Of a stretch of 64,000 nt of DNA, positions 1-64,000 are shown in pieces (position 1 is the first letter of the stretch; the number at the start of each line of letters is the position of its first letter). The DNA comes from Actinoallomurus purpureus (GTDB taxonomy: Bacteria; Actinomycetota; Actinomycetes; Streptosporangiales; Streptosporangiaceae): contig NZ_JAMXMY010000014.1 in the NCBI RefSeq assembly GCF_024055795.1, positions 186,001 to 250,000 on the forward strand, written 5' to 3'. The translations under genes and the position numbers were made by a program. The notes beneath the pieces were generated by a model. That model did no database searches. It was not told the origin of the DNA and saw only the letters and a list, made by a program, of their open reading frames with translations.

Positions 1-612
1 GCCTTCGAGATGCTCACCGGGCGGCCACCGTACGAAGGGCCCGCGACCGCCGTGCTGCTCGCGCACCGCGACGCCCCCCTTCCCGGCCTTCCCGCGTCCG
101 TGCCGTCCGGCGTCCGCGACCTCGTCCTCACGCTGACGGTCAAGGACCCGGCGAGGCGGCCCGCCGGGGCGGCGGCCGTGGCCGAGCGGGCCACCCGGCT
201 GCGGTCCGATCCCGGCGTGACGGTCGCGGGCGGTACCCGGCTGGACGGCGTCCCGATGCCCGCGCCGTTCCCGGCCGCGGGGACGGCAGGCGTCCCGGGC
301 CATCCGCCCGGTGGCGCGACCCAGGTCCTGGCCTTGCCGGTCGCCGACGAGCCGGACCGGCGCCGCCGGGCGCTTCCGCTGGCGGTCGGCGGGCTGGCGA
401 TCGCCCTGCTGGCCGGAGGATTCGGGTGGTTCGCCCGCCCGACGACCCCCCACAGTCCGGCGGCCACGCCGTCGCCCTCTGCACCGGCCTCCTCCCACCC
501 GTCGCCCACCGTGCACCGGGCGCCCACCGCCCGGCCCAAGGGCAAGCGGACCCCGCCGAAGCGGACCAAGCCGCGGCGGCAGAAGAGACCCGGCCACGGC
601 AAACACCACTGA
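1..612 (+). CDS. Serine/threonine protein kinase, C-terminal part (cut by window edge)
   Basis: The reading frame is open from base 1, so the gene starts outside the window. What remains is the end of a Hanks-type kinase C-lobe: FEMLTGRPPYEGP followed by VKDPARRPAG, the usual subdomain IX and XI signatures. A Pro/Ala linker follows, then one membrane helix (LPLAVGGLAIALLAGGFGWF) and an extracytoplasmic Ser/Pro/Thr tail ending in a Lys/Arg-rich stretch. The expected role is a single-pass sensor kinase with a cytoplasmic catalytic domain. The short outer tail has no PASTA repeats, so it is probably not PknB. Catalytic residues are not visible here. The stop TGA is at 610-612. Confidence 0.85.
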   Translation, partial: AFEMLTGRPPYEGPATAVLLAHRDAPLPGLPASVPSGVRDLVLTLTVKDPARRPAGAAAVAERATRLRSDPGVTVAGGTRLDGVPMPAPFPAAGTAGVPGHPPGGATQVLALPVADEPDRRRRALPLAVGGLAIALLAGGFGWFARPTTPHSPAATPSPSAPASSHPSPTVHRAPTARPKGKRTPPKRTKPRRQKRPGHGKHH

Positions 613-645
613 CCGCCGGACCGCCGACGGAGGATTTCGCCGGGC

Positions 646-668
646 GTTCACCCGCCCGTCATCGTCCA
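646..668 (+). promoter_or_regulatory. Possible PHO box upstream of the alkaline phosphatase
   Basis: GTTCACCCGCC at 646-656 matches the Streptomyces PhoP half-site consensus GTTCACC plus 4 nt. It is followed by a weaker unit, GTCATCG, at 658-664. The site lies about 85-105 nt before the phosphatase start codon, as expected for PhoP activation. The second unit is degenerate and offset by one base, so this is suggestive only. Confidence 0.4.
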
Positions 669-751
669 CCGGACCCGGTGCCATTCCGAACTGATGACGT
701 GTCCTCCGACCAGCGCGTTTTACGTTTTCTTTGCTGAGGAGAGACCGTTAC

Positions 752-2110
752 ATGACCTCATCGTCGAGGCTGATCCGCCGTGGTGCCATCGCGGCGGTGG
801 CCGTCGGTGCGTTGACCGCTACGGCCATGCCGACGTTCGCATCCGGCGGCGACCGGACCGACGCCGTCCGCTCCGCGGTCAAGGGCGGCAAGGCCCGCAA
901 TGTCATCCTGCTCATCGGCGATGGCATGGGCGACTCTGAGATCACGATCGCCCGCAACTACGCCAAGGGCGCCGCCGGACGTCTGGCCCTGGACACGCTG
1001 CCCCTGACCGGTGAGTACACCACGTACGCCGTGAACAAGAGCGACCCGAGCAAGCCTGACTACGTCACCGACTCCGCCGCCAGCGGGAGCGGCTGGGCAA
1101 CCGGGCACAAGACGTACAACGGGGCGATCTCGGTGACGCCGGACGGCAGGCCGCAGCCGACCGTTCTGGAGCTGGCGAAGAAGGCCGGGTTCCGTACCGG
1201 TGACGTCACGACGGCGGAGCTGGGCGACGCGACCCCGGCGGTCCTGGCCGCGCACGTCGCCGACCGGTCCTGCGAGGGCCCGGCCGACATGGCCAAGTGC
1301 CCGCAGCAGGACAAGGCGAACGGCGGCCCGGGCTCGATCTCCGAGCAGCAGGTGCAGACCGGCGCCGACGTCTACCTCGGCGGCGGCAAGGCGCGGTTCG
1401 CCCAGACGGTCAAGGCGGGTACGTTCCAGGGCAAGACCGTCCTCGACCAGGCCGCCGCCTCGGGCTACAACGTCGTCACCGACGGCGCCGGCCTGGCCGC
1501 GGCCAAGCCGGGCAAGAAGCTGCTCGGGCTCTTCAGCGACGGCAACATGCCGCTGGAGTGGGCCGGCCCGCTCGCCAAGGTCGGCGGGACCGACCCCGCC
1601 AAGTGCACGCCGAACGCCCAGTTCAGCGGTCCGCATCTGCGTGACCTCGCCGACAAGGCGATCGGCCTCCTCGACGCGCGGTCGAAGCACGGTAAGAAGG
1701 GCTTCTTCCTGCAGATCGAGGGCGCCTCGATCGACAAGCAGGACCACGCCGCGAACCCCTGCGGCCAGATCGGGGAGAACGTCGAGTTCGACCGGGCCGT
1801 GCAGGCGTCCCTCGACTACGCCCGCCACCACCGGGACACCCTCGTCGTCGTCACCGCCGACCACGGGCACACCAGCCAGATCATTCCGATCGAGGCGCAG
1901 AGCCCCGGCCAGACGGCCACGCTGATCACGGCCGACGGTGCCAACATGAAGATCAACTACGCGACCAACACCCCGGGCCAGTCGCAGGAGCACACAGGCA
2001 CCGAGGTCCGGATCGCCGCGCAGGGCCCGCAGGCCGCGAACGTCGTCGGGGTCACCGACCAGACCGACCTGTTCCGCACGCTCGCCCGCGCCCTCGGCGT
2101 GCGTCACTAA
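752..2110 (+). CDS. Secreted alkaline phosphatase (PhoA superfamily)
   Basis: This predicted extracellular phosphomonoesterase would release phosphate from organic esters. The ATG at 752 is chosen because GAGGAGAG sits at 736-743 and the protein then starts with a clean signal peptide: a twin Arg after residue 8, a hydrophobic core, and cleavage near PTFAS. An in-frame TTG at 731 is less likely. Family motifs are in order: VILLIGDGMGDSE (metal-binding Asp), VTDSAASGSGWATGHKT (nucleophile-type Asp107-Ser-Ala-Ala-Ser111), IEGASIDKQDHAAN, VVTADHGHTS, and QEHTGTEV near the end (metal His). The length of 452 aa fits monomeric PhoA enzymes. The gene is probably phosphate-regulated, given the PHO-box-like site upstream and the pst/pit genes elsewhere in the window. 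It ends in a strong hairpin. Confidence 0.93.
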   Translation: MTSSSRLIRRGAIAAVAVGALTATAMPTFASGGDRTDAVRSAVKGGKARNVILLIGDGMGDSEITIARNYAKGAAGRLALDTLPLTGEYTTYAVNKSDPSKPDYVTDSAASGSGWATGHKTYNGAISVTPDGRPQPTVLELAKKAGFRTGDVTTAELGDATPAVLAAHVADRSCEGPADMAKCPQQDKANGGPGSISEQQVQTGADVYLGGGKARFAQTVKAGTFQGKTVLDQAAASGYNVVTDGAGLAAAKPGKKLLGLFSDGNMPLEWAGPLAKVGGTDPAKCTPNAQFSGPHLRDLADKAIGLLDARSKHGKKGFFLQIEGASIDKQDHAANPCGQIGENVEFDRAVQASLDYARHHRDTLVVVTADHGHTSQIIPIEAQSPGQTATLITADGANMKINYATNTPGQSQEHTGTEVRIAAQGPQAANVVGVTDQTDLFRTLARALGVRH

Positions 2111-2158
2111 GAGCTCGCGCGGAATGGACTGCCTGCCCGCCCATTCCGCGCGAGCTCT
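2110..2158. terminator. 18-bp perfect inverted repeat after the phosphatase gene
   Basis: Arms at 2110-2127 and 2141-2158 (AGAGCTCGCGCGGAATGG and its exact complement) are separated by 13 nt. The arm begins on the last base of the phosphatase stop codon. There is no T-tract, as is common for actinomycete terminators. Probably bidirectional. Confidence 0.75.
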
Positions 2159-2172
2159 AAGTCACAGCCGCG

Positions 2173-2234
2173 AGGGCGTGTCTGACTAATCCGCTGTCCG
2201 GCTCGCTACAGACGGGAGCTGTCAGGCACGCCCT
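2173..2234. repeat. 62-bp unit with 14-bp terminal inverted repeats
   Basis: AGGGCGTGTCTGAC at 2173-2186 pairs with GTCAGGCACGCCCT at 2221-2234, with one G-T wobble and 34 nt between. The ends resemble insertion-sequence termini (GGGCGTGTCTGA), and the unit may be a miniature element or a solo IS end. No target-site duplication could be proved. It could also be a second terminator. Confidence 0.45.
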
Positions 2235-2238
2235 AGCT

Positions 2239-2268
2239 AGGGCCGGTCACCGTGGGGTGGCCGGCCCT
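2239..2268 (-). terminator. Short hairpin across the 3' end of the MscS-like gene
   Basis: AGGGCCGG at 2239-2246 pairs with CCGGCCCT at 2261-2268. It spans the minus-strand stop codon at 2247-2249. A G+C-rich 8-bp stem without a T-tract; its role is uncertain. Confidence 0.35.
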
Positions 2269-3125
2269 CCGTCATGACTCCGTCCGTCGCCCTGCGTGCC
2301 GGCACCGGTCCCGCCGGTGGTCTGCGCCGCGATGCTCGCACCGGCGACGGCGCCTTCGGCGCCGGCACTGCCGGCCGTGCTCGGATCCGGCGCGCCGGCG
2401 CCCGCACCGCCCGGCACGACGCCGGCGGAAACGGCCTCCGCGTCAGGGCCGGTGGCCGCGGGCGGGCCGGCGGCGGAGGACAGGACCTGGGCGTTCGGGA
2501 GGTGGTAGTCGCCGTCGTCGGCCTGGAGCCGGACGTACGTCAGGCCGATCTCCATCACCGTGCCCTGGAACTCCCCTCCCAGCGGGCCGGACGACAGTCG
2601 TACCTCGTCACCGACCGTGAACGGCCGGGACAGCAGCAGGATGATGCCGGCGAAGAGGTTGGCGAGGGTCTGCTGGGCGGCGATTCCGACGAGCACCCCC
2701 GTCAGCGCGCCGCCGAGGACGAGCTGCCCGACGGGCAGGCCGAACAGCTGCAGGGTGAGCACGAGTGTGGTCAGACCGCCGACCAGGACCAGGACGAGCC
2801 GCACCATCGTGGCGTGGCTGTTGCCGAACCGGGGCAGCATGAGGTCCCGCGCCCGGCCGGACAGCCCGAGCGTCGCGGCGAAGGCCAACACGCAGAACAC
2901 CACCGCACAGCCGACCGCGGCCATCTGCCACGGCAGCCGCTGGCCGGACGTCCGGACCTGCTGCCGGGCGAGGACCGACCCGGCCATCGCGAGGACGGCC
3001 AGCACCGCCGCGATGATCGAACGCCAGGGCTTTGCCCGGGTCCGCACCTTGGCCATCTGTTCGGCCAGGTGTAGCTCGTTCACCACGACCACCTTCACGG
3101 CGCGTTCCAGGAGTAGTTCCGCCAA
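2247..3125 (-). CDS. Mechanosensitive ion channel, MscS family
   Basis: This is a 292-aa membrane protein. Two N-terminal membrane helices (around residues 36-55 and 68-92) precede the MscS pore and beta-domain core: LVLVLVGGLTTLVLTLQLFG, then GALTGVLVGIAAQQTLANLFAG (TM3 pore helix), then LLLSRPFTVGDEVRL and the beta-domain GTVMEIGLTYVRLQADDG. After about residue 215 the usual alpha/beta domain is absent and is replaced by an Ala/Gly/Pro/Thr-rich, probably disordered tail of about 75 residues. The role is tension-gated solute efflux at the cytoplasmic membrane. No operon partner is seen. A GGGGAC...GTCCCC hairpin at 3159-3190 lies in the leader. Confidence 0.88.
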   Translation of the reverse strand: MAELLLERAVKVVVVNELHLAEQMAKVRTRAKPWRSIIAAVLAVLAMAGSVLARQQVRTSGQRLPWQMAAVGCAVVFCVLAFAATLGLSGRARDLMLPRFGNSHATMVRLVLVLVGGLTTLVLTLQLFGLPVGQLVLGGALTGVLVGIAAQQTLANLFAGIILLLSRPFTVGDEVRLSSGPLGGEFQGTVMEIGLTYVRLQADDGDYHLPNAQVLSSAAGPPAATGPDAEAVSAGVVPGGAGAGAPDPSTAGSAGAEGAVAGASIAAQTTGGTGAGTQGDGRSHDGGPATPR

Positions 3126-3312
3126 CCGTATCGGGCCGTTCTCCTGGCCACATGCGAAGGGGACCCGGACCGTAACGGATCCGAGTCCCCGTTTCGCGGG
3201 TGGTGTACTTCTGGTCCATCCATGTGAGACCGGAAGTCTTCGGGGAGGTCCCCCGTGACCCGCTCAGGCTGCCGTCTGTTGAATTCGCGTCATTTCAGGC
3301 AGCGTCGTGATG

Positions 3313-4212
3313 TCATCCGGAGCAGGTCGGAACGGAGCCCGCGGGAGCACAGTTGTTGGGTGTGTTGTCACTGATGATCGACTGGTTCACCGTGATGGTG
3401 CCGCTGTTCTGGAAGACCCCGCCGCCGGTCACGCCGGCGTGGTTGCGTACGACGAGGGTGTGGTCGAGGGAGGTGATGCCGGAATTGAAGAGGCCACCAC
3501 CGTTTCCTCCGGCGACGTTGTGGTCGAGAGTGCTTTGAGCGATGTGCGTGTTACCGGTCGGCAGCGTGTCTATGGCGCCACCGCCGTCTGCGACGGTGTT
3601 GGCGGAGAGGCGACTGTCGGTGATCGTGAGGGTGCCCCGGTTGATGACGCCGCCGCCGCTGCCGGTACCGGCACCAGAGCTTCCGGTGGCGTTGTTCCCG
3701 ATGATGAGGGTGTGGCTGATCGACGCACTGGCGTTCTGGAGATTGGACAATGCGGCGCCGTTGCCGTTGTTGGCCGTGTTGCCGCTTATGGTGACGAAGT
3801 TCAGCACCAAGTTGCCGGCGTTGCGGATACCGATGCCCTCGTCCCCGCTGTTGCCCTTGCCGCTCAGGATGGAGACCCCTCGAACACTGAGCCTGCCGGT
3901 GCTGGTGACGTCGAGTAGACGTCCGGTGAAGGCCGTTGCCGGCCTGATCGCCGTGCCTGGCCCTCCGAGAAGGGTGACGTCCCCGCTGACCGTCAACGTG
4001 GCGGTGATTTTGTAGGAGCACTTCGGAGCGAGTCGTAGCGTGGCCGGGATCGCGTTGGCGGCGTTGACCGCAATAGCCAGTGCCGAGCCACTGCACGGCA
4101 GTGTAATGGTCTGGTGCGGCTCCGCAGCCGGTTGTGCCTGTGCCGTCGACGGCATCGTCGCCGCCAGTGCCGCGCCCGAAAGCACGCCAGCTATTCGAAC
4201 AGAAGAACCCAT
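3313..4212 (-). CDS. Secreted right-handed parallel beta-helix protein
   Basis: The ATG at 4212 is preceded by GGGAGGG with 4-5 nt spacing and gives a 299-aa protein with signal peptide SVRIAGVLSGAALAATMPST and an Ala-x-Ala site before QPAAEP. An upstream in-frame ATG at 4239 lacks a ribosome site. The mature part has irregular coils of about 22 residues rich in Gly/Asn (ISGNTANNGNGAALSN, GGGVINRGTLTITDSRLSANT, GGGLFNSGITSLDHTLVVRNH), typical of pectate-lyase-like or choice-of-anchor beta-helices. Two Cys near the C-terminus (NNCAPAGSVPTCSG) and two near the N-terminus may cap the helix by disulfides. No catalytic residues of a named lyase family can be assigned, so a cell-surface or polysaccharide-binding role is inferred only. 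Confidence 0.75.
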   Translation of the reverse strand: MGSSVRIAGVLSGAALAATMPSTAQAQPAAEPHQTITLPCSGSALAIAVNAANAIPATLRLAPKCSYKITATLTVSGDVTLLGGPGTAIRPATAFTGRLLDVTSTGRLSVRGVSILSGKGNSGDEGIGIRNAGNLVLNFVTISGNTANNGNGAALSNLQNASASISHTLIIGNNATGSSGAGTGSGGGVINRGTLTITDSRLSANTVADGGGAIDTLPTGNTHIAQSTLDHNVAGGNGGGLFNSGITSLDHTLVVRNHAGVTGGGVFQNSGTITVNQSIISDNTPNNCAPAGSVPTCSG

Positions 4213-4476
4213 CAAGCCCTCCCGGGCATTAGCGGACATGGCTCATGTCCGTAATGAATTGCCGTCGCAAGATCGCCGACACTAGAAAATCATGAACCGA
4301 GACGGTGGCGCCTGCTCGCCCATAAATCATTTCTGACTCTTGACCAAGATTTGCGACGCCCGCCAATGGGTGCCATCGCCACCCCGACATATACGGACAT
4401 TGGACCCAATGGGGCTGGTTACTGCTATCGGCTCCTGTTGAATACTTTTTGGGCAATGTCAAATCTCGCATCTCGT

Positions 4477-4520
4477 GGTTTCGTGCAGTTAGCCCCAGGG
4501 GATCACATACGCGGACCATG
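4477..4520 (+). promoter_or_regulatory. Conserved upstream element, copy 1
   Basis: The segment starts GGTTTCGTG, continues with CCCCAGGGGATCACATACG and ends CGGACCATG. It is shared with 5371-5416 and 6782-6825 (minus). It lies 127 nt before the start codon of the small secreted protein at 4648. A perfect 11-bp hairpin (TAGACCCGTTA at 4537-4547, complement at 4555-4565) follows. Whether it acts as promoter, operator or RNA leader cannot be told from the sequence. Confidence 0.55.
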
Positions 4521-4647
4521 CGACACGATCCATCGGTAGACCCGTTAATGGATCTAACGGGTCTACTAGGAGCTTGAAGCATCGAATCGGGATCTGGCCT
4601 GTATAAGGCGTGGATCATCATGTATAACGGGATGAGGGGTTAATTTC

Positions 4648-5073
4648 ATGAAGGCACCGAAGTATATGGCGCTCACCCTGTCCGGCCTGACCCTCGCGGG
4701 GGCGGCTGTCATTGCGATGGGCGCGACCGCTCCTGTCGGCGCCGGGACCGTGAGCGTCGCGTCGCAGCGGATCACCTCCCATGACGATGGCGACGATAAC
4801 GACAGCAGGGCCGAGGCGAAGCAGAAGTCGCGCAACGACAACGACAACGACAACGACAACAAGAACAACAACTGGCAGAACCAGAAGCTCAAAGTAATCA
4901 ACGCTCAGAAGCAGCATCAGAAGGCTGACTCGGAGAGCAAGAGCTGGAACTGGAACAAGAACGAGCAGAAGAAGAAGCTCAAGATCTGTGTCTTCTGGGG
5001 AAGCTGCCCTCGCGATGACGACGGAGGGGGAGCGCCTTCGCCTGGGCCGACTCCGGGGGCGCCGGGAGCGTAG
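4648..5073 (+). CDS. Small secreted Asn/Asp/Lys/Gln-rich protein, family A
   Basis: This 141-aa protein has a ribosome site (GAGGGG, 4633-4638) 9 nt before the ATG. Residues 1-32 form a signal peptide (hydrophobic LSGLTLAGAAVIAMGA, cleavage near VGAG). The mature part is extremely hydrophilic: an Asp/Asn repeat (RNDNDNDNDNKNNN), a Gln/Lys/Trp segment, a short KICVFWGSCP patch with two Cys, then a Gly/Pro tail. It shares signal peptide style, the motif TVSVAxQ just after cleavage, and its upstream element with the genes at 5533 and 6235. It is predicted to be disordered. I recognise no domain, and the function is unknown. Confidence 0.72.
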   Translation: MKAPKYMALTLSGLTLAGAAVIAMGATAPVGAGTVSVASQRITSHDDGDDNDSRAEAKQKSRNDNDNDNDNKNNNWQNQKLKVINAQKQHQKADSESKSWNWNKNEQKKKLKICVFWGSCPRDDDGGGAPSPGPTPGAPGA

Positions 5074-5114
5074 GTGATGATCTGATCTGTCACCCGCATG
5101 GGTGTCGGGGTGTG

Positions 5115-5145
5115 CGGGCCCGCACCGACCGTCGGCGCGGGCCCG
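5115..5145 (+). terminator. Hairpin after the family A gene at 4648
   Basis: CGGGCCCGC at 5115-5123 pairs with GCGGGCCCG at 5137-5145 around a 13-nt loop, 42 nt after the stop codon. A T-poor, actinomycete-style terminator. Confidence 0.5.
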
Positions 5146-5370
5146 ATTGCCATCCGGCCAGGAGCAGATCATCGAAGGGCGAGCTGAGGCTTGCCCTTCG
5201 GTCATGTATCGCCGCCGGTCAGCCCTACTTCGGGATATGTCCGCATCGTGGCATTAAGTGCCGACGTGGAAAATCTGCATGAGTGTCCGTTATTCGCATA
5301 TCGTGGCCGTCGGACGGGTTCGCGCATATCAAATCTTGCGTCCCGCGATTTCACGGACTTGGCTTCTGGG

Positions 5371-5416
5371 GGTTTCGCGGACTTGGCTCCCGGGGATCAC
5401 TTACGCGGATCATATG
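5371..5416 (+). promoter_or_regulatory. Conserved upstream element, copy 2
   Basis: GGTTTCGCGGACTTGGCTCC followed by CGGGGATCACTTACGCGGAT. The first half is itself repeated just upstream (TTTCACGGACTTGGCT at 5350-5365). It lies 117 nt before the start at 5533 and is followed by a hairpin (5423-5432 with 5439-5449). The flanking similarity to copy 1 extends left to about 5329, so both copies descend from one promoter region. Confidence 0.55.
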
Positions 5417-5532
5417 ATGAGATCGCCCATTAGGTCCTTAATGGAGCGACCTTTCAGCCATGCGATGAATCCAATGCTGCTCTCGGTAAGAGCATGGAGT
5501 GTCGCGGATAAGTCGAGGAAGGATTAGTCAGA

Positions 5533-6006
5533 ATGAAGACGTCCATATGTATGACGGGTGCGGTGTCCGCTCTGACCCTCGCGATGGCGGCCGCCACGGC
5601 GGTCGGCGCCGCCAACACGGCAAGCGCCGCAACCGTCAGCGTCGCGCCTCAGCAAATGATCAGCGGTGGCGGTGGTGGTGGGGGCGGCGGTGGCGGGGCG
5701 GCCGCAGCTGCCGCCGGTTGGGGCTCTTCCTCGGCTGCAGCCGGTGGCGGTGGCGGTGGCGGCGGTGGCGGCGGCGGCCACGATGACGGACGGAAGATCG
5801 TCATCATCGTGAAGCAGAAGCAGCAGCAGCAGTCGAAAAACGACAACGATAACGACAACAAACAGAACCAGAGGACCGACACCGAGAACAACAACCTGCA
5901 GCGCCAGCGGGCCGACTCGAAGAGCGAAAACGAGAACAAGAACAACAACAAGAACGAAAAGAAGCACTGGCACGGCGGCGAGAGCGACGAAGTGGGGGCG
6001 CCGTAG
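5533..6006 (+). CDS. Small secreted poly-Gly and Asn/Gln-rich protein, family A
   Basis: This 157-aa protein has GAGGAAGG about 12 nt before its ATG. The signal peptide runs to about residue 32 (ALTLAMAAATAVGAANTASA), followed by TVSVAPQQ as in the gene at 4648. Next come two Gly runs of about 11-13 residues separated by an Ala/Ser spacer, a charged and hydrophobic piece (HDDGRKIVIIVKQKQQQQ), and a long Asn/Asp/Lys/Gln tail (NDNDNDNKQNQ, NENKNNNKNEKKH). Such composition is unusual for bacteria and suggests a disordered or self-associating surface protein. No enzymatic motif is present. Lower GC in the tail reflects AAC/GAC/CAG codon use. Confidence 0.72.
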   Translation: MKTSICMTGAVSALTLAMAAATAVGAANTASAATVSVAPQQMISGGGGGGGGGGGAAAAAAGWGSSSAAAGGGGGGGGGGGGHDDGRKIVIIVKQKQQQQSKNDNDNDNKQNQRTDTENNNLQRQRADSKSENENKNNNKNEKKHWHGGESDEVGAP

Positions 6007-6056
6007 GCGGAGGCGCGATAGTCGGTGCTCCGACCGGCACTTTCGGCTGCGACATG

Positions 6057-6089
6057 AGGGGCCTGCATCGATCATCGGTGCGGGCCCCT
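6057..6089 (+). terminator. Long hairpin after the family A gene at 5533
   Basis: AGGGGCCTGCATCGAT at 6057-6072 pairs with ATCGGTGCGGGCCCCT at 6074-6089, with wobble or mismatch at a few positions. It lies about 50 nt after the stop codon. Confidence 0.6.
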
Positions 6090-6234
6090 CGTCGACCGGG
6101 CGTCGCCGCCACGCCCCGCGGTGGCCTCCTACCCGCTCGTGAGTGGATTCTGGTCAGGGCGATGTCTCAGCCGGCGATCCTTGAGGCCACCGACCGCCGG
6201 AGATCTCCAATAGGGGGCGGCGCCTCTGCGCCCA

Positions 6235-6687
6235 CTATTCGTTGTCGGCGCCAGTGTCGTTTGTTTTCTTGAAGGCTCTTTCGTCGTCCGCGCCACCGGC
6301 ACCCCCACCCCCACCACCGCCTCCGCCGCCACCGGCGGCGCTGGAAGATGAGGAGACGCCAAACTTCTCGTGGTCGATCTTCTGACGTTGCTTCTGATCC
6401 TGATCGGCCTTCTGGAGTTGCTTCTGATCCTGATCGTTCTTCTGGCGTTGCTTTTGTTCGTTTGTGCTGCTACTGGTGTTACGGATCTGGAATTTGTTAT
6501 TAATAATGATATTCTGGCGTTGTGGTGTGATGTGGCGGTCGGAAATCAGATTTCGATGTGACCGGCAACAGCCGCCGTGAATGATCGCCTGGGCTGAGGC
6601 TGAGTCGGCTGCGCTCACTGCGAAAGCGATATTTCCCATAAGCATAAAAGCAGGTATGGTCGCTTTCATTACTCTATCGACGGTCAT
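6235..6687 (-). CDS. Small secreted Gln/Lys/Asp-rich protein, family A
   Basis: This is the third member of the group, in the opposite orientation. It has 150 aa from the ATG at 6687; the internal ATG at 6669 would give an MKAT start more like its relatives. A signal peptide (FMLMGNIAFAVSAADSASA) is followed by a Cys-Cys pair, INNKFQIRN, and a heptad-like repeat DQDQKQLQKADQDQKQRQK that could form a charged helix. The C-terminus has a Ser run, a 13-residue Gly run and an acidic end. A diverged copy of the shared upstream element lies at 6782-6825. The function is unknown. Confidence 0.68.
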   Translation of the reverse strand: MTVDRVMKATIPAFMLMGNIAFAVSAADSASAQAIIHGGCCRSHRNLISDRHITPQRQNIIINNKFQIRNTSSSTNEQKQRQKNDQDQKQLQKADQDQKQRQKIDHEKFGVSSSSSAAGGGGGGGGGGGAGGADDERAFKKTNDTGADNE

Positions 6688-6781
6688 TGCGCTCGCTTAC
6701 CCCCTTAGGGTGGAATTGCTGGATCCGGTGAACACGGGACGATCTCATGGCTTTAGGGGTCGTGCAGGCTGATTTCGAGTT

Positions 6782-6825
6782 CCATATTCCGCTATCGTCA
6801 TCCCCTGGGATGCGCCCGCGAAACC
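6782..6825 (-). promoter_or_regulatory. Conserved upstream element, copy 3
   Basis: Read on the minus strand: GGTTTCGCGGGCGCATCCCA then GGGGATGACGATAGCGGAAT. It aligns with copies 1 and 2 over GGTTTCG, CCnGGGGATnAC and GCGGA. It lies 95 nt before the start at 6687. Three copies ahead of three related genes argue for a shared regulatory function. Confidence 0.5.
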
Positions 6826-7139
6826 AGAGGTTGTCAGAATTAACGTCGAGCCGAACCTCTCAACGAAGGTGCTTTAACTCAAATCATTTGATGGCATTTT
6901 TGCGGCCATAGTGTGCGGGTATGTCGAGATTGACCAAGGTGTTCAGGAACGGATTGTATGGCGGCAACGTCGATTCTGGATAGTGATAGGAGTGGTCCGG
7001 CGACTGGTGAAAATGCTCCCGCCATTCGGGTGAAACGGCATCATCTTCCGTCCGTTGCCCGTTACAGTGGCCGAACACCTGAATTCCTATTTCCCGTACG
7101 AAACCTTCGGTCTTCTCCGGCTGAGCCCGCTCGTCGGTG
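6826..7139. other. A+T-richer stretch without a convincing gene
   Basis: Base composition drops noticeably compared with its surroundings. A 64-codon minus-strand frame (6884-7078) is open but shows no motif, no ribosome site and no relative that I recognise. It may be foreign or decayed DNA next to the GH16 remnant. Confidence 0.4.
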
Positions 7140-7299
7140 CAGGCGGCCGCCTCTGCCGGCCACCAAGGCGTACAAGGTGACCGCCGGTGCCCGCTCGGGC
7201 GTCATCCTCAACGTGGCGGTCGGCGGAGAAGCCGGTCAGCCTGCGGCGGCCTGGAAGACCTCGACCCTCCAGGTCGACTACGTCCGCGTGTATCGCTGA
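7140..7299 (+). pseudogene. C-terminal remnant of a GH16 glycoside hydrolase
   Basis: The frame ending at 7299 reads GVILNVAVGGEAGQPAAAWK and then TSTLQVDYVRVYR-stop. This is the canonical C-terminus of GH16 beta-glucanases (LNLAVGG...MxVDYVRVYQ). No upstream part of the family, including the ExDxxE active site, is present in any frame, so this is a 3' fragment. It suggests that a secreted beta-glucanase gene once stood here. The frame to the left (6958-7139) looks non-coding. Confidence 0.65.
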
Positions 7300-7483
7300 G
7301 CCCGGCGCACGGCCGCCCGCGCCGGGCGAAACCGGCGTAATTCCGGCGAATTGCCGCGTGGGCGGCCGTAAGGCCGAGAAATTCGAGCCCATCCACGTGG
7401 CGCGATCCGGCCGCCGGGCCCAAAATCCCGCTTTCGCGGGTTAGCGTCAGGTGGCACGCGAACCGCGATGGAGGGGGGGCCTC

Positions 7484-8746
7484 ATGGGCGCGCGAACTCG
7501 GGCAGAGCACCTCGACCTCGACCTCGCCGGACTGGACTTCTGGGCCCGTCCCCCCGAGGAGCGGTTGGCGGCCTTCGCCCGGCTGCGGGCGCGCGACCGG
7601 CCGGTCTTCGTCAAGGAACAGCGGGTGCCGTTCGTCCGGGCGGGACGGGGCTTCTACGCACTCGTACGCCACGCCGACGTGGTGCACGCCAGCCGGAACG
7701 CGAAGGTCTTCAGCAGCGAACCGGCGGCGACCTCGCCCGAACCCCCGCCGTGGATCGTCCTGCTGTTCGGGCGGCCCATGGTCAACATGGACGATCCACG
7801 CCACGCACGGCTCCGGCGGATCGTGTCCCGCGCGTTCACACCCCGCCGGCTGGCCGGCATCGACGAGCACATCGCCGCGACCGCCGGCGCGATCGTCGAC
7901 GACGTCCTGGAGCGCCGGTCGGGCGACTTCCTGGCCGACGTGGCGGCCCGCCTGCCCATCAGGGTGATCTGCGCGATGATGGGCGTCCCGGAGCGGGACC
8001 ACGCCAAGGTCGCCGCCTGTGTGGACGCCATGACGGCGTACTCCGGGGTCCGGGGCGACGTCGTACGGCTCCGCACGCTCCGCCTCCTGGCGGGCAACCT
8101 CAAGGCCATCGTCGTGCTGCACCGCCTGGTCGCGCGGCTGGGTCGCGAGCGTCGCCGCCGACCGGCCGACGACCTGGTCTCGGCGCTGGTGAACGCCGAT
8201 GTCGACGGCGAGCGGCTGTCGCTGCGCGAGCTGGGGGCGTTCTTCGACCTGTTGCTCGTGGCCGGGAACGAGACGACACGGAACGCCCTCGCGCACGGGC
8301 TGAAACTGTTCACCGACCATCCGGACCAGCGGGCGCTGCTGATGGCGGACTTCGACGCCCGGATCGGCGGGGCGATCGAGGAGATCGTGCGCCACGTCTC
8401 ACCGATCATGCAGTTCCGGCGCACGCTGACCTGTGATCACGAGATGAACGGCCAGACCTACCGCAAGGGCGACAAGGTCGTGCTGTTCTACCTGTCCGCC
8501 AATCGGGACGAGAGCGTGTTCGCCGACCCGGACGTCTTCGACATCGGCCGCGATCCCAACCCGCATGTCGGGTTCGGTGGTCCAGGGCCTCACCTCTGCC
8601 TGGGCGCCAATCTGGCCCGGCGGGAGCTCACCGCCATGTTCCGGGAGCTGTTCACACGCGTCCCGGGAATCCGGGCGACCGGTGAGCCGGAGTTGCTGCT
8701 GAGCGGCTTCGACAACGGAATAAAGCGCCTGCCGTACGAGATCTGA
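7484..8746 (+). CDS. Cytochrome P450
   Basis: This heme monooxygenase of 420 aa starts at the ATG at 7484, which has GGAGGGGGG just before it; a GTG at 7451 would add 11 residues without support. Hallmarks: I-helix AGNETT (residues 260-265), ExxR at Glu300-Arg303 (EEIVR), and the heme loop VGFGGPGPHLCLGANLARRE with the thiolate Cys at 372. The N-terminal half (MVNMDDPRHARLRRIVSRAF) and the MMGVPE motif resemble bacterial CYP124/125/142-type enzymes acting on lipids or sterols, but the substrate cannot be assigned. No ferredoxin gene is adjacent. The next gene starts 11 nt downstream, so the two are probably co-transcribed. Confidence 0.92.
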   Translation: MGARTRAEHLDLDLAGLDFWARPPEERLAAFARLRARDRPVFVKEQRVPFVRAGRGFYALVRHADVVHASRNAKVFSSEPAATSPEPPPWIVLLFGRPMVNMDDPRHARLRRIVSRAFTPRRLAGIDEHIAATAGAIVDDVLERRSGDFLADVAARLPIRVICAMMGVPERDHAKVAACVDAMTAYSGVRGDVVRLRTLRLLAGNLKAIVVLHRLVARLGRERRRRPADDLVSALVNADVDGERLSLRELGAFFDLLLVAGNETTRNALAHGLKLFTDHPDQRALLMADFDARIGGAIEEIVRHVSPIMQFRRTLTCDHEMNGQTYRKGDKVVLFYLSANRDESVFADPDVFDIGRDPNPHVGFGGPGPHLCLGANLARRELTAMFRELFTRVPGIRATGEPELLLSGFDNGIKRLPYEI

Positions 8747-8757
8747 GGCGAGTCATC

Positions 8758-10080
8758 GTGGTCCTCCGCACGCGTCTGCCGATGCTGATCATCGGTGCCA
8801 CGCTCCTCGCGGCGCTGGCCGCGACCCTGGGCTTCGCGGTCAGGCGCGCGGCCACCTCGAACGCCCGTGAACCGGCCCGGCCGATCGGCGTCGTGGGGGC
8901 CCGCGGTGTCACCGACTGGCCGGCGTGGGGCTTCACCCACACGGACTACAGCGCCGACAAGGGACCGGCCAGCAGCACCGCCGCGGCCGCGATCTCACGG
9001 CAGCCCGTCCTGCAGAACCAGCACATCATGGGATGGGGCGCGGGCAATCCGGAGCCCACGCCCGGCACCTTCGACTTCCGCTCGCTCGACGAGCGCCTGC
9101 AGTACATCAGGAGGACGCGGGGGACTCCCGTCATCACCCTGTGCTGCGCGCCCGACTGGATGAAGGGCGGCAGGCCCGGCGCGACGGACTGGAGCAGGCT
9201 GGAGGTCGCCCCGACCCGCGACCATTTCCGCGACTACGCCGAACTCGCCGCCACGGTCGCCCGGCGCTATCCGGACGTGCACTACTTCGCCGTCTGGAAC
9301 GAGCTCAAGGGCTTCTTCGACAAGAAGGCCGACCGCTGGCGGTACGAGGACTTCACCGACTTCTACAACGCGGTCTATGACGCCGTGAAGGCGGTGAACC
9401 CGCAGATCAAGGTGGGCGGACCGTACATCCCGATGTACAGCTTCGTGCGGGGCCACCAGTCTGCGGTGCGCGGGCCCTGGGGGAGCATCGACCAGCGCGT
9501 CATCGACGCCATCGACTACTGGCTGGCGCACAAGCACGGCGCCGACTTCATCGCGGTGGACGGGCCCACGGCCAGCGACGACCGGGACGTCTATCCGGAC
9601 GAGGTGACGGCGCTCGGCAAGCTCGGCGCGATCGACACCTGGCTGCGCTCGAAGACGACCCTGCCGATCTGGTGGAGCGAGTACTACGTCGAGCCGCAGA
9701 GCCTTCCGTGGGCCGAGAACAAGCGTCTCGCCATCAACGCGGCGGCGCTCATCGAGTTGGCAAGGACCGGCGTCACCACCGTCCTGTACTGGAACAACGA
9801 GGCACAGGACGCTCGCTGCCAGGGCTGCCTGTGGATCAGCACCCTCGTACGCACCGGCGGCGTACCCGGGGGCATGCTGACCCTCCTGCAGAATTTCGCC
9901 CGATGGTTCCCCGCCGGCACGCAGCTGGTCGGCCTGTCGTCGGCCGACGCGCGCGTCCGGGTGCTCGCCCAGCCGCACGAGGCCGTCGCCGTCAATGTGA
10001 GCGACCGCCGGGTCCGCACGCGGGTCGGTGGTGACGAACTCTCCCTCGCACCGTATGAGATCCGCTGGCTGGATCGGTAG
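8758..10080 (+). CDS. Membrane-anchored or secreted clan-A glycoside hydrolase (GH39-like)
   Basis: The GTG at 8758 is preceded by GAGGCGAG overlapping the P450 stop. This 440-aa protein has an uncleaved-anchor-like or signal helix at residues 8-28 (PMLIIGATLLAALAATLGFA). The TIM-barrel signature is clear: the acid/base Glu in AVWNELKGF (Asn181-Glu182) at the end of strand 4, and a nucleophile candidate in PIWWSEYYVEP (Glu308) at the end of strand 7, which is the clan GH-A pattern. It resembles GH39 xylosidase-like proteins found in exopolysaccharide loci. It ends with a small beta domain. Its substrate is probably a surface polysaccharide, given the assembly operon nearby. Coupling to a P450 is unusual. 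Confidence 0.78.
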   Translation: MVLRTRLPMLIIGATLLAALAATLGFAVRRAATSNAREPARPIGVVGARGVTDWPAWGFTHTDYSADKGPASSTAAAAISRQPVLQNQHIMGWGAGNPEPTPGTFDFRSLDERLQYIRRTRGTPVITLCCAPDWMKGGRPGATDWSRLEVAPTRDHFRDYAELAATVARRYPDVHYFAVWNELKGFFDKKADRWRYEDFTDFYNAVYDAVKAVNPQIKVGGPYIPMYSFVRGHQSAVRGPWGSIDQRVIDAIDYWLAHKHGADFIAVDGPTASDDRDVYPDEVTALGKLGAIDTWLRSKTTLPIWWSEYYVEPQSLPWAENKRLAINAAALIELARTGVTTVLYWNNEAQDARCQGCLWISTLVRTGGVPGGMLTLLQNFARWFPAGTQLVGLSSADARVRVLAQPHEAVAVNVSDRRVRTRVGGDELSLAPYEIRWLDR

Positions 10081-10134
10081 ACGGCCCCGTGGCCGTCCGC
10101 GCACCGTTGGCCCGGCGATCGTCCTCACATCGGC

Positions 10135-10659
10135 TTAGTGGATGCCGAATCGCGTCATGCGGTGATGGAACGGCCGGGCACCGATCCGCCCGTGCCGGAA
10201 GCCCATCCGACCGTGACGGAACCCCATACGCCCGTGCCTGAAGCGGTGGAAGCCCATGCGGCCGTGGTGGAATCGGTGGTGGCGGAAGTGATGCCGGTGG
10301 TGGCGGAAGTGGCGGCGGAAGTGGCGGAAGTGATGCCGGTGGTGCCTGAAGTGATGGCGGAAGTGATGCCGGTGGTGTCGCCACCACGGCCGGAAGTGAT
10401 GCCGCCGGAAGTGATGTCGGCGGAAATGACGCCGGAAGTGGCGGCGGTGCCGGAAGTGGCGGCGATGGTGATCATCCTGCGCCACCGCGACTCCTTCGCC
10501 ACGGCCCTGCGCGACGTCGCCGCGAGTCGGCGCGGAGGCGGTCCGGGTGACGCCGCCCCGGGTCAGATCCGGCTGCGCGGTCGCGGGCGTTGCCGTGAAC
10601 AGCGCGGCAGCGACCGCGGCGCTCAGCAGGCCGACAGCGGTGCTTTTCTTCGTCAGCAC
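10135..10659 (-). CDS. Secreted His/Arg/Phe-repeat protein, family B
   Basis: A GTG start (10659) with AAGGAAGGAG six nt upstream gives a 174-aa protein. The signal peptide MLTKKSTAVGLLSAAVAAAL is of the same type as the four family members upstream. After a Thr/Arg/Gly stretch, residues from about 62 onward are almost only His, Arg and Phe in short units (HHFRRHHFR, RHHRHHFRHHF), then HGRMGF repeated four times with variations. The charge is strongly positive, with a metal-binding His content. It has no Cys and no known domain. Candidate roles are metal sequestration or binding of anionic polymers at the cell wall. The GC-rich repeats are built from CAC/CGC/TTC codons. Function is unproved. 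Confidence 0.75.
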   Translation of the reverse strand: MLTKKSTAVGLLSAAVAAALFTATPATAQPDLTRGGVTRTASAPTRGDVAQGRGEGVAVAQDDHHRRHFRHRRHFRRHFRRHHFRRHHFRPWWRHHRHHFRHHFRHHRHHFRHFRRHFRHHRHHFRHHRFHHGRMGFHRFRHGRMGFRHGRMGFRHGRIGARPFHHRMTRFGIH

Positions 10660-10720
10660 ATCGAACTCCTTCCTTGAAGGGACTAATCGCCTGATTTCGC
10701 GCCGGGGGTCGGAGTGAAAA

Positions 10721-10748
10721 GGGCGCCGGAGTGGCCACTCCGGCGCCC
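10721..10748 (-). terminator. Palindromic terminator GGGCGCCGGAGTGG/CCACTCCGGCGCCC
   Basis: A perfect 14-bp stem (10721-10734 with 10735-10748) is followed on the minus strand by TTTT. It lies downstream of the gene at 10855-11292. A close sequence relative serves the gene at 12451. Confidence 0.75.
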
Positions 10749-10854
10749 CGTCCGAGGAACTTTCACCCCGCCTTTTGGCTCAGGCGACGACTTTCCCGAT
10801 CTCGGCCGCCGTCATCGCCGTCGAGCCGGCGGCGCGTCGGCCTCCCGCTCCGGG

Positions 10855-11292
10855 TCAGTCGATGAACGCGCGCGCGTCACCGGCTCGGGCGAACACGTCG
10901 TCGCCGCGGATGACGGCCGAGGCGCCGTCGTCCCGGTTCCTGAGGAACCCGCGCCCGCTGAATCCGTCGTCATCGTCCCGGAACCGGTTGCGACGGAAGC
11001 AGCAGTCCCGGTCCTGGTCGTGGAAGCGGTGGCGGCGGAACCGGAACTGGAAGTTGTCGTTGCGGGCGATCGCGACGTTGTTGTTGCGGTTGTGGACACG
11101 GACCCGCACGATGATCCGGTTCTTGTTCACGTTGACGTTCCTGTTGGCGTTCCTGTTGTGGTGGTGGGAGCTCCAGCGGTGGTGCCCGTGCCAGGTGGGA
11201 ACCTGGGCCGACGCGGGCGAACCGGTGAGCAGGATGCCGGCTGCGGTAGCGGCGACGACCAGACCGCCTGCGGCGCTTGTCTTCTTCAGCAC
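10855..11292 (-). CDS. Small secreted protein with NRNNN core, family B
   Basis: The GTG start at 11292 lies in GGAGTTGACGTGCTGAAGAAG. Of 145 aa, the signal peptide is MLKKTSAAGGLVVAATAAGI with cleavage at ASAQ. The mature N-terminus is QVPTW, as in two paralogues, then His/Asn-rich (HGHHRWSSHHHNRNANRN), then the family core RIIVRVRVHNRNNNVAIARN. The alternating hydrophobic/basic pattern on both sides of NRNNN suggests a beta-hairpin. The second half is Arg/Asp/Phe-rich with a Cys-Cys pair (DRDCCFRRNRF). It is a secreted, probably cell-surface protein of unknown function. Confidence 0.75.
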   Translation of the reverse strand: MLKKTSAAGGLVVAATAAGILLTGSPASAQVPTWHGHHRWSSHHHNRNANRNVNVNKNRIIVRVRVHNRNNNVAIARNDNFQFRFRRHRFHDQDRDCCFRRNRFRDDDDGFSGRGFLRNRDDGASAVIRGDDVFARAGDARAFID

Positions 11293-11429
11293 GTCAACTC
11301 CTTGTTGCCGGAAATGGCCCGATGGCCATCAGCGCCCGTTTTGAGCGCCATAGGCGTACTTTCCCGACAACTCTCTTGGCACGGCAATCGTCGGGTAAGT
11401 TGCCCATAAAAGCCTCCGAGACGACGAAA

Positions 11430-11464
11430 GCCCCGGGGCTGGAGTCTCGCTCCGGCCCCGGGGC
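11430..11464 (-). terminator. Terminator after the gene at 11554
   Basis: GCCCCGGGGCTGGAG at 11430-11444 pairs with CTCCGGCCCCGGGGC at 11450-11464 (one wobble, 5-nt loop). It is followed on the minus strand by CTTTCGTC. It separates two family B genes, which are therefore transcribed separately. Confidence 0.7.
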
Positions 11465-11553
11465 CAATGGTGCGTCGATGGATGTAACGGTGATGGCGTA
11501 ACTTTAGGTATTTACTAGTGAAAATCAGCTCGAATGCGGACAAGACGAGCAGG

Positions 11554-12162
11554 TCACGGCGTCGACCATGACGCTTCCCCGGCCTTCTGATCAGCGCCCG
11601 AGGCGCTTCTCTTGCTCTGCGTCCCACCCTGGAGACTGCGGGCGCCGGCATCGTCCTTGCGGTCGGCGGCCTGCTCGCTGCGGCCGTCGCTGACATCCTT
11701 GCGGCCTTGGGCCACGTCGGCACGGCCCGAGGCCTCGTCGGCGTTCAGGGGCCGGCGCACCTGGGAGGCGGTCTGCGTGGCATTCGGCGTCGGCGCCGTG
11801 GTCGTCGGACCAGCGGTCGGCAAGGCGTCCGTCGACGGGTCGTGCTGCTTCTGCTGCTGCCGCTGCTTCTCGCGCTGCCATTCCCGCTGGCGCTGGAACT
11901 CGTGCTCCTTCTGCGCCTGCGCCTGGCCGTTACGGGCGATGGCGATGTTGTTGTTCCTGTTGTAGATGAAGATCCGGATGAAGATGCGCGGCCGGTTCCT
12001 GTTCAGGCTCACGTGGTGGTGCACGTGGCGGAAGGAGAAGTGGTGACGGTGGTGCCAATCGCGGACGAGGCTGCCCTGAGCGTGTGCGGGCGAGCTTGTG
12101 AGCAGGGCGCCGGCGGCTGCCGCGACCACCAGGCCCATAGAGGCGCTCTTGTTTTTCAGCAC
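11554..12162 (-). CDS. Small secreted protein with NRNNN core and long Gln/Thr tail, family B
   Basis: The real start is the GTG at 12162 (AAAGGAGACCGACGTG), giving 202 aa; the frame is open 59 codons further up but that part lacks a signal. The signal peptide is MLKNKSASMGLVVAAAAGAL, cleaved at AHAQ. A His-rich part (DWHHRHHFSFRHVHHHVSLN) is followed by the family core FIRIFIYNRNNNIAIARN and the Gln-rich helix EHEFQRQREWQREKQRQQQK. A Thr/Pro linker and a hydrophilic C-terminal region with repeated Asp/Gly/Arg (RADVAQGRKDVSDGRSEQ) are unique among the paralogues. No enzymatic motif is present. Confidence 0.73.
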   Translation of the reverse strand: MLKNKSASMGLVVAAAAGALLTSSPAHAQGSLVRDWHHRHHFSFRHVHHHVSLNRNRPRIFIRIFIYNRNNNIAIARNGQAQAQKEHEFQRQREWQREKQRQQQKQHDPSTDALPTAGPTTTAPTPNATQTASQVRRPLNADEASGRADVAQGRKDVSDGRSEQAADRKDDAGARSLQGGTQSKRSASGADQKAGEASWSTP

Positions 12163-12321
12163 GTCGGTCTCCTTTGCTGAAATGGTCCTGAAACGCCACG
12201 CGACCCGACCTCTCCCCGAGTTGGGAGAGCGTTGTGCCGGTCGAAGGGCTTCGGGGCCAATTGTCGGAAGGTGATTCGAAGATCCCTTGTGGGGATCATC
12301 GACTCGTCGTAGGCAAAAGAG

Positions 12322-12349
12322 GGGCGCCGGAGCGGTCACTCCGGCGCCC
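12322..12349 (-). terminator. Terminator after the gene at 12451
   Basis: GGGCGCCGGAG at 12322-12332 pairs with CTCCGGCGCCC at 12339-12349. It is followed on the minus strand by CTCTTTTGC. The stem is nearly the same as that at 10721-10748, showing that terminators were duplicated with the genes. Confidence 0.7.
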
Positions 12350-12450
12350 TCGCGGCGGGAGCGGCTTAGCGACTCAGCGGCTCCTGTGGCCGTTTCATCG
12401 GCCCGAGTCGTTGACGTGGCTGTGTAGCACCGCCATTCGCCGCATCAGTG

Positions 12451-12846
12451 TCAGTTGCCGGGGGCGCCGGGCGTAGGAGTGGCGCCCGGACGGCCGTAGT
12501 AGTCGTCCTCCTTCTGCTTCTGCCACTGCTTGTTCTTCTGGTCCTGGTCCTGCCACTCCCGCTGGCGCTGGAACTCGTGTTGCTTCTGCGCCTGAGCCTG
12601 GTCATTGCGGGCGATGGCGATGTTGTTGTTGCGGTTGCGGATCCGGACGCGGATGTGGTTGAAGAGCTCGTTCTCGTTCGCGTTGAAGTTCCGGTGGTGC
12701 GCCCGGAAGCGGAAGTGGTGGCTGGACGACCAGCCGCCGCCACCACCCCAGGTCGGAATCTGGGCGGACGAGGGCGAACTGGTGAGCATGACGCCTGTGG
12801 CGGTGGCGATTGCCAGACCGCCGATGGCGAGCGTCTTCTTCAGCAC
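12451..12846 (-). CDS. Small secreted protein with NRNNN core, family B (duplicate 1)
   Basis: The GTG start at 12846 (AAGGAGACCGACGTG) gives 131 aa. The signal peptide is MLKKTLAIGGLAIATATGVM with cleavage at SSAQ, and the mature start is QIPTWGGGGGW. Next come FNANENELFNHIRVRIRNRN and NNIAIARN, then the Gln/Arg/Glu helix AQAQKQHEFQRQREWQ and QDQDQKNKQWQKQKEDD, and a Gly/Pro/Thr tail. It is highly similar to the gene at 13675 through both coding and upstream DNA. It is predicted to be exported, with a beta-hairpin-like core and a helical Q-rich tail; function is unknown. Confidence 0.76.
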   Translation of the reverse strand: MLKKTLAIGGLAIATATGVMLTSSPSSAQIPTWGGGGGWSSSHHFRFRAHHRNFNANENELFNHIRVRIRNRNNNIAIARNDQAQAQKQHEFQRQREWQDQDQKNKQWQKQKEDDYYGRPGATPTPGAPGN

Positions 12847-12990
12847 GTCGGTCTCCTTATTTCTATCGGAATGGCGCGATGGCCCCTCACGAACCGGCGC
12901 TGCCCCCCGTGTTTCGGAAGGACGCCGTGGTTTGTAACATTCCCGCGTAGTTTCTCGAGAAGATAACTACAGGGTAAGAAGAAAATAAAG
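12451..12990 (-). repeat. Tandem duplication, unit 1 (gene plus upstream region)
   Basis: It matches 13675-14180. Besides the genes, about 140 nt upstream are conserved, including AACTACAGGGTAAGAAGAAA and ATAAAGAGCGAA and the block GGTTTGTAACATTCCC. Differences are mostly single substitutions, so the duplication is fairly recent. Confidence 0.8.
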
Positions 12991-13493
12991 AGCGAATTCT
13001 AAAAATCGGACGTATGGGCTGGTTCTCTGACTAGCTTCTCAAGCAACCCGGAATGGACGGCTGAATGCCTTACCGGAGGTCTGGCGTCGTTCTGGGCTTC
13101 GTCTGGCCTGGCGTGTCGTCGTCGACGGCGTGCCGATTCGGCCTTAGATTCGAGCCGGGCCTCGACTGTCGTTCGCCTTTCTTCTGCACGGGCCGCAACG
13201 GGGAGCTGTGCCGCCGTGGCCCGCTGGAAGGGACGAATAGGGGATATCCGGCATGGGTGGCCCGGTGTCGGCTGTCGGACGCCGGCCGGGCATGGGAACG
13301 CCGTGGCCCGGCAGGAGCAGCTGAGAATCCGGCCGTACTGCGCCGAGGGCGCGGTGCCGGCCCTGACGTGTTGCCGCGCGCAGGCGCAGGCCGACTCGCC
13401 GCGCAAGGGGCGGTGAGTGCGCGGGGGTCCGCTCGCCGACCCGGGCTCTTTGGGCGGAGGCGTAGGGCACCGGATCGTCGGCCCGCATGCGGT
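12991..13493. other. About 500 bp without a recognisable gene
   Basis: Frames are open on both strands because of the GC content, but none has a ribosome site, family signature or consistent codon bias. The stretch separates the two duplicated family B genes and ends at the inverted repeat 13494-13534. Confidence 0.5.
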
Positions 13494-13534
13494 ACGACGT
13501 TCACCGCGGCCTTTTCTGCCGCGGTGAACGTCGT
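13494..13534. repeat. Perfect 16-bp inverted repeat
   Basis: ACGACGTTCACCGCGG at 13494-13509 pairs with its exact complement at 13519-13534 around CCTTTTCTG. The right arm lies inside the broken copy of the flippase/GT-C gene, so the palindrome marks the breakpoint of that fragment. Confidence 0.7.
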
Positions 13535-13655
13535 GGGGAAGAACAGTCACGCCGCGAGGAGATGGGCGCCAGGGCACATGAAGGATTACGCCCGTGGCAC
13601 GATCTCTGCGCCGTGGCTCCGCGGGCCCGCCGCCAGGAAGGGTGTCGCCGGCAGA
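13519..13655 (-). pseudogene. Broken partial copy of the flippase/GT-C gene
   Basis: This stretch aligns with 15504-15640 in the 1170-aa membrane protein gene. Exact identity includes GAACGTCGTGGGGAAGAACA (13526-13545 and 15510-15529) and CGCCGCGAGGAGA, and the right end GCCGCCAGGAAGGG matches GCCGCGAGGAAGGG. Translated on the minus strand it begins ATPFLAAGPRSHGAEI, like AAPFLAAGLQNYGGEI, and ends AHLLAA-stop-LFFPTTFT against ACLLAAYVFFPTTFA. It has an in-frame TGA and a frame break in between. It is a non-functional fragment of a paralogue or of a local duplication. Confidence 0.75.
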
Positions 13656-13674
13656 CCGATCGCGCCCGGAGGTG

Positions 13675-14019
13675 TTAGTCCTCCTTCTGCTTCTCCCACT
13701 GCTTGTTCTTCTGGTCCTGGTCCTCCCACTGCCGCTGGTTCTGGAACTCGTGCTGCCTCTCCGCCTGCGCCTGAGTGTTGCGGGCGATGGCGATGTTGTT
13801 GTTGCGGTTCCGGATCCGGAGGCGAATGTGGTTGAAGAGCTCGTTCTCGTTCGCGTTGAAGTTGCTGTGACGCGAGGAGTGCCGGAAGTGGCTTGAGTGG
13901 CCCGAACAGCAGCCTCCGTCCCAGGTGGGCACCTGGGCGGACGCGGGCGAACCTGTCAGTACAACGCCCGCAGCGGCAGCGATCACAAGGCCGCCCAAGG
14001 CGTACGTCTTTTTCAGCAC
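13675..14019 (-). CDS. Small secreted protein with NRNNN core, family B (duplicate 2)
   Basis: The GTG start at 14019 has the ribosome site AAGGAGACCGAC. Of 114 aa, the signal peptide is MLKKTYALGGLVIAAAAGVV with cleavage at ASAQ. The mature start QVPTWDGGCC carries two Cys not present in duplicate 1, followed by His/Ser residues. The core is FNANENELFNHIRLRIRNRN and NNIAIARN, then a Q/E-rich tail. It ends right after KQKED, without the Gly/Pro tail of duplicate 1; the stop falls next to the pseudogene fragment, so the duplicate may have lost its 3' end at that junction. Function is unknown. Confidence 0.76.
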   Translation of the reverse strand: MLKKTYALGGLVIAAAAGVVLTGSPASAQVPTWDGGCCSGHSSHFRHSSRHSNFNANENELFNHIRLRIRNRNNNIAIARNTQAQAERQHEFQNQRQWEDQDQKNKQWEKQKED

Positions 14020-14180
14020 GTCGGTCTCCTTTTATCGGAATGGCGCGATGGCCCTCACGAACCGGCGGTGCCCCCGTGTTTCGGGAGGACGCCGTGGTTT
14101 GTAACATTCCCCCGGACTTTCTCGTGAAGATAACTACAGGGTAAGAAGAAAATAAAGAGCGAAACCTAAAAATCGGACTT
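13675..14180 (-). repeat. Tandem duplication, unit 2 (gene plus upstream region)
   Basis: Partner of 12451-12990. The shared upstream region ends near 14180, after CCTAAAAATCGGAC. Confidence 0.8.
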
Positions 14181-14352
14181 TTCGTCTTGTTTTCCGACCA
14201 GCCCTACATTGACTCTCAGAATGGACAGTGTGATGCTCGGGATGAGGTCGGATCTGATTCTGGAGTGCCCCGCACTTGGTGTGTCGTGCGCGACTGCAGG
14301 CTACGTCGGCGCTACGGTCGTGGCCGCAGGCGTGTGCCGTCAGGCCTTGCGT

Positions 14353-14772
14353 TCAGCGGTCGAACGCCCACGACTCGTCGCCGTCATCGGGGTTCGTCAC
14401 ATCCGCCTGGCGCATTCCCGGTGAATTTCCCCGATTCGGGGAGATTGCAACAGCCAGGGCGGTCGGCACCGTACAAACGGCCGCGACGGCGATGAGACCC
14501 CCGCGTGGCGACCAGATGGAGCACACCAGCATCATCTCGGCAACGGTGGCGTTCAGCGCGATCGCCGCGGCGCCGGCCACGATGACACGTGCCGCCCGGT
14601 CGAGCCGGGCGAGGAGCCGGGCCGTACAGAAAGCCGGCGTGACGAGGGCGAATGTCGGAACGAGCGGACCGGTGACCAATGACGGCGTACCGGAGGGGAG
14701 GAGAGCCGTGGCGGCAAGGCCGGCGATGAGGAATGCGGCAGACGCCGGGAAAATCACCTGTCGTCCGCGCAT
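14353..14772 (-). CDS. Small integral membrane protein at the end of the polysaccharide operon
   Basis: The ATG at 14772 overlaps the stop of the upstream gene (TGATG), so translation is coupled; an open extension to 14841 is not needed. The product has 139 aa with four predicted membrane segments (IFPASAAFLIAGLAATALL, TGPLVPTFALVTPAFCTA, VIVAGAAAIALNATVAEMML, LIAVAAVCTVPTALAVAIS) and a hydrophilic C-terminus. No family is recognised. By position it is an accessory factor for export or polymerisation of the polysaccharide. Confidence 0.7.
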   Translation of the reverse strand: MRGRQVIFPASAAFLIAGLAATALLPSGTPSLVTGPLVPTFALVTPAFCTARLLARLDRAARVIVAGAAAIALNATVAEMMLVCSIWSPRGGLIAVAAVCTVPTALAVAISPNRGNSPGMRQADVTNPDDGDESWAFDR

Positions 14773-17700
14773 CAGCCCCCCAATGCCAAGAAGCGCTCGA
14801 TAATCACAGTTGCCAGGACGATTATTAGAAAAACGGACCATCGGGTGAATGGTCGTAGTCGTGATTCCTCGCCCCGCGGAAGGCGCAGGCGCGCGACCTC
14901 CCGCGCGACCAGGAGAATGATCAGCAACGGCAGGGCGACGAGACCGACCGGGGTCCAGGTCGTCGAGCCGAATCGGAAGTGCCGTGGCCGGGCCGGGGCC
15001 GGCGGGACGCCCGGAGGCGGCGCCCGCAGCGCGTAGACGGCGGCGTCACCGTCCACCAGGACCGGGCGCAGCCGCGGCGCAGCGGCCAGGGCGGCCCGCA
15101 GCCTGCCCGCGTAGGCGGCGGGCAGGCCGTAGTTGTAGTGGTTGTACGCCTCGTTGGCCCGGGTGGTGACGAAGTAGCCGCCGGGCCGCTCGCTCAGCGC
15201 TGCGATGATCTTAGAGATGTCGGACGGGTCGCCGGTGGCGCGGACGGCGGTGTAGTCGAAGCGCTCCATCGCGCGGGTGCCCCACGGCATCATCGGGAAG
15301 TAGCCGGCGTCATCGTTCGGGTCCGCCTGCCACACCACGTTGATCACGCCGGTGGGGGTCTGCCGCAGCATCGCCTCGAAGGCACGCACCTCGCCGGGGC
15401 GTACCTGTTCGAAGTTCTCATTGCCGAAGCGGACGAACAGGAAGCCCCCCGCCAGCAGCAGCCCGGTCAGGGCCGCGGCGACCACCGCGAGGGTGCGGCG
15501 CGTCCCGGCGAACGTCGTGGGGAAGAACACGTACGCCGCGAGGAGACAGGCGCCGGGGAGGACGAAGAAGTACACCCGCAGCGCGATCTCGCCGCCGTAG
15601 TTCTGCAGGCCGGCCGCGAGGAAGGGCGCGGCCAGCAGGACCAGCGCGACCCGGTCGTCGAGGCGGCGCAGCCGCCGTCGTACCGCCCCGGAGACCGCGA
15701 GCAGCATGATCACGGCGGCGATGAGGATCCGCACCGACTGCACCGTCGCCAGGCTCTCGCTGCCATTGCTCACCCGTCCGGCGACGCCGCCGGTCAGATT
15801 GGACAGCAGCGCGCCCGCGCCGGAGAACAGGTCGCCGATGTGCCCGGCCCAGTACGCCGTCGTCATGAAGGCGACCCAGCCGGCGACCATCACCGCGAGC
15901 AGGATCGGCAGGCTCCGCGCGGTGCAGCGCCGTATGACCACCAGTCCCGCGCAGGTGAAGAGGGTCAGGAACGGGGTCAGCTGGTGGCTCGCCGTCGTCA
16001 CGGCGAAGATCACGACGAGGAGCAGCAGGAGGACGGTGCGCGTGCCGGCCGGGACGTCGGCGGGCGGCCGCTCTCCGGCCGACATCGGCCCGGTGACGAA
16101 CGCCCGGATCCGGCCGGTCCGCGGCAGCCACGCCGCAGGCCGTACGGGCGGGCGGAACCAGTTCAGCAGCACGCCGACGAACATCAGGTAGAGCAGGTAG
16201 GAGAAGCCCTGGGGGCTGAAGTAGTCCTGCCCGACCCAGTCCGCCACCACGAACAGCCACGCGGCCAGCCAGCACGCACGCCAGTTCGCGCGCATGACCC
16301 GCAGGATGAGGTACACCGGCGCGAGGTACAGCAGTTGGGAGACGACCGGCGCCCAGTGCAGGAGGGGCTCCAGGTTCCGGACCCCGGCCGCGCGGGTCAC
16401 GAACGCGACGAGCGCGAAGAACCCCGGCCAGCTGAACCGCGCGTCCAGCGCGTAGTCCGCCGCGCCGGTCCGCCGGATGTACTCCACGAACCCGTAGTGC
16501 TGCCAGGCGGTCTCCGGCCGGGCGTACGGCTCCAGGGCCGGTGCCAGGCCGTGCAGCGCCACGACGATGGCCACCAGCTGAAGGAGCAGGAGCACCCGGC
16601 GGGGACGTTTCAGCCACAGCGTGACGAAGAACGCCGTGACGAGCAGCGCGGCGCCGACGAGCGTCGCGACCGGCAGCACCGAGATCAGCCCGTACCCGTT
16701 CATGCGGGAGAGCCGCACGTGGCGCAGCGGGATCCAGTAGAGGCCGAGCCCGGCCGCGAACAGCGCCCACACCGGCCAGGCGGCCTGCGGGACACGGCGC
16801 GGGGCGGGGCGCTCGGGCGGCCGTACGGTGCCGGGCGCCGCCGCGACGCCGGGCGCCGCCACGGCCGCCACGACGCCGACGCTCGTCCGCTCGTCCTCCG
16901 CCACGACGCTCGCGCTCGTTCGCTCGTCCTCCGCCGCGACGACGGCGGTGTCCACGGCCGTGCCGCCCGGCACCGGCGTCGCCGGGCGGACCACCCGGAG
17001 CAGGGCCGGGAGCACGGCGACCGCCAGCGCGGCGCTGACCGCCAGCACGGCGTACCCGGGACCGGTCGTGCGCACTCCGCCGGGCACGGCGAGCACCAGC
17101 GCCAGCACGCCGGTGAACCGCGCACCCTGCAGCAGGGCCACCCGCCGGGTGCGCCGCTGCACCCGAAGGACGCCGATGTACACCTCGATCAGCGCTTTGG
17201 GAAGGGTGGCGAGAGCGAGGATCCGCAGCAGCGGGGCGCCGTGGCGGGCGTACCCCGGGCCGAAGAGGGACAGCCCCAGCCGGGCGCCGAGCAGGAGGAC
17301 GACGGTGGCGGGCAGGAGGATGAGTGTCATCCGGACGAGCACCGACCGGCAGGCGGCGGCGAGCCCGCGCGCGTCGAACGCGCCCTCGACCGTCAGCGAG
17401 GTCGCCATGTTGACGGCCAGCACGTCGACGGTCGCGCCGAGCACCCACGCCAGGTAGAAGAACGCGTTCGTGCGGGCGTCCAGTCGGGCGGCGACGACGA
17501 CCGGTATGAGGTTGCACAGCGCGTAGTAGAAGAGCGTGCCGGTGTAGTCACCGGCGAGGTAGCGGCCGATCTCCGCGCCGGTCGGGACCGGCCGGTCGCC
17601 CGCGGTCGCGGCGACGTGGCGCGGGATGAGCCGCTGGTGGATCACCCCCTCCACCGGGATGAGGAGGAGCAGCGCGGCCAGCACCCAGGAGATGGCGATC

Positions 17701-18284
17701 CCGTCCTGGGGCAGCGCGTCGGCCAGGGCCACCAGCAGCACGATTTTGAGGGCGGCGAACAGCGTGTTCTTGCCGAGCACGCCGGTCGCGTGCCGCAGCC
17801 CGGTGAGCACCCCGTCCTGGGCGGTGAACAGGCTCCACGAGACGACGGCCGCGACGAAGAAGATCCCGGAGCCGAGCCCCGACAGGTGCGAGAACGACGG
17901 GCCCCACCACGAGAGCGTGAGCAGGAAACCGGCGGCGAGCGTGGCGGCGGCCGCGATGCCCGCGACGTACGTGCGCAGCACGAGCCGGCTCGTGCCCTGC
18001 CCCATCTCGGGGATGAACCGGATGAGGATGAAGTTCAGCGCCGTCAGGCCGCCGAGGAACATCATGGCCTGGTTCTGCGCGGACTGCCGGCCGACCTCGG
18101 CGGGACTGTAGAACCGGGCGGCGAGGAGCCAGTAGCCGAGCCCGAGCACGCCGGTGAGCCCGCCGTTGATCATCAGGGCGTACGCGTTGCGGAACAGCGG
18201 ATTGGCCAGCTCGCTCCGCAGGGCCGCCATGGGCTCCAGTGTCGCCTCTTCGCCCGCCCGCGCAAGTGACTTCTGACGCGTCAC
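14772..18284 (-). CDS. Polysaccharide flippase fused to a GT-C-like membrane protein
   Basis: The GTG start at 18284 overlaps the deacetylase stop by 4 nt (GTGA). The product has 1170 aa. Residues about 15-440 look like an MATE/Wzx-type oligosaccharide flippase (RNAYALMINGGLTGVLGLGY, ARFYSPAEVGRQSA, up to 12 helices). A Val/Ala/Glu-rich linker with two imperfect repeats (AEDERTSASVVAEDERTSVG) leads into a second polytopic half, residues about 500-1130. This half has luminal motifs typical of GT-C glycosyltransferase-like proteins (GFVEYIRRTGAADYALDARF, WVGQDYFSPQGFSYLLYLMF). It probably couples lipid-linked oligosaccharide translocation to transfer or polymerisation. Such a fusion is uncommon. 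A damaged copy of its middle lies at 13519-13655. Confidence 0.8.
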   Translation of the reverse strand: MTRQKSLARAGEEATLEPMAALRSELANPLFRNAYALMINGGLTGVLGLGYWLLAARFYSPAEVGRQSAQNQAMMFLGGLTALNFILIRFIPEMGQGTSRLVLRTYVAGIAAAATLAAGFLLTLSWWGPSFSHLSGLGSGIFFVAAVVSWSLFTAQDGVLTGLRHATGVLGKNTLFAALKIVLLVALADALPQDGIAISWVLAALLLLIPVEGVIHQRLIPRHVAATAGDRPVPTGAEIGRYLAGDYTGTLFYYALCNLIPVVVAARLDARTNAFFYLAWVLGATVDVLAVNMATSLTVEGAFDARGLAAACRSVLVRMTLILLPATVVLLLGARLGLSLFGPGYARHGAPLLRILALATLPKALIEVYIGVLRVQRRTRRVALLQGARFTGVLALVLAVPGGVRTTGPGYAVLAVSAALAVAVLPALLRVVRPATPVPGGTAVDTAVVAAEDERTSASVVAEDERTSVGVVAAVAAPGVAAAPGTVRPPERPAPRRVPQAAWPVWALFAAGLGLYWIPLRHVRLSRMNGYGLISVLPVATLVGAALLVTAFFVTLWLKRPRRVLLLLQLVAIVVALHGLAPALEPYARPETAWQHYGFVEYIRRTGAADYALDARFSWPGFFALVAFVTRAAGVRNLEPLLHWAPVVSQLLYLAPVYLILRVMRANWRACWLAAWLFVVADWVGQDYFSPQGFSYLLYLMFVGVLLNWFRPPVRPAAWLPRTGRIRAFVTGPMSAGERPPADVPAGTRTVLLLLLVVIFAVTTASHQLTPFLTLFTCAGLVVIRRCTARSLPILLAVMVAGWVAFMTTAYWAGHIGDLFSGAGALLSNLTGGVAGRVSNGSESLATVQSVRILIAAVIMLLAVSGAVRRRLRRLDDRVALVLLAAPFLAAGLQNYGGEIALRVYFFVLPGACLLAAYVFFPTTFAGTRRTLAVVAAALTGLLLAGGFLFVRFGNENFEQVRPGEVRAFEAMLRQTPTGVINVVWQADPNDDAGYFPMMPWGTRAMERFDYTAVRATGDPSDISKIIAALSERPGGYFVTTRANEAYNHYNYGLPAAYAGRLRAALAAAPRLRPVLVDGDAAVYALRAPPPGVPPAPARPRHFRFGSTTWTPVGLVALPLLIILLVAREVARLRLPRGEESRLRPFTRWSVFLIIVLATVIIERFLALGG

Positions 18285-19054
18285 ACGGTTCCTCGGAGGC
18301 GTCGTACGGCGTAGTGGGACCGGCGTACGACGGCGTACCCCTTGGTCAGCGCGTGGTCGACCAGGAATCCGCGACCACGCAGCGCCCGCTCGAAGCCGGT
18401 GAGGGACGTGCCGGCCCGTACGGTCAGCCGGGGGACGGCCATCGGGTCCTCGTCCGCGGCCGGCAGCGCGTTCGCGACCGCGCAGGCCGCGTCGTACTCC
18501 GCCGCCCGGACCTCGCGGCGCACGCGTGCGCTGGAGTAGCCGTACGGGTAGGCCATCGTGGTCACGGCGCGGCCCAGCCGGTCCTCCAGGAGCCGCTTGC
18601 TGCGCAGCAGCTCCGTGCGGAGCACCGCGTGGCCGAGCTGGTCGAGCTGGGCGTGGCTGTGGCCGTGCCCGCCGACCTCCACCCCGCAGGCCGTGATCTC
18701 CTCGGCCTGCTTCCAGCTGAGCATCCGGCCGAGCGGCCGCCCCGCGGCGTACGGCCCGGCGTCGCGGATCCAGCCGGTGGTGACGAACACCGTCGCCCGG
18801 AAGCCGAACCGGTCGAGCAGCGGCAGCGCACGCTCGTGGAAGTCGGCGTACCCGTCGTCGAACGTGATGACCACCGGGCGGCCGGTCGCGGGCCGCCGTC
18901 GTACCAGCTCACCGAAGGTGATCGGCGTGTACCCGGTGTCCTTCAGGTAGGCGAGCTGCTCGGCGAACGCCTCGGGGCGGACCGCGAGGCGGTCGGACCC
19001 GCCGATGGAGTGGTACATCAGGACCGGAACGGGCCCCGGGCGCGCGTCACCCAT
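18281..19054 (-). CDS. Polysaccharide deacetylase (NodB domain, CE4)
   Basis: The ATG at 19054, with GGGAGA upstream, gives 257 aa. NodB motifs: VPVLMYHSIGG at the N-terminus, VITFDDGYADFHE (catalytic and metal Asp pair), GGHGHSHAQLDQL (metal His), and MAYPYGYSS. There is no signal peptide, so it acts in the cytoplasm on a lipid- or nucleotide-linked sugar, or is exported by another route. It overlaps the preceding GT2 gene by 8 nt and the following flippase gene by 4 nt. The likely role is to remove N-acetyl groups from the glycan built by this operon. Confidence 0.9.
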   Translation of the reverse strand: MGDARPGPVPVLMYHSIGGSDRLAVRPEAFAEQLAYLKDTGYTPITFGELVRRRPATGRPVVITFDDGYADFHERALPLLDRFGFRATVFVTTGWIRDAGPYAAGRPLGRMLSWKQAEEITACGVEVGGHGHSHAQLDQLGHAVLRTELLRSKRLLEDRLGRAVTTMAYPYGYSSARVRREVRAAEYDAACAVANALPAADEDPMAVPRLTVRAGTSLTGFERALRGRGFLVDHALTKGYAVVRRSHYAVRRLRGTV

Positions 19055-19964
19055 GGGATCTCCCGAGGGAGCCGGCGGCGTACCCGGACATCGTGAACGC
19101 GAGCCCGGCCACGATCGCGCCCGCGCGCCCGAGCCCGGCCGGGTCGCCGGTGACGGCGGCGCGCAGCCCGCGCCCGACGCCGCGCGGCAACTCCACCAGC
19201 GCGTGCCGCCGCTCGCTGGCCAGCCCGTCCCCGACTCCGACGCTGCGCGTGACCATCGCCTTCGACAGGCCCTCGGCGTAGCAGCGGGTGCGGAAGTACG
19301 CGAAGCGGGCGCGTTCGCCGGGAACGCGGTGCCAGATGACCGCGCGGTCGTCGAACACCAGCACCGTCTCCGGCGCCGCCTGGCGCAGCCGGATGCAGAA
19401 CTCGGTCTCCTCACAGCCCAGCGGCCGTTTGCCCGGCGCGCGCCCGATGCCGCTGCGAAAGCCCCCGGCCACCTCGAACGCCGCGCGCCGGAACGAGGCG
19501 TTGCCGCCCATGAGGTTCCGGATCGGTCCCGTGGCCATCCCGCGGTACGTGCAGCCGACCACCCACGCGAACTCCTCGGGGAACCAGCGCGGAGCCTCGG
19601 ACGGCCAGAGCGGCAGCGTACGGCCGCCGACCCCGGCGACGTCCGGGGCGTCGTACCCGCCGGCCAGGACGGACAGCCATTCGGCGTGCGCCACCGCGTC
19701 GTCGTCGAGGAACGCCACCACCTCGCCGTGGGCCGCGGCCACGCCGGTGTTCTTGCCGCCGGACAGCCCCCGCCGCCCGGTGTTGGGGATCACCCGGACG
19801 TCCGGGAGCACCGACCGGAGGCGGTGCAGGAGTGTCTCGTTGTGGTCGACGACGAGGATGATCTCGTGAGGCGCGAGCCGCTGCGCCCGTACGGACGCGA
19901 CGGCGGCCAGGACGTCGTCCCAACGTCGCTCGGTGTAGGCGCAGATGACCACAGAGATCTTCAC
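19047..19964 (-). CDS. Family 2 glycosyltransferase
   Basis: The GTG at 19964 (AAAGGGGAGCGCGGCGTG) overlaps the previous stop as GTGA. Of 305 aa, the GT-A fold is evident: ISVVICAYTERRWDDVLAAV, LSGGKNTGVAAAHGEVVAFL then DDDA (DxD-like metal site), and RPLGCEETEFCIRL (acceptor-site ED-type motif). The C-terminal 60 residues include a possible membrane-associated helix (AGAIVAGLAFTMSGYAAGS). It is cytoplasmic or membrane-peripheral and transfers a sugar from a nucleotide donor onto a growing lipid-linked oligosaccharide. Donor specificity is unknown. Confidence 0.9.
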   Translation of the reverse strand: MKISVVICAYTERRWDDVLAAVASVRAQRLAPHEIILVVDHNETLLHRLRSVLPDVRVIPNTGRRGLSGGKNTGVAAAHGEVVAFLDDDAVAHAEWLSVLAGGYDAPDVAGVGGRTLPLWPSEAPRWFPEEFAWVVGCTYRGMATGPIRNLMGGNASFRRAAFEVAGGFRSGIGRAPGKRPLGCEETEFCIRLRQAAPETVLVFDDRAVIWHRVPGERARFAYFRTRCYAEGLSKAMVTRSVGVGDGLASERRHALVELPRGVGRGLRAAVTGDPAGLGRAGAIVAGLAFTMSGYAAGSLGRSHG

Positions 19965-21097
19965 GCCGCGCTCCCCTTTCGGTCCGGCGACCGGTTCCGG
20001 CCGGCGTCGGGTGCGTCGCGGCCGTCCGCGCGGGCCTTCGGGCGCAGCCGGGCGTACGCCCGCAGCACCCGGTCCGCGCCCGCGTACAGCACCGGGCTGG
20101 CCAGCACCGCGCTGCGCGCCCGGCGCACCGGGGCCTCCCGGACCCAGTGCAGACCGGCGGTGGCCGAGACGCGTGCCGCGCGGCCCTCCGCGATCGGGAA
20201 CTCGGCGTTCTTCAGCCAGTCCTTGTACTCCCGGCCGCCCCGCCCCATGGCGATCCAGCTGATCCCGGCGTCGGCGGCCGCCTCCGCCATCCGGAGATGG
20301 CCGATCATGCCGGGGGAGTACCGGCCGAACTCGACGTCGTACGCGGGGAACCATCCCGCCATGACCGGGCCCGCGCGCAGTCCCAGGTGCGCGGAGACGG
20401 GCCGGCCTCCGGCGCGCAGCACGCTGAGCACCCCCATACCGGTCTCGTGCAGGTGCTCCACGAGCGCCACGATCCAGGGCACGGCGAACCGGTCGGTGCG
20501 GCCCGTCCGGCGGTACTGCCCGGACTTCCAGGACATCAGGCGCCGCAGCTCCGCCGGGTCCCGCTCGTCGAATGTGTAGGTCACCTCCCCGGCCTCGCGC
20601 CCGAGCTTGCGCTCCTTGTACCGGACGGTCTTCAGCGTCTTCGGGGACCGCCGCCGGGCCTCGTCCGCGTACGCGGCGAAGCCCGCGCGCAGGTCCATCA
20701 CCGGCTCGACGCGGGTCTGCGCGTGATAGGGCGCGAACGCCGCCTGGTCGGCCAGGAGGTGGTCGAACTCCCAGACGGACAGGCGGCAGGCGCGCAGCAG
20801 CGCCCGGACGTCGAACTCCAGGTCCGGCGGGCCGGCGAATCCCTGGCAGTCGGTCAGCCCGGCGCCGATCGGCCGGCCCAGCCCCAGCGCGTGCCGTTCG
20901 TACGGCAGGAAGCCCACGACGCCGGTGCCGTCGCTCAGCACGGCCACGCGCGCGTCGGCCCGGAACCGGCCCACGGCCAGGGTGAACTCGGGTGCGAGGA
21001 ACGGATTGCCCAGAGCCGCGCCGGCGCCCTGGAGCGCGCGCCAGCGCGCCAGCTCCGGCTCCCCGAGATCCTCCGGGCGTGCGATGTCGACCCTCAC
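19961..21097 (-). CDS. CelD/BcsL-type GNAT acyltransferase (FemAB-like)
   Basis: The GTG at 21097 overlaps the previous stop as GTGA and yields 378 aa beginning VRVDIARPEDLGEPEL; upstream open sequence belongs to another gene read in a different frame. The two-lobed FemAB/CelD fold is indicated by NPFLAPEFTLAVGRFRADAR, the central RSPKTLKTVRYKERKLGRE, and the C-terminal GNAT block RPVSAHLGLRAGPVMAGWFP then EYKDWLKNAEFPIAEG. These proteins occur in exopolysaccharide gene clusters and are thought to acylate sugars or amino groups. Its place before the second glycosyltransferase supports glycan decoration. Confidence 0.85.
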   Translation of the reverse strand: MRVDIARPEDLGEPELARWRALQGAGAALGNPFLAPEFTLAVGRFRADARVAVLSDGTGVVGFLPYERHALGLGRPIGAGLTDCQGFAGPPDLEFDVRALLRACRLSVWEFDHLLADQAAFAPYHAQTRVEPVMDLRAGFAAYADEARRRSPKTLKTVRYKERKLGREAGEVTYTFDERDPAELRRLMSWKSGQYRRTGRTDRFAVPWIVALVEHLHETGMGVLSVLRAGGRPVSAHLGLRAGPVMAGWFPAYDVEFGRYSPGMIGHLRMAEAAADAGISWIAMGRGGREYKDWLKNAEFPIAEGRAARVSATAGLHWVREAPVRRARSAVLASPVLYAGADRVLRAYARLRPKARADGRDAPDAGRNRSPDRKGSAA

Positions 21098-21951
21098 CCG
21101 GCGGCCTCCTCGAGGTGGGCCTGCTCCAGGCCCACCCGCTCGTGGGCGGCGTGCTCCAGTACGGGACCGGCGGCGGGCCGCGGGCGACCCCGCTGCGCGG
21201 GCCCCCGGCGCCCTCGGACCATCGCGCGCAGCACCCGGAGGCCGTCGCGGCGGGCGTTCAGCTTCGAGACGCCCGACCTGCGGTCGAACTCGTGGCTGGG
21301 CACCTCGGCGATGCGCATCCCGGTGGTGATGGCGTTGACGCACAGCTCCGTCTCGATCTCGAACCCGTCGGCGGCCAGCCTCAGCCGGTCGACCACGGAG
21401 CGGCGCAGCGCGATGTACCCGTAGCACAGGTCCGTCCAGCGCACGCCGTACAGCACGTTGGCGAGCCTGGTCAGCCAGAGGTTCCCGGCCCGGCGCAGCC
21501 GCGTGAGGTCGTCGGAGCCGCCGCCCACGCAGTAGCGGGATCCCTTCACGACGTCGAACCCGCAGCAGATCAACGCGACGAACGCGTCGATCTCCCTGGG
21601 GTCCATGCTGCCGTCGGCGTCGATGGCGATGATGACGTCGCTGGTGGCGGCCTGGAAACCGGCCCGCATCGCCGCACCTTTCCCAGCGGGAGGCTGGCTG
21701 ATGATGACGGCGTCCGGTCGCAGGCGCCGGGTGACGTCGACGGTCCCGTCCGAGGACTCGCCGTCGACGACGACGACCTCCTCCACCCCGGAGAGCCGGG
21801 GCAGGAGCCATCGCAGGTTGTCGGCTTCGTTGAGGGTGGGGATGACGGCGGTGACGGTCGGCCAGGACGTGCGGTGACGTGCGGTGTCGAGATGATGCAG
21901 GAGCGCGCCGGAACGTACGCCGGCGCTGTGGAGGGAGTCCGGCTCGTGCAT
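21094..21951 (-). CDS. Family 2 glycosyltransferase (dolichyl-phosphate mannosyltransferase-like)
   Basis: This is the first gene of the operon. The ATG at 21951 is preferred over more distal starts because the glycosyltransferase domain follows directly; GGGGGC lies upstream. Of 285 aa: VTAVIPTLNEADNLRWLLPR, VVVVDGESSDGTVDV, GKGAAMRAGFQAATSDVIIA, IDADGSMDPREI (DxD), and the late SHEFDRRSGVSKLNARRDG typical of the DPM1-like clade. There is no transmembrane tail. It probably loads the first sugar on a polyprenyl phosphate or adds an early sugar. Its C-terminus is Arg/Pro/Ala-rich and ends in the GTGA overlap. Confidence 0.9.
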   Translation of the reverse strand: MHEPDSLHSAGVRSGALLHHLDTARHRTSWPTVTAVIPTLNEADNLRWLLPRLSGVEEVVVVDGESSDGTVDVTRRLRPDAVIISQPPAGKGAAMRAGFQAATSDVIIAIDADGSMDPREIDAFVALICCGFDVVKGSRYCVGGGSDDLTRLRRAGNLWLTRLANVLYGVRWTDLCYGYIALRRSVVDRLRLAADGFEIETELCVNAITTGMRIAEVPSHEFDRRSGVSKLNARRDGLRVLRAMVRGRRGPAQRGRPRPAAGPVLEHAAHERVGLEQAHLEEAAG

Positions 21952-22195
21952 GGTGGTGCCCCCGGTCAGGCAGGGGAGACTCGGAGAGGACGAGGTCCCT
22001 GCCGAGGTCGATTGACACCATCGATGGTCGGCCGCCGGGCGCGGAAAACCCTCCCCCGCCTGACGCAACCGCCCTACGTCAGCCGGAGGGATCCGCAGGG
22101 TGACGCGACCGTCACCGGGCCTCGCGCCATGGGGTCGGAGGGCCGAGTAGGGTTGCGGGCGTCGGCAGTGGACGTACCGAGGAGGTGAGACTCAT

Positions 22196-22285
22196 TCCCG
22201 CTTCGCAGGCGGGGTGCTCTCACCGCATGTTCGCAGGGTCCCGCCGAGATCGGTGACCGCGAGAGCACCCTTCGGATCCCCCGAA
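22196..22285 (+). promoter_or_regulatory. Structured leader before the PrmC-related gene
   Basis: GGGTGCTCTC at 22212-22221 pairs perfectly with GAGAGCACCC at 22261-22270. A smaller stem, CCCGC TTCGCAG GCGGG (22197-22213), overlaps the left arm and competes with it. TTCGGATCCCCCGAA follows at 22271-22285, just before the start codon. Overlapping alternative stems are typical of attenuators or riboswitch-like leaders. I do not recognise a known class. Confidence 0.45.
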
Positions 22286-22293
22286 AGGCTCTC

Positions 22294-23091
22294 ATGTCGC
22301 TTTCCCCTTCCTTGCCCTCATCGTCCGCCATCGTCGGCCGCCTCCGCGCCGCCGGCTGCGTCTTCGCCGAGGACGAGGCGCGGTTGCTGATCGACACCGC
22401 GCGCACGCCGGACGACCTCGCCGCGATGGTGGACCGGCGCGTCGCCGGCCTGCCGCTCGAGCACGTCCTCGGCTGGGCCGAGTTCTGCGGGCTGCGCGTC
22501 GCGGTCGATCCGGGCGTGTTCGTCCCCCGGCGTCGCACGGAGTTCCTCGTAAGGCAGGCCGCCGCCCTCGCCGGGCCGGGTGCCGTCGTCGTCGACCTGT
22601 GCTGCGGCTCGGGCGCCCTCGGTGTGGCGCTGGCCGCGGCGCTCGGCACGGCCGAGGTGCACGCCGCCGACATCGATCCGGCCGCCGTCGCCTGCGCCCG
22701 CCGCAACCTGGCGTCCGTCGGCGGCCGGGCGTACGAGGGCGACCTGTACGACCCGCTGCCCGCGACGTTGCGGGGCCGCGTCGACGTCCTGCTGGCCAAC
22801 GTGCCGTACGTCCCCACCGGCGAAGTCGCCCTGCTGCCCGCCGAGGCGAGGGACCACGAGGCGCGGGTGGCTCTGGACGGCGGGGCCGACGGGCTGGAGG
22901 TCGCGCGGCGCGTAACGGCGGAGGCGCCCCACTGGCTGGCGCCGGGCGGCCACCTGCTGTTCGAGACCAGCGACCGCCAGGTGCCGAGGGCCGTCGAGAT
23001 CGTGGCTCGTGCCGGGCTCGTCCCCCAGGTGGTCGCGTCGGACGACCTGAACGCCACGGTCGTCATCGGCAGCCTCGGGTCTGCCGGTTGA
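22294..23091 (+). CDS. PrmC-related protein N5-glutamine methyltransferase
   Basis: This SAM-dependent methyltransferase of 265 aa is related to HemK/PrmC. An N-terminal helical domain (residues 10-65) precedes the Rossmann core: GVFVPRRRTEFLVRQ, motif I VVVDLCCGSGALGVALAAAL, acidic loop HAADIDPAAVACARRN, and NVPYVPTGEVALLPAEARDH in place of the NPPY catalytic loop of PrmC. The NVPY variant belongs to a subfamily separate from true PrmC, so release-factor methylation is uncertain. The ATG at 22294 follows GAAAGGCTCTC. A structured leader precedes it. Confidence 0.85.
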   Translation: MSLSPSLPSSSAIVGRLRAAGCVFAEDEARLLIDTARTPDDLAAMVDRRVAGLPLEHVLGWAEFCGLRVAVDPGVFVPRRRTEFLVRQAAALAGPGAVVVDLCCGSGALGVALAAALGTAEVHAADIDPAAVACARRNLASVGGRAYEGDLYDPLPATLRGRVDVLLANVPYVPTGEVALLPAEARDHEARVALDGGADGLEVARRVTAEAPHWLAPGGHLLFETSDRQVPRAVEIVARAGLVPQVVASDDLNATVVIGSLGSAG

Positions 23092-23486
23092 CGTCTGCGG
23101 CTTGAGCGCCGACGCGCCGAACCGAATGCTCGGCAATCGCGTAGCCCAACGGTGCGAACACCATCAAAGCGCCGCCGGGTACGAGCTTTCGCCGAGCATT
23201 ACGTCCGCCACCCACGCCAGGATCACGCGCAGCCGCTCGGAACCATGTGCTGACCTTCGGGCCAAGTGGGGACGAAGCTGGAAGATCTGGAGAGGCCGCC
23301 GAACCGGCGATGTCGGCGACGAGCGGACCGGCGACTGGTGCGCCACGCGCCTCGACCCGAGGGCAGGCATCTCACCGACCGTGATCCAGTCCACCGCGTT
23401 CTTGCTGAACGAGGCGCTCCACCGGGAGTTGGAATACGTCGCAGAGGGCAGGAAGCCGGGGGCGGCGTCTTCGATGCACCGCCCGC
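23092..23486. other. About 400 bp with no intact gene
   Basis: The plus frame around 23330-23460 reads LDPRAGISPTVIQSTAFLLN, faintly like the N-terminus of Cys/Met-metabolism PLP enzymes. Nothing on either side continues the family. It could be a remnant or chance. Confidence 0.4.
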
Positions 23487-24692
23487 TTACTGTCGTCCGT
23501 CGGCGACGACGGACAACAGAACGTCGACCAGGCGGTCGGCCGCGTCAGGCCGGCCCATCGTGCGGGCGTGCTGTGCCATGGCCGTCCGCCGTGCGGGGTC
23601 GGTGAGCAGGGGTTCCACGGCAGCACCCAGGGTCTGTGGCGTGGCCTCGCCGAGCAGGGCGACGGCGGCGCCGACCTCCTCCAGATGGCGTGCGTTGTGC
23701 GCCTGCTCATTACCCGCGGAGGAAGCGAGGGGGATGAGAACGGACGCCTTGCCCAGGGCGGTGAGCTCCGCGATCGTGCCCGCGCCGCTGCGGGAGATCA
23801 CGACGTCGGCCAGCGCGAGCACGTCGGGCAGCTCCGGCCCGACATAGCCGGTCAGCAGGTAACGGGCCGCCAGTTCGCGGGGCAGGGCCGAAGTGTGCTG
23901 CTGCAAGTCGGCGAGGTTGTCCGGCCCGCACTGGTGGATGACGTTGGCGTGGGACAGCAGCCACGGCAGGATGCCGCTGACGAGAGTGTTGATCTGCTGT
24001 GATCCCTGGGCGCCGCCGGTGACGTAGACGGTCGGGCGGTGCGGGTCGAAGCCGTGCAGGGCGAGCGCGTGGATCGCCTTCTCCGGCTGTCCGGACAGCA
24101 CCTCGGGCCGCACCGGGTTGCCGGTGACCACCGCGCCGGCGCGGCTCGCTTCGGGCAGCAGCGGCAGGGTCGACTCGGAGGACACGGCGATGCGCGTCGC
24201 CCTGCGGGCGAGGGTCCGGTTGGCCAGGCCGAGGCGAACGGTCTGCTCGTGCACCACCAGCGGGCGGCGGCGCATCTTCGCGGCCATGCCGACCGGGACG
24301 GCGACATAGCCGCCCGTGGCCAACACCACGTCGGGACGGAAGCCGGAGATGATCCTGCGCGCCTGGAGCACGCCCAGCGGAACCCGCAGCATGTCCTTCA
24401 CATTGGCCGGCGAGATGAGCTTCAACGGATTGGTGGAGCGGCGGATCTTGCCGGTGACGACCGAGGCGAACCGGATTCCTTCGGCCCCGGCGACGCGGGA
24501 CTCCAGGCTGTCGGCCGTTCCGACCCACAGCACCTCAAGGGACCGGCCGGCGCCCTGGAGCCGGGCCTGAAGAGTCCGTACGGCGGTGAGAGCCGGGTAC
24601 GTGTGGCCACCGGTCCCGCCGCCCGTGACGATGAGGCGAAGCGGCCGCTCCGGAGCGAGGAGCAGAGGGTCGACGACGGCATCAGAAGTCAT
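23487..24692 (-). CDS. MurG-like UDP-GlcNAc glycosyltransferase (GT28)
   Basis: This 401-aa GT-B enzyme starts at the ATG at 24692; a GTG at 24710 is also in frame and neither has a clear ribosome site. MurG signatures: LIVTGGGTGGHTYPALTAVR (donor and lipid-binding Gly loop 1), VLATGGYVAVPVGMAAKMRR, VVHEQTVRLGLANRTLA (HEQN-like, here HEQT), VYVTGGAQGSQQIN, and ISRSGAGTIAELTALGK (UDP-GlcNAc site). MurG forms lipid II from lipid I at the membrane. The usual MurG sits in the dcw cluster, which is absent here, so this is probably a paralogue working on cell wall or a related glycan. No partner genes are adjacent. Confidence 0.88.
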   Translation of the reverse strand: MTSDAVVDPLLLAPERPLRLIVTGGGTGGHTYPALTAVRTLQARLQGAGRSLEVLWVGTADSLESRVAGAEGIRFASVVTGKIRRSTNPLKLISPANVKDMLRVPLGVLQARRIISGFRPDVVLATGGYVAVPVGMAAKMRRRPLVVHEQTVRLGLANRTLARRATRIAVSSESTLPLLPEASRAGAVVTGNPVRPEVLSGQPEKAIHALALHGFDPHRPTVYVTGGAQGSQQINTLVSGILPWLLSHANVIHQCGPDNLADLQQHTSALPRELAARYLLTGYVGPELPDVLALADVVISRSGAGTIAELTALGKASVLIPLASSAGNEQAHNARHLEEVGAAVALLGEATPQTLGAAVEPLLTDPARRTAMAQHARTMGRPDAADRLVDVLLSVVADGRQ

Positions 24693-24807
24693 TCGCAGCA
24701 CCGTAGTCACCGGTAGGCCGACCGGTCAGCGAAACCGGGGGTATGTGATCTATCCGGCCTTCTCGGCAGCGGTCGGCTGATCGAGTCCACCGGCCCTGAG
24801 AAATCAC

Positions 24808-24842
24808 GTGGCGGGCCGTGCCGCGCCGGCACGGCCCGCCAC
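24808..24842 (-). terminator. Terminator of the chitinase gene
   Basis: GTGGCGGGCCGTGCCG at 24808-24823 pairs with its complement at 24827-24842 around CGC. It lies just downstream of the minus-strand stop at 24864 and also ahead of the MurG-like gene start. Confidence 0.75.
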
Positions 24843-24863
24843 GCGAGCGGGGAGCTCAGAGGG

Positions 24864-26300
24864 TCAGCCGCTGAACGCCTTGGTGAAGTCGAGGGCGGTC
24901 TGGGCGATGCTGCTGCACGTCGCGCTCGCCCACTGCTGGGGACCGCCGGGGCAGGGCTTGTCGCGGGTGGCCGACCACATCGACAGCCAGGCGAGGTTCT
25001 TCTGCTTGGCGAACGCGGCGAGCTTCTTGGCGTCGGCGACCGTGAAGACCTCGGTGTTCGTGTCGTTCACGCCGATCATCGGGGTGACCGCGATCTTGCT
25101 CCACGCGCTGCTCACGCCGAGCGCGCCGCGCACCTGGGACTCGGTGGAGGTCGCCGCCTGGATGGCGTAGTCGCCCATCTTGCCGCTGGGGTTGGGGGCC
25201 TGGCCGTCCCCGTAGTCCATGGCCATGATGTTGACGGCCGAGACCGAGTCGCCGTTCTGCTTGGCGGTCTTCAGCAGGTTCACGCCGTCCTGGGTGAGCC
25301 CGGACGGCAGGACCGGCAGCGTGAACGACACGTCCAGGCCCGCGACCTGCTTCTGCAGCGTGGCGATGGCCTGGGCGCGCCGCGTGTTGGCGGCCTGGTC
25401 GGCGATCGCGGCGCCCTCGACGTCGAAGTCGACCTTCTTCAGCTTGAAGGCGTCGATGACCTGCTTGTACGCGGTGGCCAGCTGACCGGAGCCGGAGCAG
25501 GCCTGGGCCAGCTCGGTGCCGTTCGCGCCGCCGAACGAGACGCGGACGTCGCCGCCGGCCGCCCGTAGCGCGCCGATCTGCTTGGCGACCTCGTTGTCGG
25601 CGAGCGCCTGGGAGCCGCCCCACTTCGGGGTGCATCCGCCGCCGGAGACGATGAAGGCCAGGTTGAAGGTCTTCACGCCCGTCTTCGCCGCCGTGCCGGT
25701 CAGGTCGTACGGCGGGTACAGGCCCACGTCCACGTAGGGCGCGAATCCGCCGGCCGACGAGGACGGCGGGGTGCCGGTCGGCGGTTCCGGCGTGGGCGTC
25801 GTCGTCGGGGGCTTCGTGGTCGGCGAGGATGTCGGTGTGCCGCCGCCCGAACAGGAGGCGCCGTTCACCTGGCAGGAGGCCGGAGTGGTCGCCTTGCCGT
25901 CCACGGTGAACCCGACCTGCCGCGCCTGGCCCGGCGCGATGTCGCCGTTCCAGGACTCGTTCTTGACCGTGACCTGGGCGCCGTTCTGGTGGGAGACGCC
26001 GTTCCACAGGCTGGTCACCTTGGCGCCGGCCGGCAGGTCGAAGGACAGGTCCCAGCCGTGCACGGTGTCGGTCCCGGTGTTGGTCAGCGTGTACTGGCCG
26101 GTGTAGCCGGAGTCCCAGGAGGAGACGGTGCTGAAGGCGGCCCGGACCGACGCGGTGTCGGCCGATCCGGTGGCCGCGGTGAGGCCGCCGGTGCTCGTGC
26201 CACCGGTCGCCAGGGCGACGCCGCCGACGCCCAGGACGGCGGCGAGGCCGAGGACGACCGGCAGCTTCGTCCGCCGTCGGCGCGTGGGGTGTGGACTCAT
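24864..26300 (-). CDS. Secreted chitinase, CBM2 plus GH18
   Basis: This 478-aa protein starts at the ATG at 26300, with GGAGG about 10 nt upstream. Domains in order: a signal peptide with an Arg-rich n-region (RRRRTK) and LPVVLGLAAVLGVGGVALAT; a family 2 carbohydrate-binding module, residues about 48-148 (WDSGYTGQYTLTNTG, WDLSFDLPAG, VKNESWNGDIAPG) closed by a CxVNGASC pair; a Pro/Thr linker; and a GH18 barrel from about 185. The catalytic strand reads KKVDFDVEG, which keeps the DxDxE core but has Lys at the first position of DxxDxDxE. It binds and hydrolyses chitin outside the cell. No DasR-type direct repeat was found upstream. Confidence 0.92.
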   Translation of the reverse strand: MSPHPTRRRRTKLPVVLGLAAVLGVGGVALATGGTSTGGLTAATGSADTASVRAAFSTVSSWDSGYTGQYTLTNTGTDTVHGWDLSFDLPAGAKVTSLWNGVSHQNGAQVTVKNESWNGDIAPGQARQVGFTVDGKATTPASCQVNGASCSGGGTPTSSPTTKPPTTTPTPEPPTGTPPSSSAGGFAPYVDVGLYPPYDLTGTAAKTGVKTFNLAFIVSGGGCTPKWGGSQALADNEVAKQIGALRAAGGDVRVSFGGANGTELAQACSGSGQLATAYKQVIDAFKLKKVDFDVEGAAIADQAANTRRAQAIATLQKQVAGLDVSFTLPVLPSGLTQDGVNLLKTAKQNGDSVSAVNIMAMDYGDGQAPNPSGKMGDYAIQAATSTESQVRGALGVSSAWSKIAVTPMIGVNDTNTEVFTVADAKKLAAFAKQKNLAWLSMWSATRDKPCPGGPQQWASATCSSIAQTALDFTKAFSG

Positions 26301-26560
26301 GAGGGAGTGCCTCCAGGGAAGCGGGGGTCTACGGTCGTGCGCCTGCAGGGCGGTGCCAACGTACGGCCGTGGATCCCCTCGGCGGCCGCCGTTAAGGCGC
26401 TCTTAAGGAGCGGCTGAAAAGCGCCTAAGACTGCCGTCTCCGGCGTGGCCGATTCAGTGGGGTGGGAGTCCATACGGTGATCAATGATCAGTGCTCCGCC
26501 CGGTTCCCGGACCGTGGCTCCGCTCGATGGTCCGGTTCCGACTACCGACGCACGTGCCGG

Positions 26561-27409
26561 CTAGAGGCGGGTCGCGGCCCGGACGAGCCCGGCGAGGGCT
26601 CGGGACCGGCTGTGCGGTGGCCAAGCGATCACCGTCGTCACCGCCGGCGCGTCCAGCACCGGTACGGCGGCGAGGTCGCCGCGCAGATGGGCCCGGCACG
26701 ACTCCGGCAGGACCGCCGAAGCCCGGCCGAGCGCGATCAGCTGCAACAGCTGCGCATGGTCCCGAACCTCTGGACCGGGACCGTCCGGGTACGCGCCGTC
26801 CGCTCCGGGCCAGCGCGGCATCGGCAGGCCGGGCAGCGCGGTGACGTCGGCCATCCGCAGGTGAGCCCGGCCGGTGAGGTGGTACCCGGCCGGCAGGACC
26901 ACGACCTGCCCCTCTGTGCACAGCTCCTCGGTGTCGAACCCAGCCGTCGAGTCGAACGGCCGGTGCAGCAGCGCCACATCGGCCCGCCCGTCGCGCAGCA
27001 GCCGCTCCTGTTCGCCGGGCCCGCACAGGAGCACGTCGACGGTGACCGCGCCGGGTTCGGCGGCGTACGCGTCGAGCAGCTTCGGCAGCAGTTCGCTGGA
27101 CGCTCCTGCCTTCGTTACGAGGACCAGGTCGGGGTGGCCGGTCGCGGCGAGGGCGGCGCGGCGGGTACGGCGGTCGGCGGCGTCGACCGCGTCGAGGGCC
27201 GCCCGGCCCTCGCGCAGCAGCACCGACCCGGCCTCGGTCAACGTGACGGCGCGGCTGTTGCGTTTCAGCAGCGCCACCCCGAGCCGCCGTTCGAGTTGCT
27301 GGATCGCCCGCGACAGCGGCGGCTGCGCGATCCCGAGTCGTTCCGCGGCCCGCCCGAAGTGCAGCTCCTCGGCGACGGCGACGAAGTACCGCAGCTCCCG
27401 CGTCTCCAT
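26561..27409 (-). CDS. LysR-family transcriptional regulator
   Basis: This 282-aa protein has the N-terminal winged helix METRELRYFVAVAEELHFGR and AAERLGIAQPPLSRAIQQLE (residues 1-60), followed by a periplasmic-binding-protein-like effector domain (DLVLVTKAGASSELLPKLLD, RADVALLHRPFD). It is divergent from the SDR gene at 27581, with a LysR-type box between them, so it probably regulates that gene and itself. The inducer is unknown. It was read as the ATG at 27409 because the helix-turn-helix starts directly there. Confidence 0.92.
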   Translation of the reverse strand: METRELRYFVAVAEELHFGRAAERLGIAQPPLSRAIQQLERRLGVALLKRNSRAVTLTEAGSVLLREGRAALDAVDAADRRTRRAALAATGHPDLVLVTKAGASSELLPKLLDAYAAEPGAVTVDVLLCGPGEQERLLRDGRADVALLHRPFDSTAGFDTEELCTEGQVVVLPAGYHLTGRAHLRMADVTALPGLPMPRWPGADGAYPDGPGPEVRDHAQLLQLIALGRASAVLPESCRAHLRGDLAAVPVLDAPAVTTVIAWPPHSRSRALAGLVRAATRL

Positions 27410-27506
27410 GCCGCCACGGTATCCGTGGGACGGACCCCGTGCGGCACCGCCGAAAGCCGGTGGCGGAGCGGGGCACCGGGATGACGGTGAAGCCGGTGGC
27501 CTGGAC

Positions 27507-27525
27507 CGATACCCGGGGGGTATCG
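27507..27525. promoter_or_regulatory. LysR-type operator (T-N11-A dyad)
   Basis: CGATACCC GGG GGGTATCG is a perfect dyad. ATAC-N7-GTAT within it fits the LysR T-N11-A consensus. It lies 56 nt before the SDR start and about 98 nt before the regulator start, in the divergent intergenic region. Confidence 0.7.
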
Positions 27526-27580
27526 CTGCCCACCCAGACGGTGTTGGAGCCCTGGCCGGGGCGCGGACAGGATCAAATGT

Positions 27581-28306
27581 ATGAGCGAACAGACGATCGC
27601 GCTGGTCACCGGCGCGAACAAGGGGATCGGATACGAGATCGCGGCCGGCCTGGGCGCCCTCGGCTGGAGCGTCGGCGTCGGCGCCCGGGACGAGGAGCGC
27701 CGGGAAGCCGCCGTGGAGAAGCTGCGGGCGGCCGGTGTCGACGCCTTCGGTGTGCCGCTCGACGTGACCGACGACGCGAGCGTGGCCGTCGCCGCCGGGC
27801 TGGTCGAGAAGCGCGCCGGCCGCCTCGACGTGCTCGTCAACAACGCCGGCGTGACCGGCGGCCTGCCGCAGGAGCCCACCAGGGTCGACCCCGCGGACGT
27901 GCGGACGGCCGTGGAGACCAACGTGATCGGCGTCATCCGCGTCACCAACGGGATGCTTCCGCTGCTGCGCCGCTCGGCGTCACCGCGGATCGTGAACATG
28001 TCCAGCGCCGTCGGCTCCCTCACCCGGCAGACCACTCCCACCGCCGAGACGGGCCCGATCTCCGCCGCGTACGCGCCGTCGAAGACGTTCCTCAACGCCG
28101 TCACCGTCCAGTACGCCAAGGAGCTGCGCGACACGAACATCCTGATCAACGCCGCCTGCCCCGGCTACTGCGCGACCGACCTCAACGGCTTCCGCGGCGT
28201 CCGTACCCCCGAACAGGGCGCGGCGATCGCGATCCGGCTCGCGACCCTGCCCGACGACGGCCCGACCGGTGGGTTCTTCGAGGACGCCGGGGTGGTGCCC
28301 TGGTGA
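27581..28306 (+). CDS. Short-chain dehydrogenase/reductase
   Basis: This NAD(P)-dependent oxidoreductase of 241 aa has the TGxxxGIG cofactor loop (VTGANKGIGYEIAAGLG), acidic DVTDD after strand 4, NNAGVTGG, the catalytic Ser in IVNMSSAVGSL, and YAPSKTFLNAV (Tyr-x3-Lys), then PGYCATDLNGF. It resembles carbonyl-reductase-like SDRs (GANKGIG start). Substrate is unknown. It is controlled in all likelihood by the divergent LysR gene. Its last four bases are shared with the start of a truncated metallo-hydrolase frame. Confidence 0.92.
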   Translation: MSEQTIALVTGANKGIGYEIAAGLGALGWSVGVGARDEERREAAVEKLRAAGVDAFGVPLDVTDDASVAVAAGLVEKRAGRLDVLVNNAGVTGGLPQEPTRVDPADVRTAVETNVIGVIRVTNGMLPLLRRSASPRIVNMSSAVGSLTRQTTPTAETGPISAAYAPSKTFLNAVTVQYAKELRDTNILINAACPGYCATDLNGFRGVRTPEQGAAIAIRLATLPDDGPTGGFFEDAGVVPW

Positions 28307-28431
28307 CGGACGGGTACGAGCTCAGCCCGTCCGTCCGTTTCATCCCTACCCCCGGCCACACCCCGGAGGACATCACCACGCTCGTCGGCACGGCGGAGGG
28401 GCTCGTCGCGACGGCGGACACGCCGCGCTGA
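28303..28431 (+). pseudogene. Fragment of a metallo-beta-lactamase-fold protein
   Basis: A 42-codon frame starting GTG in a GTGA overlap with the SDR reads VRFIPTPGHTPEDITTLVGT and then AEGLVATADTPR-stop. PTPGHTPED is the middle of the MBL fold (strand leading to the third metal His). The N-terminal HxHxDH site and the C-terminal half are missing. It is a remnant rather than a functional gene, although translation from the SDR stop remains possible. Confidence 0.6.
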
Positions 28432-28435
28432 GGCC

Positions 28436-29809
28436 CTAAGTCCGTCGGCCTCGGCGGGGGCGTTTCGGGGTCGTCGGCAGCCAGATCTGCACCTGCGCGC
28501 CGCCGAGCGCCGAGCGGTCGAACCGCACGTCGCCGCCGACCGTCTCGGCCAGGCGACGGGCGATGTCGAGCCCGAGGCCGGTGGACCCGCCGCCGCTGGC
28601 GCCCCGGCGCAGCGCCGCCTCCGGGTCGGCGATCCCGGGGCCGGCGTCGGCGACGAGGATGCCGACCAGCCCGGCGCCCGCGTGCAGCGTCACCGCGAAC
28701 GCCGTGCCCTCCGGGGTGTGACGGAACACGTTGCCGAGCAGCGAGTCCAGCACGGCGCTCAGCTCGGCGCGCGGCACGGGGACGGCGACGGGGTGCTCGG
28801 CGCCGATCAGTTCGCAGGCGCGTTCCTGGTCCTCGGCCAGCGCGGACCAGAAGGTCATCCGGTCGCGGAGCACCTCGGCGGCGTCGCAGCGGGCCGTCTC
28901 CTTCGGCTTGCGCGCCGAGCGGATGATCTTGTCGACCTCCTCCTCGAGGCGCGTGACGGCGAGCCGGGTCTGCTCGGCCGCGGGTTCCGCGCCGAGCGCG
29001 GCCGCGTTGAGCCGCATCGCGGTGAGGGGGGTACGCAGCCGATGAGACAGGTCGGCGATCAGCTCGCGTTCCGCCGCGAGGAGCTGTTCGACACGGTCGG
29101 CCATCGTGTTGAACGCGCGACCGGCGTCGCGCAGCTCGGGCGGCCCCTGCGGGTCGATGCGCGTGAGCAGGTCGCCGCCGCCCAGGGCGGTCGCGGCCCG
29201 CGCCAGGGTCCGCGCGGAGCCGACCACGCGGGCGCCCAGGCGGTCCGCGACGACGACGGACCCGGCGACCAGCGCGGCCGCCACCAGGGTCAGCGTGATC
29301 CAGGCGGGCCGTACGCCACGTGCAAGGTCCTCGCGGGGCAGGTACACCTCGACGATCGCCGTACGGCCCTCGTCCAGCGCGACGGGCTGCAGCAGCACGT
29401 AGCCGCCGGACGCCGCCGCCGAGAAGGCGCGGCCGCGCGCGGTCGCGGTCGCCAGGTCGCCGGGCCTCGCCCGCGACGTCCCCACCGTGCTCGGCGGCGT
29501 CGCTCCGGTGCGGGCGACCCTCGTCGGCCGTCCGGCGTCTCCCGGCGCGTTCGCCGCCGGGGCTCCGGTGGGCAGGTGGACGGCCATCCGGCCCGCCGCG
29601 CCCGCCTGGGTGCTGGCGACGGCGCGCTGCAGCGCGGCGCGGTCGGTCGTGATGGCCAGCGCCGGGGCGAGCGACACCGCCTGCCGCTCCGCGTCGGCCA
29701 GCGCGCGGTCCCGGGCGATCTCCTTGACCATCAGCGCGAGGGGGATGAGGAACGCGAGGGCGACCATCGAGGTGACGGCCGCCGACACGAGCGCGAGGGA
29801 CCGTCTCAC
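28436..29809 (-). CDS. Two-component sensor histidine kinase
   Basis: The GTG at 29809 overlaps the regulator stop by 4 nt; upstream open sequence is regulator DNA in another frame. Of 457 aa: TM1 at residues 4-26 (LALVSAAVTSMVALAFLIPL), an extracytoplasmic sensor of about 145 residues, TM2 (ITLTLVAAALVAGSVVVADR), HAMP, dimerisation and phospho-His motif LIADLSHRLRTPLTAMRLNA, N-box LDSLLGNVFRHTPEG, G1 VADAGPGI, and G2 STGLGLDIARRLAETVGG. It autophosphorylates and passes phosphate to the OmpR-type partner encoded just before it. The signal is unknown. Confidence 0.92.
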   Translation of the reverse strand: MRRSLALVSAAVTSMVALAFLIPLALMVKEIARDRALADAERQAVSLAPALAITTDRAALQRAVASTQAGAAGRMAVHLPTGAPAANAPGDAGRPTRVARTGATPPSTVGTSRARPGDLATATARGRAFSAAASGGYVLLQPVALDEGRTAIVEVYLPREDLARGVRPAWITLTLVAAALVAGSVVVADRLGARVVGSARTLARAATALGGGDLLTRIDPQGPPELRDAGRAFNTMADRVEQLLAAERELIADLSHRLRTPLTAMRLNAAALGAEPAAEQTRLAVTRLEEEVDKIIRSARKPKETARCDAAEVLRDRMTFWSALAEDQERACELIGAEHPVAVPVPRAELSAVLDSLLGNVFRHTPEGTAFAVTLHAGAGLVGILVADAGPGIADPEAALRRGASGGGSTGLGLDIARRLAETVGGDVRFDRSALGGAQVQIWLPTTPKRPRRGRRT

Positions 29810-30480
29810 GGCGCCGTCAGCTTGACGCCCACGCCGCGTACGGTGTGCAGATAGCGCGGGCGGGAGGCTTTCTCGCCGAGCTTTCGGCGCAGCCAGGACA
29901 GGTGCACGTCGATCGTCTGGTCGTCGCCGTACGGCTGCTGCCAGACCTCGTTGAGCAGCTCCCGCCGGGACACGACGTGGCCGGGGCGTGACGCGAGGTG
30001 GGCGAGCAGGTCGAACTCCCGGCGCGTGAGGTCGAGCGGCCTGCCGTCGAGGGACGCCTCGCGCCGGTCGAGGTCGACCCGCAGGCCGCCGACCTCGCAC
30101 AATCGCCGCTGCACCACCTGCTTGGAGCGGCGGAGCACCGCGCCGAGGCGGGCGCTGAGATGCTCGCCGGAGAACGGTTTGATCAGGTAGTCGTCGGCTC
30201 CGGCGTTGAGCAGTCGTACGATCTCGGCCTCGTCGTCGCGCGCCGTCGCCACGATCACCGGGACGTCGGACACGCCGCGCAGCATCTTCAGCGCCTCGGC
30301 GCCGTCGAGGTCGGGAAGTCCCAGATCCAGGAGGACGACGTCCGGCGCGGAGCGGGTGACCTCGCGCAGGGCGTCCAGTGCCGTGCCCGCGCTCCGTACG
30401 GAGTGCGCCCGGTCGGTGAGCTCACGGATCAGCGCCGACCGTACGAACTGATCGTCCTCCACCACGAGCACATTCGCCAT
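29806..30480 (-). CDS. OmpR-family response regulator
   Basis: The ATG at 30480 (TAAGGTGCCGGGCATG) gives 224 aa. The receiver domain shows VLVVEDDQFVRSALI, the phospho-acceptor in VVLLDLGLPDLDG (about Asp53), Thr in IVATARDDE, and Lys in DDYLIKPFSGEHL. A winged-helix effector follows (LDLTRREFDLLAHLASRPGH, QTIDVHLSWLRRKLGE, YLHTVRGVGVKL). It is the first gene of the pair with the histidine kinase and divergent from the membrane-anchored protein at 30558, which may be a target. Confidence 0.93.
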   Translation of the reverse strand: MANVLVVEDDQFVRSALIRELTDRAHSVRSAGTALDALREVTRSAPDVVLLDLGLPDLDGAEALKMLRGVSDVPVIVATARDDEAEIVRLLNAGADDYLIKPFSGEHLSARLGAVLRRSKQVVQRRLCEVGGLRVDLDRREASLDGRPLDLTRREFDLLAHLASRPGHVVSRRELLNEVWQQPYGDDQTIDVHLSWLRRKLGEKASRPRYLHTVRGVGVKLTAP

Positions 30481-30557
30481 GCCCGGCACCTTAGAGCGTG
30501 AGGGGGCAGAACCGCCGAAATAGCAATAAACTACGGCGATTGCGGCACCATGGGGCG

Positions 30558-31061
30558 GTGCGACGGGCGATGACATACGTGGCCGCGTGGGGCGGCTCGA
30601 CCTCTCTCGCGGTGCTGCTCGTCTGGTTCAGCGCGCGGCCCGTCCTGCACAACGCGGTGTTCGGCCCACCGCCCGCCCGCTCCGTCGTCGACCATGTGCC
30701 CGTCTCGCCGGCCGACCCGCCCACTCCGGCCGCGCCGGTCTCCACCACGCCGAGCCCGGCCGCTCGGGCGACGCCGAAGCGGACCGCACGGCACACGCCG
30801 TCCCGCCCGCCGAGCACGCGGCCCGCTTCGCCGCCGCACACGGACACGCGCAGCTACACACTTCCGGGCGGTCAGGTCGTGCTGTCGATGGGCGCCACGT
30901 CGGCCCGGCTGGTCTCCGCGACACCGGCCGCCGGGTGGGAGGTGCGGACGTGGCACACGTCGGGGTGGCTCCGGGTGGACTTCACCAAGGGCGAGCGGAC
31001 CTCCTCGTTGTTCGCCACGTGGAACGGCCACCCGCCCACCGTCCAGGTGGAGAATCAATAG
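30558..31061 (+). CDS. Membrane-anchored protein of unknown function, divergent from the two-component system
   Basis: The likely start is GTG at 30558 (an ATG at 30570 is the alternative), giving about 167 aa. One N-terminal membrane helix (MTYVAAWGGSTSLAVLLVWF) is followed by a Pro/Thr/Ala/Arg-rich linker of about 80 residues. A compact C-terminal domain follows (YTLPGGQVVLSMGATSARLV, AGWEVRTWHTSGWLRVDF), rich in beta-strand and Trp. The domain faces outward by topology. No family is recognised, but its head-to-head arrangement with the response regulator suggests co-regulation or a sensing role. Confidence 0.7.
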   Translation: MRRAMTYVAAWGGSTSLAVLLVWFSARPVLHNAVFGPPPARSVVDHVPVSPADPPTPAAPVSTTPSPAARATPKRTARHTPSRPPSTRPASPPHTDTRSYTLPGGQVVLSMGATSARLVSATPAAGWEVRTWHTSGWLRVDFTKGERTSSLFATWNGHPPTVQVENQ

Positions 31062-31117
31062 CCACCGCCCCAACATCACCCGAATCGGATTCTGTGCTCT
31101 CCGGTAACCTCCTGCTC

Positions 31118-31891
31118 ATGGACGTAAACGGAGTTGCCGCCATCGTCACGGGCGGCGCGAGCGGACTGGGTGAGGCGACCGCGCGGGACCTCGCCGCACA
31201 CGGTGCCAAGGTGATCGTGGCCGACCTCAACGAGGACAAGGGCAAGGCCATCGCCGACGAGATCGGCGGTGTCTTCGTCAAGGTCGACGTCTCCGACGAG
31301 GAGCAGGTGCAGGCCGCCGTCGACGCGGCCGTCGCCACCGGCGCGCCTCTGCGCGTCGTGGTGAACAGCGCCGGCATCGGCTGGGCGTCGCGGACCGTCG
31401 GCCGGGACGGCTCCCCGCACGACCTCGCGACGTACAAGAAGGTCATCGAGGTCAACCTGATCGGCACCTTCAACGGCCTGCGGCTCGGCGCCGCCGCGAT
31501 CGCCAAGACCGACCCGGTGGACGAGTCGGGCACCCGCGGCGTCGTCATCAACACCGCCTCGGTCGCCGCCCTGGAAGGGCAGACCGGCCAGGTGGCCTAC
31601 TCCTCCTCCAAGGGCGGCATCGTCGGCATGACCGTGCCGGCCGCCCGCGACCTGGCCGCCATCGGCGTCCGCGTCAACACGATCTGCCCGGGCATCATCG
31701 ACACGCCGATCTACGGTGAGGGCGAGGCGGCCGAGGAGTTCAAGAAGAAGCTCGCCGCGCCGGTCGTCTTCCCCAAGCGCATGGGCCGTCCGTCGGAGTT
31801 CGCCCACCTCGTGCGCGCCCTGATCGAGAACGACTACGTCAACGCCGAGACCATCCGCTTCGACGGCGGTATCCGCTTCCAGCCCAAGTGA
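31118..31891 (+). CDS. SDR family 3-hydroxyacyl-CoA dehydrogenase-like protein
   Basis: This 257-aa protein starts at the ATG at 31118; a GTG at 31094 is also in frame. Motifs: VAAIVTGGASGLGEATARDL, VADLNEDKGKA (Asp after strand 2, NAD preference), NSAGIGWAS, the catalytic Ser in INTASVAALEG, YSSSKGGIVGM (Tyr-x3-Lys), and CPGIIDTPIYGEGEAAEEF. It resembles type II 3-hydroxyacyl-CoA dehydrogenases (HSD17B10-like). It is followed after 10 nt by an enoyl-CoA hydratase, so both likely act in consecutive steps of fatty acyl-CoA beta-oxidation. Confidence 0.9.
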   Translation: MDVNGVAAIVTGGASGLGEATARDLAAHGAKVIVADLNEDKGKAIADEIGGVFVKVDVSDEEQVQAAVDAAVATGAPLRVVVNSAGIGWASRTVGRDGSPHDLATYKKVIEVNLIGTFNGLRLGAAAIAKTDPVDESGTRGVVINTASVAALEGQTGQVAYSSSKGGIVGMTVPAARDLAAIGVRVNTICPGIIDTPIYGEGEAAEEFKKKLAAPVVFPKRMGRPSEFAHLVRALIENDYVNAETIRFDGGIRFQPK

Positions 31892-31901
31892 GGTCCTGAC
31901 G

Positions 31902-32666
31902 ATGTCGGATGCGGTCCTGACCGAGGTCGACGGCGGAGTCGCCGTCATCACGATCAATCGGCCCGAGGCGAGGAACGCCGTCAACGGCGCGGTCGCCCAG
32001 GGCATCGCCGGCGCCATCGACGAACTGGACGCCCGCAAGGACGTCTCCGCGTACGTCCTCACCGGCGCCGGCGGCACCTTCAGCGCCGGCATGGACCTCA
32101 AGGGGTTCCTCACCGGCGACGACCCGACCAAGGGCGGACGCGGCTTCGGCGGCATCACCGAGCGTCCCCCCGCCAAGCCGATCATCGCCGCCGTCGAGGG
32201 GTACGCCCTGGCGGGCGGCTTCGAGCTCGCGCTGTCCTGCGACATGATCGTCGCATCCTCGGAGTCGAAGTTCGGCCTGCCGGAGGTCAAGCGTGGCCTG
32301 GTCGCCGGCGCGGGCGGCCTGCTGCGGCTGCCGCAGCGGATCCCGTACCACGCGGCGCTGGAGATCGCGCTGACCGGCGACCACTACCCGGCCGCGCGGC
32401 TGGCCGAGCTCGGCCTGGTCAACCGGGTCACCGAGCCCGGGCAGGCCCTCCAGGCCGCCAAGGAGCTGGCCGCCAAGGTCGCGGCGAACGCGCCGCTGGC
32501 GCTGGCCGCCACCAAGCGCGTCATCGTCGAGTCCCGCGACTGGCCGACCGATGAGCAGTTCGCCCGGCAGGGCGAGATCATCGTCCCGGTGTTCACGTCC
32601 AAGGACGCGATGGAGGGCGCGGCGGCGTTCGCCGAGAAGCGCCCGCCGAACTGGACGGGCGAGTAG
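31902..32666 (+). CDS. Enoyl-CoA hydratase/isomerase (crotonase)
   Basis: This 254-aa crotonase fold protein has VAVITINRPEARNAVNG, oxyanion-hole loops GTFSAGMDLKGF and AVEGYALAGGFELALSCDM, and FGLPEVKRGLVAGAGGLLRL. The first catalytic Glu of hydratases is seen in LPEVKRG. The second Glu position is replaced in GAGG, so it may be an isomerase or other crotonase rather than a strict hydratase. It is co-transcribed with the SDR 10 nt upstream. The C-terminus (AFAEKRPPNWTGE) is typical. Confidence 0.92.
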   Translation: MSDAVLTEVDGGVAVITINRPEARNAVNGAVAQGIAGAIDELDARKDVSAYVLTGAGGTFSAGMDLKGFLTGDDPTKGGRGFGGITERPPAKPIIAAVEGYALAGGFELALSCDMIVASSESKFGLPEVKRGLVAGAGGLLRLPQRIPYHAALEIALTGDHYPAARLAELGLVNRVTEPGQALQAAKELAAKVAANAPLALAATKRVIVESRDWPTDEQFARQGEIIVPVFTSKDAMEGAAAFAEKRPPNWTGE

Positions 32667-32679
32667 AACGTCCTGAGGC

Positions 32680-32705
32680 GACGGGGCCCGGCACCGGGCC
32701 CCGTC
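32680..32705. terminator. Bidirectional terminator between convergent genes
   Basis: GACGGGGCCCGG at 32680-32691 pairs with CCGGGCCCCGTC at 32694-32705 with a very short loop. It stands between the enoyl-CoA hydratase stop and the convergent gene ending at 32704. Confidence 0.75.
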
Positions 32706-33528
32706 ACCGCGACGATGGAGCGAGCCTCTGCCGCAGAGCGTGCAGGTAGTGGTCGCGCGGCAGTGTGCGGATCGGCAGCGGCAGCCGGGGGTACACCAGG
32801 CGCAGCGCCCGGATCAGCAGGTGGAAGCGGGCCTGCCGCGCGCGGTCCCACCGCCAGCCGTACTGCCGCCGGATGGGATCCGGCATGAGCCCCACGGTCA
32901 GGAGCCGGATGGCCGCCAGCGCCGGTTCGTTCAGCCGGCCGCCCGGCAGCCGGGGGTGCAGCACCTGGTGGGCGATCGCCCGTGAGGCGTCACTGATCCG
33001 CAACGAGGCGAGCGTCCGCGCGTAGTACTCGCGGAAGTCCTCGTACGAGGCGGGCATCATGGCGTACGGGCAGCCCAGGATGGTCGCGAACACCTTGCTC
33101 TGCTCGTAGTAGGTCTCCAGTTCCTCCGTCGTCAGCTCGCGGAACAGCAGGCGGTACGCGTGGACGGCGGTGGCGAACAGCGTCGCGGCGACCCAGACCT
33201 GGAGCTCGGGGTCGTCGGCCCGGTAGTCCTCGCCGGCGACGCGGAGGTGCATCCGGCGGACGACGTCGCTCAGCCGTTCCGCCTCCTCGCGGGAGCCGAA
33301 CTCCACGGCGTACACCCACTGCATGGTGCCCTTGAGCCGGCCCAGGGGATCCTGTGCGGTGTGGCTGTGGTCGTAGACCCCCTGGGCGATCTTCGGGTGG
33401 GCGGTCTGGAGGAGCGACGCGGCGCCCCCGGCCGCGATCAGCACCCCCTCCCGTCCGACCGCGCGGATGAGATCCCCGTCCTCGAAGTACCCATCGCCCA
33501 TGCGGCCATTGTAAGTGGTTACTTTCAT
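32704..33528 (-). CDS. Oxygenase MpaB/DUF2236 family protein
   Basis: This 274-aa protein has family features: REGVLIAAGGAASLLQTAHP near the N-terminus, IAQGVYDHSHTAQDPLGRLK, QWVYAVEFGSREEAERL, MHLRVAGEDYRADDPELQVW (the conserved His/Asp region thought to contact heme), and a helical C-terminus (LRLVYPRLPLPIRTLPRD). The family includes the latex-clearing protein Lcp and MpaB, which are heme b oxygenases, but most members are uncharacterised. Starts at 33528 or 33501 are possible; neither has a clear ribosome site. It is a single gene, convergent with the crotonase. Confidence 0.82.
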   Translation of the reverse strand: MKVTTYNGRMGDGYFEDGDLIRAVGREGVLIAAGGAASLLQTAHPKIAQGVYDHSHTAQDPLGRLKGTMQWVYAVEFGSREEAERLSDVVRRMHLRVAGEDYRADDPELQVWVAATLFATAVHAYRLLFRELTTEELETYYEQSKVFATILGCPYAMMPASYEDFREYYARTLASLRISDASRAIAHQVLHPRLPGGRLNEPALAAIRLLTVGLMPDPIRRQYGWRWDRARQARFHLLIRALRLVYPRLPLPIRTLPRDHYLHALRQRLAPSSR

Positions 33529-33595
33529 CGCGGCGAGTGCCGCTCACGCCGTCACCGGAGCGCGCCGCCCGGAAAAGCGAGCGGAGCGCGGGGCC

Positions 33596-35236
33596 TCACC
33601 GGTCCAGGGACGTCCAGAAGGCGCACCGGTGCTCACGGGCGAGGTCGACCGGCCGGACTCCGCCGGTCCCCGGCGCGAGCGACAGCACACGCTCCGCCGC
33701 CGGACCCGAGCGCGCCCAGGCCGGCGCGCCCCCGCCGTTGGGGTCGCCCGTGCGGGCGAACCGCGTCCAGTACCCGATCATCTCGTCGGACAGCCGGCGC
33801 TGGGCGGCCGTGAGCGGCCCGCGGAACTGCGCGTCGTCGAACAGGTACTGCAGCTCCGAGGCGTGGAACGCGCCTGTCGGGAAGCCCGGCGCGGGGGAGC
33901 CGGTGGCCCACGGCGCGCTCTCGTCGGCGAACTCGTACGCGTAGGTCGGCACCCGGGCGCTCAGCAGCCGGTCGGTACGGTGCGCCGTGCAGGCCCAGGC
34001 GTGGTCCGTCCACACGGCCGCCAGCGCCGTGCTCGCGGAGCCGTACCTCCCGACGGGATACGCGGCCAGGACCTTCGCCGCCTTCTCCCGCCCGAAGAAG
34101 CCCTCGATCTCGCTCCGGTAGTCGGCCTCGGTCGTCGCGTGCCCGGTGAAGTACTCGATCGCCGCGACGAACGTACGCTGCTCGTCGCGGGTCGTGCCCT
34201 GCATCACCGGGACCCGGTTGAACCGGCCCGTGGCCAGCGCGGTCGCCGGGTCGGCCGGCAGCACCGGACCGCCGGAGGCCGGCCCGAACCCCTGGCCGCC
34301 GTCCGAGGCCTCCTGCAGGGCCGAGACCGGCTTTCCGCGCAGGCAGGCGGCGACGTCCGCGGCGTCACCGCAGCCGGTCTTCGCCGCCACCGCCGCGCCC
34401 TGGCGCTCGGCGTCCGCCCGCGGCCGTACGACCCAGTTCCCGTCCCGGTACGGCCACTGCGTCGTGAGGGTGCACGGGCCGCTCTGCACGATGGCGTGCC
34501 GGAACAGGCCCGCCGAGCCCGGAGCGGCCAGGTGCGAGCAGACGCTCATGCCCCCGGCCGACTCGCCGAACACCGTGACGTTCCCCGCGTCGCCGCCGAA
34601 CGCCGCCGCGTTCCGCCGCACCCAGCGCAGCGCCGCCTGCTGGTCCTCCAGGCCGAAGTCGCCCGACGTCCGCCGCCCACCCCGGTCCAGCGACGGGTGG
34701 GCGAGGAACCCGAACACGCCCAGCCGGTAGTTCAGCGTCACCACGACGACGTCCCCCTGGACCGCCAGACGCCGGGCCCCGTACAGGTCGCCGGAGCCGG
34801 AGTAGTACCCGCCGCCGTGGATCCAGACCATCACCGGCAGCCGCCGCCCGGCGGCACGCCGCGGCGTGGTCACGTTGAGGTACAGGCAGTCCTCGGCCTC
34901 GCTCGGCGCGTCACCGAGGAAGCCCGCCGTCTGCGCGCAGGCGTTCCCCGGCCGCGTCGCGTCCCGCGTCCGCGTCCACGGGGTGACCGGTCGCGGCGAG
35001 GTCCAGCGCAGCGGGCCGACGGGCGGCGCCGCGTACGGGATTCCCTCGAACGCTCGATGGTCGGCCGCCACGGTACCCCGGACCGGCCCCTGCACGGTCC
35101 GCACCACCGCGGCGTCGCCGCCCCCATCGGCCGTGGCCGGGGTCGCCCCGGCCAGTGCCACGCAGACCGGCACGACCGCCCCCGCGACGGCGATCCTCCG
35201 GGCCCGCGACCCCGCCCGACCCCTCTGCTCCGACAT
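33596..35236 (-). CDS. Secreted type B carboxylesterase
   Basis: The ATG at 35236 follows GGTGGAGGTGG. The product has 546 aa. The signal peptide contains AGSRARRIAVAGAVVPVCVA and cleaves near TPATA. The alpha/beta hydrolase has the oxyanion strand VMVWIHGGGYYSGSGDL, a nucleophile elbow VTVFGESAGGMSVCSHLAAP, the DQQAALRWVRRNAAAFGGD motif, and the catalytic His in FPTGAFHASELQYLFDD. Length and motifs match extracellular para-nitrobenzyl esterase/cholinesterase-like enzymes. It hydrolyses carboxylic esters; the natural substrate is unknown. It is a single gene. Confidence 0.93.
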   Translation of the reverse strand: MSEQRGRAGSRARRIAVAGAVVPVCVALAGATPATADGGGDAAVVRTVQGPVRGTVAADHRAFEGIPYAAPPVGPLRWTSPRPVTPWTRTRDATRPGNACAQTAGFLGDAPSEAEDCLYLNVTTPRRAAGRRLPVMVWIHGGGYYSGSGDLYGARRLAVQGDVVVVTLNYRLGVFGFLAHPSLDRGGRRTSGDFGLEDQQAALRWVRRNAAAFGGDAGNVTVFGESAGGMSVCSHLAAPGSAGLFRHAIVQSGPCTLTTQWPYRDGNWVVRPRADAERQGAAVAAKTGCGDAADVAACLRGKPVSALQEASDGGQGFGPASGGPVLPADPATALATGRFNRVPVMQGTTRDEQRTFVAAIEYFTGHATTEADYRSEIEGFFGREKAAKVLAAYPVGRYGSASTALAAVWTDHAWACTAHRTDRLLSARVPTYAYEFADESAPWATGSPAPGFPTGAFHASELQYLFDDAQFRGPLTAAQRRLSDEMIGYWTRFARTGDPNGGGAPAWARSGPAAERVLSLAPGTGGVRPVDLAREHRCAFWTSLDR

Positions 35237-35448
35237 GAACGCCACCTCCACCGATCCCGATCGACGTTCTCGACTCTGCCCCCGCGAACCCGCCGGGTCA
35301 GCGGTGCCGGGTCCCCTTCCGGGGTGGCCCTACCGTCACCGTCACGGTGCGCCCGGCACCACCCGTACGGGCCGGCGGCGTCGGCCGGCGCCGCGAGCGA
35401 GGCGCCCGGCACGTGATGGGCGACGCGCCGGCTCGTCGAGCCGCGCCT

Positions 35449-35499
35449 GCCGGCGGCGGAGCCGCGGGTCTCCGCTCTGCGCCGGCGGCGGAGCCGCGG
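35449..35499. repeat. 19-bp direct repeat, two copies
   Basis: GCCGGCGGCGGAGCCGCGG occurs at 35449-35467 and 35481-35499, each followed by a sequence ending CGCTCTG. It lies where the N-terminal half of the VOC gene should be, so this is a rearranged or slipped stretch. Confidence 0.6.
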
Positions 35500-35519
35500 C
35501 GCGCCGCTCTGCGCGCCGG

Positions 35520-35742
35520 TGGCCTCCGAGGAGCTCATCGCGGCCGGCCGGCTCGGCGTGGGCGCCCTCGCCACCGACGACTGCCGAGCGACGTACGAGG
35601 AGCTGAAGGCCAAGGGTGTGGAGTTCACCGAGGAACCGACCGAACGCTTCTACGGAATCGACGCCGCGTCCGGGACCCGTTCGGCAACCCCTGGCGCCGC
35701 ACCCAGCCGAAGCCCGTCACCGAAGGCGCCATCACGCCATAA
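35520..35742 (+). pseudogene. VOC/glyoxalase-family gene, 5'-truncated and frameshifted
   Basis: The frame from 35520 reads ASEELIAAGRLGVGALATDD, then CRATYEELKAKGVEFTEEPT and ERFYGIDAA. This is the second half of a YkcA-like VOC protein. The expected RDPFGNPWRRTQP continues in another frame. Loss of a single T in GCGTCCGGGACCC near 35669 explains the shift (TTC CGG would give Phe-Arg). The N-terminal half is absent. It is a pseudogene unless the missing base is a sequencing error, and even then it lacks a start. Confidence 0.75.
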
Positions 35743-35784
35743 ATAGGGCGACATAGATCGCGTCTGACGGGGATAATCGATCCC

Positions 35785-36213
35785 ATGTCCGATCCGGTGC
35801 GAGTCCGCGGCTCGGTCGTCATCCCCGACGCCGAGCTCCGCTGGCGTTTCTCCCGTTCGTCGGGGCCCGGCGGGCAGCACGTCAACACCAGTGACAGCGC
35901 GGCGGAGCTGTCCTTCGATCTCGCCGGGTCATCGGCGCTGCCCCAGCCGTACAAGGACCGCGCGTTGCAGCGCCTCGCCGGGCGCCTCGTCGGCGGCGTC
36001 ATCACCATCCGCGCCGAGGAGCACCGGTCGCAGCTGCGCAACCGCGAGGCCGCCAAGGCGCGGCTGTCCGCCCTGCTCGCCGAGGCGACCGCCCCGCCAC
36101 CGAAGCCCCGCCGCCCCACCAAGCCCAGCCGCCGCGTCCACGAGCGCCGCCTGGAGAACAAGCGCCGCCGCGGCGACGTGAAACGCGGCCGCGGCGGCCG
36201 CTTCGACACCTGA
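35785..36213 (+). CDS. arfB: Peptidyl-tRNA hydrolase ArfB (YaeJ-like ribosome rescue factor)
   Basis: This 142-aa protein has a single catalytic GGQ domain, SRSSGPGGQHVNTSDSAAEL (Gly-Gly-Gln at residues 29-31), followed by RNREAAKARLSALLAEA and a C-terminal basic tail rich in Lys/Arg (RRVHERRLENKRRRGDVKRG) of the kind that enters the empty mRNA channel of stalled ribosomes. Without codon-recognition domains it is not a canonical release factor. It rescues non-stop ribosomes by hydrolysing peptidyl-tRNA. No operon partner is seen; a 55-bp repeat begins 18 nt after its stop. Confidence 0.92.
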   Translation: MSDPVRVRGSVVIPDAELRWRFSRSSGPGGQHVNTSDSAAELSFDLAGSSALPQPYKDRALQRLAGRLVGGVITIRAEEHRSQLRNREAAKARLSALLAEATAPPPKPRRPTKPSRRVHERRLENKRRRGDVKRGRGGRFDT

Positions 36214-36230
36214 CAGACCAGCCGCACCGC

Positions 36231-36285
36231 CTGATCATCGAGGTTTCCATGCGTCGGCGGTGCCAAGACCATCGATGATCATGGG
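36231..36285. repeat. Paired 55-bp repeat, left copy
   Basis: It starts CTGATCATCGAGGTTT and ends TCGATGATCATGGG. The ends form a 10-bp inverted repeat (TGATCATCGA/TCGATGATCA). The other copy is at 37343-37397, in the same orientation, with 6 differences of which 5 are transitions. The pair brackets the gene at 36373-37311. Confidence 0.85.
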
Positions 36286-36372
36286 AGGACCAGCACCCGA
36301 CCCGACCTCCCGTTATCCACAGGTGGGGAAAAGGGGTTACCGGGGTCGATTCGGCGTGGCGATGCTGGTTCG

Positions 36373-37311
36373 ATGCTTGAGCAGATCCTGGCCCGGCAGG
36401 GTGGGGCCATCGCGCGGTGGCAGGCGCTCGCCTGCGGCCTCACCGACGGAGTGCTGCGCGCTCGGGTCCGCGGTGGCCGCTGGCAGCGGGTCTTCGCCGG
36501 CGTGTACGCCGCGTTCAGCGGTCCTCTTCCGCGCGCGACACTGCTGTGGGCCGTCGTCCTGCGAGCAGGAAGGGGCGCGGTGCTGAGCCATCGCACCGCG
36601 GCGGAGATCGACGGATTGGCCGATGACATCCGCGACCCGATCCATGTGACGGCGCCCGACGACCGTCACCTGTGGCCGATTCCGGGCGTCCGGGTGCATT
36701 ACTCGATCCGGCTGGACGATGCCCGTCACCCCGCGCGGTTGCCGCCGCGCACCACGATCGAGGAGACCGTCATCGACCTGGCCGTTTCAGCGCGCGGCCT
36801 CGACGAGGCGATGGGCTGGCCGGGGCGGGCGTGCCAGCGCCGCCTCACCACGCCGGATCGTCTGCTCGTGGCCCTGGCGAAACGGAAGAAGGCACGGTGG
36901 CGGTCCGAGCTGACGGCGGTGCTGTCCGACGTCGAGGATGGAGCGTCGACGCTGCTGGAGATCCGATTCGTGCGCGACGTCGAACGGGCGCACGGCCTCC
37001 CCCCGAGCGCCAAGCAGGTCCGGCTGTTGCGAGGCGGTCGGGTGACGTATGAGGACGCGCGCTCTGAGGCGTACGGCGTCGTGATCGAGCTGGACGGGCT
37101 GGCCGCGCATCCGTTCGCCGAGCGTCACCGCGACATGCGGCGCGACAACGCGACCGTCCGCGCGGGGCGGGCACCCCTGCGTTACGGCTGGGGTGACGTC
37201 ACCGAACACCCGTGCCTCGTCGCGGCCGAGATCGCGGATGTCTACCGCCGCCGAGGCTGGACCGGCGCCCCCCGCCCCTGCGGCCCGTCCTGCCGGGTCA
37301 GCGCCGCCTGA
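36373..37311 (+). CDS. AbiEi-like winged-helix plus DUF559-type domain protein
   Basis: This 312-aa protein. Residues 1-95 resemble the N-terminal domain of AbiEi-type antitoxin regulators (QGGAIARWQALACGLTDGVL, RGGRWQRVFAGVYAAFSGPL, VLSHRTAAEIDGL). The middle has TTIEETVIDLAVSARGLDEA, typical of this actinobacterial family. The C-terminus carries a DUF559/very-short-patch-repair-like nuclease fold (YEDARSEAYGVVIELDGLAA, FAERHRDMRRDNATVRAG) with conserved Glu/Asp. No AbiEii toxin gene is adjacent. It is flanked on both sides by 55-bp repeats, suggesting a cassette-like unit. Defence or regulation is inferred only from family. Confidence 0.75.
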   Translation: MLEQILARQGGAIARWQALACGLTDGVLRARVRGGRWQRVFAGVYAAFSGPLPRATLLWAVVLRAGRGAVLSHRTAAEIDGLADDIRDPIHVTAPDDRHLWPIPGVRVHYSIRLDDARHPARLPPRTTIEETVIDLAVSARGLDEAMGWPGRACQRRLTTPDRLLVALAKRKKARWRSELTAVLSDVEDGASTLLEIRFVRDVERAHGLPPSAKQVRLLRGGRVTYEDARSEAYGVVIELDGLAAHPFAERHRDMRRDNATVRAGRAPLRYGWGDVTEHPCLVAAEIADVYRRRGWTGAPRPCGPSCRVSAA

Positions 37312-37342
37312 CCGAGGGTGGTGGTGGAGGGGGCGGTGGTCC

Positions 37343-37397
37343 CTGATCATCGAGGTTTTCATGCGTTGGCGGTGTCAGGACTCTCGATGATCATGGG
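37343..37397. repeat. Paired 55-bp repeat, right copy
   Basis: CTGATCATCGAGGTTTTCAT at the left end and TCGATGATCATGGG at the right end; 49 of 55 positions match 36231-36285. It overlaps the 3' end of the GNAT remnant, supplying that frame's stop codon, as if inserted there. Confidence 0.85.
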
Positions 37398-37553
37398 GCG
37401 CTCCCCGACGTAGCCGAGGCGCTCGTACAGCCGGAGGTTCGCCGCGCTGAGGTGACCGGTGAAGAGCGTGGCGCGCCGGACGCCGGGATCCACCGAACCC
37501 TCGATGGCCGCGATCAGGGCGGTGCCGACCCCGCACCTCCCCGGGGAGCCTGA
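37359..37553 (-). pseudogene. C-terminal remnant of a GNAT acetyltransferase
   Basis: The minus frame reads GSPGRCGVGTALIAAIEGSV, then RRATLFTGHLSAANLRLYER and LGYVGERPMIIES. This is the acetyl-CoA-binding motif A (GVGTALI) and motif B (NLRLYERLGY) of GNAT enzymes. No N-terminal half exists; the fragment begins directly at the 3' end of the TetR gene and runs into the repeat. It was probably truncated by a deletion or insertion. Confidence 0.7.
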
Positions 37554-37554
37554 T

Positions 37555-38199
37555 TCAGCGGGGTTCAGGGCCGTAGGCCCGGAGGAAGGTGTCGACCGCG
37601 GCGTTCGCCACGGTGCGCGTCTCGGCGGCGGAGACCTTGCGCGTGCCGAGCAGTGAGCGTGCCTCCATCGGGCCGGTGAGCAGTGCCAGGAGGTGTCCGG
37701 CGGCCTGTGCGGGGTCGCACCGGCGCAGGCGTCCGGCCAACGAGAGCCGGGCCAGCCGGTCCGCCAGTGCCTCGGCGAGCCGGCTGGACGTACGGCTCTG
37801 CACGACCTCGATCATGTCGGGGAAACGGGCGACCTGGGCATAGGTCAGCCACCGCAGGGCGCGGGAGCGTTCGTCGCAGCAGACGCGGAGCATGCGGTAG
37901 GCCACGTCCTCCAGTGCCGCCCGCAGGTCGTCGCCGGGGTCGCGCAGCCGCTCCACGCTCGCCAGGTTGTCCGCCGACACGGCCTCGGCCGCGGCCTCCA
38001 ACGCGTGCCGGAACAGGGTCTCCTTGTCGCTGAGGTGGTTGTACACCGTGGGCTTGGCGACGCCGGCCTCCTCGGCGATCTCCTGCACACATGCCTGGGA
38101 GTAGCCCCGGCGCGCGAAGACGGTGAAGGCGGCGTCGAGGATCGCCTGCCGCTTGTCGATGCGCCCGCGGGCACCCTTCCGCCCGGCCGAGGCCGTCAT
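37555..38199 (-). CDS. TetR-family transcriptional regulator
   Basis: The ATG at 38199 (or GTG at 38208) gives 214 aa. The N-terminal helix-turn-helix is RQAILDAAFTVFARRGYSQA then CVQEIAEEAGVAKPTVYNHL and SDKETLFRHAL, followed by a TetR_C ligand domain with AALEDVAYRMLRVCCDERSR. It is divergent from the Dabb-domain gene at 38354 with a short dyad between them, so it likely represses that gene and itself. The ligand is unknown. Its stop at 37555 adjoins the GNAT remnant. Confidence 0.9.
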   Translation of the reverse strand: MTASAGRKGARGRIDKRQAILDAAFTVFARRGYSQACVQEIAEEAGVAKPTVYNHLSDKETLFRHALEAAAEAVSADNLASVERLRDPGDDLRAALEDVAYRMLRVCCDERSRALRWLTYAQVARFPDMIEVVQSRTSSRLAEALADRLARLSLAGRLRRCDPAQAAGHLLALLTGPMEARSLLGTRKVSAAETRTVANAAVDTFLRAYGPEPR

Positions 38200-38244
38200 T
38201 CCGGTCACGAACGCACACTGTACCGCCCTCGTCGGGGTCTTGAA

Positions 38245-38257
38245 CCGATCGGATCGG
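38245..38257. promoter_or_regulatory. Candidate operator in the TetR/Dabb intergenic region
   Basis: CCGATC G GATCGG is a perfect 13-bp dyad midway between the divergent TetR and Dabb genes, as expected for a TetR operator. It is short enough to occur by chance. Confidence 0.4.
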
Positions 38258-38353
38258 CAATCTGAACCCACTGGTAAATTTCCTAACAAGGACACTATGG
38301 TGAACCCGTCAGTTCAATGTCAGGTCATACGGCCTGCTTCGGAGGGAGCCACG

Positions 38354-38761
38354 GTGATCGTCAACATCCTGCGTTTCAGCTTCAAGGACGAGACCACGGA
38401 AGAGCAGCGGGCCGAGGTGTTGGCGGCCATGAGGCGGACGGCGACCGTCGACGCCGCGTCGTTCTCGACCGTCGGCCAGGATCTCGGAGACCCCGCCGAG
38501 GGGTACACGCACGCGTACTGCGTCGGGGTCAAGGATTTGGCCGCACTGGAGCGCTACATGTACGACCCCGTGCACCTCGAGGGCGACTTCGGGATCCTGC
38601 CCCACCTCGCGCGGCTGTCGGCGGTCCGCCTCTCCGACGACATGAATATCGAGCTCGGCGGAGAGATCATGCAAATGCACCTGAAGAAGGTCGCGACGTA
38701 TCCGCAGTGGGGTCGCCTCCTCGACGCGATCCCCGATGGCGGGATCCCCGCGGACGCGTGA
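38354..38761 (+). CDS. Dabb-domain (stress-responsive A/B barrel) protein
   Basis: The GTG at 38354, with GGAGGGAGCC upstream, gives 135 aa. The ferredoxin-like barrel shows VNILRFSFKDETTEEQRAEV, an edge strand with HAYCVGVKDLAALERYM, and DPVHLEGDFGILPHLARLSA. Some family members are polyketide cyclase-like or stress-induced; most are of unknown function. It carries an extended C-terminal segment (EIMQMHLKKVATYPQWGRLL) beyond the usual 100 residues. It is probably controlled by the divergent TetR protein. Confidence 0.78.
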   Translation: MIVNILRFSFKDETTEEQRAEVLAAMRRTATVDAASFSTVGQDLGDPAEGYTHAYCVGVKDLAALERYMYDPVHLEGDFGILPHLARLSAVRLSDDMNIELGGEIMQMHLKKVATYPQWGRLLDAIPDGGIPADA

Positions 38762-38787
38762 CCCGCGCGGACGTGTGATCCGCGCGA

Positions 38788-39324
38788 TCAGCTCCAGTCG
38801 GTGGAGCGGATGGCGCGGAGTGCCGCCTTGCGGGCGTCGCCCTTCAGGGTGTCGACGTAGAGCCGGCCCTTGAGGTGCCCCAACTCGTGCTGGAGGCAGC
38901 GGGCGAAGTAGCCGGTGCCCTCGACTCGCACCGGCGCGCCGGTCAGGTCGAGGCCTTCGACGACGGCGTGACCGTGCCTCGGTGTCGGGAAGCGGAGGCC
39001 GGGCAGCGAGAGGCAGCCCTCGTCGTCCTCGACGGTCTCGCCGTCGGCGGCCACCAGGACCGGGTTGACGACGTGGCCGACGTGGTTGAGCCCGGCGTCG
39101 TCGTCGCAGTCGTACACGAAGATCTGCAGGGAGACGCCGATCTGGTTGGCCGCGAGCCCCGCGCCGTCGTTGGCGTACATCGAGGCGAACATGTCATCGA
39201 CGAGCCGCCCCAGGTCGGCGTCGAACGACCGCACCGGGTCGCACTCGGTGCGCAGCACGGGATCGCCCATGTAGCGGATCGGGCGGACGGTGCCGGCACC
39301 GTCGCTTCGTCGTCCGGCTCTCAC
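38788..39324 (-). CDS. def: Peptide deformylase
   Basis: This Fe/Zn enzyme removes the formyl group from nascent N-termini. 178 aa with all three motifs: GAGLAANQIGV (residues 54-64), DEGCLSLPG (metal Cys104), and QHELGHLKG (metal His146 and His150, catalytic Glu147). The usual HExDH is HELGH here, an Asp-to-Gly change just before the second His. The GTG start at 39324 has no ribosome site, so the message may be leaderless or start at an inner codon. No fmt gene is adjacent, so this may be a secondary copy. Confidence 0.9.
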   Translation of the reverse strand: MRAGRRSDGAGTVRPIRYMGDPVLRTECDPVRSFDADLGRLVDDMFASMYANDGAGLAANQIGVSLQIFVYDCDDDAGLNHVGHVVNPVLVAADGETVEDDEGCLSLPGLRFPTPRHGHAVVEGLDLTGAPVRVEGTGYFARCLQHELGHLKGRLYVDTLKGDARKAALRAIRSTDWS

Positions 39325-39341
39325 AGGTAAGGACTCTAGAT

Positions 39342-39380
39342 GATCAGGCCGGTGACCTGCCAGCGGTCACCGGCCTGATC
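39342..39380 (-). terminator. 16-bp perfect hairpin after the DivIVA-like gene
   Basis: GATCAGGCCGGTGACC at 39342-39357 pairs with its complement at 39365-39380 around a 7-nt loop, two nt from the stop codon of the DivIVA-like gene. It insulates this gene from the deformylase downstream. Confidence 0.8.
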
Positions 39381-39381
39381 G

Positions 39382-40278
39382 TCACTCCGCGGGGTCGCCG
39401 GTAGCCGGGAACACCTGGACGTTGCGCTCCTGAGGCTGCTGTACGGGCTGCTGCGGCTGCGCGGGGGCCTGGCCCGGCATCTGCGGCTGGTGGTGACGGC
39501 CGCCCTGAGGTTGCTGAGGTTGCTGCGGCTGCTCGGGGCGCGGAGCGGGCCGCTCCTGGTCACCCTGGGCGACGGCGTCGGCGACCATCTGCTCCAGCGG
39601 GCCGGACTTCTCCTCCTGCTCCAGGAGCGTGACGAGCGTGTCGGTGATCTCGTTGAGCCGGCCGAGCGCCTGCGTGTGCTGCTTGGTCATCTGGGCCAGG
39701 CGCTCGGAGGCACTCTCGTTGATGACCGACGAGCGGCGCTCCGCGGTGGTGAGCGTGCGCTCGGCCTCGGTGCGGGCCTCGGTGACCAGCGTGTCCGCTT
39801 CGTTCTTGGCGGCGGACAGGACGCGCTCGGACTCCTGCTGGGCCGCCGACAGCATGTGGCCGGCGTTCTCCTGGGCCTGGGCGATCGTGCGCTCGGACCT
39901 GCCCTGGGCCTCGTCGACGACGCGCTTGGCCTCGCGCTCGGCCTCCTCCTGGATGTGGGCGACCTTGCGCTCGGCCTCGCCCAGCTTCGACTGGGCCTCT
40001 TCCTCGGCGAGGTTGATGATCTGGCGAAGCCGCTCGCTGAGGTCGTCGCCGGTGGGGCGCCGGGCCTCGCGGACCTCGGACATCTCGCGGCGGGTGCGCT
40101 CGACCTCGTCGAGGGCCCGGGACAGCCGTGCTTCGAGCTCGCGGATCTGGTTGCGGGTACGGGCGATGTATTCGTCGACCTGACGGCGGTTGTAGCCGCG
40201 CATGACGATCTCGAACGTCTCCTCGCGGAGTGGCTCCTCGCGGAAGAGGTTCGGCAGGATCTCGGCTTCGTTGCTCAT
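39382..40278 (-). CDS. DivIVA/Wag31-like coiled-coil polarity protein
   Basis: The ATG at 40278 gives 298 aa. The N-terminal DivIVA motif (FEIVMRGYNRRQVDEYIAR, residues about 23-41) is the membrane-curvature-binding region. A long coiled coil with Ala/Glu/Arg heptads (LAEEEAQSKLGEAERKVAHI, SAAQQESERVLSAAKNEADT) spans about residues 45-235. The tail is Pro/Gln-rich (QQPQQPQQPQGG-like). It belongs to the actinobacterial set of polar-growth scaffolds related to DivIVA, Scy and FilP. It is divergent from the carbonic anhydrase gene. Upstream open sequence to 40554 has no coding support. Confidence 0.85.
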   Translation of the reverse strand: MSNEAEILPNLFREEPLREETFEIVMRGYNRRQVDEYIARTRNQIRELEARLSRALDEVERTRREMSEVREARRPTGDDLSERLRQIINLAEEEAQSKLGEAERKVAHIQEEAEREAKRVVDEAQGRSERTIAQAQENAGHMLSAAQQESERVLSAAKNEADTLVTEARTEAERTLTTAERRSSVINESASERLAQMTKQHTQALGRLNEITDTLVTLLEQEEKSGPLEQMVADAVAQGDQERPAPRPEQPQQPQQPQGGRHHQPQMPGQAPAQPQQPVQQPQERNVQVFPATGDPAE

Positions 40279-40493
40279 TGCCCTTGGGGGGTCGAAGGAA
40301 ACGTCTGTGACGACTCTCGATGGTTCCCCCCTCGCGCGCAAGGGGAATGCGGCTACTGGCAGGAATTCCTGTCCCATCCGTACGGCAGCACGAGAGTCTT
40401 CCCAGGTTAAATATCGCAAAATGCCGTATTTGGGAAATATGGCGCGCCGACCGGCCGAGGGCGGCCCCGCCGCCGCTTCTAGACTTGACGACC

Positions 40494-41021
40494 GTGACTG
40501 ACTTCTTCCACGGCGCCCTCGGCGAACACGAGCCCGACATCCATCCGGAGGCATGGGTGGCCCCGGGAGCCGTCGTCGTCGGCCGCGTGCGGCTCGGCCG
40601 GGCGGCCAACGTCTGGTACGGCTCGGTGCTGCGCGGCGACGACGAGGACATCATCGTCGGTGAGGAGTGCAACATCCAGGACCTGTGCTGCCTGCACGCC
40701 GACGCGGGCATGCCGGCCGTCCTGGAGGACCGGGTGAGCCTGGGGCACAAGGCCATGGTGCATGGCGCGCATGTTGAAACCGGCTCGTTGATCGGGATCG
40801 GGGCGATCGTGCTGAATGGCGCGCGGATCGGCGCCGGCACACTGGTCGCGGCCGGTGCGCTCGTCGGTCCGGGCAAGAAGATCCCCTCCGGGGTCCTCGT
40901 CGCCGGGGTGCCGGGCAAGGTCGTCCGGGAGCTGAACGACGACGATCGTGCGGTCCTCGCCCACACGCCCGAGACGTACGTCCGCAAGGCCGCCCTGCAC
41001 CGCGACGCCCGCTGGCGCTGA
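40494..41021 (+). CDS. Gamma-class carbonic anhydrase-like hexapeptide protein
   Basis: The GTG at 40494 is the start, based on homologous length (175 aa); open sequence further left lacks signals. The left-handed beta-helix has hexapeptide repeats (VVVGRVRLGRAANVWYGSVL, GSLIGIGAIVLNGARIGAGT). Metal ligands appear as CCLHADAG and LGHKAMVHGAHV (His-x4-His). Such trimers hydrate CO2 or bind other small substrates; many members of this YrdA/PaaY-like clade are poorly active. It stands alone and is divergent from the DivIVA-like gene. Confidence 0.85.
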   Translation: MTDFFHGALGEHEPDIHPEAWVAPGAVVVGRVRLGRAANVWYGSVLRGDDEDIIVGEECNIQDLCCLHADAGMPAVLEDRVSLGHKAMVHGAHVETGSLIGIGAIVLNGARIGAGTLVAAGALVGPGKKIPSGVLVAGVPGKVVRELNDDDRAVLAHTPETYVRKAALHRDARWR

Positions 41022-41035
41022 TCCGGGTCGCGCCC

Positions 41036-41337
41036 GACCGCGAGCCGTACGCCCGGTCGGGTCCAGGCCGGTCCGGCGGCGTTGCGCGGACCGGGAGCCG
41101 TACGCCGGGTCGGGGCCGGGTTCCGGGCCGGTCTGGCCGCGTGCGCGGACCGGGAGCCGTACGCCCGGTCGGGCCGGTCTGGCGGCGTTGCGTGGACCGA
41201 TCCCGTATGCCGGGTCGCCTGCGGTCCGTCTGGCGGCGTCGCGTGGACCGATCCCGTATGCCGGGTCGCCTGCGGTCCGTCTGGCGGCGTCGCGCGGACC
41301 GAACGTGTACGCGGTGGCGTACGGTCTGGCCCGCGCG
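41036..41337. repeat. Tandem array of about six 41-59-bp units
   Basis: Units begin GACCG: 41036-41088, 41089-41147, 41148-41194, 41195-41245, 41246-41296, and a shorter last one at 41297. Units 4 and 5 (51 bp) differ at one base. The common core is GACCGxxxCCGTAxGCCxGG and TCTGGCGGCGTxGCGxG. The array fills the gap between two convergent genes. No frame is convincingly coding, although 51 bp keeps all frames open. Confidence 0.85.
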
Positions 41338-41356
41338 ATCAGAGGCCGTCCGGGGC

Positions 41357-42526
41357 TCAGTGTCCGCGCTGCGCCCCCGAGGTGCTGCTGGGTGCCGAGT
41401 CCGTCCAGCCCTGCGCGACCACCGTCGAGGAGGTCCACACCACACCAGGGGCCAAGCCCGCCGTGGTGCCGCTCGGCTTCACGATGATGATCTCCTCGCC
41501 GAGGGCCCGACCGGTGGTGGTGTCGAGGATCAGGCGGTGCTGCTGCACGCCGCCGAACTTGGTGTGCTCGGTGATCGCGATCGCGGTGCCCGGCCGCCCC
41601 TGGGCGTCCTTGACCGAACCGGCCGCCGTGACCGTCTTCAGGTCCGCGAGCATCCGGAACGCCGCGCCCCGGACCTTCGGGGTCACCGGCATGTCCGTGA
41701 TCAGGCCCTTGGCGACGGTGTACAGCCACAGGTCCGAGGACATCGGGTCGCTCGACGACTCGGTGCCGTGCCCGGAGTACCAGCGCTTCAGGGAGGCCTT
41801 GAGCCGCTGCGGGTCGGCGGGCAGCGCCCGTAGGTCCTTCATGCTGACGTTGCGGCCGAGCCAGAACACCTTGTCGCCGTCGACGAGCGGGGCGCGGTTC
41901 ACGCTGGGCCGGCCCGGCTGTACTGACAGGGGCATCGGCCCGTACTTCGCCCTCCCGGAGCCCTTCGACGCCGGGACCGTGAAGGTGCCCGGGGAGCCCG
42001 CCCGCTTCCACGCCGCCGTGTCCGCGGGGCTCTCCGGCCGGGCGCCGAGCCGCTGGTCGCTGCTCCACTGCTCCTGCCGCGGCCGGCTCGGCGTCCACTG
42101 CTCCCGCTGCGACCGGTCGATGACGGTGTACCCGCCGGTCACCCGGTAGGCGTTCCGGTCCACGGTCGTGGTGTGCCAGTACCCGCCGACCTTGTCCGCC
42201 TGCCCGTCCGCCTCGGTCGCGGCCGCGAGCAGGATGGAGCGGGCGCTCAGCGTCACCGTCGGGCCGCCCGTCCGGGGACCGCCGGTCCGGGGGCCGGCTG
42301 TACGGTCGCTGGCCGTGCCGGTCGCGGAGATCGCCACCGCCACCGCCGCCGCGGCCGTGGCCGCGGTGAGGCCCAAGCCGCCCGTCAGCCACATGGTCCG
42401 GCGGGCGGGACGCGTACGGCCACGGGCGCGCGCGGCCGCGCGGAGCCGGTCGCGCCCCATCGCGACGACCGCGTGGTCGGGTGCGGGCTTGTCCAGCAGC
42501 GAGCGCACCATGCGCAGGTCATCCAT
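41357..42526 (-). CDS. CU044_5270 family membrane protein (ECF sigma partner)
   Basis: This 389-aa protein has a cytoplasmic N-terminus (MDDLRMVRSLLDKPAPDHAV), one membrane helix at about residues 46-68 (WLTGGLGLTAATAAAAVAVA), and a large extracytoplasmic domain (SILLAAATEADGQADKVGGY, VTGGYTVIDRSQREQWTPSR). The start codon overlaps the sigma factor gene by 8 nt, so both are translated together. This family regularly accompanies ECF sigma genes in actinomycetes and likely acts as its anti-sigma or sensor partner. No zinc-binding motif is seen. Confidence 0.85.
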   Translation of the reverse strand: MDDLRMVRSLLDKPAPDHAVVAMGRDRLRAAARARGRTRPARRTMWLTGGLGLTAATAAAAVAVAISATGTASDRTAGPRTGGPRTGGPTVTLSARSILLAAATEADGQADKVGGYWHTTTVDRNAYRVTGGYTVIDRSQREQWTPSRPRQEQWSSDQRLGARPESPADTAAWKRAGSPGTFTVPASKGSGRAKYGPMPLSVQPGRPSVNRAPLVDGDKVFWLGRNVSMKDLRALPADPQRLKASLKRWYSGHGTESSSDPMSSDLWLYTVAKGLITDMPVTPKVRGAAFRMLADLKTVTAAGSVKDAQGRPGTAIAITEHTKFGGVQQHRLILDTTTGRALGEEIIIVKPSGTTAGLAPGVVWTSSTVVAQGWTDSAPSSTSGAQRGH

Positions 42527-43070
42527 TGACGTCGATCTCCTTCTCCAGTGCGGTGCGAAGCTTCTTCCGGGCCCGGTTGAGGCGCGAGCCGACGGTTCCG
42601 TACGGGATCTTCAGGGCCTGGGCGACCTCCTCGTGGCTGAAGTCGGCCAGTGCCACGAGCAGCAGGACGTCCCGCTCCTTGCGGGTGAGCGCGGCGAGCG
42701 CCCGTGCCAGCTGCGGCTGCAGGCCCGCCGCGGTGACCGCCGTCACGACCTGGTTCTCGTGGCCGTGGTCGTCGGGGGCCGCCCGCGCGCGGGCGAGGGT
42801 CTCGTAGTGCCGTGACTCGACGCGCCGGTGCTGGGCGACGAGCCTGGTGGCGATGCCGAACAGCCACGGTCGAAATCCCCCGCGTGCCGGGTCGAACCGC
42901 TCGCGTTTGCGGAACGCGACCAGGAACGTCTCGGCGGCCACGTCGTCGGCGGCCTGCGTGTCGAGCCGTCCCGCGACGTACCGGTGGACATCACCGAAAT
43001 ACCGGTCGTAGACGGCGGTGAACCCGTCAGGGTCGTGGCGGTACTCCCGGACGAGGTCGGCGTCGCTCAT
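42519..43070 (-). CDS. ECF RNA polymerase sigma factor
   Basis: The ATG at 43070 (a GTG at 43106 would add 12 residues) gives 183 aa. Sigma-2: DGFTAVYDRYFGDVHRYVAG, AADDVAAETFLVAFRKRERF, RPWLFGIATRLVAQHRR. Sigma-4: ALAALTRKERDVLLLVALAD, SHEEVAQALKIPYGTVGSRL. It directs transcription of a small regulon; the next gene is its membrane partner. No autoregulatory promoter could be identified. Confidence 0.92.
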   Translation of the reverse strand: MSDADLVREYRHDPDGFTAVYDRYFGDVHRYVAGRLDTQAADDVAAETFLVAFRKRERFDPARGGFRPWLFGIATRLVAQHRRVESRHYETLARARAAPDDHGHENQVVTAVTAAGLQPQLARALAALTRKERDVLLLVALADFSHEEVAQALKIPYGTVGSRLNRARKKLRTALEKEIDVNG

Positions 43071-43320
43071 CTGTCCGCCCGCGTCGACGCCGGCCAAGCC
43101 GGTCACGTCTTGATCTCCGTCATGGGCGCCTTCCGGGCGAGGTGGTGGGCGGTCACCTGTACTCCGCGCCTTCGCCCGATCCCTTTCGCTCCCGATCGCG
43201 GATTTTTTCGCCCGCGCCCGGACCGCGCCGAGAGGTGTCCGGCACCGTACGGCTCGTCGGTCCGGTTCTCCTCCGTGATCACTTTGAACCCCAGGGTGGT
43301 GGGGGGCCGTTTACCATTAC

Positions 43321-46300
43321 ATGGTGGTCTGGGGGCAGGCATACGGTGATGGGCCCTCGGCCGCCGCCCAGGATCCCTTCGCGGTGGTCGAGCGTGACAC
43401 GCGTGCCATGGTCACGGCCGGATGGTGGCCCGCCACGCCGCCCCTCCAGCGGCAGAACCTCATCGCCGGCCGGATGCTCGTCCTGCCGGACGGCACGTGG
43501 TGGCTGTTCGGCGCCTGGGCCCGCTGGTACCGCTGGCTCCCCGCCGACGGCCAGTGGCACCTCTGCCCGCCTCCCCGGCTGCCGATGACGCGGACGTCGG
43601 CACGGCCGCTGGGGCAGGGGATGCCGGCGCCGCGCATCTCGCCCCACCTGGTGCCGTCCGGCCCCGACTTCGGCCACGAGCCGCCGCAGTCCCTGCCCTT
43701 CGTGGACGTCGACATACGGCCCGGAGTGACGTCCCGCGTACGGGCCACCGTCGAGTCGGCGGCAGCCCTCCAGCCGCACGACTACCCGCACTGGTGGAAT
43801 GCCTTCTCCTCGTCCACGCCGAGCACCGTGGCCGTCGGCTGGGGCGTGATGCTGTGGTCCGCCGCGGCCCCGGTGTTCTACTCCGGTCTCGACGCCCAGC
43901 TGCTCGACCTCTGGTCGCCGTACCGCGCCAGGCCGCTGCCCGGCGTCGACGGGCCGCGCTGGCTCACCCCGCCGCCACTGGAGTACCTGGTCGGCCTGTA
44001 CGCCGAGCGGTTGCGCGCCCACCGGGTCGACGCCGCCGTCGTGATCCTGCGCACGATGTGGGCGATGGCCAGCGCCCTCCGCGAGGACCCCCGCTTCCGG
44101 GCACGCGCGGACGCCCTCCTCGCCATCCTCGGCGCCACCCTGCACAACCCCACGGTCGACTACGCCGCCCTCCCGTACGGCGACCAGGCGATCGTCCAGC
44201 AGTGGCTCACCCGGTGCCCGCCCGTCCTGGCACCGGCGTTGCGCATCGAGGCGTCGGCGGGTGAGCACTTTCGCAATGCCTTCTACGACCTCGCCGTCGC
44301 TCTCGCCTCGATCGCCGGCGACCCGGCCGAACGCGGATACGTCGAACCCCGTCTCATCGCGGCGGCACTGCTGGCCGCCGACCTGGCGGTCGTCCGGCGC
44401 GACGTCGCCGGGCAGGTCATCGGCTGGCTCGACCCCGAGACCCGGCGCGTGACGCAGGCGATCCTCACCGGCACGGACCATCCGCTGCGGCGGTTCTGGC
44501 CGCGGGACAACCGGCTGCAGCCTCTCCTCCGGCGACGCGTCGAGGCGCTCCGGCCGGCCGCACGTGGCGCGCTCCTGGCCACGGTGTACGCGGCGGACCT
44601 CGCCTGGTGCCGGCTCGGCGGCATCCCGGCCCGCCCGCGCGGCTTTCCCGTGCCGGTCGCGGTCCTCGCCGAGATCCTCGGCGTCGACCGCGCCCGGAAG
44701 GCGGCACCCGCCGACCCGGTGACCCCCACACCGGGGCTCGCCCCGCTGTACCCCGCCGCCCCGGCGCCCGTGGCACCGCCCGCGGTCCCGCCCGTCGCGT
44801 ACCAGCCGCCCACCGGCCCGCCCGGCCAGGCCCCCACCTGGGCGGCACCACCCGCAGCACCACCCGCGGCGCCGGTCGCACCCGCCGGGACGATGGGGGA
44901 CGCCGACCCGTCGTGGGCAGCCCCGCCTGCGGCGGCGGCCGCACCGGCCGGGGCGATGGCCGACGCCGACCCGTCGTGGGCAGCCCCGCCTGCGGCGCCG
45001 GTCGCACCCGCCGGGACGATGGCGGACTCCGCCCCGTTGCGGGCCGCGCCGTCCAGGGCGGCCGGAGCCGTCAGGGGCGGCGACCCCGCCCACGTCGATC
45101 CTCCCGCGACGCGGCTTCAGGACGACGATTCGTCCGATGTCTCCTCGGATCACCCGTCCGGCACGGCGGCGGCCGCACCCGCTGGAACGATGGCGGACGT
45201 CGACCTGTCGTGGGCAGCCCTGCCCGCGGCAGCGGTCGTACCGGCCGGGGCGATGGCCGACGCCGACCCGTCGGAGGCCGCCCTGCCTGCGGCGGCGGTC
45301 GTACCAGCTGGGACGATGGCCGACGCGGACCCGTCGGAGGCCGCCCTGCCCGCGGCGGCCGGATCCGCCGGGGCCGTCAGGGACGGCGACGCCGCACCTG
45401 CCGACCCTGACGCGACGCGGGTTCAGGACGACGACTCATCGGATGTCTCTTCGGAACACCCGCCCGGCGCGCCGGCGCCCGCGACGCGGGCATGGGACGC
45501 CTCCACCGAGGCGGCGACAGCGGTCCCCGGCCCGGCCGTCCACGGCGACACGCCGGCGCCTGCGACGCGGGCCTGGGGCGGATCCGGCGATTCGGGCTCC
45601 GCGCCACCGGCCCGGGCGCCGCGAGAACCGGAGGATCCCGGCGCGGTGGTTTCCGGGCCTCCGGCGACGCGGGCATGGGACGCCTCCACCGAGGCGGCGA
45701 CAGCGCCCCCCGGCCCGGCCGTCCACGGCGACACGCCGACCGCCGGCCGAGGAGAACACGTCCGGCCGGGCGCGGATTCGGCGGGTGACCACCAGGAAGC
45801 GGTAGGCGCGGGTTCGCCGGTTGATCGCCGGGAAGTGCCGGGCACGGGTTCGCCAGGTGATCGCAGGGAAGCGGCAGGCACAGGATCGCCGGGTGATCGG
45901 CGGGAGGTGCCGGGCTCGGCGGGCGGCCGCCCGGGTGCGCCGGAGGACGACTCATCCGGTGGTGACCGGAGCGCGGAGCCGCAGACGGCGGGCCACGCCA
46001 CGATGCTCGACCGGCCGCCCCGCGCGCCGGCGGCCGCGCCGCCCGACGCGACGTACATCGACCCGCCCGGAGGCGGCACCCGGGCGGACTCCGGCGGGAT
46101 ACCGATCGTGAGCCCGCTGGGTCATCCGGTGCCGTCCGCACCCTCCGTGCCGGCGGGTCCTCCCATCCCTCCCGCGCCCCTCCTGCCGCCGGGCACGTCC
46201 GCACCGCACGCGCCGCCGGGTCCGGGTGACGCGTCACGGCCGGGCGCGGCCCCGCCCGGCACGCCGGGGCCCCCGCGCACCCGGATCCTCAGTGAGCAGC

Positions 46301-48051
46301 CGGGAGAACAGCCGGGCACCCGCATCCTGGGGGAGCAGCCGGGCGGCCGGATCCCTGGTGAGCGGCCGGGCACCAAGATCATGTCGCAGACGATGATGGG
46401 CGACCTCCTGGGTGCGCCGATGCCCGGCCGGCCGGTAGGCGAGATCGAGCCGCCGCCCTCCGGAGCGGTCCTGCCCGAGGTGACCGAGCGGTTCGGGATC
46501 CGGTTCGTCTCCGGTGCCGACGATCTCGCCGGGCTCCTCGACGACGTGCACCGCCTGGCGGCGTCCGGCGGGGAGACGGGGCCCGCCATCCTCGTCGTCG
46601 GTGCCCCGCACGGCGGCCAGCGCCGCTTCGCCCGCCTCGTCGCCCGTACGCTCGCCGACGCGGGCGTCGGTGACGGCTCCGTGCGCACCGTCGACGGCAC
46701 CGAGTTCGGCGGTTCGGCCGAGGCCCTCGGCGCGACGCTGGGCGGCGGGCCCCCGCTGCTGTTCGAGTGGATCGACGCGGCCCTGCTGCGGGCGTCCGAT
46801 CCGGCGGCGGTCGCCGCGGCGGTGATCCGCTCGCGGGGGAGCGCGACCGGCGGGGCGGCGCTGATCGCCACCTGCGAGCCGCGCGCGTACGACCGGCTGA
46901 AGACCGACTTCCCGGACCTGGCCGGCGTGTTCCGGGTGTTCCGGCTGCCGGACCTGGCCGACACGCAGACGCGGCTGACCGTCGTCCACGTGCTGGCGGA
47001 CGAGCGGCGTGTGACGGTCAACGCGCCCGCCCTGCAGACCGTCAGGGCCGATCTGCCGAGGCTGACCGGGTACGGCGACCTGGTGAACGCGCGCCTGGTC
47101 GAGGCGTATCTCGATCGGGCGGTCGCGCGGCACACCGACCGGTTCGGGGCGTCCCGCGATCGTCTGGTCCTCACACCGGAGGACTTCACCGGCGTGGCCG
47201 AGGAGATCGAGCCTGCACTGCGCGCCCCGGGAGACGTCGACGGCTTCCTGCGCGCCCTCGACGAGATGATCGGCCTGGACGGGGTGAAGCAGACCGTCGA
47301 GGGACTGGTCGCCGAGGCGCGGCTCGCCGCGGAGCGCGCCGCGCAGGGGTTGCCGTCGGGCAACCCGAGCCGTCATCTGATCTTCCTGGGCCGGCCGGGC
47401 ACCGGGAAGCGGACCGTGGCCGGGCTGGTCGGCGGCGTCTACGCCGCGCTGAACCTCCTGGATTCCGGCCAGGTGGTGGTGTGCAACGCCCGCGACCTCG
47501 GCGGGGACGACGCGGCGGCCAGGGTCGCGGCGCAGGTCGACCGTGCCGCCGGCGGCGTGCTGCTCATCGAGGACGCCGCCCTGCTCGACCGGATGTCCGG
47601 CGTGGTCACGGCGCTGCTGCGGCACATGGAGGAGCGACGCGACAAGTTCCTGTTGGTCTGTTCGAGCGAGCCGGCGGAGATGGACGGCTTCCTGCTGGCC
47701 AATCCCGGGTTCCGCGCGGAGTTCGGGGCGATCGTGGAGTTCCGGGAGCCGACCGACCGTCAGCTCGTGCGCTTGTTCTCCCGGTTCGCTGAGCGCGAGC
47801 TCTACCTGCTCGACGAGGAACTGCGTGTCGAGCTGCTGGGCCGTTTCGGTGAGATGCGCGGCTCGCGGGGGTTCGCGTTCGCCGAGACGGTCCGCCGGCT
47901 GTTCGAGGCGATCGTGGCGCGGCAGGCGGCGCGCCTGGCGGGGGCGCGGGTCGACGCGGCGACGGTGGCCCGCCTCACCGTGCGTGACCTGCCCGAGTCA
48001 CCGGCCGAGCGGCTGCTGCAGAGTCTCCACGAGGACCGTACCCGTCGGTAG
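43321..48051 (+). CDS. Giant EccA/CbxX-type AAA+ protein with repeat-rich linker
   Basis: 1576 aa from the ATG at 43321 (no clear ribosome site). Residues 1-460: a Trp-rich domain (DGTWWLFGAWARWYRWLPAD) plus a helical part (LEYLVGLYAERLRAHRVDAA). Residues about 470-1030: low-complexity linker with repeats of VAPAGTMxDADPSWAAPPA, two QDDDSSDVSS blocks, two ATRAWDASTEAAT blocks, GSPGDRRE units and GTRILGEQPG units. About 1050-1310: a degenerate ATPase with GAPHGGQRR for Walker A (about 1094). About 1315-1576: an intact CbxX/CfqX AAA+ domain, Walker A GRPGTGKRT (about 1357), Walker B GGVLLIEDAALL. EccA-like ATPases serve type VII secretion, but no ESX genes lie nearby. Its cytoplasmic role is unknown. 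Confidence 0.85.
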   Translation: MVVWGQAYGDGPSAAAQDPFAVVERDTRAMVTAGWWPATPPLQRQNLIAGRMLVLPDGTWWLFGAWARWYRWLPADGQWHLCPPPRLPMTRTSARPLGQGMPAPRISPHLVPSGPDFGHEPPQSLPFVDVDIRPGVTSRVRATVESAAALQPHDYPHWWNAFSSSTPSTVAVGWGVMLWSAAAPVFYSGLDAQLLDLWSPYRARPLPGVDGPRWLTPPPLEYLVGLYAERLRAHRVDAAVVILRTMWAMASALREDPRFRARADALLAILGATLHNPTVDYAALPYGDQAIVQQWLTRCPPVLAPALRIEASAGEHFRNAFYDLAVALASIAGDPAERGYVEPRLIAAALLAADLAVVRRDVAGQVIGWLDPETRRVTQAILTGTDHPLRRFWPRDNRLQPLLRRRVEALRPAARGALLATVYAADLAWCRLGGIPARPRGFPVPVAVLAEILGVDRARKAAPADPVTPTPGLAPLYPAAPAPVAPPAVPPVAYQPPTGPPGQAPTWAAPPAAPPAAPVAPAGTMGDADPSWAAPPAAAAAPAGAMADADPSWAAPPAAPVAPAGTMADSAPLRAAPSRAAGAVRGGDPAHVDPPATRLQDDDSSDVSSDHPSGTAAAAPAGTMADVDLSWAALPAAAVVPAGAMADADPSEAALPAAAVVPAGTMADADPSEAALPAAAGSAGAVRDGDAAPADPDATRVQDDDSSDVSSEHPPGAPAPATRAWDASTEAATAVPGPAVHGDTPAPATRAWGGSGDSGSAPPARAPREPEDPGAVVSGPPATRAWDASTEAATAPPGPAVHGDTPTAGRGEHVRPGADSAGDHQEAVGAGSPVDRREVPGTGSPGDRREAAGTGSPGDRREVPGSAGGRPGAPEDDSSGGDRSAEPQTAGHATMLDRPPRAPAAAPPDATYIDPPGGGTRADSGGIPIVSPLGHPVPSAPSVPAGPPIPPAPLLPPGTSAPHAPPGPGDASRPGAAPPGTPGPPRTRILSEQPGEQPGTRILGEQPGGRIPGERPGTKIMSQTMMGDLLGAPMPGRPVGEIEPPPSGAVLPEVTERFGIRFVSGADDLAGLLDDVHRLAASGGETGPAILVVGAPHGGQRRFARLVARTLADAGVGDGSVRTVDGTEFGGSAEALGATLGGGPPLLFEWIDAALLRASDPAAVAAAVIRSRGSATGGAALIATCEPRAYDRLKTDFPDLAGVFRVFRLPDLADTQTRLTVVHVLADERRVTVNAPALQTVRADLPRLTGYGDLVNARLVEAYLDRAVARHTDRFGASRDRLVLTPEDFTGVAEEIEPALRAPGDVDGFLRALDEMIGLDGVKQTVEGLVAEARLAAERAAQGLPSGNPSRHLIFLGRPGTGKRTVAGLVGGVYAALNLLDSGQVVVCNARDLGGDDAAARVAAQVDRAAGGVLLIEDAALLDRMSGVVTALLRHMEERRDKFLLVCSSEPAEMDGFLLANPGFRAEFGAIVEFREPTDRQLVRLFSRFAERELYLLDEELRVELLGRFGEMRGSRGFAFAETVRRLFEAIVARQAARLAGARVDAATVARLTVRDLPESPAERLLQSLHEDRTRR

Positions 48052-48173
48052 CCCAGGGTGACCCCCGACCCACCTGGGCGGGTGGCCGCCGAATGGCCCT
48101 CTTGGGTCATGTGCCACGGCGGATGGGACGCGTAGCCTTTTCCACAGGTGTGGGGATGAACGGAGGTGGACGC

Positions 48174-48335
48174 GTGCGCCAGTCGTACCTCGATATGCGC
48201 GTCCACGACCGGGTCGCGCTGGATGAGATCGAGCTCTACTCCGAGATGCTCAGCGCCGTCGCGACGGCGGATCGGCCGTTGACGACCGATGAGATCGACA
48301 TGGTGCTCGGGATCGGCCACGCCACACGGTCGTGA
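48174..48335 (+). CDS. Small conserved actinobacterial protein, 53 aa
   Basis: The GTG at 48174 has GGAGGT seven nt upstream. Sequence features: LDMRVHDRVALDEIELYSEM then LSAVATADRPLTTDEIDMVL and GIGHATRS. I recognise the pattern (acidic helix ending in RPLTxxEID-VLG) from short unannotated proteins in other actinomycetes. It is predicted to be helical. It follows the AAA+ gene by 122 nt, with its own possible promoter. Function is unknown. Confidence 0.75.
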   Translation: MRQSYLDMRVHDRVALDEIELYSEMLSAVATADRPLTTDEIDMVLGIGHATRS

Positions 48336-48345
48336 GCGACGTCAG

Positions 48346-48373
48346 GGTCGGCGCACGCGGGGATGCGCCGACC
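48346..48373. terminator. Hairpin between convergent genes
   Basis: GGTCGGCGCA at 48346-48355 pairs with TGCGCCGACC at 48364-48373. It separates the 53-aa gene from the CsoR gene ending at 48394. Confidence 0.7.
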
Positions 48374-48393
48374 GGCTCACCCCATGGCCGTGC

Positions 48394-48675
48394 TCACGAC
48401 TTCACGAGGCGCGCGATGGCCGCCGAAGCCTCCTTGACCTTCTCCTCGGCTGCGGGGCCGCCCTCGTTGATCGCCTCGGCGACGCAGTGGCCGAGATGGT
48501 CCTCCAGCAGCCCGAGGGCGACGGACTGCAGGGCACGCGTGACCGCCGACACCTGGGTGAGGACATCGATGCAGTACTCATCCTCGGATACCATCCGCTG
48601 TAGTCCGCGCACCTGACCTTCGATGCGGCGCAGCCGGACGAGGTAGGCGTCTTTGTCCTTCGCGTACCCGTGCAT
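48394..48675 (-). CDS. CsoR-family metal-sensing repressor
   Basis: The ATG at 48675 (AAGGTGGCCGGTATG) gives 93 aa. The DUF156 four-helix fold is seen in DAYLVRLRRIEGQVRGLQRM then VSEDEYCIDVLTQVSAVTRA. Cu(I) ligands Cys35, His60 and Cys64 match the Cys-His-Cys set of CsoR, and the arginine-rich first helix contacts DNA. A textbook CsoR operator lies just upstream, so the gene is autoregulated. No copZ or copA gene is adjacent, so its other targets are elsewhere. Confidence 0.9.
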   Translation of the reverse strand: MHGYAKDKDAYLVRLRRIEGQVRGLQRMVSEDEYCIDVLTQVSAVTRALQSVALGLLEDHLGHCVAEAINEGGPAAEEKVKEASAAIARLVKS

Positions 48676-48688
48676 ACCGGCCACCTTA

Positions 48689-48703
48689 TACCCCCTGGGG
48701 GTA
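48689..48703. promoter_or_regulatory. CsoR-type operator
   Basis: TACCCCCTGGGGGTA is a perfect 15-bp dyad matching the CsoR/RicR box (TACCCC-n-GGGGTA). It lies 14 nt before the csoR-like start codon. Confidence 0.85.
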
Positions 48704-48897
48704 AACACCAAGTGATCGTTTGAGACGCCCGCGCCGGGCACCAGAGGCGCGTACGGCCCATGAACCCGATGCAGTCGCTCGACAGACCGGCCGCGCGAGG
48801 GGCGTTGCGGTGAAGTAACAGGGGGGCGAGGGTTCGCTTTCCCGCTGGTTAGCCGTACCATCCTCTGCGGACTGTTCCCGCACTTCAGGAGAAGGAC

Positions 48898-49515
48898 GTG
48901 CGATTCCGACTCACCCCGCGTGAGGACAGCTACTACGACATGTTCGCGGATTCCGCGAACAACTTGGTCACTGGTGCCAGGCTGCTCGTGGAGCTGATCA
49001 GCGACGGGGCCGACCGTGAGGCGATCGCGGAGAAGATGCGCGCCTGCGAGCATGCGGGTGACGAGTTCACTCACGCGATCATGCGCAGACTCAACGAGAG
49101 CTTCATCACGCCCTTCGACCGGGAGGACATCTACCGCCTCGCCTCGACGCTCGACGATGTCATGGACTTCATGGAGGCGGCGGCCGACCTCGTCCTGCTG
49201 TACAAGATCGAGGAGCTGCCCCATGACGTCGTCGCCCAGGTAGAGGTGCTCGAGCGGGCTGCCGAGCTGACCGCCGAGGCCATGCCCCGCCTGCGCGGGC
49301 TGCGCGATCTCAGCGAGTACTGGATCGAGATCAACCGGCTCGAGAACCAGGCCGACCAGACCTACCGGCGGCTCCTAGCCGAGCTGTTCAGCGGCGACTA
49401 CGACGCGCTGACCGTCTTGAAGCTCAAGGAGGTCATCGACCAGCTCGAGGCCGCCGCGGACGCTTTCGAGCACGTCGCCAACACGGTCGAGACGATCGCG
49501 GTCAAGGAATCGTGA
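48898..49515 (+). CDS. DUF47/PhoU-like Pit accessory protein
   Basis: The GTG at 48898 with AGGAGAAGGAC upstream gives 205 aa. An all-helical PhoU-like fold: YYDMFADSANNLVTGARLLV, EHAGDEFTHAIMRRLNESFI, and TPFDREDIYRLASTLDDVMD. The Glu/Asp/His motifs are those that bind metal in the PhoU family. It precedes the Pit phosphate transporter by about 80 nt, the standard arrangement, and probably tunes its activity. It is cytoplasmic. Confidence 0.92.
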   Translation: MRFRLTPREDSYYDMFADSANNLVTGARLLVELISDGADREAIAEKMRACEHAGDEFTHAIMRRLNESFITPFDREDIYRLASTLDDVMDFMEAAADLVLLYKIEELPHDVVAQVEVLERAAELTAEAMPRLRGLRDLSEYWIEINRLENQADQTYRRLLAELFSGDYDALTVLKLKEVIDQLEAAADAFEHVANTVETIAVKES

Positions 49516-49594
49516 TCCCGGTGTCGTCGAAGCGCATGGTCGCCATGCCCGCGAAGCGATGTCAGCGGTCCGCGACGAGGAAGGGAACGCCGGC

Positions 49595-50593
49595 GTGGAG
49601 TTGACGGCCCTCATCGTCGTCGTGGGCATCGCGCTGTTCTTCAACTACACCAACGGCTTCCACGACGCCGCGAACGCGATCGCCACATCCGTCTCCACCC
49701 GGGCGCTCACCCCCCGAGCGGCCCTGGCGATGGCGGCCGTGATGAACCTCGTCGGCGCCTTCCTCGGCACCGGGGTCGCCAAGACGGTCGGCAGCGGCAT
49801 CATCGATCCGCCGAAGGACCTGCACGGCCTGTCGATCGTCGCCGCCGCGCTGATCGGCGCGATCGTGTGGAACCTCATCACCTGGTACTTCGGCCTGCCC
49901 TCCTCGTCCACGCACGGACTGGTCGGCGGGCTGATCGGGGCGGCCCTCGCGGCGTCCGCCAGCGTGCTGTGGCACGGGGTGATCTACAAGGTCGTGCTGT
50001 GGATGGTGCTGTCGCCGCTGATCGGGCTGGTCCTCGGCTATCTGATCATGGTCGCGATGCTGTGGATCTTCCGCAACTCTCATCCCGGCAAGGTCGGGCG
50101 CCGGTTCCGCATCGCGCAGTCGCTGTCCGCGGCGGCCATGGCCCTCGGTCACGGCCTGCAGGACGCCCAGAAGACGATGGGCATCATCGTGCTCGCGATG
50201 GTCACGACGGGCTACCAGTCGGCCGGCGACTCGCACGTGCCGGTCTGGGTGATCCTCCTCTGCGCCGCGGTGCTGTCCCTGGGCACGTACGCCGGTGGCT
50301 GGCGCATCATGCGGACCCTCGGCCGCAAGGTCATCGAGCTGGATCCCCCGAAGGGCTTCGCCGCCGAGGCGACCGCGGCCAGCATCCTGTACGGCACCGC
50401 GTTCATCTGGCAGGCCCCGGTCTCCACCACTCACACGATCACCGCGGCCATTATGGGCGTCGGCTCGACCAAGCGGCTGTCGGCGGTCCGCTGGGGCGTC
50501 GCGGGCAACATCGTGTTCGCCTGGATCCTGACCATTCCGGCGGCGGGCATCGTCGCCGCGATCGCGTACTGGGTCATGCACCTGTTCGCCTGA
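49595..50593 (+). CDS. pit: Low-affinity inorganic phosphate transporter (PiT)
   Basis: The GTG at 49595 is chosen because the first membrane helix (LTALIVVVGIALFFNYTNGF) follows directly and AAGGGAAC lies upstream; an ATG at 49559 is the alternative. 332 aa, about ten membrane segments, and both PiT signatures: GFHDAANAIATSV in the first half and GHGLQDAQKTMGII in the second, plus STTHTITAAIMGVG. It imports phosphate (often as metal-phosphate) with protons. It is in an operon with the DUF47 gene and convergent with pstB. Confidence 0.93.
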   Translation: MELTALIVVVGIALFFNYTNGFHDAANAIATSVSTRALTPRAALAMAAVMNLVGAFLGTGVAKTVGSGIIDPPKDLHGLSIVAAALIGAIVWNLITWYFGLPSSSTHGLVGGLIGAALAASASVLWHGVIYKVVLWMVLSPLIGLVLGYLIMVAMLWIFRNSHPGKVGRRFRIAQSLSAAAMALGHGLQDAQKTMGIIVLAMVTTGYQSAGDSHVPVWVILLCAAVLSLGTYAGGWRIMRTLGRKVIELDPPKGFAAEATAASILYGTAFIWQAPVSTTHTITAAIMGVGSTKRLSAVRWGVAGNIVFAWILTIPAAGIVAAIAYWVMHLFA

Positions 50594-50612
50594 CCGGCCT
50601 CTGGAACCGGCC

Positions 50613-50666
50613 GACCGGCGGCACGACGGCCGCCGGTCGCAGGGGCGGGGCCCACCGGCCCCGCCC
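50613..50666. terminator. Double hairpin between pit and pstB
   Basis: GACCGGCGGC at 50613-50622 pairs with 50629-50638. GGGCGGGGCC at 50643-50652 pairs with 50657-50666. Two tandem stems between convergent genes. Confidence 0.75.
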
Positions 50667-50678
50667 GGCGTCGGCCCA

Positions 50679-51455
50679 TCAGCCGAATCGGCCGGTGATG
50701 TAATCCTCCGTGGCCTTCTCGCCCGGATTCGTGAAGATCTTGTTCGTCTCGTCGATCTCCACCATCCGTCCGGGCTTGCCCGGGCCGGCGAGGTTGAAGA
50801 AGGCCGTACGGTCGCTGACGCGGGCGGCCTGCTGCATGTTGTGCGTCACGATGACGATCGTGTACTGGTCCTTCAGGTTGGCGATGAGGTCCTCGATCGC
50901 CAGCGTGGAGATCGGGTCCAGCGCCGAGCACGGCTCGTCCATCAGCAGCACCTGCGGCTCGACCGCGATGGCACGGGCGATGCAGAGTCGCTGCTGCTGA
51001 CCGCCGGACAGACCTGCCCCCGGACGGCCCAGCCGGTCCTTGACCTCGTTCCACAGGTTCGCGCCGCGCAGGGACTTCTCCACGATCTCGTCGAGCTGCC
51101 CCTTGCGGCGAACGCCGTTCAGCTTCAGACCCGCGACGACGTTCTCGTAGATCGACATCGTGGGGAACGGGTTCGGCCGCTGGAAGACCATGCCGATGAC
51201 CCGCCGGACGGCGACGGGGTCGACGCCCGCCCCGTACAGGTCCACTTCGTCGAGGAGCACCTTGCCCTCGACCCGTGCGCTCGGGATCACCTCGTGCATC
51301 CGGTTGAGCGTCCGCAGGAACGTCGACTTGCCGCACCCGGAGGGGCCGATGAACGCGGTCACCGAGCGCGGTTCGATCGTCATCGAGATGTCCTCGATGG
51401 CCCGGGTCTTGCCGTAGTAGGCGTTGAGCCCGGAGACCTCGATCCGCTTGGCCAT
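50679..51455 (-). CDS. pstB: Phosphate ABC transporter ATP-binding protein
   Basis: 258 aa. Walker A in [20 protein letters not shown] (about residues 36-55), Q-loop [17 protein letters not shown], signature [19 protein letters not shown], Walker [14 protein letters not shown] and the H-loop [13 protein letters not shown] are all present. [12 protein letters not shown] and the C-terminal DYITGRFG are typical of PstB. It energises the high-affinity phosphate importer and is the last gene of pstSCAB, 13 nt after pstA. Confidence 0.95.
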
Positions 51456-51468
51456 GGGGGGAGTACTC

Positions 51469-52347
51469 CTATCGGGATACGGGCTTGCGCAGGCGGGCGA
51501 TGAGGCGCGCCGCCAGGTTGAGCAGCATGATGAAGAGGATCAGCGTGAGCGCGCCGGTCCACGCCCGGTCGATGGCGACCTGCTGGGGGAGCTGTGCCTG
51601 ATCCCAGATGAACAGCGGCAGCGACATCTGCGGGCCCTTGAACGGGTCGTTGTTGATCGCCGTTGTGACGAAGACCGTCACCAGCAGTGGCGCGGTCTCG
51701 CCCATGACGCGGGCGACGGCCAGCATGACGCCCGTGATGATTCCGGTGAACGCCGTCGGCAGCACGACGAAGCAGATCGTCCGCCAGCGCGGCACGCCGA
51801 GCGCGAACGACGCCTCGCGCAGGTCGTTCGGCACGAGCTTCAGCATCTCCTCGGCGGCCCGCACGACGGTCGGCATCATGAGGATCGACAGCGACATCGA
51901 ACCGGCGAAGCCCATGTACTCGAAGCCGAGCAGCTTCAGCCAGAAGGCGAAGATGAACAGGCCGGCCACGATCGAGGGCACACCGGTCATGACGTCGACG
52001 AAGAAGGTCACGACGCGGGCCAGCCTGCCGCCCCCGCCGTACTCGACGAGGTAGACGGCGGTGAGCACGCCGATGGGGATCGCGATGACGCTGGCCAGAC
52101 CGACCTGCTCGATCGTGCCGATGATCGCGTGGTACGCACCACCGCCGGCGTCGCGGCCGCCGATCGCGTTCATGGAGTGGGTGAAGAACTCCACGTCGAA
52201 CCGCTTGAGGCCGTTCTTCACGACCGTCCACAGCACGGTGACCAGCGGGATGAGGGCCAGCGCGAAGGCGACGCAGACCAGGACCAGGGCGACCTTGTCC
52301 TTGATCTTGCGGGCCGCGGACGGGCCGGAGAGGTCGATGGCGCTCAC
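51469..52347 (-). CDS. pstA: Phosphate ABC transporter permease
   Basis: The GTG at 52347 overlaps the pstC stop as GTGA. 292 aa with six membrane segments ([40 protein letters not shown]). The EAA loop region [20 protein letters not shown] contacts PstB. It forms the membrane channel with PstC. Confidence 0.94.
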
Positions 52348-53321
52348 ACGAACTCCTTCCGTCGGGCGACGACCGCCCGGGCGGCCATGTTCACGAGAAG
52401 GGTGATCACGAAGAGCACCAGGCCGGAGGCGATCAGGGCGCTCTGGCCGTTCGGACCGGCCATACCGAACGTGTTGGCGATGTTGGCCGCGAAGGTGTTA
52501 CCACCCGGCTTGAGGATGTGCAGGCTGATCCCCGCCGCGGAGCCCAGCACCAGGGCCACCGCGATCGTCTCGCCGAGCGCGCGGCCGAGGCCGAGCATCG
52601 AGGCGCTGATCATGCCGGAGCGTCCGAACGGCAGCACCGCCATCCGGATGACCTCCCAGCGGGTCGCGCCGAGCGCGAGGGCGGCCTCCACGTTGGGCCG
52701 CGGCACCTGGAGGAAGATCTCGCGGGAGATCGACGAGATGATCGGCAGGATCATGATCGCCAGTACGATCCCGGCGGTCAGCAGGCACCTTCCGCCCACG
52801 GCGTCGCCCCCGAAGAGCGGGATCCAGCTCGCGTGGCCGTGCAGGAAGTCCGCGACGTGGTTCATCTTCGGCACGAAGAACTGCAGGCCCCAGAGGCCGT
52901 AGACGATGCTGGGCACCGCGGCGAGCAGGTCCACGACGTAGCCGAGCCCGTCGGCGAGCCGCCGCGGCGCGTAGAAGGCGATGAAGAGCGCGATGCCGAT
53001 CGCGATCGGCGTGGCGATTATCAACGCCAGCACCGACGACAGGACGGTGCCGAATGCCAGCTGGGCGATGCCGAACCGGGCCGGTGACGCGTCCGGGTTC
53101 CATTCCTGGGAGGTGATGAAGTTCGCCTTGTCGCTCTGCAACGCGGGCAGCGCCTTCACGATGAGGAACACCGCGATCGCCGCCATGATGGCGAGCAGCA
53201 CGATGCCGGAGCCCTTCGCCGAGAGCCCGAACAGCCGGTCGCCCAGCCGCCCCGTACTCATCTTGCGGGCTTTCCCGCCCAGAGCACCGGTCGCGCCCTG
53301 TTCGAGGGTCTCGCTGGTCAT
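52344..53321 (-). CDS. pstC: Phosphate ABC transporter permease
   Basis: The ATG at 53321, with GGGAGGCC upstream, gives 325 aa. A cytoplasmic N-terminus of about 45 residues precedes helix 1 (GIVLLAIMAAIAVFLIVKAL). Permease features include ATPIAIGIALFIAFYAPRRL, AAVPSIVYGLWGLQFFVPKM, and the EAA loop PRPNVEAALALGATRWEVIR. It lies between pstS and pstA in the operon. A hairpin at 53382-53416 separates it from pstS. Confidence 0.94.
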   Translation of the reverse strand: MTSETLEQGATGALGGKARKMSTGRLGDRLFGLSAKGSGIVLLAIMAAIAVFLIVKALPALQSDKANFITSQEWNPDASPARFGIAQLAFGTVLSSVLALIIATPIAIGIALFIAFYAPRRLADGLGYVVDLLAAVPSIVYGLWGLQFFVPKMNHVADFLHGHASWIPLFGGDAVGGRCLLTAGIVLAIMILPIISSISREIFLQVPRPNVEAALALGATRWEVIRMAVLPFGRSGMISASMLGLGRALGETIAVALVLGSAAGISLHILKPGGNTFAANIANTFGMAGPNGQSALIASGLVLFVITLLVNMAARAVVARRKEFV

Positions 53322-53381
53322 CCGGCCTCCCGTGCCCACGGACTCACCCTGTCGTCCATAGAGATCTCTTCACTGCATGCG

Positions 53382-53416
53382 GCCGAGCCGGTACGGATGA
53401 CCCGCACCGGCTCGGC
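53382..53416 (-). terminator. Intra-operon hairpin between pstS and pstC
   Basis: GCCGAGCCGGT at 53382-53392 pairs perfectly with ACCGGCTCGGC at 53406-53416. It lies right after the pstS stop codon. It probably attenuates or stabilises the transcript so that PstS is made in excess, as is common in binding-protein operons. Confidence 0.6.
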
Positions 53417-53427
53417 ACTCCTATCGG

Positions 53428-54528
53428 TCAGGACAGGCCCTTCACGGCGGCCTGGACCTTGGTCAGGATCGAGTCCGGCAGCGGGGCGTACCCGAGGCCG
53501 CTCAGCACCGACTGGCCCTGCTGGCTGGACGTGTAGGTCAGGTAGGACTTGACGAACTTCGCCTGCTGGTCGGGAAGGCCCTTCTCGCAGGCGACCTCGT
53601 AGGTCACCAGGACGATCGGGTAACCGTCCTTGGTCTTGTAGTCGACCTTGAGGGCGAGGTCGTTGCCGGTGCCCGCGACCGTGGCGCCCGCCGCGCCCTT
53701 GGAAGCGGTGTCGGAGGAGACCTCGACAAACTGGCCGGAGCCGTTGGCGACCTTCGCGGTCTGGAGCTTGCCGTTCGTGGCGTAGGACAGCTCCGCGTAC
53801 GAGATCGCGCCCTCGGTCTGCTTCACGACCGTCGAGACACCGTCGGACTTGGTCGCGCCCTGGCCGCCCGGAGCGGTCCACTTCTTGCCACCCGCGAACT
53901 TCCAGATGTCCGGCGCGGTCGCGGTGAGGAACTTGGTGAAGTTGTCCGTCGTGCCCGAGTCGTCGGCACGGTGCACCGTCTTGATCGCGGTGCTGGGCAG
54001 CTTCGCCTGCGGGTTGTCCTTCTTGATCGCCGCGTCGTCCCAGGTCTTGACCTTGCCGGCGAAGATGCCCGCCAGCGTGGTCGGCGACAGCTGCAGGCCG
54101 TCGACGCCCTTGAGGTTGTAGACGACCGCGATCGGGCCGACGACCATCGGCAGGTCGATGGCCTTGCCGGTCTTGCAGCGCGCGTCCGCCGGGCCGTGCT
54201 CCTCGGGCTTCAGGGCCGAGTCGGAGCCGGCGAAGGCCACCTGACCCTGCGTGAACGCCTGGATGCCGGCACCCGAGCCGTTGGCGTTGTAGTTGAGGTT
54301 CGCTCCGGCGCAGTTCTGCTGGTAGCCCTTGGTCCACTCGCTGATGGCATTCGCCTGGGCCGTGGAGCCGGCGGCGTTGACCGTGGTCTTCGCGCAGTCG
54401 CCGCTCGCGGCGGAGGCGCCGCTGCCGCTGCCGCCACCGCCGTTGTTATCCGTACCGCACGCGGTCAGCGCGAGCGCACCCGCAAGGGCCACGCCGCCAA
54501 TAGCGGCCAGCCGTGTGCTGTTGATCAC
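53428..54528 (-). CDS. pstS: Phosphate-binding lipoprotein
   Basis: The GTG at 54528 (GGAGAGACTTCGGTG) gives 366 aa. A lipoprotein signal with lipobox ALTACG (acylated Cys24) is followed by a Gly/Ser/Asn linker. Phosphate-binding loops are VNAAGSTAQANAISEWTKGY, AFAGSDSALKPEE, and HRADDSGTTDNFTKFL, the last with the Arg/Asp/Ser-Gly-Thr set that holds phosphate. It is anchored outside the membrane and delivers phosphate to PstCAB. It is first in the operon, and a PHO box lies 101-122 nt upstream of its start. Confidence 0.95.
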   Translation of the reverse strand: MINSTRLAAIGGVALAGALALTACGTDNNGGGGSGSGASAASGDCAKTTVNAAGSTAQANAISEWTKGYQQNCAGANLNYNANGSGAGIQAFTQGQVAFAGSDSALKPEEHGPADARCKTGKAIDLPMVVGPIAVVYNLKGVDGLQLSPTTLAGIFAGKVKTWDDAAIKKDNPQAKLPSTAIKTVHRADDSGTTDNFTKFLTATAPDIWKFAGGKKWTAPGGQGATKSDGVSTVVKQTEGAISYAELSYATNGKLQTAKVANGSGQFVEVSSDTASKGAAGATVAGTGNDLALKVDYKTKDGYPIVLVTYEVACEKGLPDQQAKFVKSYLTYTSSQQGQSVLSGLGYAPLPDSILTKVQAAVKGLS

Positions 54529-54628
54529 CGAAGTCTCTCCTCAGATTTAGTCGGGCGGGCCCCGACGCATGCGGTCGGAAGCACCGTCGAGCCAGACGCT
54601 AAGGAGGAGAGATGTCCAGTCACTCCGA

Positions 54629-54650
54629 TCCAGATGAACGGAGGATGAAC
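54629..54650 (-). promoter_or_regulatory. PHO box of the pst operon
   Basis: On the minus strand two adjoining 11-nt units read GTTCATCCTCC and GTTCATCTGGA, matching the PhoP direct-repeat consensus GTTCACCnnnn with exact 11-nt period. A weaker third unit, GTCACGATCAC, precedes them. This indicates PhoP-dependent induction of pstSCAB under phosphate limitation. Confidence 0.8.
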
Positions 54651-54897
54651 GTGATCGTGACTTATCGCGAAAGGAGCACTTCCTTGCGGCATCCGTATGG
54701 TTAACACGCCTGGATGCGGGGCCTGTCAGGGCCGGTGGCCGTCCGCAGCCGGGCACGTCCGGGCGGTCGCCCGTCCGCGGCCCGGTCGCCCGCGCCGGCA
54801 CCCGCGCGGTGTGCCAGGATCGGCGCACCCTCACCCCCGCCGACCGTCCGCCGGGGGGCCTGCCAGGAGGGTCGGCGCGCCGCCGCCTTCGGGCGGG

Positions 54898-55743
54898 TCA
54901 GCGTGCCGGGGCGCGGTACATCGCGTCGGTGGCGAAGTGCTCGAACCCGAGCCTCTCATAGAGGCCGGTCGCGGGCGTGTTCGACTCGTCGGCGTAGAGC
55001 ATGACCGTCGGCAGCCCCAGCGACTTGAGGTGGTGCAGGCCGGCCAGCGTCAGCGCCCTGCCCAGCCCGAGCCCCTGGGCGGACGGGTCGACGCCGATGA
55101 CGTACACCTCGCCGACGCCTCCCTCGTGAACCTTGGTCCAGTGGAAGCCGATCAGCTCGCCGTCCCGCTCCGCGAGGAAGAAACCCTCGGGTGAGAACCA
55201 CGGCTCGCGCTCCCGGCGTTCGAGATCCGCGCGGGTCCAGGCGCCCTGTTCCGGGTGGTCCGCGAAGGCACGGGCGTTGACCCGCACCCACGCGTCCTCG
55301 TCCGCGCCCACCTCGAAGGTGCGCAGCCGCACGCCGGCGGGCCAGGTCACCTCCGGGAGCGGAGCGTCGAGAGGGCGCCGCATCTTCCACAGCGCCCGGA
55401 AACGCTCGAAGCCGAGCGAACCGGCCAGTGCCACGGCGCCTGGCAGCTCGCCGTGCGCCCACACCCTCAGCGACCCGGTCCGCTCGAGCAGCGCGGTGGC
55501 CAGGGCCCGCCCGTGCCCCCGGCGCCGGAACCCGGGATGGACCACGAACTCGGCCGCGTCGCCGTCCAGGACACCGACCCCCACGAGTGCCGGTCCGTCG
55601 TGGGCGAGGACCGCTCCGCCGCCGTCCCGCAGCCGCAACAGCGCGCTCTCACCCAGAGGTCGTACGCCGTCGGCCGCGGCCGCCGCCTCCACGACCGCCA
55701 ACGCGCCCCTGACCTCGTCGTCCGTCAACCGTTCCCGCGTCAT
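54898..55743 (-). CDS. mshD: Mycothiol synthase
   Basis: The ATG at 55743 gives 281 aa. Two GNAT domains in tandem: the first (residues about 10-140, FVVHPGFRRRGHGRALATAL), the second (about 150-281, VYVIGVDPSAQGLGLGRALT then LYADESNTPATGLYERLGFE). It acetylates Cys-GlcN-Ins to form mycothiol, the main actinobacterial thiol. The position between pstS and glnR agrees with synteny that I recall from Streptomyces. A GTG a few codons upstream is an alternative start. Confidence 0.92.
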   Translation of the reverse strand: MTRERLTDDEVRGALAVVEAAAAADGVRPLGESALLRLRDGGGAVLAHDGPALVGVGVLDGDAAEFVVHPGFRRRGHGRALATALLERTGSLRVWAHGELPGAVALAGSLGFERFRALWKMRRPLDAPLPEVTWPAGVRLRTFEVGADEDAWVRVNARAFADHPEQGAWTRADLERREREPWFSPEGFFLAERDGELIGFHWTKVHEGGVGEVYVIGVDPSAQGLGLGRALTLAGLHHLKSLGLPTVMLYADESNTPATGLYERLGFEHFATDAMYRAPAR

Positions 55744-55873
55744 CACGTTCACGATCGGGAGCGTAGTCTCAGCCCCTTTGACCTTCGAAGTCAGGAGATC
55801 TGTTCGGAACCATTCCATCAGAGGGGAACGGTGCCATACGATCGGGCCCTCACCTGCGCGGAAGGCGGTCGTC

Positions 55874-56617
55874 GTGGGCGATCCCGGACTCCCGATCATG
55901 GCCGGTGCGCTCGCCGTGCCCGTCGGAGTGCTGCTCCTCGTTCTCGTGCTCGCGATGATGGGCCGCCGCTGGGTCCTGACGGGTCCGGACGAGACGTTCA
56001 TGGCGGAGTACGAGGCCCGGTACGCGGACGACGATTTCGAGGATTTCGAGCCCGCGCCTTACGGGGCCGCGCCCGCGATCCCGCGGCACGCCTCGTCGAC
56101 GGCGTACGACGCTTACGGATCCTCCGCTCCGGACGTGTACGCCGCTCCGCCCCGCGACCCCTACGGCACGCCCGTCCGGGAGCCCTACGCGTCGCCTCGG
56201 CCGTCTTCGCCGGGGGTCTCCGACTGGGAGCCCTACGTCCCGTCCCCACGACGGCCTCAGGAGGCGTCCTCCTGGCCGTCGTATGGAGCGCCCACCGAGG
56301 CGTACGAGGCGGCGCCCACCGACGCTTACGGAGCCCACGGAGCCGCGCCCGCCGACGCTTACGGAGCCGCTTCCACCGACGCTTACGGAGCGGCGCCCGG
56401 TGGCGCCTATGGGCCGACCGAGCGCGACCCGTACGGATCGGGAGGCCGGGACCTCTACGGATCGGCCGGGCGGCGCTCGTACGCCGCGTACGACGAGCAG
56501 GGGGACGCCGCTCCGGCGCGCGACCGGTCCGAGCCGCCGACGTACCGCGACGACCCGTGGTACCGCGCGCCCGAGGACCCGCAGGGCTTTCCCTACGGCC
56601 CGTACGACTCCCGCTGA
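55874..56617 (+). CDS. Membrane-anchored Tyr/Gly/Pro-rich repeat protein
   Basis: The GTG at 55874 (or ATG at 55898) gives 247 or 239 aa. One membrane helix (LAVPVGVLLLVLVLAMMGRR) is followed by an acidic stretch and a long disordered region with repeated (A/T)DAYGA units (APADAYGAASTDAYGAAPGG) and RDPYG units. The C-terminus (DPWYRAPEDPQGFPYGPYDS) is also Tyr/Pro-rich. With no positive flank after the helix, topology is uncertain. Function is unknown. Confidence 0.72.
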   Translation: MGDPGLPIMAGALAVPVGVLLLVLVLAMMGRRWVLTGPDETFMAEYEARYADDDFEDFEPAPYGAAPAIPRHASSTAYDAYGSSAPDVYAAPPRDPYGTPVREPYASPRPSSPGVSDWEPYVPSPRRPQEASSWPSYGAPTEAYEAAPTDAYGAHGAAPADAYGAASTDAYGAAPGGAYGPTERDPYGSGGRDLYGSAGRRSYAAYDEQGDAAPARDRSEPPTYRDDPWYRAPEDPQGFPYGPYDSR

Positions 56618-56824
56618 GCGGCACCGTCCAGGCCGGTACGAGGGCGCCTTCGCAGCCGCTGGACCACGGCCCGTCGGCCGCCGGACCCGGCTGGACGCAG
56701 CCGAGCTGACACCGCCGCCGGGGCTGGTCGGCGGTGGGCGGGTGCTCATGCCTCGTGGGGCTGGTGATCCGCGACGAACCGGCGGCGGATCATGTGTCCG
56801 GGCGGTGCCCCCGCCCGGGACCGG

Positions 56825-57532
56825 TCATTGATTGACCGGAACCTCCTCGTCCGTGGGGCGGTGGTCGGCGACGAACCGGTAGCCGACGTTTCGAACCGTT
56901 CCGATGAGTGATTCGTACTCCGCGCCGAGCTTGGCCCGCAGCCGACGAACGTGGACGTCCACGGTCCGCGTGCCACCGAAGTAGTCGTACCCCCAGACCT
57001 CCTGCAGCAGCTGGGCGCGCGTGAAGACCCGGCCGGGGTGCTGGGCGAGGTACTTGAGCAGCTCGAACTCCTTGAACGTCAGGTCGAGCACGCGTCCGCG
57101 CAGCCGTGCGGTGTAGGTCGCCTCGTCGATCGTGAGCTCGCCGCTGCGGATCTCGCCGGGAACGTCATCCGGCTCAGCGGCGGCCACTCTCCCGGCCGCC
57201 AGCCGGATCCGCGCCTCGACCTCGGCGGGACCGGCGGTCTGCAGGAAGACGTCGTCGAGCCCCCACTCCGGGGTGAGGGCGGCCAGGCCGCCCTCGGTGA
57301 CGATCGCGATCAGGGGAGCGTCCAGCCCGGTGGTGCGGAGGAGGCGGCAGAGGCTCTTGGCCTGGGCGAGGTCCCGGCGCGCGTCGACGAGCACCAGGTC
57401 GCAGGGGGGTGCGTCGATGAGGGCGGAGCCTTCCGCCGGAGCGACGCGAACGGAGTGCAGCAGCAGGCCCAGGGCGGGCAGGACTTCGTCGGAGGGTTCG
57501 AGCACGTTGGTCAGCAACAGCAGGCTACTCAT
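56825..57532 (-). CDS. glnR: GlnR, orphan OmpR-type regulator of nitrogen metabolism
   Basis: The ATG at 57532, with GGAGGCCGT upstream, gives 235 aa. The N-terminus [20 protein letters not shown] and [15 protein letters not shown] is diagnostic of actinobacterial GlnR. The receiver domain is atypical: Asp50 is present ([10 protein letters not shown]) but the conserved Lys is replaced ([16 protein letters not shown]), fitting a phosphorylation-independent dimer without a kinase partner. The winged helix [20 protein letters not shown] and [20 protein letters not shown] binds GlnR boxes. It controls glnA, amtB and other nitrogen genes. There is no kinase gene nearby. Confidence 0.93.
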
Positions 57533-57669
57533 ACGGCCTCCTCGTCTGGCGGCCCCAAAAAGACGTTGAGGACCCGAGGGCGACGTTGCCCGGATCCCTA
57601 GTACGCGAGGATATCGGACAGAGGGCAAGAGCTCACTACCGGAGTGGTGTAGACCACGGGAGGGGGAAC

Positions 57670-57924
57670 ATGGCGAAGGGCCTGATCAGGTACTGGGCCG
57701 CCGCGCGCGCTGCGGCGGGGACCGCCGAGGAACCCTATGACGCTGAGACTCTGGCGGAGGCCCTGGCGGTCGCCTCGGCCGGTCGGGGAGCGGAGTTCGG
57801 GCGTGTCCTCGCCCGAAGCTCCTTCCTGGTGGAGGGAGCCCCGGTCGGCGGCAGGGACCACGCCACCGTCACGCTGCCCGACGGTGGCACGGTCGAGGTG
57901 CTGCCGCCGTTCGCCGGCGGATGA
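57670..57924 (+). CDS. MoaD/ThiS-family ubiquitin-like sulfur carrier
   Basis: The ATG at 57670 (GGGAGGGGGAAC) gives 84 aa. Beta-grasp small protein: [40 protein letters not shown], and it ends PPFAGG, with the Gly-Gly tail that is adenylated and thiocarboxylated. The sequence resembles the MoaD side (molybdopterin synthase small subunit) more than ThiS. No partner E1 or MoaE is adjacent. Divergent from glnR. Confidence 0.85.
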
Positions 57925-57926
57925 GG

Positions 57927-58016
57927 CCGGTGACGCCGATCTCGTCGCCCCGTGTGATCCGGTGATCTCATCATCCCGTGTGATCCGGTGACGCCGATCT
58001 CATCATGCGGTGTGAT
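57927..58016. repeat. Three tandem 26-32-bp units
   Basis: Units at 57927-57958, 57959-57984 and 57985-58016 start CCGGTGA and end GTGTGAT. Units 1 and 3 share CCGGTGACGCCGATCTC; unit 2 lacks six bases. They lie between the ThiS-like gene and the DUF2993 gene. Confidence 0.75.
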
Positions 58017-58071
58017 CCGGCGGCGGCCGTGCCATCGATAGGGTGATCGCCTATCGCCCATCGGGGGAGAC

Positions 58072-58776
58072 ATGCGCAAAGCATTCGTGACCTGCCTGAT
58101 CCTGCTGGTCGTCTTCGGCGGAATCGCCATCGCCGGCGATATCATCGGCCGCCGGGTCGCGCAGAACGAGATCGCCAAGAACGTCGCCGCGCAATATCAG
58201 CTCGACCACACCCCCGAGGTGTCCATCAAGGGTTTCCCGTTCCTCACCCAGGCGCTGGATGGGCGGTACGACGAGATCGACATCAATGTCGGCGAGCTGA
58301 ACGAGCAGGGTGTCCGGCTCACGGACACGATGGTCGCGCTGAAGGGCGTCACGGCGCCGATGTCGGACGCCATGAAGGGCGACTCCTCCAAGATGGTCGC
58401 CGACACGGCGACCTCCGCGGCCACCATCGGCTACGACGACGTGAACAAGGCCGCGCCGAACGGCATGAAGGTCTCGGCGCAGGGGTCCGCGCTGCAGGTG
58501 CGCGGCCCGTACAGCGTCCTGGGCGTCACACGGACCGTCACGGCGACGGTGACCGTGCAGCCGTCGGGCCGGACCATCCGCGTGGTCCCGCAGACGGTCA
58601 AGGCCGCGGGAATGTCCGTGCCGATCGGCCTGGTCCGCCAGGCCTTCACCTTCACGATGCCCGTCAAGAGCCTCCCGCTGGGCACGCGGATCAGCGACGT
58701 GCAGGTCAAGCCGGAGGGCCTGCGCGTGTCGACCACCGCGCAGAACGTCAAGCTGTCCAGCCTCAACGCCCACTGA
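58072..58776 (+). CDS. DUF2993/LmeA-like lipid-binding protein
   Basis: 234 aa. The N-terminal signal or anchor helix is AFVTCLILLVVFGGIAIAGD. The rest fits the tubular lipid-binding fold of DUF2993: VSIKGFPFLTQALDGRYDEI (the diagnostic GFPFLTQ motif) and LTDTMVALKGVTAPMSDAMK. LmeA in mycobacteria supports mannan/lipoglycan assembly in the periplasm. A similar extracytoplasmic lipid role is likely here. The ATG at 58072 follows GGGGGAGAC. Confidence 0.88.
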   Translation: MRKAFVTCLILLVVFGGIAIAGDIIGRRVAQNEIAKNVAAQYQLDHTPEVSIKGFPFLTQALDGRYDEIDINVGELNEQGVRLTDTMVALKGVTAPMSDAMKGDSSKMVADTATSAATIGYDDVNKAAPNGMKVSAQGSALQVRGPYSVLGVTRTVTATVTVQPSGRTIRVVPQTVKAAGMSVPIGLVRQAFTFTMPVKSLPLGTRISDVQVKPEGLRVSTTAQNVKLSSLNAH

Positions 58777-58844
58777 GCCCACAGGAGTTCGCGGGGGATG
58801 CCGGGGCCGGTGAACCCCGCGTCCCCCTCGTACGTGCTGAGGGT

Positions 58845-59354
58845 GTGGGACCCACTGCGGACGACCGGCTGCTCCGGGCGCTGTACGCCGAGCACGGCGG
58901 ACCGCTCCTGGGGTACGTCCTGCGGCTGACCGGCGGTGACCGCCAGCAGGCCGAGGACATCGTTCAGGAGACGCTGCTGCGTGCCTGGCGTCATCCCGGC
59001 GCGCTGGTCGGCCGCCCCGTACGGCCCTGGCTCTTCACGGTCGCCCGCAACCTCGTGGTGGACGCCCACCGGGCGCGCCGGTCACGGCCGCCCGAGACCG
59101 GAGAGGCGGCGCTGGCCGGCCTGCCGGCGGGCGACGACATCGACCGTGCCCTCGAATCGTGGACCGTCGCCGAGGCGCTGGCGGACCTCAGCTCCGAGCA
59201 CCGCTCCGTGCTGATCGAGACGTACTACCGGGGACGTTCGGTGGCCGAGACTGCGGCGGTCCTGGGAATACCGGCCGGGACGGTCAAGTCACGGACGTAC
59301 TACGCGCTGCGGGCGCTGAAACTGGCATTGGAGGAGCGGGGGTTGGCGCCATGA
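58845..59354 (+). CDS. ECF RNA polymerase sigma factor (SigL/SigK-like)
   Basis: The GTG at 58845 gives 169 aa. Sigma-2: RLLRALYAEHGGPLLGYVLR, QAEDIVQETLLRAWRHPGAL, RPWLFTVARNLVVDAHRARR. Sigma-4: ALADLSSEHRSVLIETYYRG, SVAETAAVLGIPAGTVKSRT. It overlaps the zinc-finger anti-sigma gene by 4 nt (ATGA). This is an SigL-type pair with a ZAS anti-sigma. The ribosome site is weak, so the start may vary. Confidence 0.92.
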   Translation: MGPTADDRLLRALYAEHGGPLLGYVLRLTGGDRQQAEDIVQETLLRAWRHPGALVGRPVRPWLFTVARNLVVDAHRARRSRPPETGEAALAGLPAGDDIDRALESWTVAEALADLSSEHRSVLIETYYRGRSVAETAAVLGIPAGTVKSRTYYALRALKLALEERGLAP

Positions 59355-60040
59355 CGCAGATCCGATGCGCCGAGCTACGCGCGCTGCTCGGCGTGTACGT
59401 CCTCGGCGCCATCGAGCCCGCCGAACGTGCCGTGGTCGACGCCCATCTCGCCCACTGCCGTCGGTGCCGCGACGAACTGGCGGGCCTGGCGGGCCTGCCC
59501 GCCCTGCTGGGCCGGGTGACCGAGGACCAGATCACGCAGGTGGGTCCTCCGCCGCACGAGCTGTTCGAGTCGGTGGTCGCCCGCGCCGCCGCCGAGCACC
59601 GCGCACGGAGCCGCCGGAACCGCGCGTTGCTGGCGGTGGCCGCTGCCGTCGCCCTGGTCACGGGAGGAGCGGGCGTCGCGGGCGGTCTCCGGCTCGGCGC
59701 GGATCACCCGGCCGCCACCCGTACGCCCGGCCCGGCGGTCGCCGCCGGCACGACCGTGCACGGCAGGGACGCGGCGACGGGCGTCGGCGCCCAGATCACG
59801 ATGTGGTCCAAGGAATGGGGTACGGCGTTCACGGTCCGCCTGACCGGGGCTCCGGTCGGATCCCGCTGCCACCTGGTCGCGGTCGACCGGCAGGGGCGGC
59901 GTGACGTCGCGGGAGGCTGGCAGGTGGAGTACGAGGGGTCCGCGGAGTTCTCCGGATCGTCGATGATTCCCAGGGACCGGATCGCGTCGGTGGAGGTGCG
60001 TACCGTCGACGGGAAGCGGTTGCTCAGCGTTCGGGTCTGA
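59351..60040 (+). CDS. Zinc-finger (ZAS) anti-sigma factor
   Basis: The ATG at 59351 lies in the ATGA overlap with the sigma gene; 229 aa. The N-terminal anti-sigma domain has the zinc motif His32-x3-Cys36-x2-Cys39 (DAHLAHCRRC). One membrane helix lies at about residues 92-112 (ALLAVAAAVALVTGGAGVAG). The extracytoplasmic domain (TTVHGRDAATGVGAQITMWS, FTVRLTGAPVGSRCHLVAVD) is RskA-like. It holds the sigma factor inactive until a redox or envelope signal. Confidence 0.9.
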   Translation: MTQIRCAELRALLGVYVLGAIEPAERAVVDAHLAHCRRCRDELAGLAGLPALLGRVTEDQITQVGPPPHELFESVVARAAAEHRARSRRNRALLAVAAAVALVTGGAGVAGGLRLGADHPAATRTPGPAVAAGTTVHGRDAATGVGAQITMWSKEWGTAFTVRLTGAPVGSRCHLVAVDRQGRRDVAGGWQVEYEGSAEFSGSSMIPRDRIASVEVRTVDGKRLLSVRV

Positions 60041-60085
60041 GGCGGGCGGGAATGCCGGGTGCGGTGTTCGCCTTGTGACGAGGTG

Positions 60086-60502
60086 ATGACCGGTTTCTAC
60101 GTCGCGGCGGCGGCGCTCGTCCTGGCCACGGTGTCCGGCCTGATCTGGCGGCACCGCAATGGTGTGCTGCGCGCGCGGAAGGATGACGACGTGGAGCGTC
60201 TCGACGCGGCCGAGCTCGGGGCCGACCTCGGGGACAGGGCGACCCTGGTGCAGTTCTCCTCGGCGTTCTGCGCGCCGTGCCGCGCGACCCGTCGGATCCT
60301 CGGGGAGGTGGCCGGCGTGGTCGAGGGCGTGGTCCACGTCGAGCTCGACGCGGAGGCCAACCTCGACCTCGTACGGCGGCTGAACGTCCTGCGCACCCCG
60401 ACCGTGTTCGTGCTCGACGGGTCCGGCCGGATCGTACGCCGCGGCTCCGGCCTGCCCCGCAAAGCGGACATAATCGCCGCCCTCGGCGAAGCCGTCGCCT
60501 GA
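60086..60502 (+). CDS. Membrane-anchored thioredoxin-like protein
   Basis: The ATG at 60086 (138 aa) is preceded closely by GAGGTG; an upstream ATG at 60059 lacks support. One N-terminal helix (FYVAAAALVLATVSGLIWRH) anchors a thioredoxin fold with QFSSAFCAPCRATRRILGEV (Cys62-x2-Cys65; CAPC instead of CGPC) and the cis-Pro in LRTPTVFVLDG. Helix orientation suggests a domain outside the membrane, or a cytoplasmic one if the helix is inverted. It precedes the DUF4395/sulfurtransferase operon, matching sulfur/redox work. Confidence 0.88.
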   Translation: MTGFYVAAAALVLATVSGLIWRHRNGVLRARKDDDVERLDAAELGADLGDRATLVQFSSAFCAPCRATRRILGEVAGVVEGVVHVELDAEANLDLVRRLNVLRTPTVFVLDGSGRIVRRGSGLPRKADIIAALGEAVA

Positions 60503-60541
60503 GGCGCTCAACGCTCTGCCGACTCTCCCTCCCCGGCAGCG

Positions 60542-60634
60542 GTCGGCGTCGCGGTCGCCGAGCGCCTGGGTGTGCAGGAGATCGCCACACTCGACCGGCG
60601 GCACTTCAAGCGTGGTGCGGCCCCGGCACGCTGA
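60542..60634 (+). pseudogene. C-terminal remnant of a PIN-domain (VapC-like) protein
   Basis: The frame reads VGVAVAERLGVQEIATLDRR then HFKRGAAPAR-stop. ERLGVxEIATLDRRHF is the typical end of VapC-type PIN ribonucleases. Only about 30 codons remain. It sits between the thioredoxin gene and the leader peptide. Probably a dead toxin gene. Confidence 0.6.
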
Positions 60635-60746
60635 GGCGTTCAAGATCCTTCCGTAGGGGTGTCTCCGCAGGTCGGAGATGCTCACAGGCCGAGGTTTCAC
60701 GTCTCGATGGCCGAGACGGGGTTTTACGAAGCGCGAGACGGCGCTT

Positions 60747-60752
60747 ACCATC
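60747..60752 (+). promoter_or_regulatory. Candidate -10 element for a leaderless leader peptide
   Basis: TACCAT at 60747-60752 ends 7 nt before GTG at 60759, the spacing expected if transcription begins on the start codon. No good -35 was identified. Confidence 0.4.
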
Positions 60753-60758
60753 GTGTCC

Positions 60759-60842
60759 GTGCGTTCCTGGACAGAGCTGCTGACGAAGCGACGGGCGGTC
60801 GATTTCTGCCGCGTCGCCACCGCGCTCTGTCCCGCGGCCTGA
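60759..60842 (+). CDS. Cysteine-containing leader peptide, 27 aa
   Basis: GTG at 60759 (or 60753, two codons earlier) encodes RSWTELLTKRRAVDFCRVAT then ALCPAA, stop at 60840-60842. The pattern LxxRRxVDxCRVxxALCP is that of the putative leader peptides that stand before cysteine/sulfate genes in Streptomyces and other actinomycetes. Two Cys codons would stall ribosomes when cysteine is short. It lies 56 nt before the DUF4395-sulfurtransferase-DUF1416 operon and is likely its attenuator. The start appears leaderless. It is too short for ordinary gene finding. Confidence 0.7.
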   Translation: MRSWTELLTKRRAVDFCRVATALCPAA

Positions 60843-60898
60843 GGCAGTCAAGCCCGTCCAGCCCGTCGCACCACCGCAGTCACCGGGAGCATCAGCCG

Positions 60899-61321
60899 AT
60901 GCAGGTCGACCCAAGGGGACAGCGTTTCGGCGCAACCCTCACCGCAATCGTCTTGGTCGTCGTTCTCGTGACCGGCAGTTGGTTGCTACTGGCGGCCCAG
61001 GCCGTCGTGTTCGTCGTCGGAGTCGTCTTCGGGCTCCGCAATGCCCCGTACGGCCTGATCTACCAGGCGCTCATCCGACCCCGGCTCGGCGCTCCCCGCG
61101 AGCTCGAGCCGGAGACGCCGCCCCGCTTCGCACAGGGAGTGGGGGCGGCGTTCGCCCTGATCGGGGTGTTCGGATACGCCCTGAAGGTCCCGGCACTGGG
61201 AATGACCGCGACCGCGCTCGCGTTGGTCGCGGCGGTCCTGAACGCCGCCTTCGGGGTCTGCCTGGGCTGTGAGGCTTATCTGCTGATCCGGCGGCTCGCT
61301 CCGAGGCGGGCCGCACCGTAG
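60899..61321 (+). CDS. DUF4395 membrane protein
   Basis: The ATG at 60899 (GGGAGC upstream) gives 140 aa. Four membrane helices: FGATLTAIVLVVVLVTGSWL, AQAVVFVVGVVFGLRNAPYG, FAQGVGAAFALIGVFGYALK, and ALALVAAVLNAAFGVCLGCE. The last contains the paired Cys of the family (GVCLGCEAYLL), suggesting a thiol or sulfur-transfer function. It is regularly found with thioredoxin and rhodanese genes, as here, 75 nt before the sulfurtransferase. Confidence 0.87.
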   Translation: MQVDPRGQRFGATLTAIVLVVVLVTGSWLLLAAQAVVFVVGVVFGLRNAPYGLIYQALIRPRLGAPRELEPETPPRFAQGVGAAFALIGVFGYALKVPALGMTATALALVAAVLNAAFGVCLGCEAYLLIRRLAPRRAAP

Positions 61322-61396
61322 GCCGGGTTTGTCCAACAACACGGCCATGCCACGAACACCCGAAGAACGATCCGACTCCACCAAGGAGGACCACGC

Positions 61397-62236
61397 ATGA
61401 GCCGCTCCGACGTCCTGGTCGATGCCGACTGGGTGCAGGCTCACCTCGACGACCCGGGTGTCGTCCTCGTCGAGGTCGACGAGGACACCAGCGCCTACGA
61501 GAAGGGCCACATCCGTGGCGCCGTCCGTATCGACTGGAAGACCGAACTGCAGGACCCGGTACGCCGCGACTTCGTCGACAAGACCGGGTTCCAGAACCTT
61601 CTCTCGGAGAAGGGCATCGCAGGCGACGACCTCATCATCCTCTACGGCGGCAACAACAACTGGTTCGCCGCGTACGCGTACTGGTATTTCCGGCTGTACG
61701 GCCACCAGAACGTCAAGCTGCTCGACGGCGGCCGTAAGAAGTGGGAGCTCGACTCCCGCGAGCTCGTCGAGGCGGTCCCGTCGCGGCCGAAGACCGACTA
61801 CGTCGCCCAGGAGCAGGATCTGTCGATCCGCGCCTTCCGCGACGAGGTCGTCGAGGCCATCAGCACGAAGAACCTCGTGGACGTCCGCTCGCCCGACGAG
61901 TTCTCCGGCAAGCTCCTCGCCCCCGCCCACCTGCCGCAGGAGCAGGCGCAGCGGGGTGGCCACATCCCGACCGCGCGCAACATCCCGTGGTCGAAGGCGG
62001 CCAACGACGACGGCACCTTCAAGTCCGACGACGAGCTGCAGGAGCTCTACGAAGAGGCTGGCGTCGACCTGTCGAAGCCGACCATCGCCTACTGCCGCAT
62101 CGGTGAGCGCTCGTCGCACACCTGGTTCGCCCTGCACGAGCTGCTGGGCCTGCCCGACGTGAAGAACTACGACGGTTCCTGGACCGAGTACGGCTCGCTC
62201 GTCGGCGTGCCGATCGAGCTCGGCGACGCCAAGTAG
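61397..62236 (+). CDS. Thiosulfate sulfurtransferase (tandem rhodanese)
   Basis: The ATG at 61397, with AAGGAGGACC upstream, gives 279 aa. Two rhodanese domains: an inactive one (ADWVQAHLDDPGVVLVEVDE) and an active one with the catalytic Cys233 in TIAYCRIGERSSHTWFALHE. The loop CRIGERS is typical of CysA/SseA-type enzymes of actinobacteria. It moves sulfane sulfur from thiosulfate to cyanide or a thiol acceptor. It is in an operon with DUF1416 44 nt downstream, preceded by the Cys leader. Confidence 0.94.
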   Translation: MSRSDVLVDADWVQAHLDDPGVVLVEVDEDTSAYEKGHIRGAVRIDWKTELQDPVRRDFVDKTGFQNLLSEKGIAGDDLIILYGGNNNWFAAYAYWYFRLYGHQNVKLLDGGRKKWELDSRELVEAVPSRPKTDYVAQEQDLSIRAFRDEVVEAISTKNLVDVRSPDEFSGKLLAPAHLPQEQAQRGGHIPTARNIPWSKAANDDGTFKSDDELQELYEEAGVDLSKPTIAYCRIGERSSHTWFALHELLGLPDVKNYDGSWTEYGSLVGVPIELGDAK

Positions 62237-62280
62237 CCGATCGCCGGCCACAAGGACGCGCATCACAGCAAGGAGGAACA

Positions 62281-62589
62281 ATGAGCGACAGCTGCGGAGC
62301 TCCGACCCAGACGGCGAGTCTGCCTGCCACGGTCGACCTGGCGAACGAAGCGGTCATCCAGGGCACGGTCGTGCGCGAGGGCGCCCCGGTGCCCGGGGCG
62401 TACGCGCGCCTGCTCGACGCGACGGGTGAGTTCACCGGCGAGGTCGTCACCAGCGACGAGGGGGTCTTCCGCTTCTTCGCCGCGCCCGGCGACTGGACGA
62501 TCCGCGTGCTCGCCCCGGGCGGCGTCAGCATCGACTCGCAGGTGACCGCCGAGACCGGCGAGGTCGCCAAGCTTGAGGTCGCCATCTAG
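62281..62589 (+). CDS. DUF1416 protein
   Basis: The ATG at 62281 with AAGGAGGAAC upstream gives 102 aa. A single beta-sandwich domain (VIQGTVVREGAPVPGAYARL, EVVTSDEGVFRFFAAPGDWT) resembling carboxypeptidase-regulatory or transthyretin-like folds, with one Cys near the N-terminus (SDSCGAPTQ). It nearly always follows this sulfurtransferase in actinobacteria, and the exact function is not known. It ends the operon, with a terminator 13 nt later. Confidence 0.9.
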   Translation: MSDSCGAPTQTASLPATVDLANEAVIQGTVVREGAPVPGAYARLLDATGEFTGEVVTSDEGVFRFFAAPGDWTIRVLAPGGVSIDSQVTAETGEVAKLEVAI

Positions 62590-62601
62590 CCACGGACATC
62601 A

Positions 62602-62639
62602 AGAGTCCCGCCGCCACGCTCGCGTGACGGCGGGACTCT
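62602..62639 (+). terminator. Terminator of the sulfur operon
   Basis: AGAGTCCCGCCG at 62602-62613 pairs with CGGCGGGACTCT at 62628-62639; the loop forms a further ACGC/GCGT stem. It is followed by GCTTTCC. Confidence 0.85.
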
Positions 62640-62707
62640 GCTTTCCGGGAACCGCGCGATGCTGTGCCACGTCCAATTCGACCGTGTGAGTCGTATCGGG
62701 AAGCATC

Positions 62708-63058
62708 ATGACGTCCGAGACCTTGCAGTTCATCGTCATGGTCGACGGCGATGCGGATGAGGTGGCCCTTCTCCGGTGCGTGCTGAAAAACCTCCCGGAC
62801 GCGGTTCGACTGAAGGCGCACTCGTGTGATGTCCGTGGAAACTGGCTGGAGATCTGGCAGAACGAGGACGCCGACCCGAATCTCGCCGAGAACGACGACG
62901 ATGGTTACCTTTATTACCGTTGGCGGGTCGAGTTGACGCCGATGGGCGGCACTGTCGACGAGGACCACCAGGTAGAACTCGCTCGGGCGCTCATCGGAGC
63001 ATTCGAGCGTGCCGACGGGCGCGCCGTGGTCCTGGCCAACTTCGAAGACCGTGTCTGA
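62708..63058 (+). CDS. Hypothetical acidic protein, 116 aa
   Basis: ATG at 62708, with GGGAAGC just upstream. Composition is acidic (DGDADEVALLRCVLKNLPDA, QNEDADPNLAENDDDGYLYY), with alternating beta/alpha character and no signal peptide. I do not recognise a family. Acidic single-domain proteins of this size near the next two genes could be immunity-like, but nothing proves that. Confidence 0.6.
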   Translation: MTSETLQFIVMVDGDADEVALLRCVLKNLPDAVRLKAHSCDVRGNWLEIWQNEDADPNLAENDDDGYLYYRWRVELTPMGGTVDEDHQVELARALIGAFERADGRAVVLANFEDRV

Positions 63059-63251
63059 CGGCGGCGAGAACAGCCGGAGGCGCGGTGCGTGCGATGGGCC
63101 GGGCGTCAGCGAAACGGCTCCACTCTGAGACGTCGATTCGCCGGAACGGAGGGTCCGGCCATGGACGCAGAGCGTCGAGGCGATTCACCAGCTTCGCCAT
63201 GAAGTCCCGGACCGCCCACTCGCTGTGCGGCTGGGGTAGTGCGCCTTGTCG

Positions 63252-63857
63252 TCACATACTGATGGGGGTGGGAAGGCCGGATGCGATGGCTTCGACGTGT
63301 TCACTGACGTCACCGTCATGCGAGATGGTGAGCGTTCGGCGCTCCAGCGTCGAACCTCGCAGCACGAACAGCGTCACCGCGTACCCGTTGCCGGCGGCGC
63401 TGGAGGCCGACGATCGTACGAGGGTGCGAACCCTGCCGATCACCTCGGTCAGATCCTGTTGCTCCGCCGGGGTCCGGGGCTGGGCCCATGTGATGTCATC
63501 GGCGCTGTCGACCACGCCGCTGAACTCACGCATGGACCGGGTCGTCTCGACATGAGCACGTGCCAGCGCGACGGCGATCTCGGGAGATGTGATCCTTACA
63601 CCGCTTGCCCGCAACATCGCAGAAAAAGCCTTCGGGTCCTCCGTCAGGTAGAAGACCTTCCGGTCGACCAGGCCGACATAGAAGCTCGCCCCGGCGTGGG
63701 GAAAGGACTCGAAGAGGACCAGCCGGGCACCACCGGGTAGCTGGTTTTTCGGCCTCATAATGCTCGCCGCCGGGTTCGCCGCGAGCTTTCCTTTTCCAGG
63801 AGGGCCTTTTGTGATCAGTGTGGTGCTGATCAATTGGCGAATAACGTTCAGTTCCAT
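63252..63857 (-). CDS. Hypothetical protein, 201 aa
   Basis: The ATG at 63857 has AAAGGG 7 nt upstream. No signal or membrane segment. LPGGARLVLFESFPHAGASF then YVGLVDRKVFYLTEDPKAFS suggests an alpha/beta domain, and the C-terminal part is VEAIASGLPTP-rich. It starts 13 nt after the stop of the gene at the window edge, so the two form an operon. No family is recognised. An immunity or chaperone role for the upstream product is a guess. Confidence 0.65.
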   Translation of the reverse strand: MELNVIRQLISTTLITKGPPGKGKLAANPAASIMRPKNQLPGGARLVLFESFPHAGASFYVGLVDRKVFYLTEDPKAFSAMLRASGVRITSPEIAVALARAHVETTRSMREFSGVVDSADDITWAQPRTPAEQQDLTEVIGRVRTLVRSSASSAAGNGYAVTLFVLRGSTLERRTLTISHDGDVSEHVEAIASGLPTPISM

Positions 63858-63870
63858 TTAATCCCTTTGA

Positions 63871-63999
63871 TTATGGGGTTTGGCCGTACTGCTTCAGCCA
63901 TTCATCGCAGGCGTCCCATTCATCGCCGTAGTGATCTGGATAAGGCTTTTTAGTGACCGTGCTGGTTACGCGGCCACTCTTGTATTCATCATAGACCGC
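63871..63999 (-). CDS. Hypothetical protein, C-terminal end only (cut by window edge)
   Basis: The frame is open to the edge and ends with TAA at 63871-63873. The last 42 residues read AVYDEYKSGRVTSTVTKKPY, PDHYGDEWDACDEWLKQYGQ and TP. Codon use is less GC-biased than in the neighbours. The upstream part is not in the window. The coupled arrangement with the 201-aa gene suggests a pair; a secreted toxin or effector plus partner is possible but unproved. Confidence 0.5.
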   Translation of the reverse strand, partial: AVYDEYKSGRVTSTVTKKPYPDHYGDEWDACDEWLKQYGQTP

Positions 64000-64000
64000 C

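Follow-up and report, generated by a model that had tools for sequence, protein, structure and literature searches.

Four of five adjacent genes in the analysed stretch of Actinoallomurus purpureus DNA (64,000 nucleotides, here called the window) belong, judging by their sequences, to a real family, beyond what chance would give, that carries no Pfam or NCBIfam name. We propose, with about even confidence, that genes B to E encode secreted matrix proteins specific to their lineage, a kit in which a shared assembly or glycan-binding core is joined to variable tails. An earlier note on this DNA, which proves right for the most part, had reported five GTG-started genes with signal peptides at 10135-14019. 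All five ORFs, on the minus strand, have GTG starts and signal-peptide-like N-termini:

10135..10659, minus strand: gene A, 174 aa, exported-looking His/Arg/Phe-rich companion without NRNNN core
10855..11292, minus strand: gene B, 145 aa, NRNNNVAIARN member with CC-containing basic tail
11554..12162, minus strand: gene C, 202 aa, NRNNNIAIARN member, tail Gln-rich, then Pro/Thr/Asp
12451..12846, minus strand: gene D, 131 aa, NRNNNIAIARN member with Gln-rich helical tail
13675..14019, minus strand: gene E, 114 aa, NRNNNIAIARN member with GGCC motif and Gln-rich tail

Every gene has a GTG start preceded by a GGAG-type ribosome site (for gene C the GTG was picked by this site; a longer frame opens at 12339). 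The five N-termini read M-L-(K/T)-(K/N) and then run through a hydrophobic stretch to an AxA-like cleavage site, as judged by eye, and export of the proteins is likely. The core NRNNN[IV]AIARN, which the same note had assigned to all five proteins, is present in B, C, D and E but not in A, so that the cluster is not made up of five members of one family. Relatives of gene A adjoin the clusters of L024 and L029.

The predicted mature form of a core-family protein begins with a Gly/His stretch, in which a Cys-Cys pair is common, and continues with a basic, Asn-rich NRNNN core of ~35 residues and a variable tail. N-R-N-N-N is near-invariant, and conservation falls on the Asn core, not on His or Cys residues. 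Members were compared in a pattern-defined set of 45, which excludes NKNNN or other variant cores caught by profile A2 as well as an ORF at L035 8387-8810, for which no start was found. For the 13 of these 45 that were listed, the core charge is +2 to +9. The dN/dS ratio is 0.28 (16 orthologue/paralogue pairs, 1755 codons, the pairs being not all independent), and the core is the most constrained part, with a dN of 0.043 vs 0.169 for the tail in the 16 pairs.

A search of the window's own genome with D hit six places (E 3.6e-12 to 3.6e-88), two of which, on contig C11 and at C5:171860, sit outside the cluster, an observation that runs against the matrix reading. All 8 Actinoallomurus genomes have members, with 6-11 profile matches each (64 in total, a few of them weak), and other genomes of the genus also contain two-gene or single-gene loci. 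A few neighbouring genera also have relatives of the core family. With profile A2, whose span takes in the signal peptide, 130 of 341 same-family genomes gave matches (E <= 0.001); the weak ones were set aside, since several of those inspected by eye, chaplins included, match via the signal peptide alone. The core-only profile A3 matched in one of 394 class genomes, A. purpureus itself, in a sample that is thin on near relatives and evidently without other Actinoallomurus genomes (only 17 first-look candidates of a genome were scored). The plasmid search gave no match to the core family.

That no family of this type has been described holds for the libraries searched: core-family proteins had no match in Pfam or NCBIfam (only sub-threshold NCBIfam matches), and a Pfam scan of A to E returned no family at E <= 1. 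A characterised domain matching the core, which the earlier note would have counted against itself, was not found in Pfam, NCBIfam or PDB sequences. Profile A2 had 66 PDB matches, with a best E of 0.0019, to nanobody chains, alpha-synuclein and other proteins. They were rejected: all of the 60 listed start within the signal peptide, at profile positions 3-13, with two of them extending to position 65. A phmmer search of PDB sequences with D gave one match (E 0.6). In the open-access literature, including the accessible parts of PMC4255298, PMC5618241 and PMC11637428, no description of the core family was found.

The main clusters of the 8 genomes, though not the solitary copies, are encoded within an exopolysaccharide-type locus, which in the window comprises:

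7451..8746, plus strand: cytochrome P450 (PF00067)
8758..10080, plus strand: glycoside hydrolase family 39-like protein (PF01229, 2.4e-7; also in L024, L025 and L029)
14353..14841, minus strand: conserved small ORF, flanked by the cluster and the 1170-aa gene, with relatives in 7/7 other main clusters
14772..18284, minus strand: 1170-aa membrane protein without Pfam match, read with its synteny as a putative flippase/polymerase
18281..19183, minus strand: polysaccharide deacetylase (PF01522; best NCBIfam match PgaB, below cut-off)
19047..20354, minus strand: family 2 glycosyltransferase (PF00535)
19961..22021, minus strand: GNAT acetyltransferase-domain protein (PF13480)

In all seven other Actinoallomurus genomes the main cluster holds the same place together with the 1170-aa gene, relatives of which were found in 59 of 120 same-family genomes. 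The P450 lies beside the cluster in six of the seven (the contig of the seventh ends first) and the GH39-like gene in three. A crude scan of eight exopolysaccharide loci of other genera, which missed the known L117 relative too, found no core-family gene. Since six of these eight loci have the main-cluster P450 (53-75% identity) with no core-family gene seen, the enzyme belongs, by this distribution, to the polysaccharide locus and not to the core family. Next to core-family relatives in other genera lie genes for MFS, citrate synthase and SpoIIE-type proteins and others that are likewise unrelated (10 neighbours examined of 67 ORFs listed; several contigs end near the cluster). That such relatives were not seen beside exopolysaccharide genes speaks against the matrix reading, in a test that is incomplete.

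Most core-family genes share an upstream element and a stem in the 5'-UTR, placed in the window as follows:

11361..11399, minus strand: CTTACC-N28-GGGAA upstream element of gene B
12940..12978, minus strand: CTTACC-N28-GGGAA upstream element of gene D
14107..14145, minus strand: CTTACC-N28-GGGAA upstream element of gene E
12896..12926, minus strand: 5'-UTR stem-loop of gene D, a covarying stem positioned by hand from the alignment
14064..14093, minus strand: 5'-UTR stem-loop of gene E, covarying and positioned likewise

Across the 8 genomes, 31 of 39 exact matches to CTTACC-N28-GGGAA sit 70-97 nt upstream of a family gene, and the reversed pattern has five matches in the same genomes. This count used 61 of the 64 genus profile matches; of the other three, two are weak (G007:C1:6677314 and G006:C39:92733) and the third lies at the edge of contig G004:C185. 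The 5'-UTR stem is 95.3% paired, with compensatory changes, in an alignment of 30 of 36 upstream regions that omits four short B-type regions, one duplicate and L039_8214. Double-change cells number 13 vs 4.9 in shuffles, none of 500 shuffles being as high; two of the five stem pairs show a double change, which is not above shuffles (387/500). In L039_8214, 4/5 stem pairs form by eye. Rfam returned one match, taken to be due to chance, as it lies far below the gathering score. Individual terminators had been claimed for all five genes; inverted repeats lie downstream of four of them, and none was found after A:

10721-10748: inverted repeat downstream of B
11430-11464: inverted repeat downstream of C
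12322-12349: inverted repeat downstream of D
13494-13534: inverted repeat downstream of E

A terminator scan gave two minus-strand sites, after D and C, and 7 on both strands vs 3.3 expected.

One kind of core carries interchangeable tails, which are Gln-rich, Gly-rich, Asp-rich or made of collagen repeats. The Gln-rich helix that had been described for three of the proteins stands as a Gln-rich tail in C, D and E and was modelled as a helix for D. Two A. iriomotensis proteins, from 1/8 genomes, are the only members found with collagen repeats, which come after a signal peptide and core of the same kind; the Gly-X-Y repeat (PF01391) is absent from the window members. Together, the exopolysaccharide-type locus, the collagen-tailed members, the upstream element and the covarying 5'-UTR stem support a putative surface or matrix role.

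In the AlphaFold2 model of D, mature residues 46-89 form one helix, confident only in the middle (pLDDT ~90 at 61-80, 69 and 76 either side). The helix begins inside NRNNN, so that IAIARN is modelled as helical at low confidence, and the core's first half is modelled as coil (pLDDT ~54-60). The model of B has a mean pLDDT of 53.5, with a best block of 70 at residues 31-40, and secondary structure is assigned nowhere. Neither model contains a folded core, which is a further observation against the matrix reading. The proposed beta-hairpin core was not borne out: AlphaFold2 gives no strands in D or B, and in 45 cores the hydrophobic alternation of the strand-turn-strand segments is only slightly above that of shuffles (mean z 0.55, range -1.14 to 1.38). 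An amyloid-type design gains no support from either analysis.

The core might nevertheless stack, in asparagine ladders, into a cross-beta fibre that coats aerial hyphae or spores like chaplins or rodlins, the polysaccharide being a mere neighbour. Amyloid assembly of the core is possible, and the Asn-rich core with its near-invariant motif would suit it, as would a monomer predicted to be unfolded, which is expected of a protein that folds only on assembly. Several paralogues per genome are likewise known for chaplins, according to the accessible part of PMC4255298. The weak alternation and the partly helical core of D argue against such a layer, as does the presence of separate chaplin-domain genes in 8/8 Actinoallomurus genomes (among the matches listed, of 9, those of A. 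purpureus lie on contigs C22 and C44, off upstream-element sites). The lack of any profile relation to chaplins or rodlins points the same way, although unrelated amyloids would fail that test too. We regard this layer as unlikely, though not without standing.

Kinship with these proteins, which similar signal peptides and strand-turn-strand patterns had suggested, was rejected on profile comparison. Chaplins (PF03777, ChpA-C) resemble the core family in being small and several per genome, with an assumed surface role; they are exported, as is predicted for the core family, and in Actinoallomurus the signal peptides are alike. As the earlier note had said, no chaplin domain is present: PF03777 is absent from A to E, and the core profile is unrelated to chaplins (0.28% probability; 13 of 60 column-permuted controls as good). 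The rodlins RdlA and RdlB are, like the core family, tandem and Asn- and Gly-rich, and they are exported, as the core family probably is. Similarity to them was judged on two rodlin-like proteins adjoining a chaplin in G057, and none was found (0.07%, 40 of 60 permuted controls as good). The best blastp E between this pair and the core family, 0.004, is not meaningful, as it comes without composition correction from a two-sequence database.

In BclA-type Bacillus spore proteins, GPT-rich collagen repeats come after a short module at the N-terminus. The collagen-tailed members in L034 share this layout, which in the core family is confined to those two proteins. Another parallel to the main cluster may be the RbmA-type system, where rbm sits between vps clusters. 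There, as proposed for the main cluster, secreted matrix proteins work with an exopolysaccharide and a polysaccharide-cleaving enzyme is encoded in the gene cluster, going by the accessible parts of PMC11637428 and PMC5605196. RbmA has FnIII domains (PMC5605196, accessible part), whereas the core here is short and of low complexity.

Secreted cationic peptides, binding metal or acting against competitors through His/Cys/Arg-rich segments, would explain the mature pI of 8.1-11.6 (13 listed of 45), the His-rich segments, the early Cys-Cys pair in 24/45 members and the very His/Arg-rich companion gene A. We consider this improbable: it is the Asn core that is conserved, collagen and Gln-rich tails fit poorly, and no metal-transport or immunity gene is present among the flanking window genes scanned.

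P450s that are 26-41% identical to that of the window were found near three of five independent solitary loci: the ORF of L035 has one at a distance of ~50 bp, the L033 and L032 pairs, which are orthologous, have theirs at 1.1 and 3.2 kb, and L039 has one at ~8 kb; this, too, is an observation against the matrix reading. With 28-39 P450s per 8-11 Mb genome, we estimate that ~0.3 such cases would be expected by chance. No P450 match was obtained near the solitary loci L034 or L037, nor near the neighbouring-genera relatives L115-L120 and L122. The proteins could be precursors modified by neighbouring P450s, as RiPP-like peptides or as cross-linked secreted proteins, and the tandem genes with a conserved leader, along with the P450 that flanks most main clusters, would agree with this. 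The solitary loci lift this explanation from barely credible to highly improbable. The occurrence of the main-cluster P450 in other genera's loci with no core-family gene seen and the lack of P450 matches near the relatives L115-L120 and L122 weigh against it; the leader, moreover, resembles a secretion signal, and the tails are long and diverse. Low-complexity, GC-rich noise, which the biased composition and the missing family name might suggest, deserves next to no credence, being contradicted by the dN/dS ratio, the synteny, the ribosome sites and the conserved control elements.

In the matrix-protein reading that we prefer, each core-family protein would be exported via its signal peptide. 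The core, being the shared and most conserved part, most likely does the common job, which may be to bind the exopolysaccharide that the adjacent locus makes, to associate with other cores, or both. Its positive charge would suit an acidic polysaccharide, the charge of the polymer being a guess. Through its tail, be it helical Gln-rich, acidic, Gly-rich or a collagen triple helix, each member would present a surface of its own. The members are probably switched on together as the matrix forms, perhaps around hyphae or spores, because most of their genes have the upstream element and the 5'-UTR stem in common. A more specific and speculative version, unlikely as it stands, would make the NRNNN core a new minimal assembly module: its ~35 residues would be disordered in isolation, would stack or dock on nascent exopolysaccharide and would be locked by N-terminal Cys-Cys pairs or P450-made cross-links. 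The product would be a mixed fibre or coat with interchangeable helical, acidic, glycine-rich and collagen tails, mostly under one upstream element and RNA stem.

If the matrix-protein reading is true, mycelial actinomycetes outside Streptomyces would build their outer matrix in part from a protein kit that is modular and quick to diversify, unnamed in the family libraries searched and tied to a polysaccharide locus and its own regulatory element. One upstream element and one cluster would then offer a genetic handle for studying how protein is combined with exopolysaccharide, and the family may be a source of short self-assembling or glycan-binding peptides.

On the minus strand at 10135-14019, our reading of the sequence gives five genes, termed A to E, each with a GTG start, as the earlier note had stated, a close ribosome site and a signal-peptide-like N-terminus. 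The core NRNNN[IV]AIARN, claimed for the entire cluster, is present in B, C, D and E and absent from A, a His/Arg/Phe-rich repeat protein whose relatives adjoin clusters in two other genomes. The view that no such family has been described was borne out: for A-E, Pfam returned no family at E <= 1 and NCBIfam just two matches (A and D), both under the cut-off. The B-E family is real and nameless in the libraries searched. The long D-E gap (13020-13670) is flanked by upstream regions (12847-13020 and 14020-14190) that by eye are near-duplicates and look as if derived from a recent tandem duplication. Two further exported-looking N/Q/G-rich low-complexity proteins, both devoid of NRNNN, are encoded at 5533-6006 (plus strand) and 6235-6687 (minus strand); by eye, the former resembles a member (L120, 10298) of the type found in g52, another genus of the same taxonomic family.

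Profile A2, which includes the signal peptide, was searched against 341 genomes of the taxonomic family. Members occur in all eight genomes of the genus Actinoallomurus (including A. iriomotensis, A. soli, A. spadix, 'Actinomadura sp. DC4' and two MAGs), with 6, 6, 6, 7, 9, 9, 10 and 11 matches (64 in total, a few weak). Besides B-E, the window's genome (9.25 Mb) has two members, on contig C11 and ~14 kb ahead of the window, which makes six. Most genus genomes carry the bulk of members in one tandem cluster, with one or a few more outside it; A. iriomotensis has two cluster parts ~14 kb apart. Convincing relatives were found in two other genera, g54 (G070, G071; E 1.2e-13 to 3e-17 with profile A2) and g52 (G067, G068; tandem sets of 4 and 6 genes with the core). 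Comparison of core profiles, which took in g54, g52 and g68, gave 97% for g54 and 86% for g52, scores reached by 0/60 column-permuted controls, and a partial match for g68, a possible relative (66% over 15 columns; 0/60 permutations as good). Tandem clusters that resemble those of the family but contain other repeats occur in both g53 and g68. Small exported-looking His/Asn/Gln-rich proteins with different cores form such clusters at L122 (6312-13381) and L119 (9243-10090), in other genera of the taxonomic family. A core-only profile found no further relatives in 394 genomes of the class, in which near relatives are thinly sampled; the family is restricted to one lineage.

Among 45 members picked by pattern, 39 start with GTG, 43 contain NRNNN and 12 the strict NRNNN[IV]AIARN, and in 24 a Cys-Cys pair lies near the beginning of the mature part. 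The core consensus approximates RNRNWNGNENxxxNHIRLRIxNRNNNIAVAR, and tails are Gln-rich, Asp-rich, Gly-rich, Pro/Thr or collagen repeats. The last type is found in two A. iriomotensis proteins (L034, 6928-8064 and 10553-11551), in which GPT/GAT repeats follow the family signal peptide and a core that is canonical in one and diverged in the other. Four variant members (L027 7948-8364, L028 10589-11158, L030 11957-12574, L031 12940-13371) have a core like NRNVNTAWAG or NHNVNTAFAG and an acidic C-terminus, with VGNDIRTAGD in three of them. Over 16 pairs (1755 codons) dN/dS was 0.28, with 0.23 for the signal peptide, 0.16 for the core and 0.30 for the tail. AlphaFold2 predicts for D a single helix (46-89), which begins within the core and is modelled with confidence over residues 61-80, the remainder being coil, and assigns no secondary structure to B, leaving the proposed beta-hairpin core unproven; so is the amyloid part of the first reading.

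The family has its own control sequence. CTTAC[CT]-N28-GGGAA lies upstream of 31/45 members (36/45 with a looser pattern); the window's genome has six exact sites, including one each before B, D, E and the C11 copy, and none at A or C. The eight genus genomes contain 39 exact sites, of which 31 precede one of 61 family matches by 70-97 nt, compared with five sites for the reversed pattern. Between element and start is a 5-bp stem with 95.3% of cells paired versus 90.2% in shuffles (30 sequences; 0/500 as high) and 13 double-change cells versus 4.9 (0/500 as high); pairing drops to 23-50% on sliding. Double changes affect two of the five pairs, not above shuffles (387/500), and no Rfam family exceeded its threshold. 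Family 5'-UTRs (e.g. window 12847-12944) also contain a highly conserved GGCCATCGCGCCATT ~25-40 nt before the start; its GCGCC could base-pair with the 5' arm of the stem and so form an alternative fold.

The cluster is flanked on one side by genes for a 1170-aa membrane protein, then a deacetylase, a glycosyltransferase and an acetyltransferase-domain protein, and on the other by a GH39-like gene and a P450. Main clusters of the seven other genus genomes have the 1170-aa gene in 7/7, the P450 in 6/7 (the seventh contig ends) and the GH39-like gene in 3/7. Because relatives of the 1170-aa protein occur in 59/120 genomes of the taxonomic family, and the P450 in 6/8 such loci of other genera, where a crude scan that misses some known relatives saw no core-family genes, the polysaccharide locus, P450 included, predates the protein family and is more widespread; the family was inserted into it.

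Different P450s also lie ~50 bp to 8 kb from copies outside the main cluster: of five independent solitary loci, three have such genes nearby (L035, L039, and L032 together with the orthologous L033), and at L034 and L037 no P450 was matched. Solitary members with P450 genes close by lie at:
L035, 8387-8810 and ~8862-9764
L033, 8589-11573
L032, 8363-13633
Since five genus genomes carry 28-39 P450s each, we estimate ~0.3 such loci by chance. This excess over P450 density makes modification or cross-linking of the family proteins by P450s somewhat less improbable, albeit still very unlikely.

Chaplin-domain proteins are likewise present in 8/8 genus genomes, so the family proteins do not simply replace chaplins. 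In neighbouring genera, relatives were not seen beside polysaccharide-locus genes, which counts against a strict link between family and polysaccharide, a result weakened by contig ends and by a scan that misses some known relatives. The family is most likely part of the extracellular matrix: the proteins would be secreted and laid down together with polysaccharide, the common core serving for docking or association and the variable tails making the surface. An analogy, not kinship, is offered by the Vibrio rbm genes, in which matrix proteins and a polysaccharide-cleaving enzyme share one cluster.
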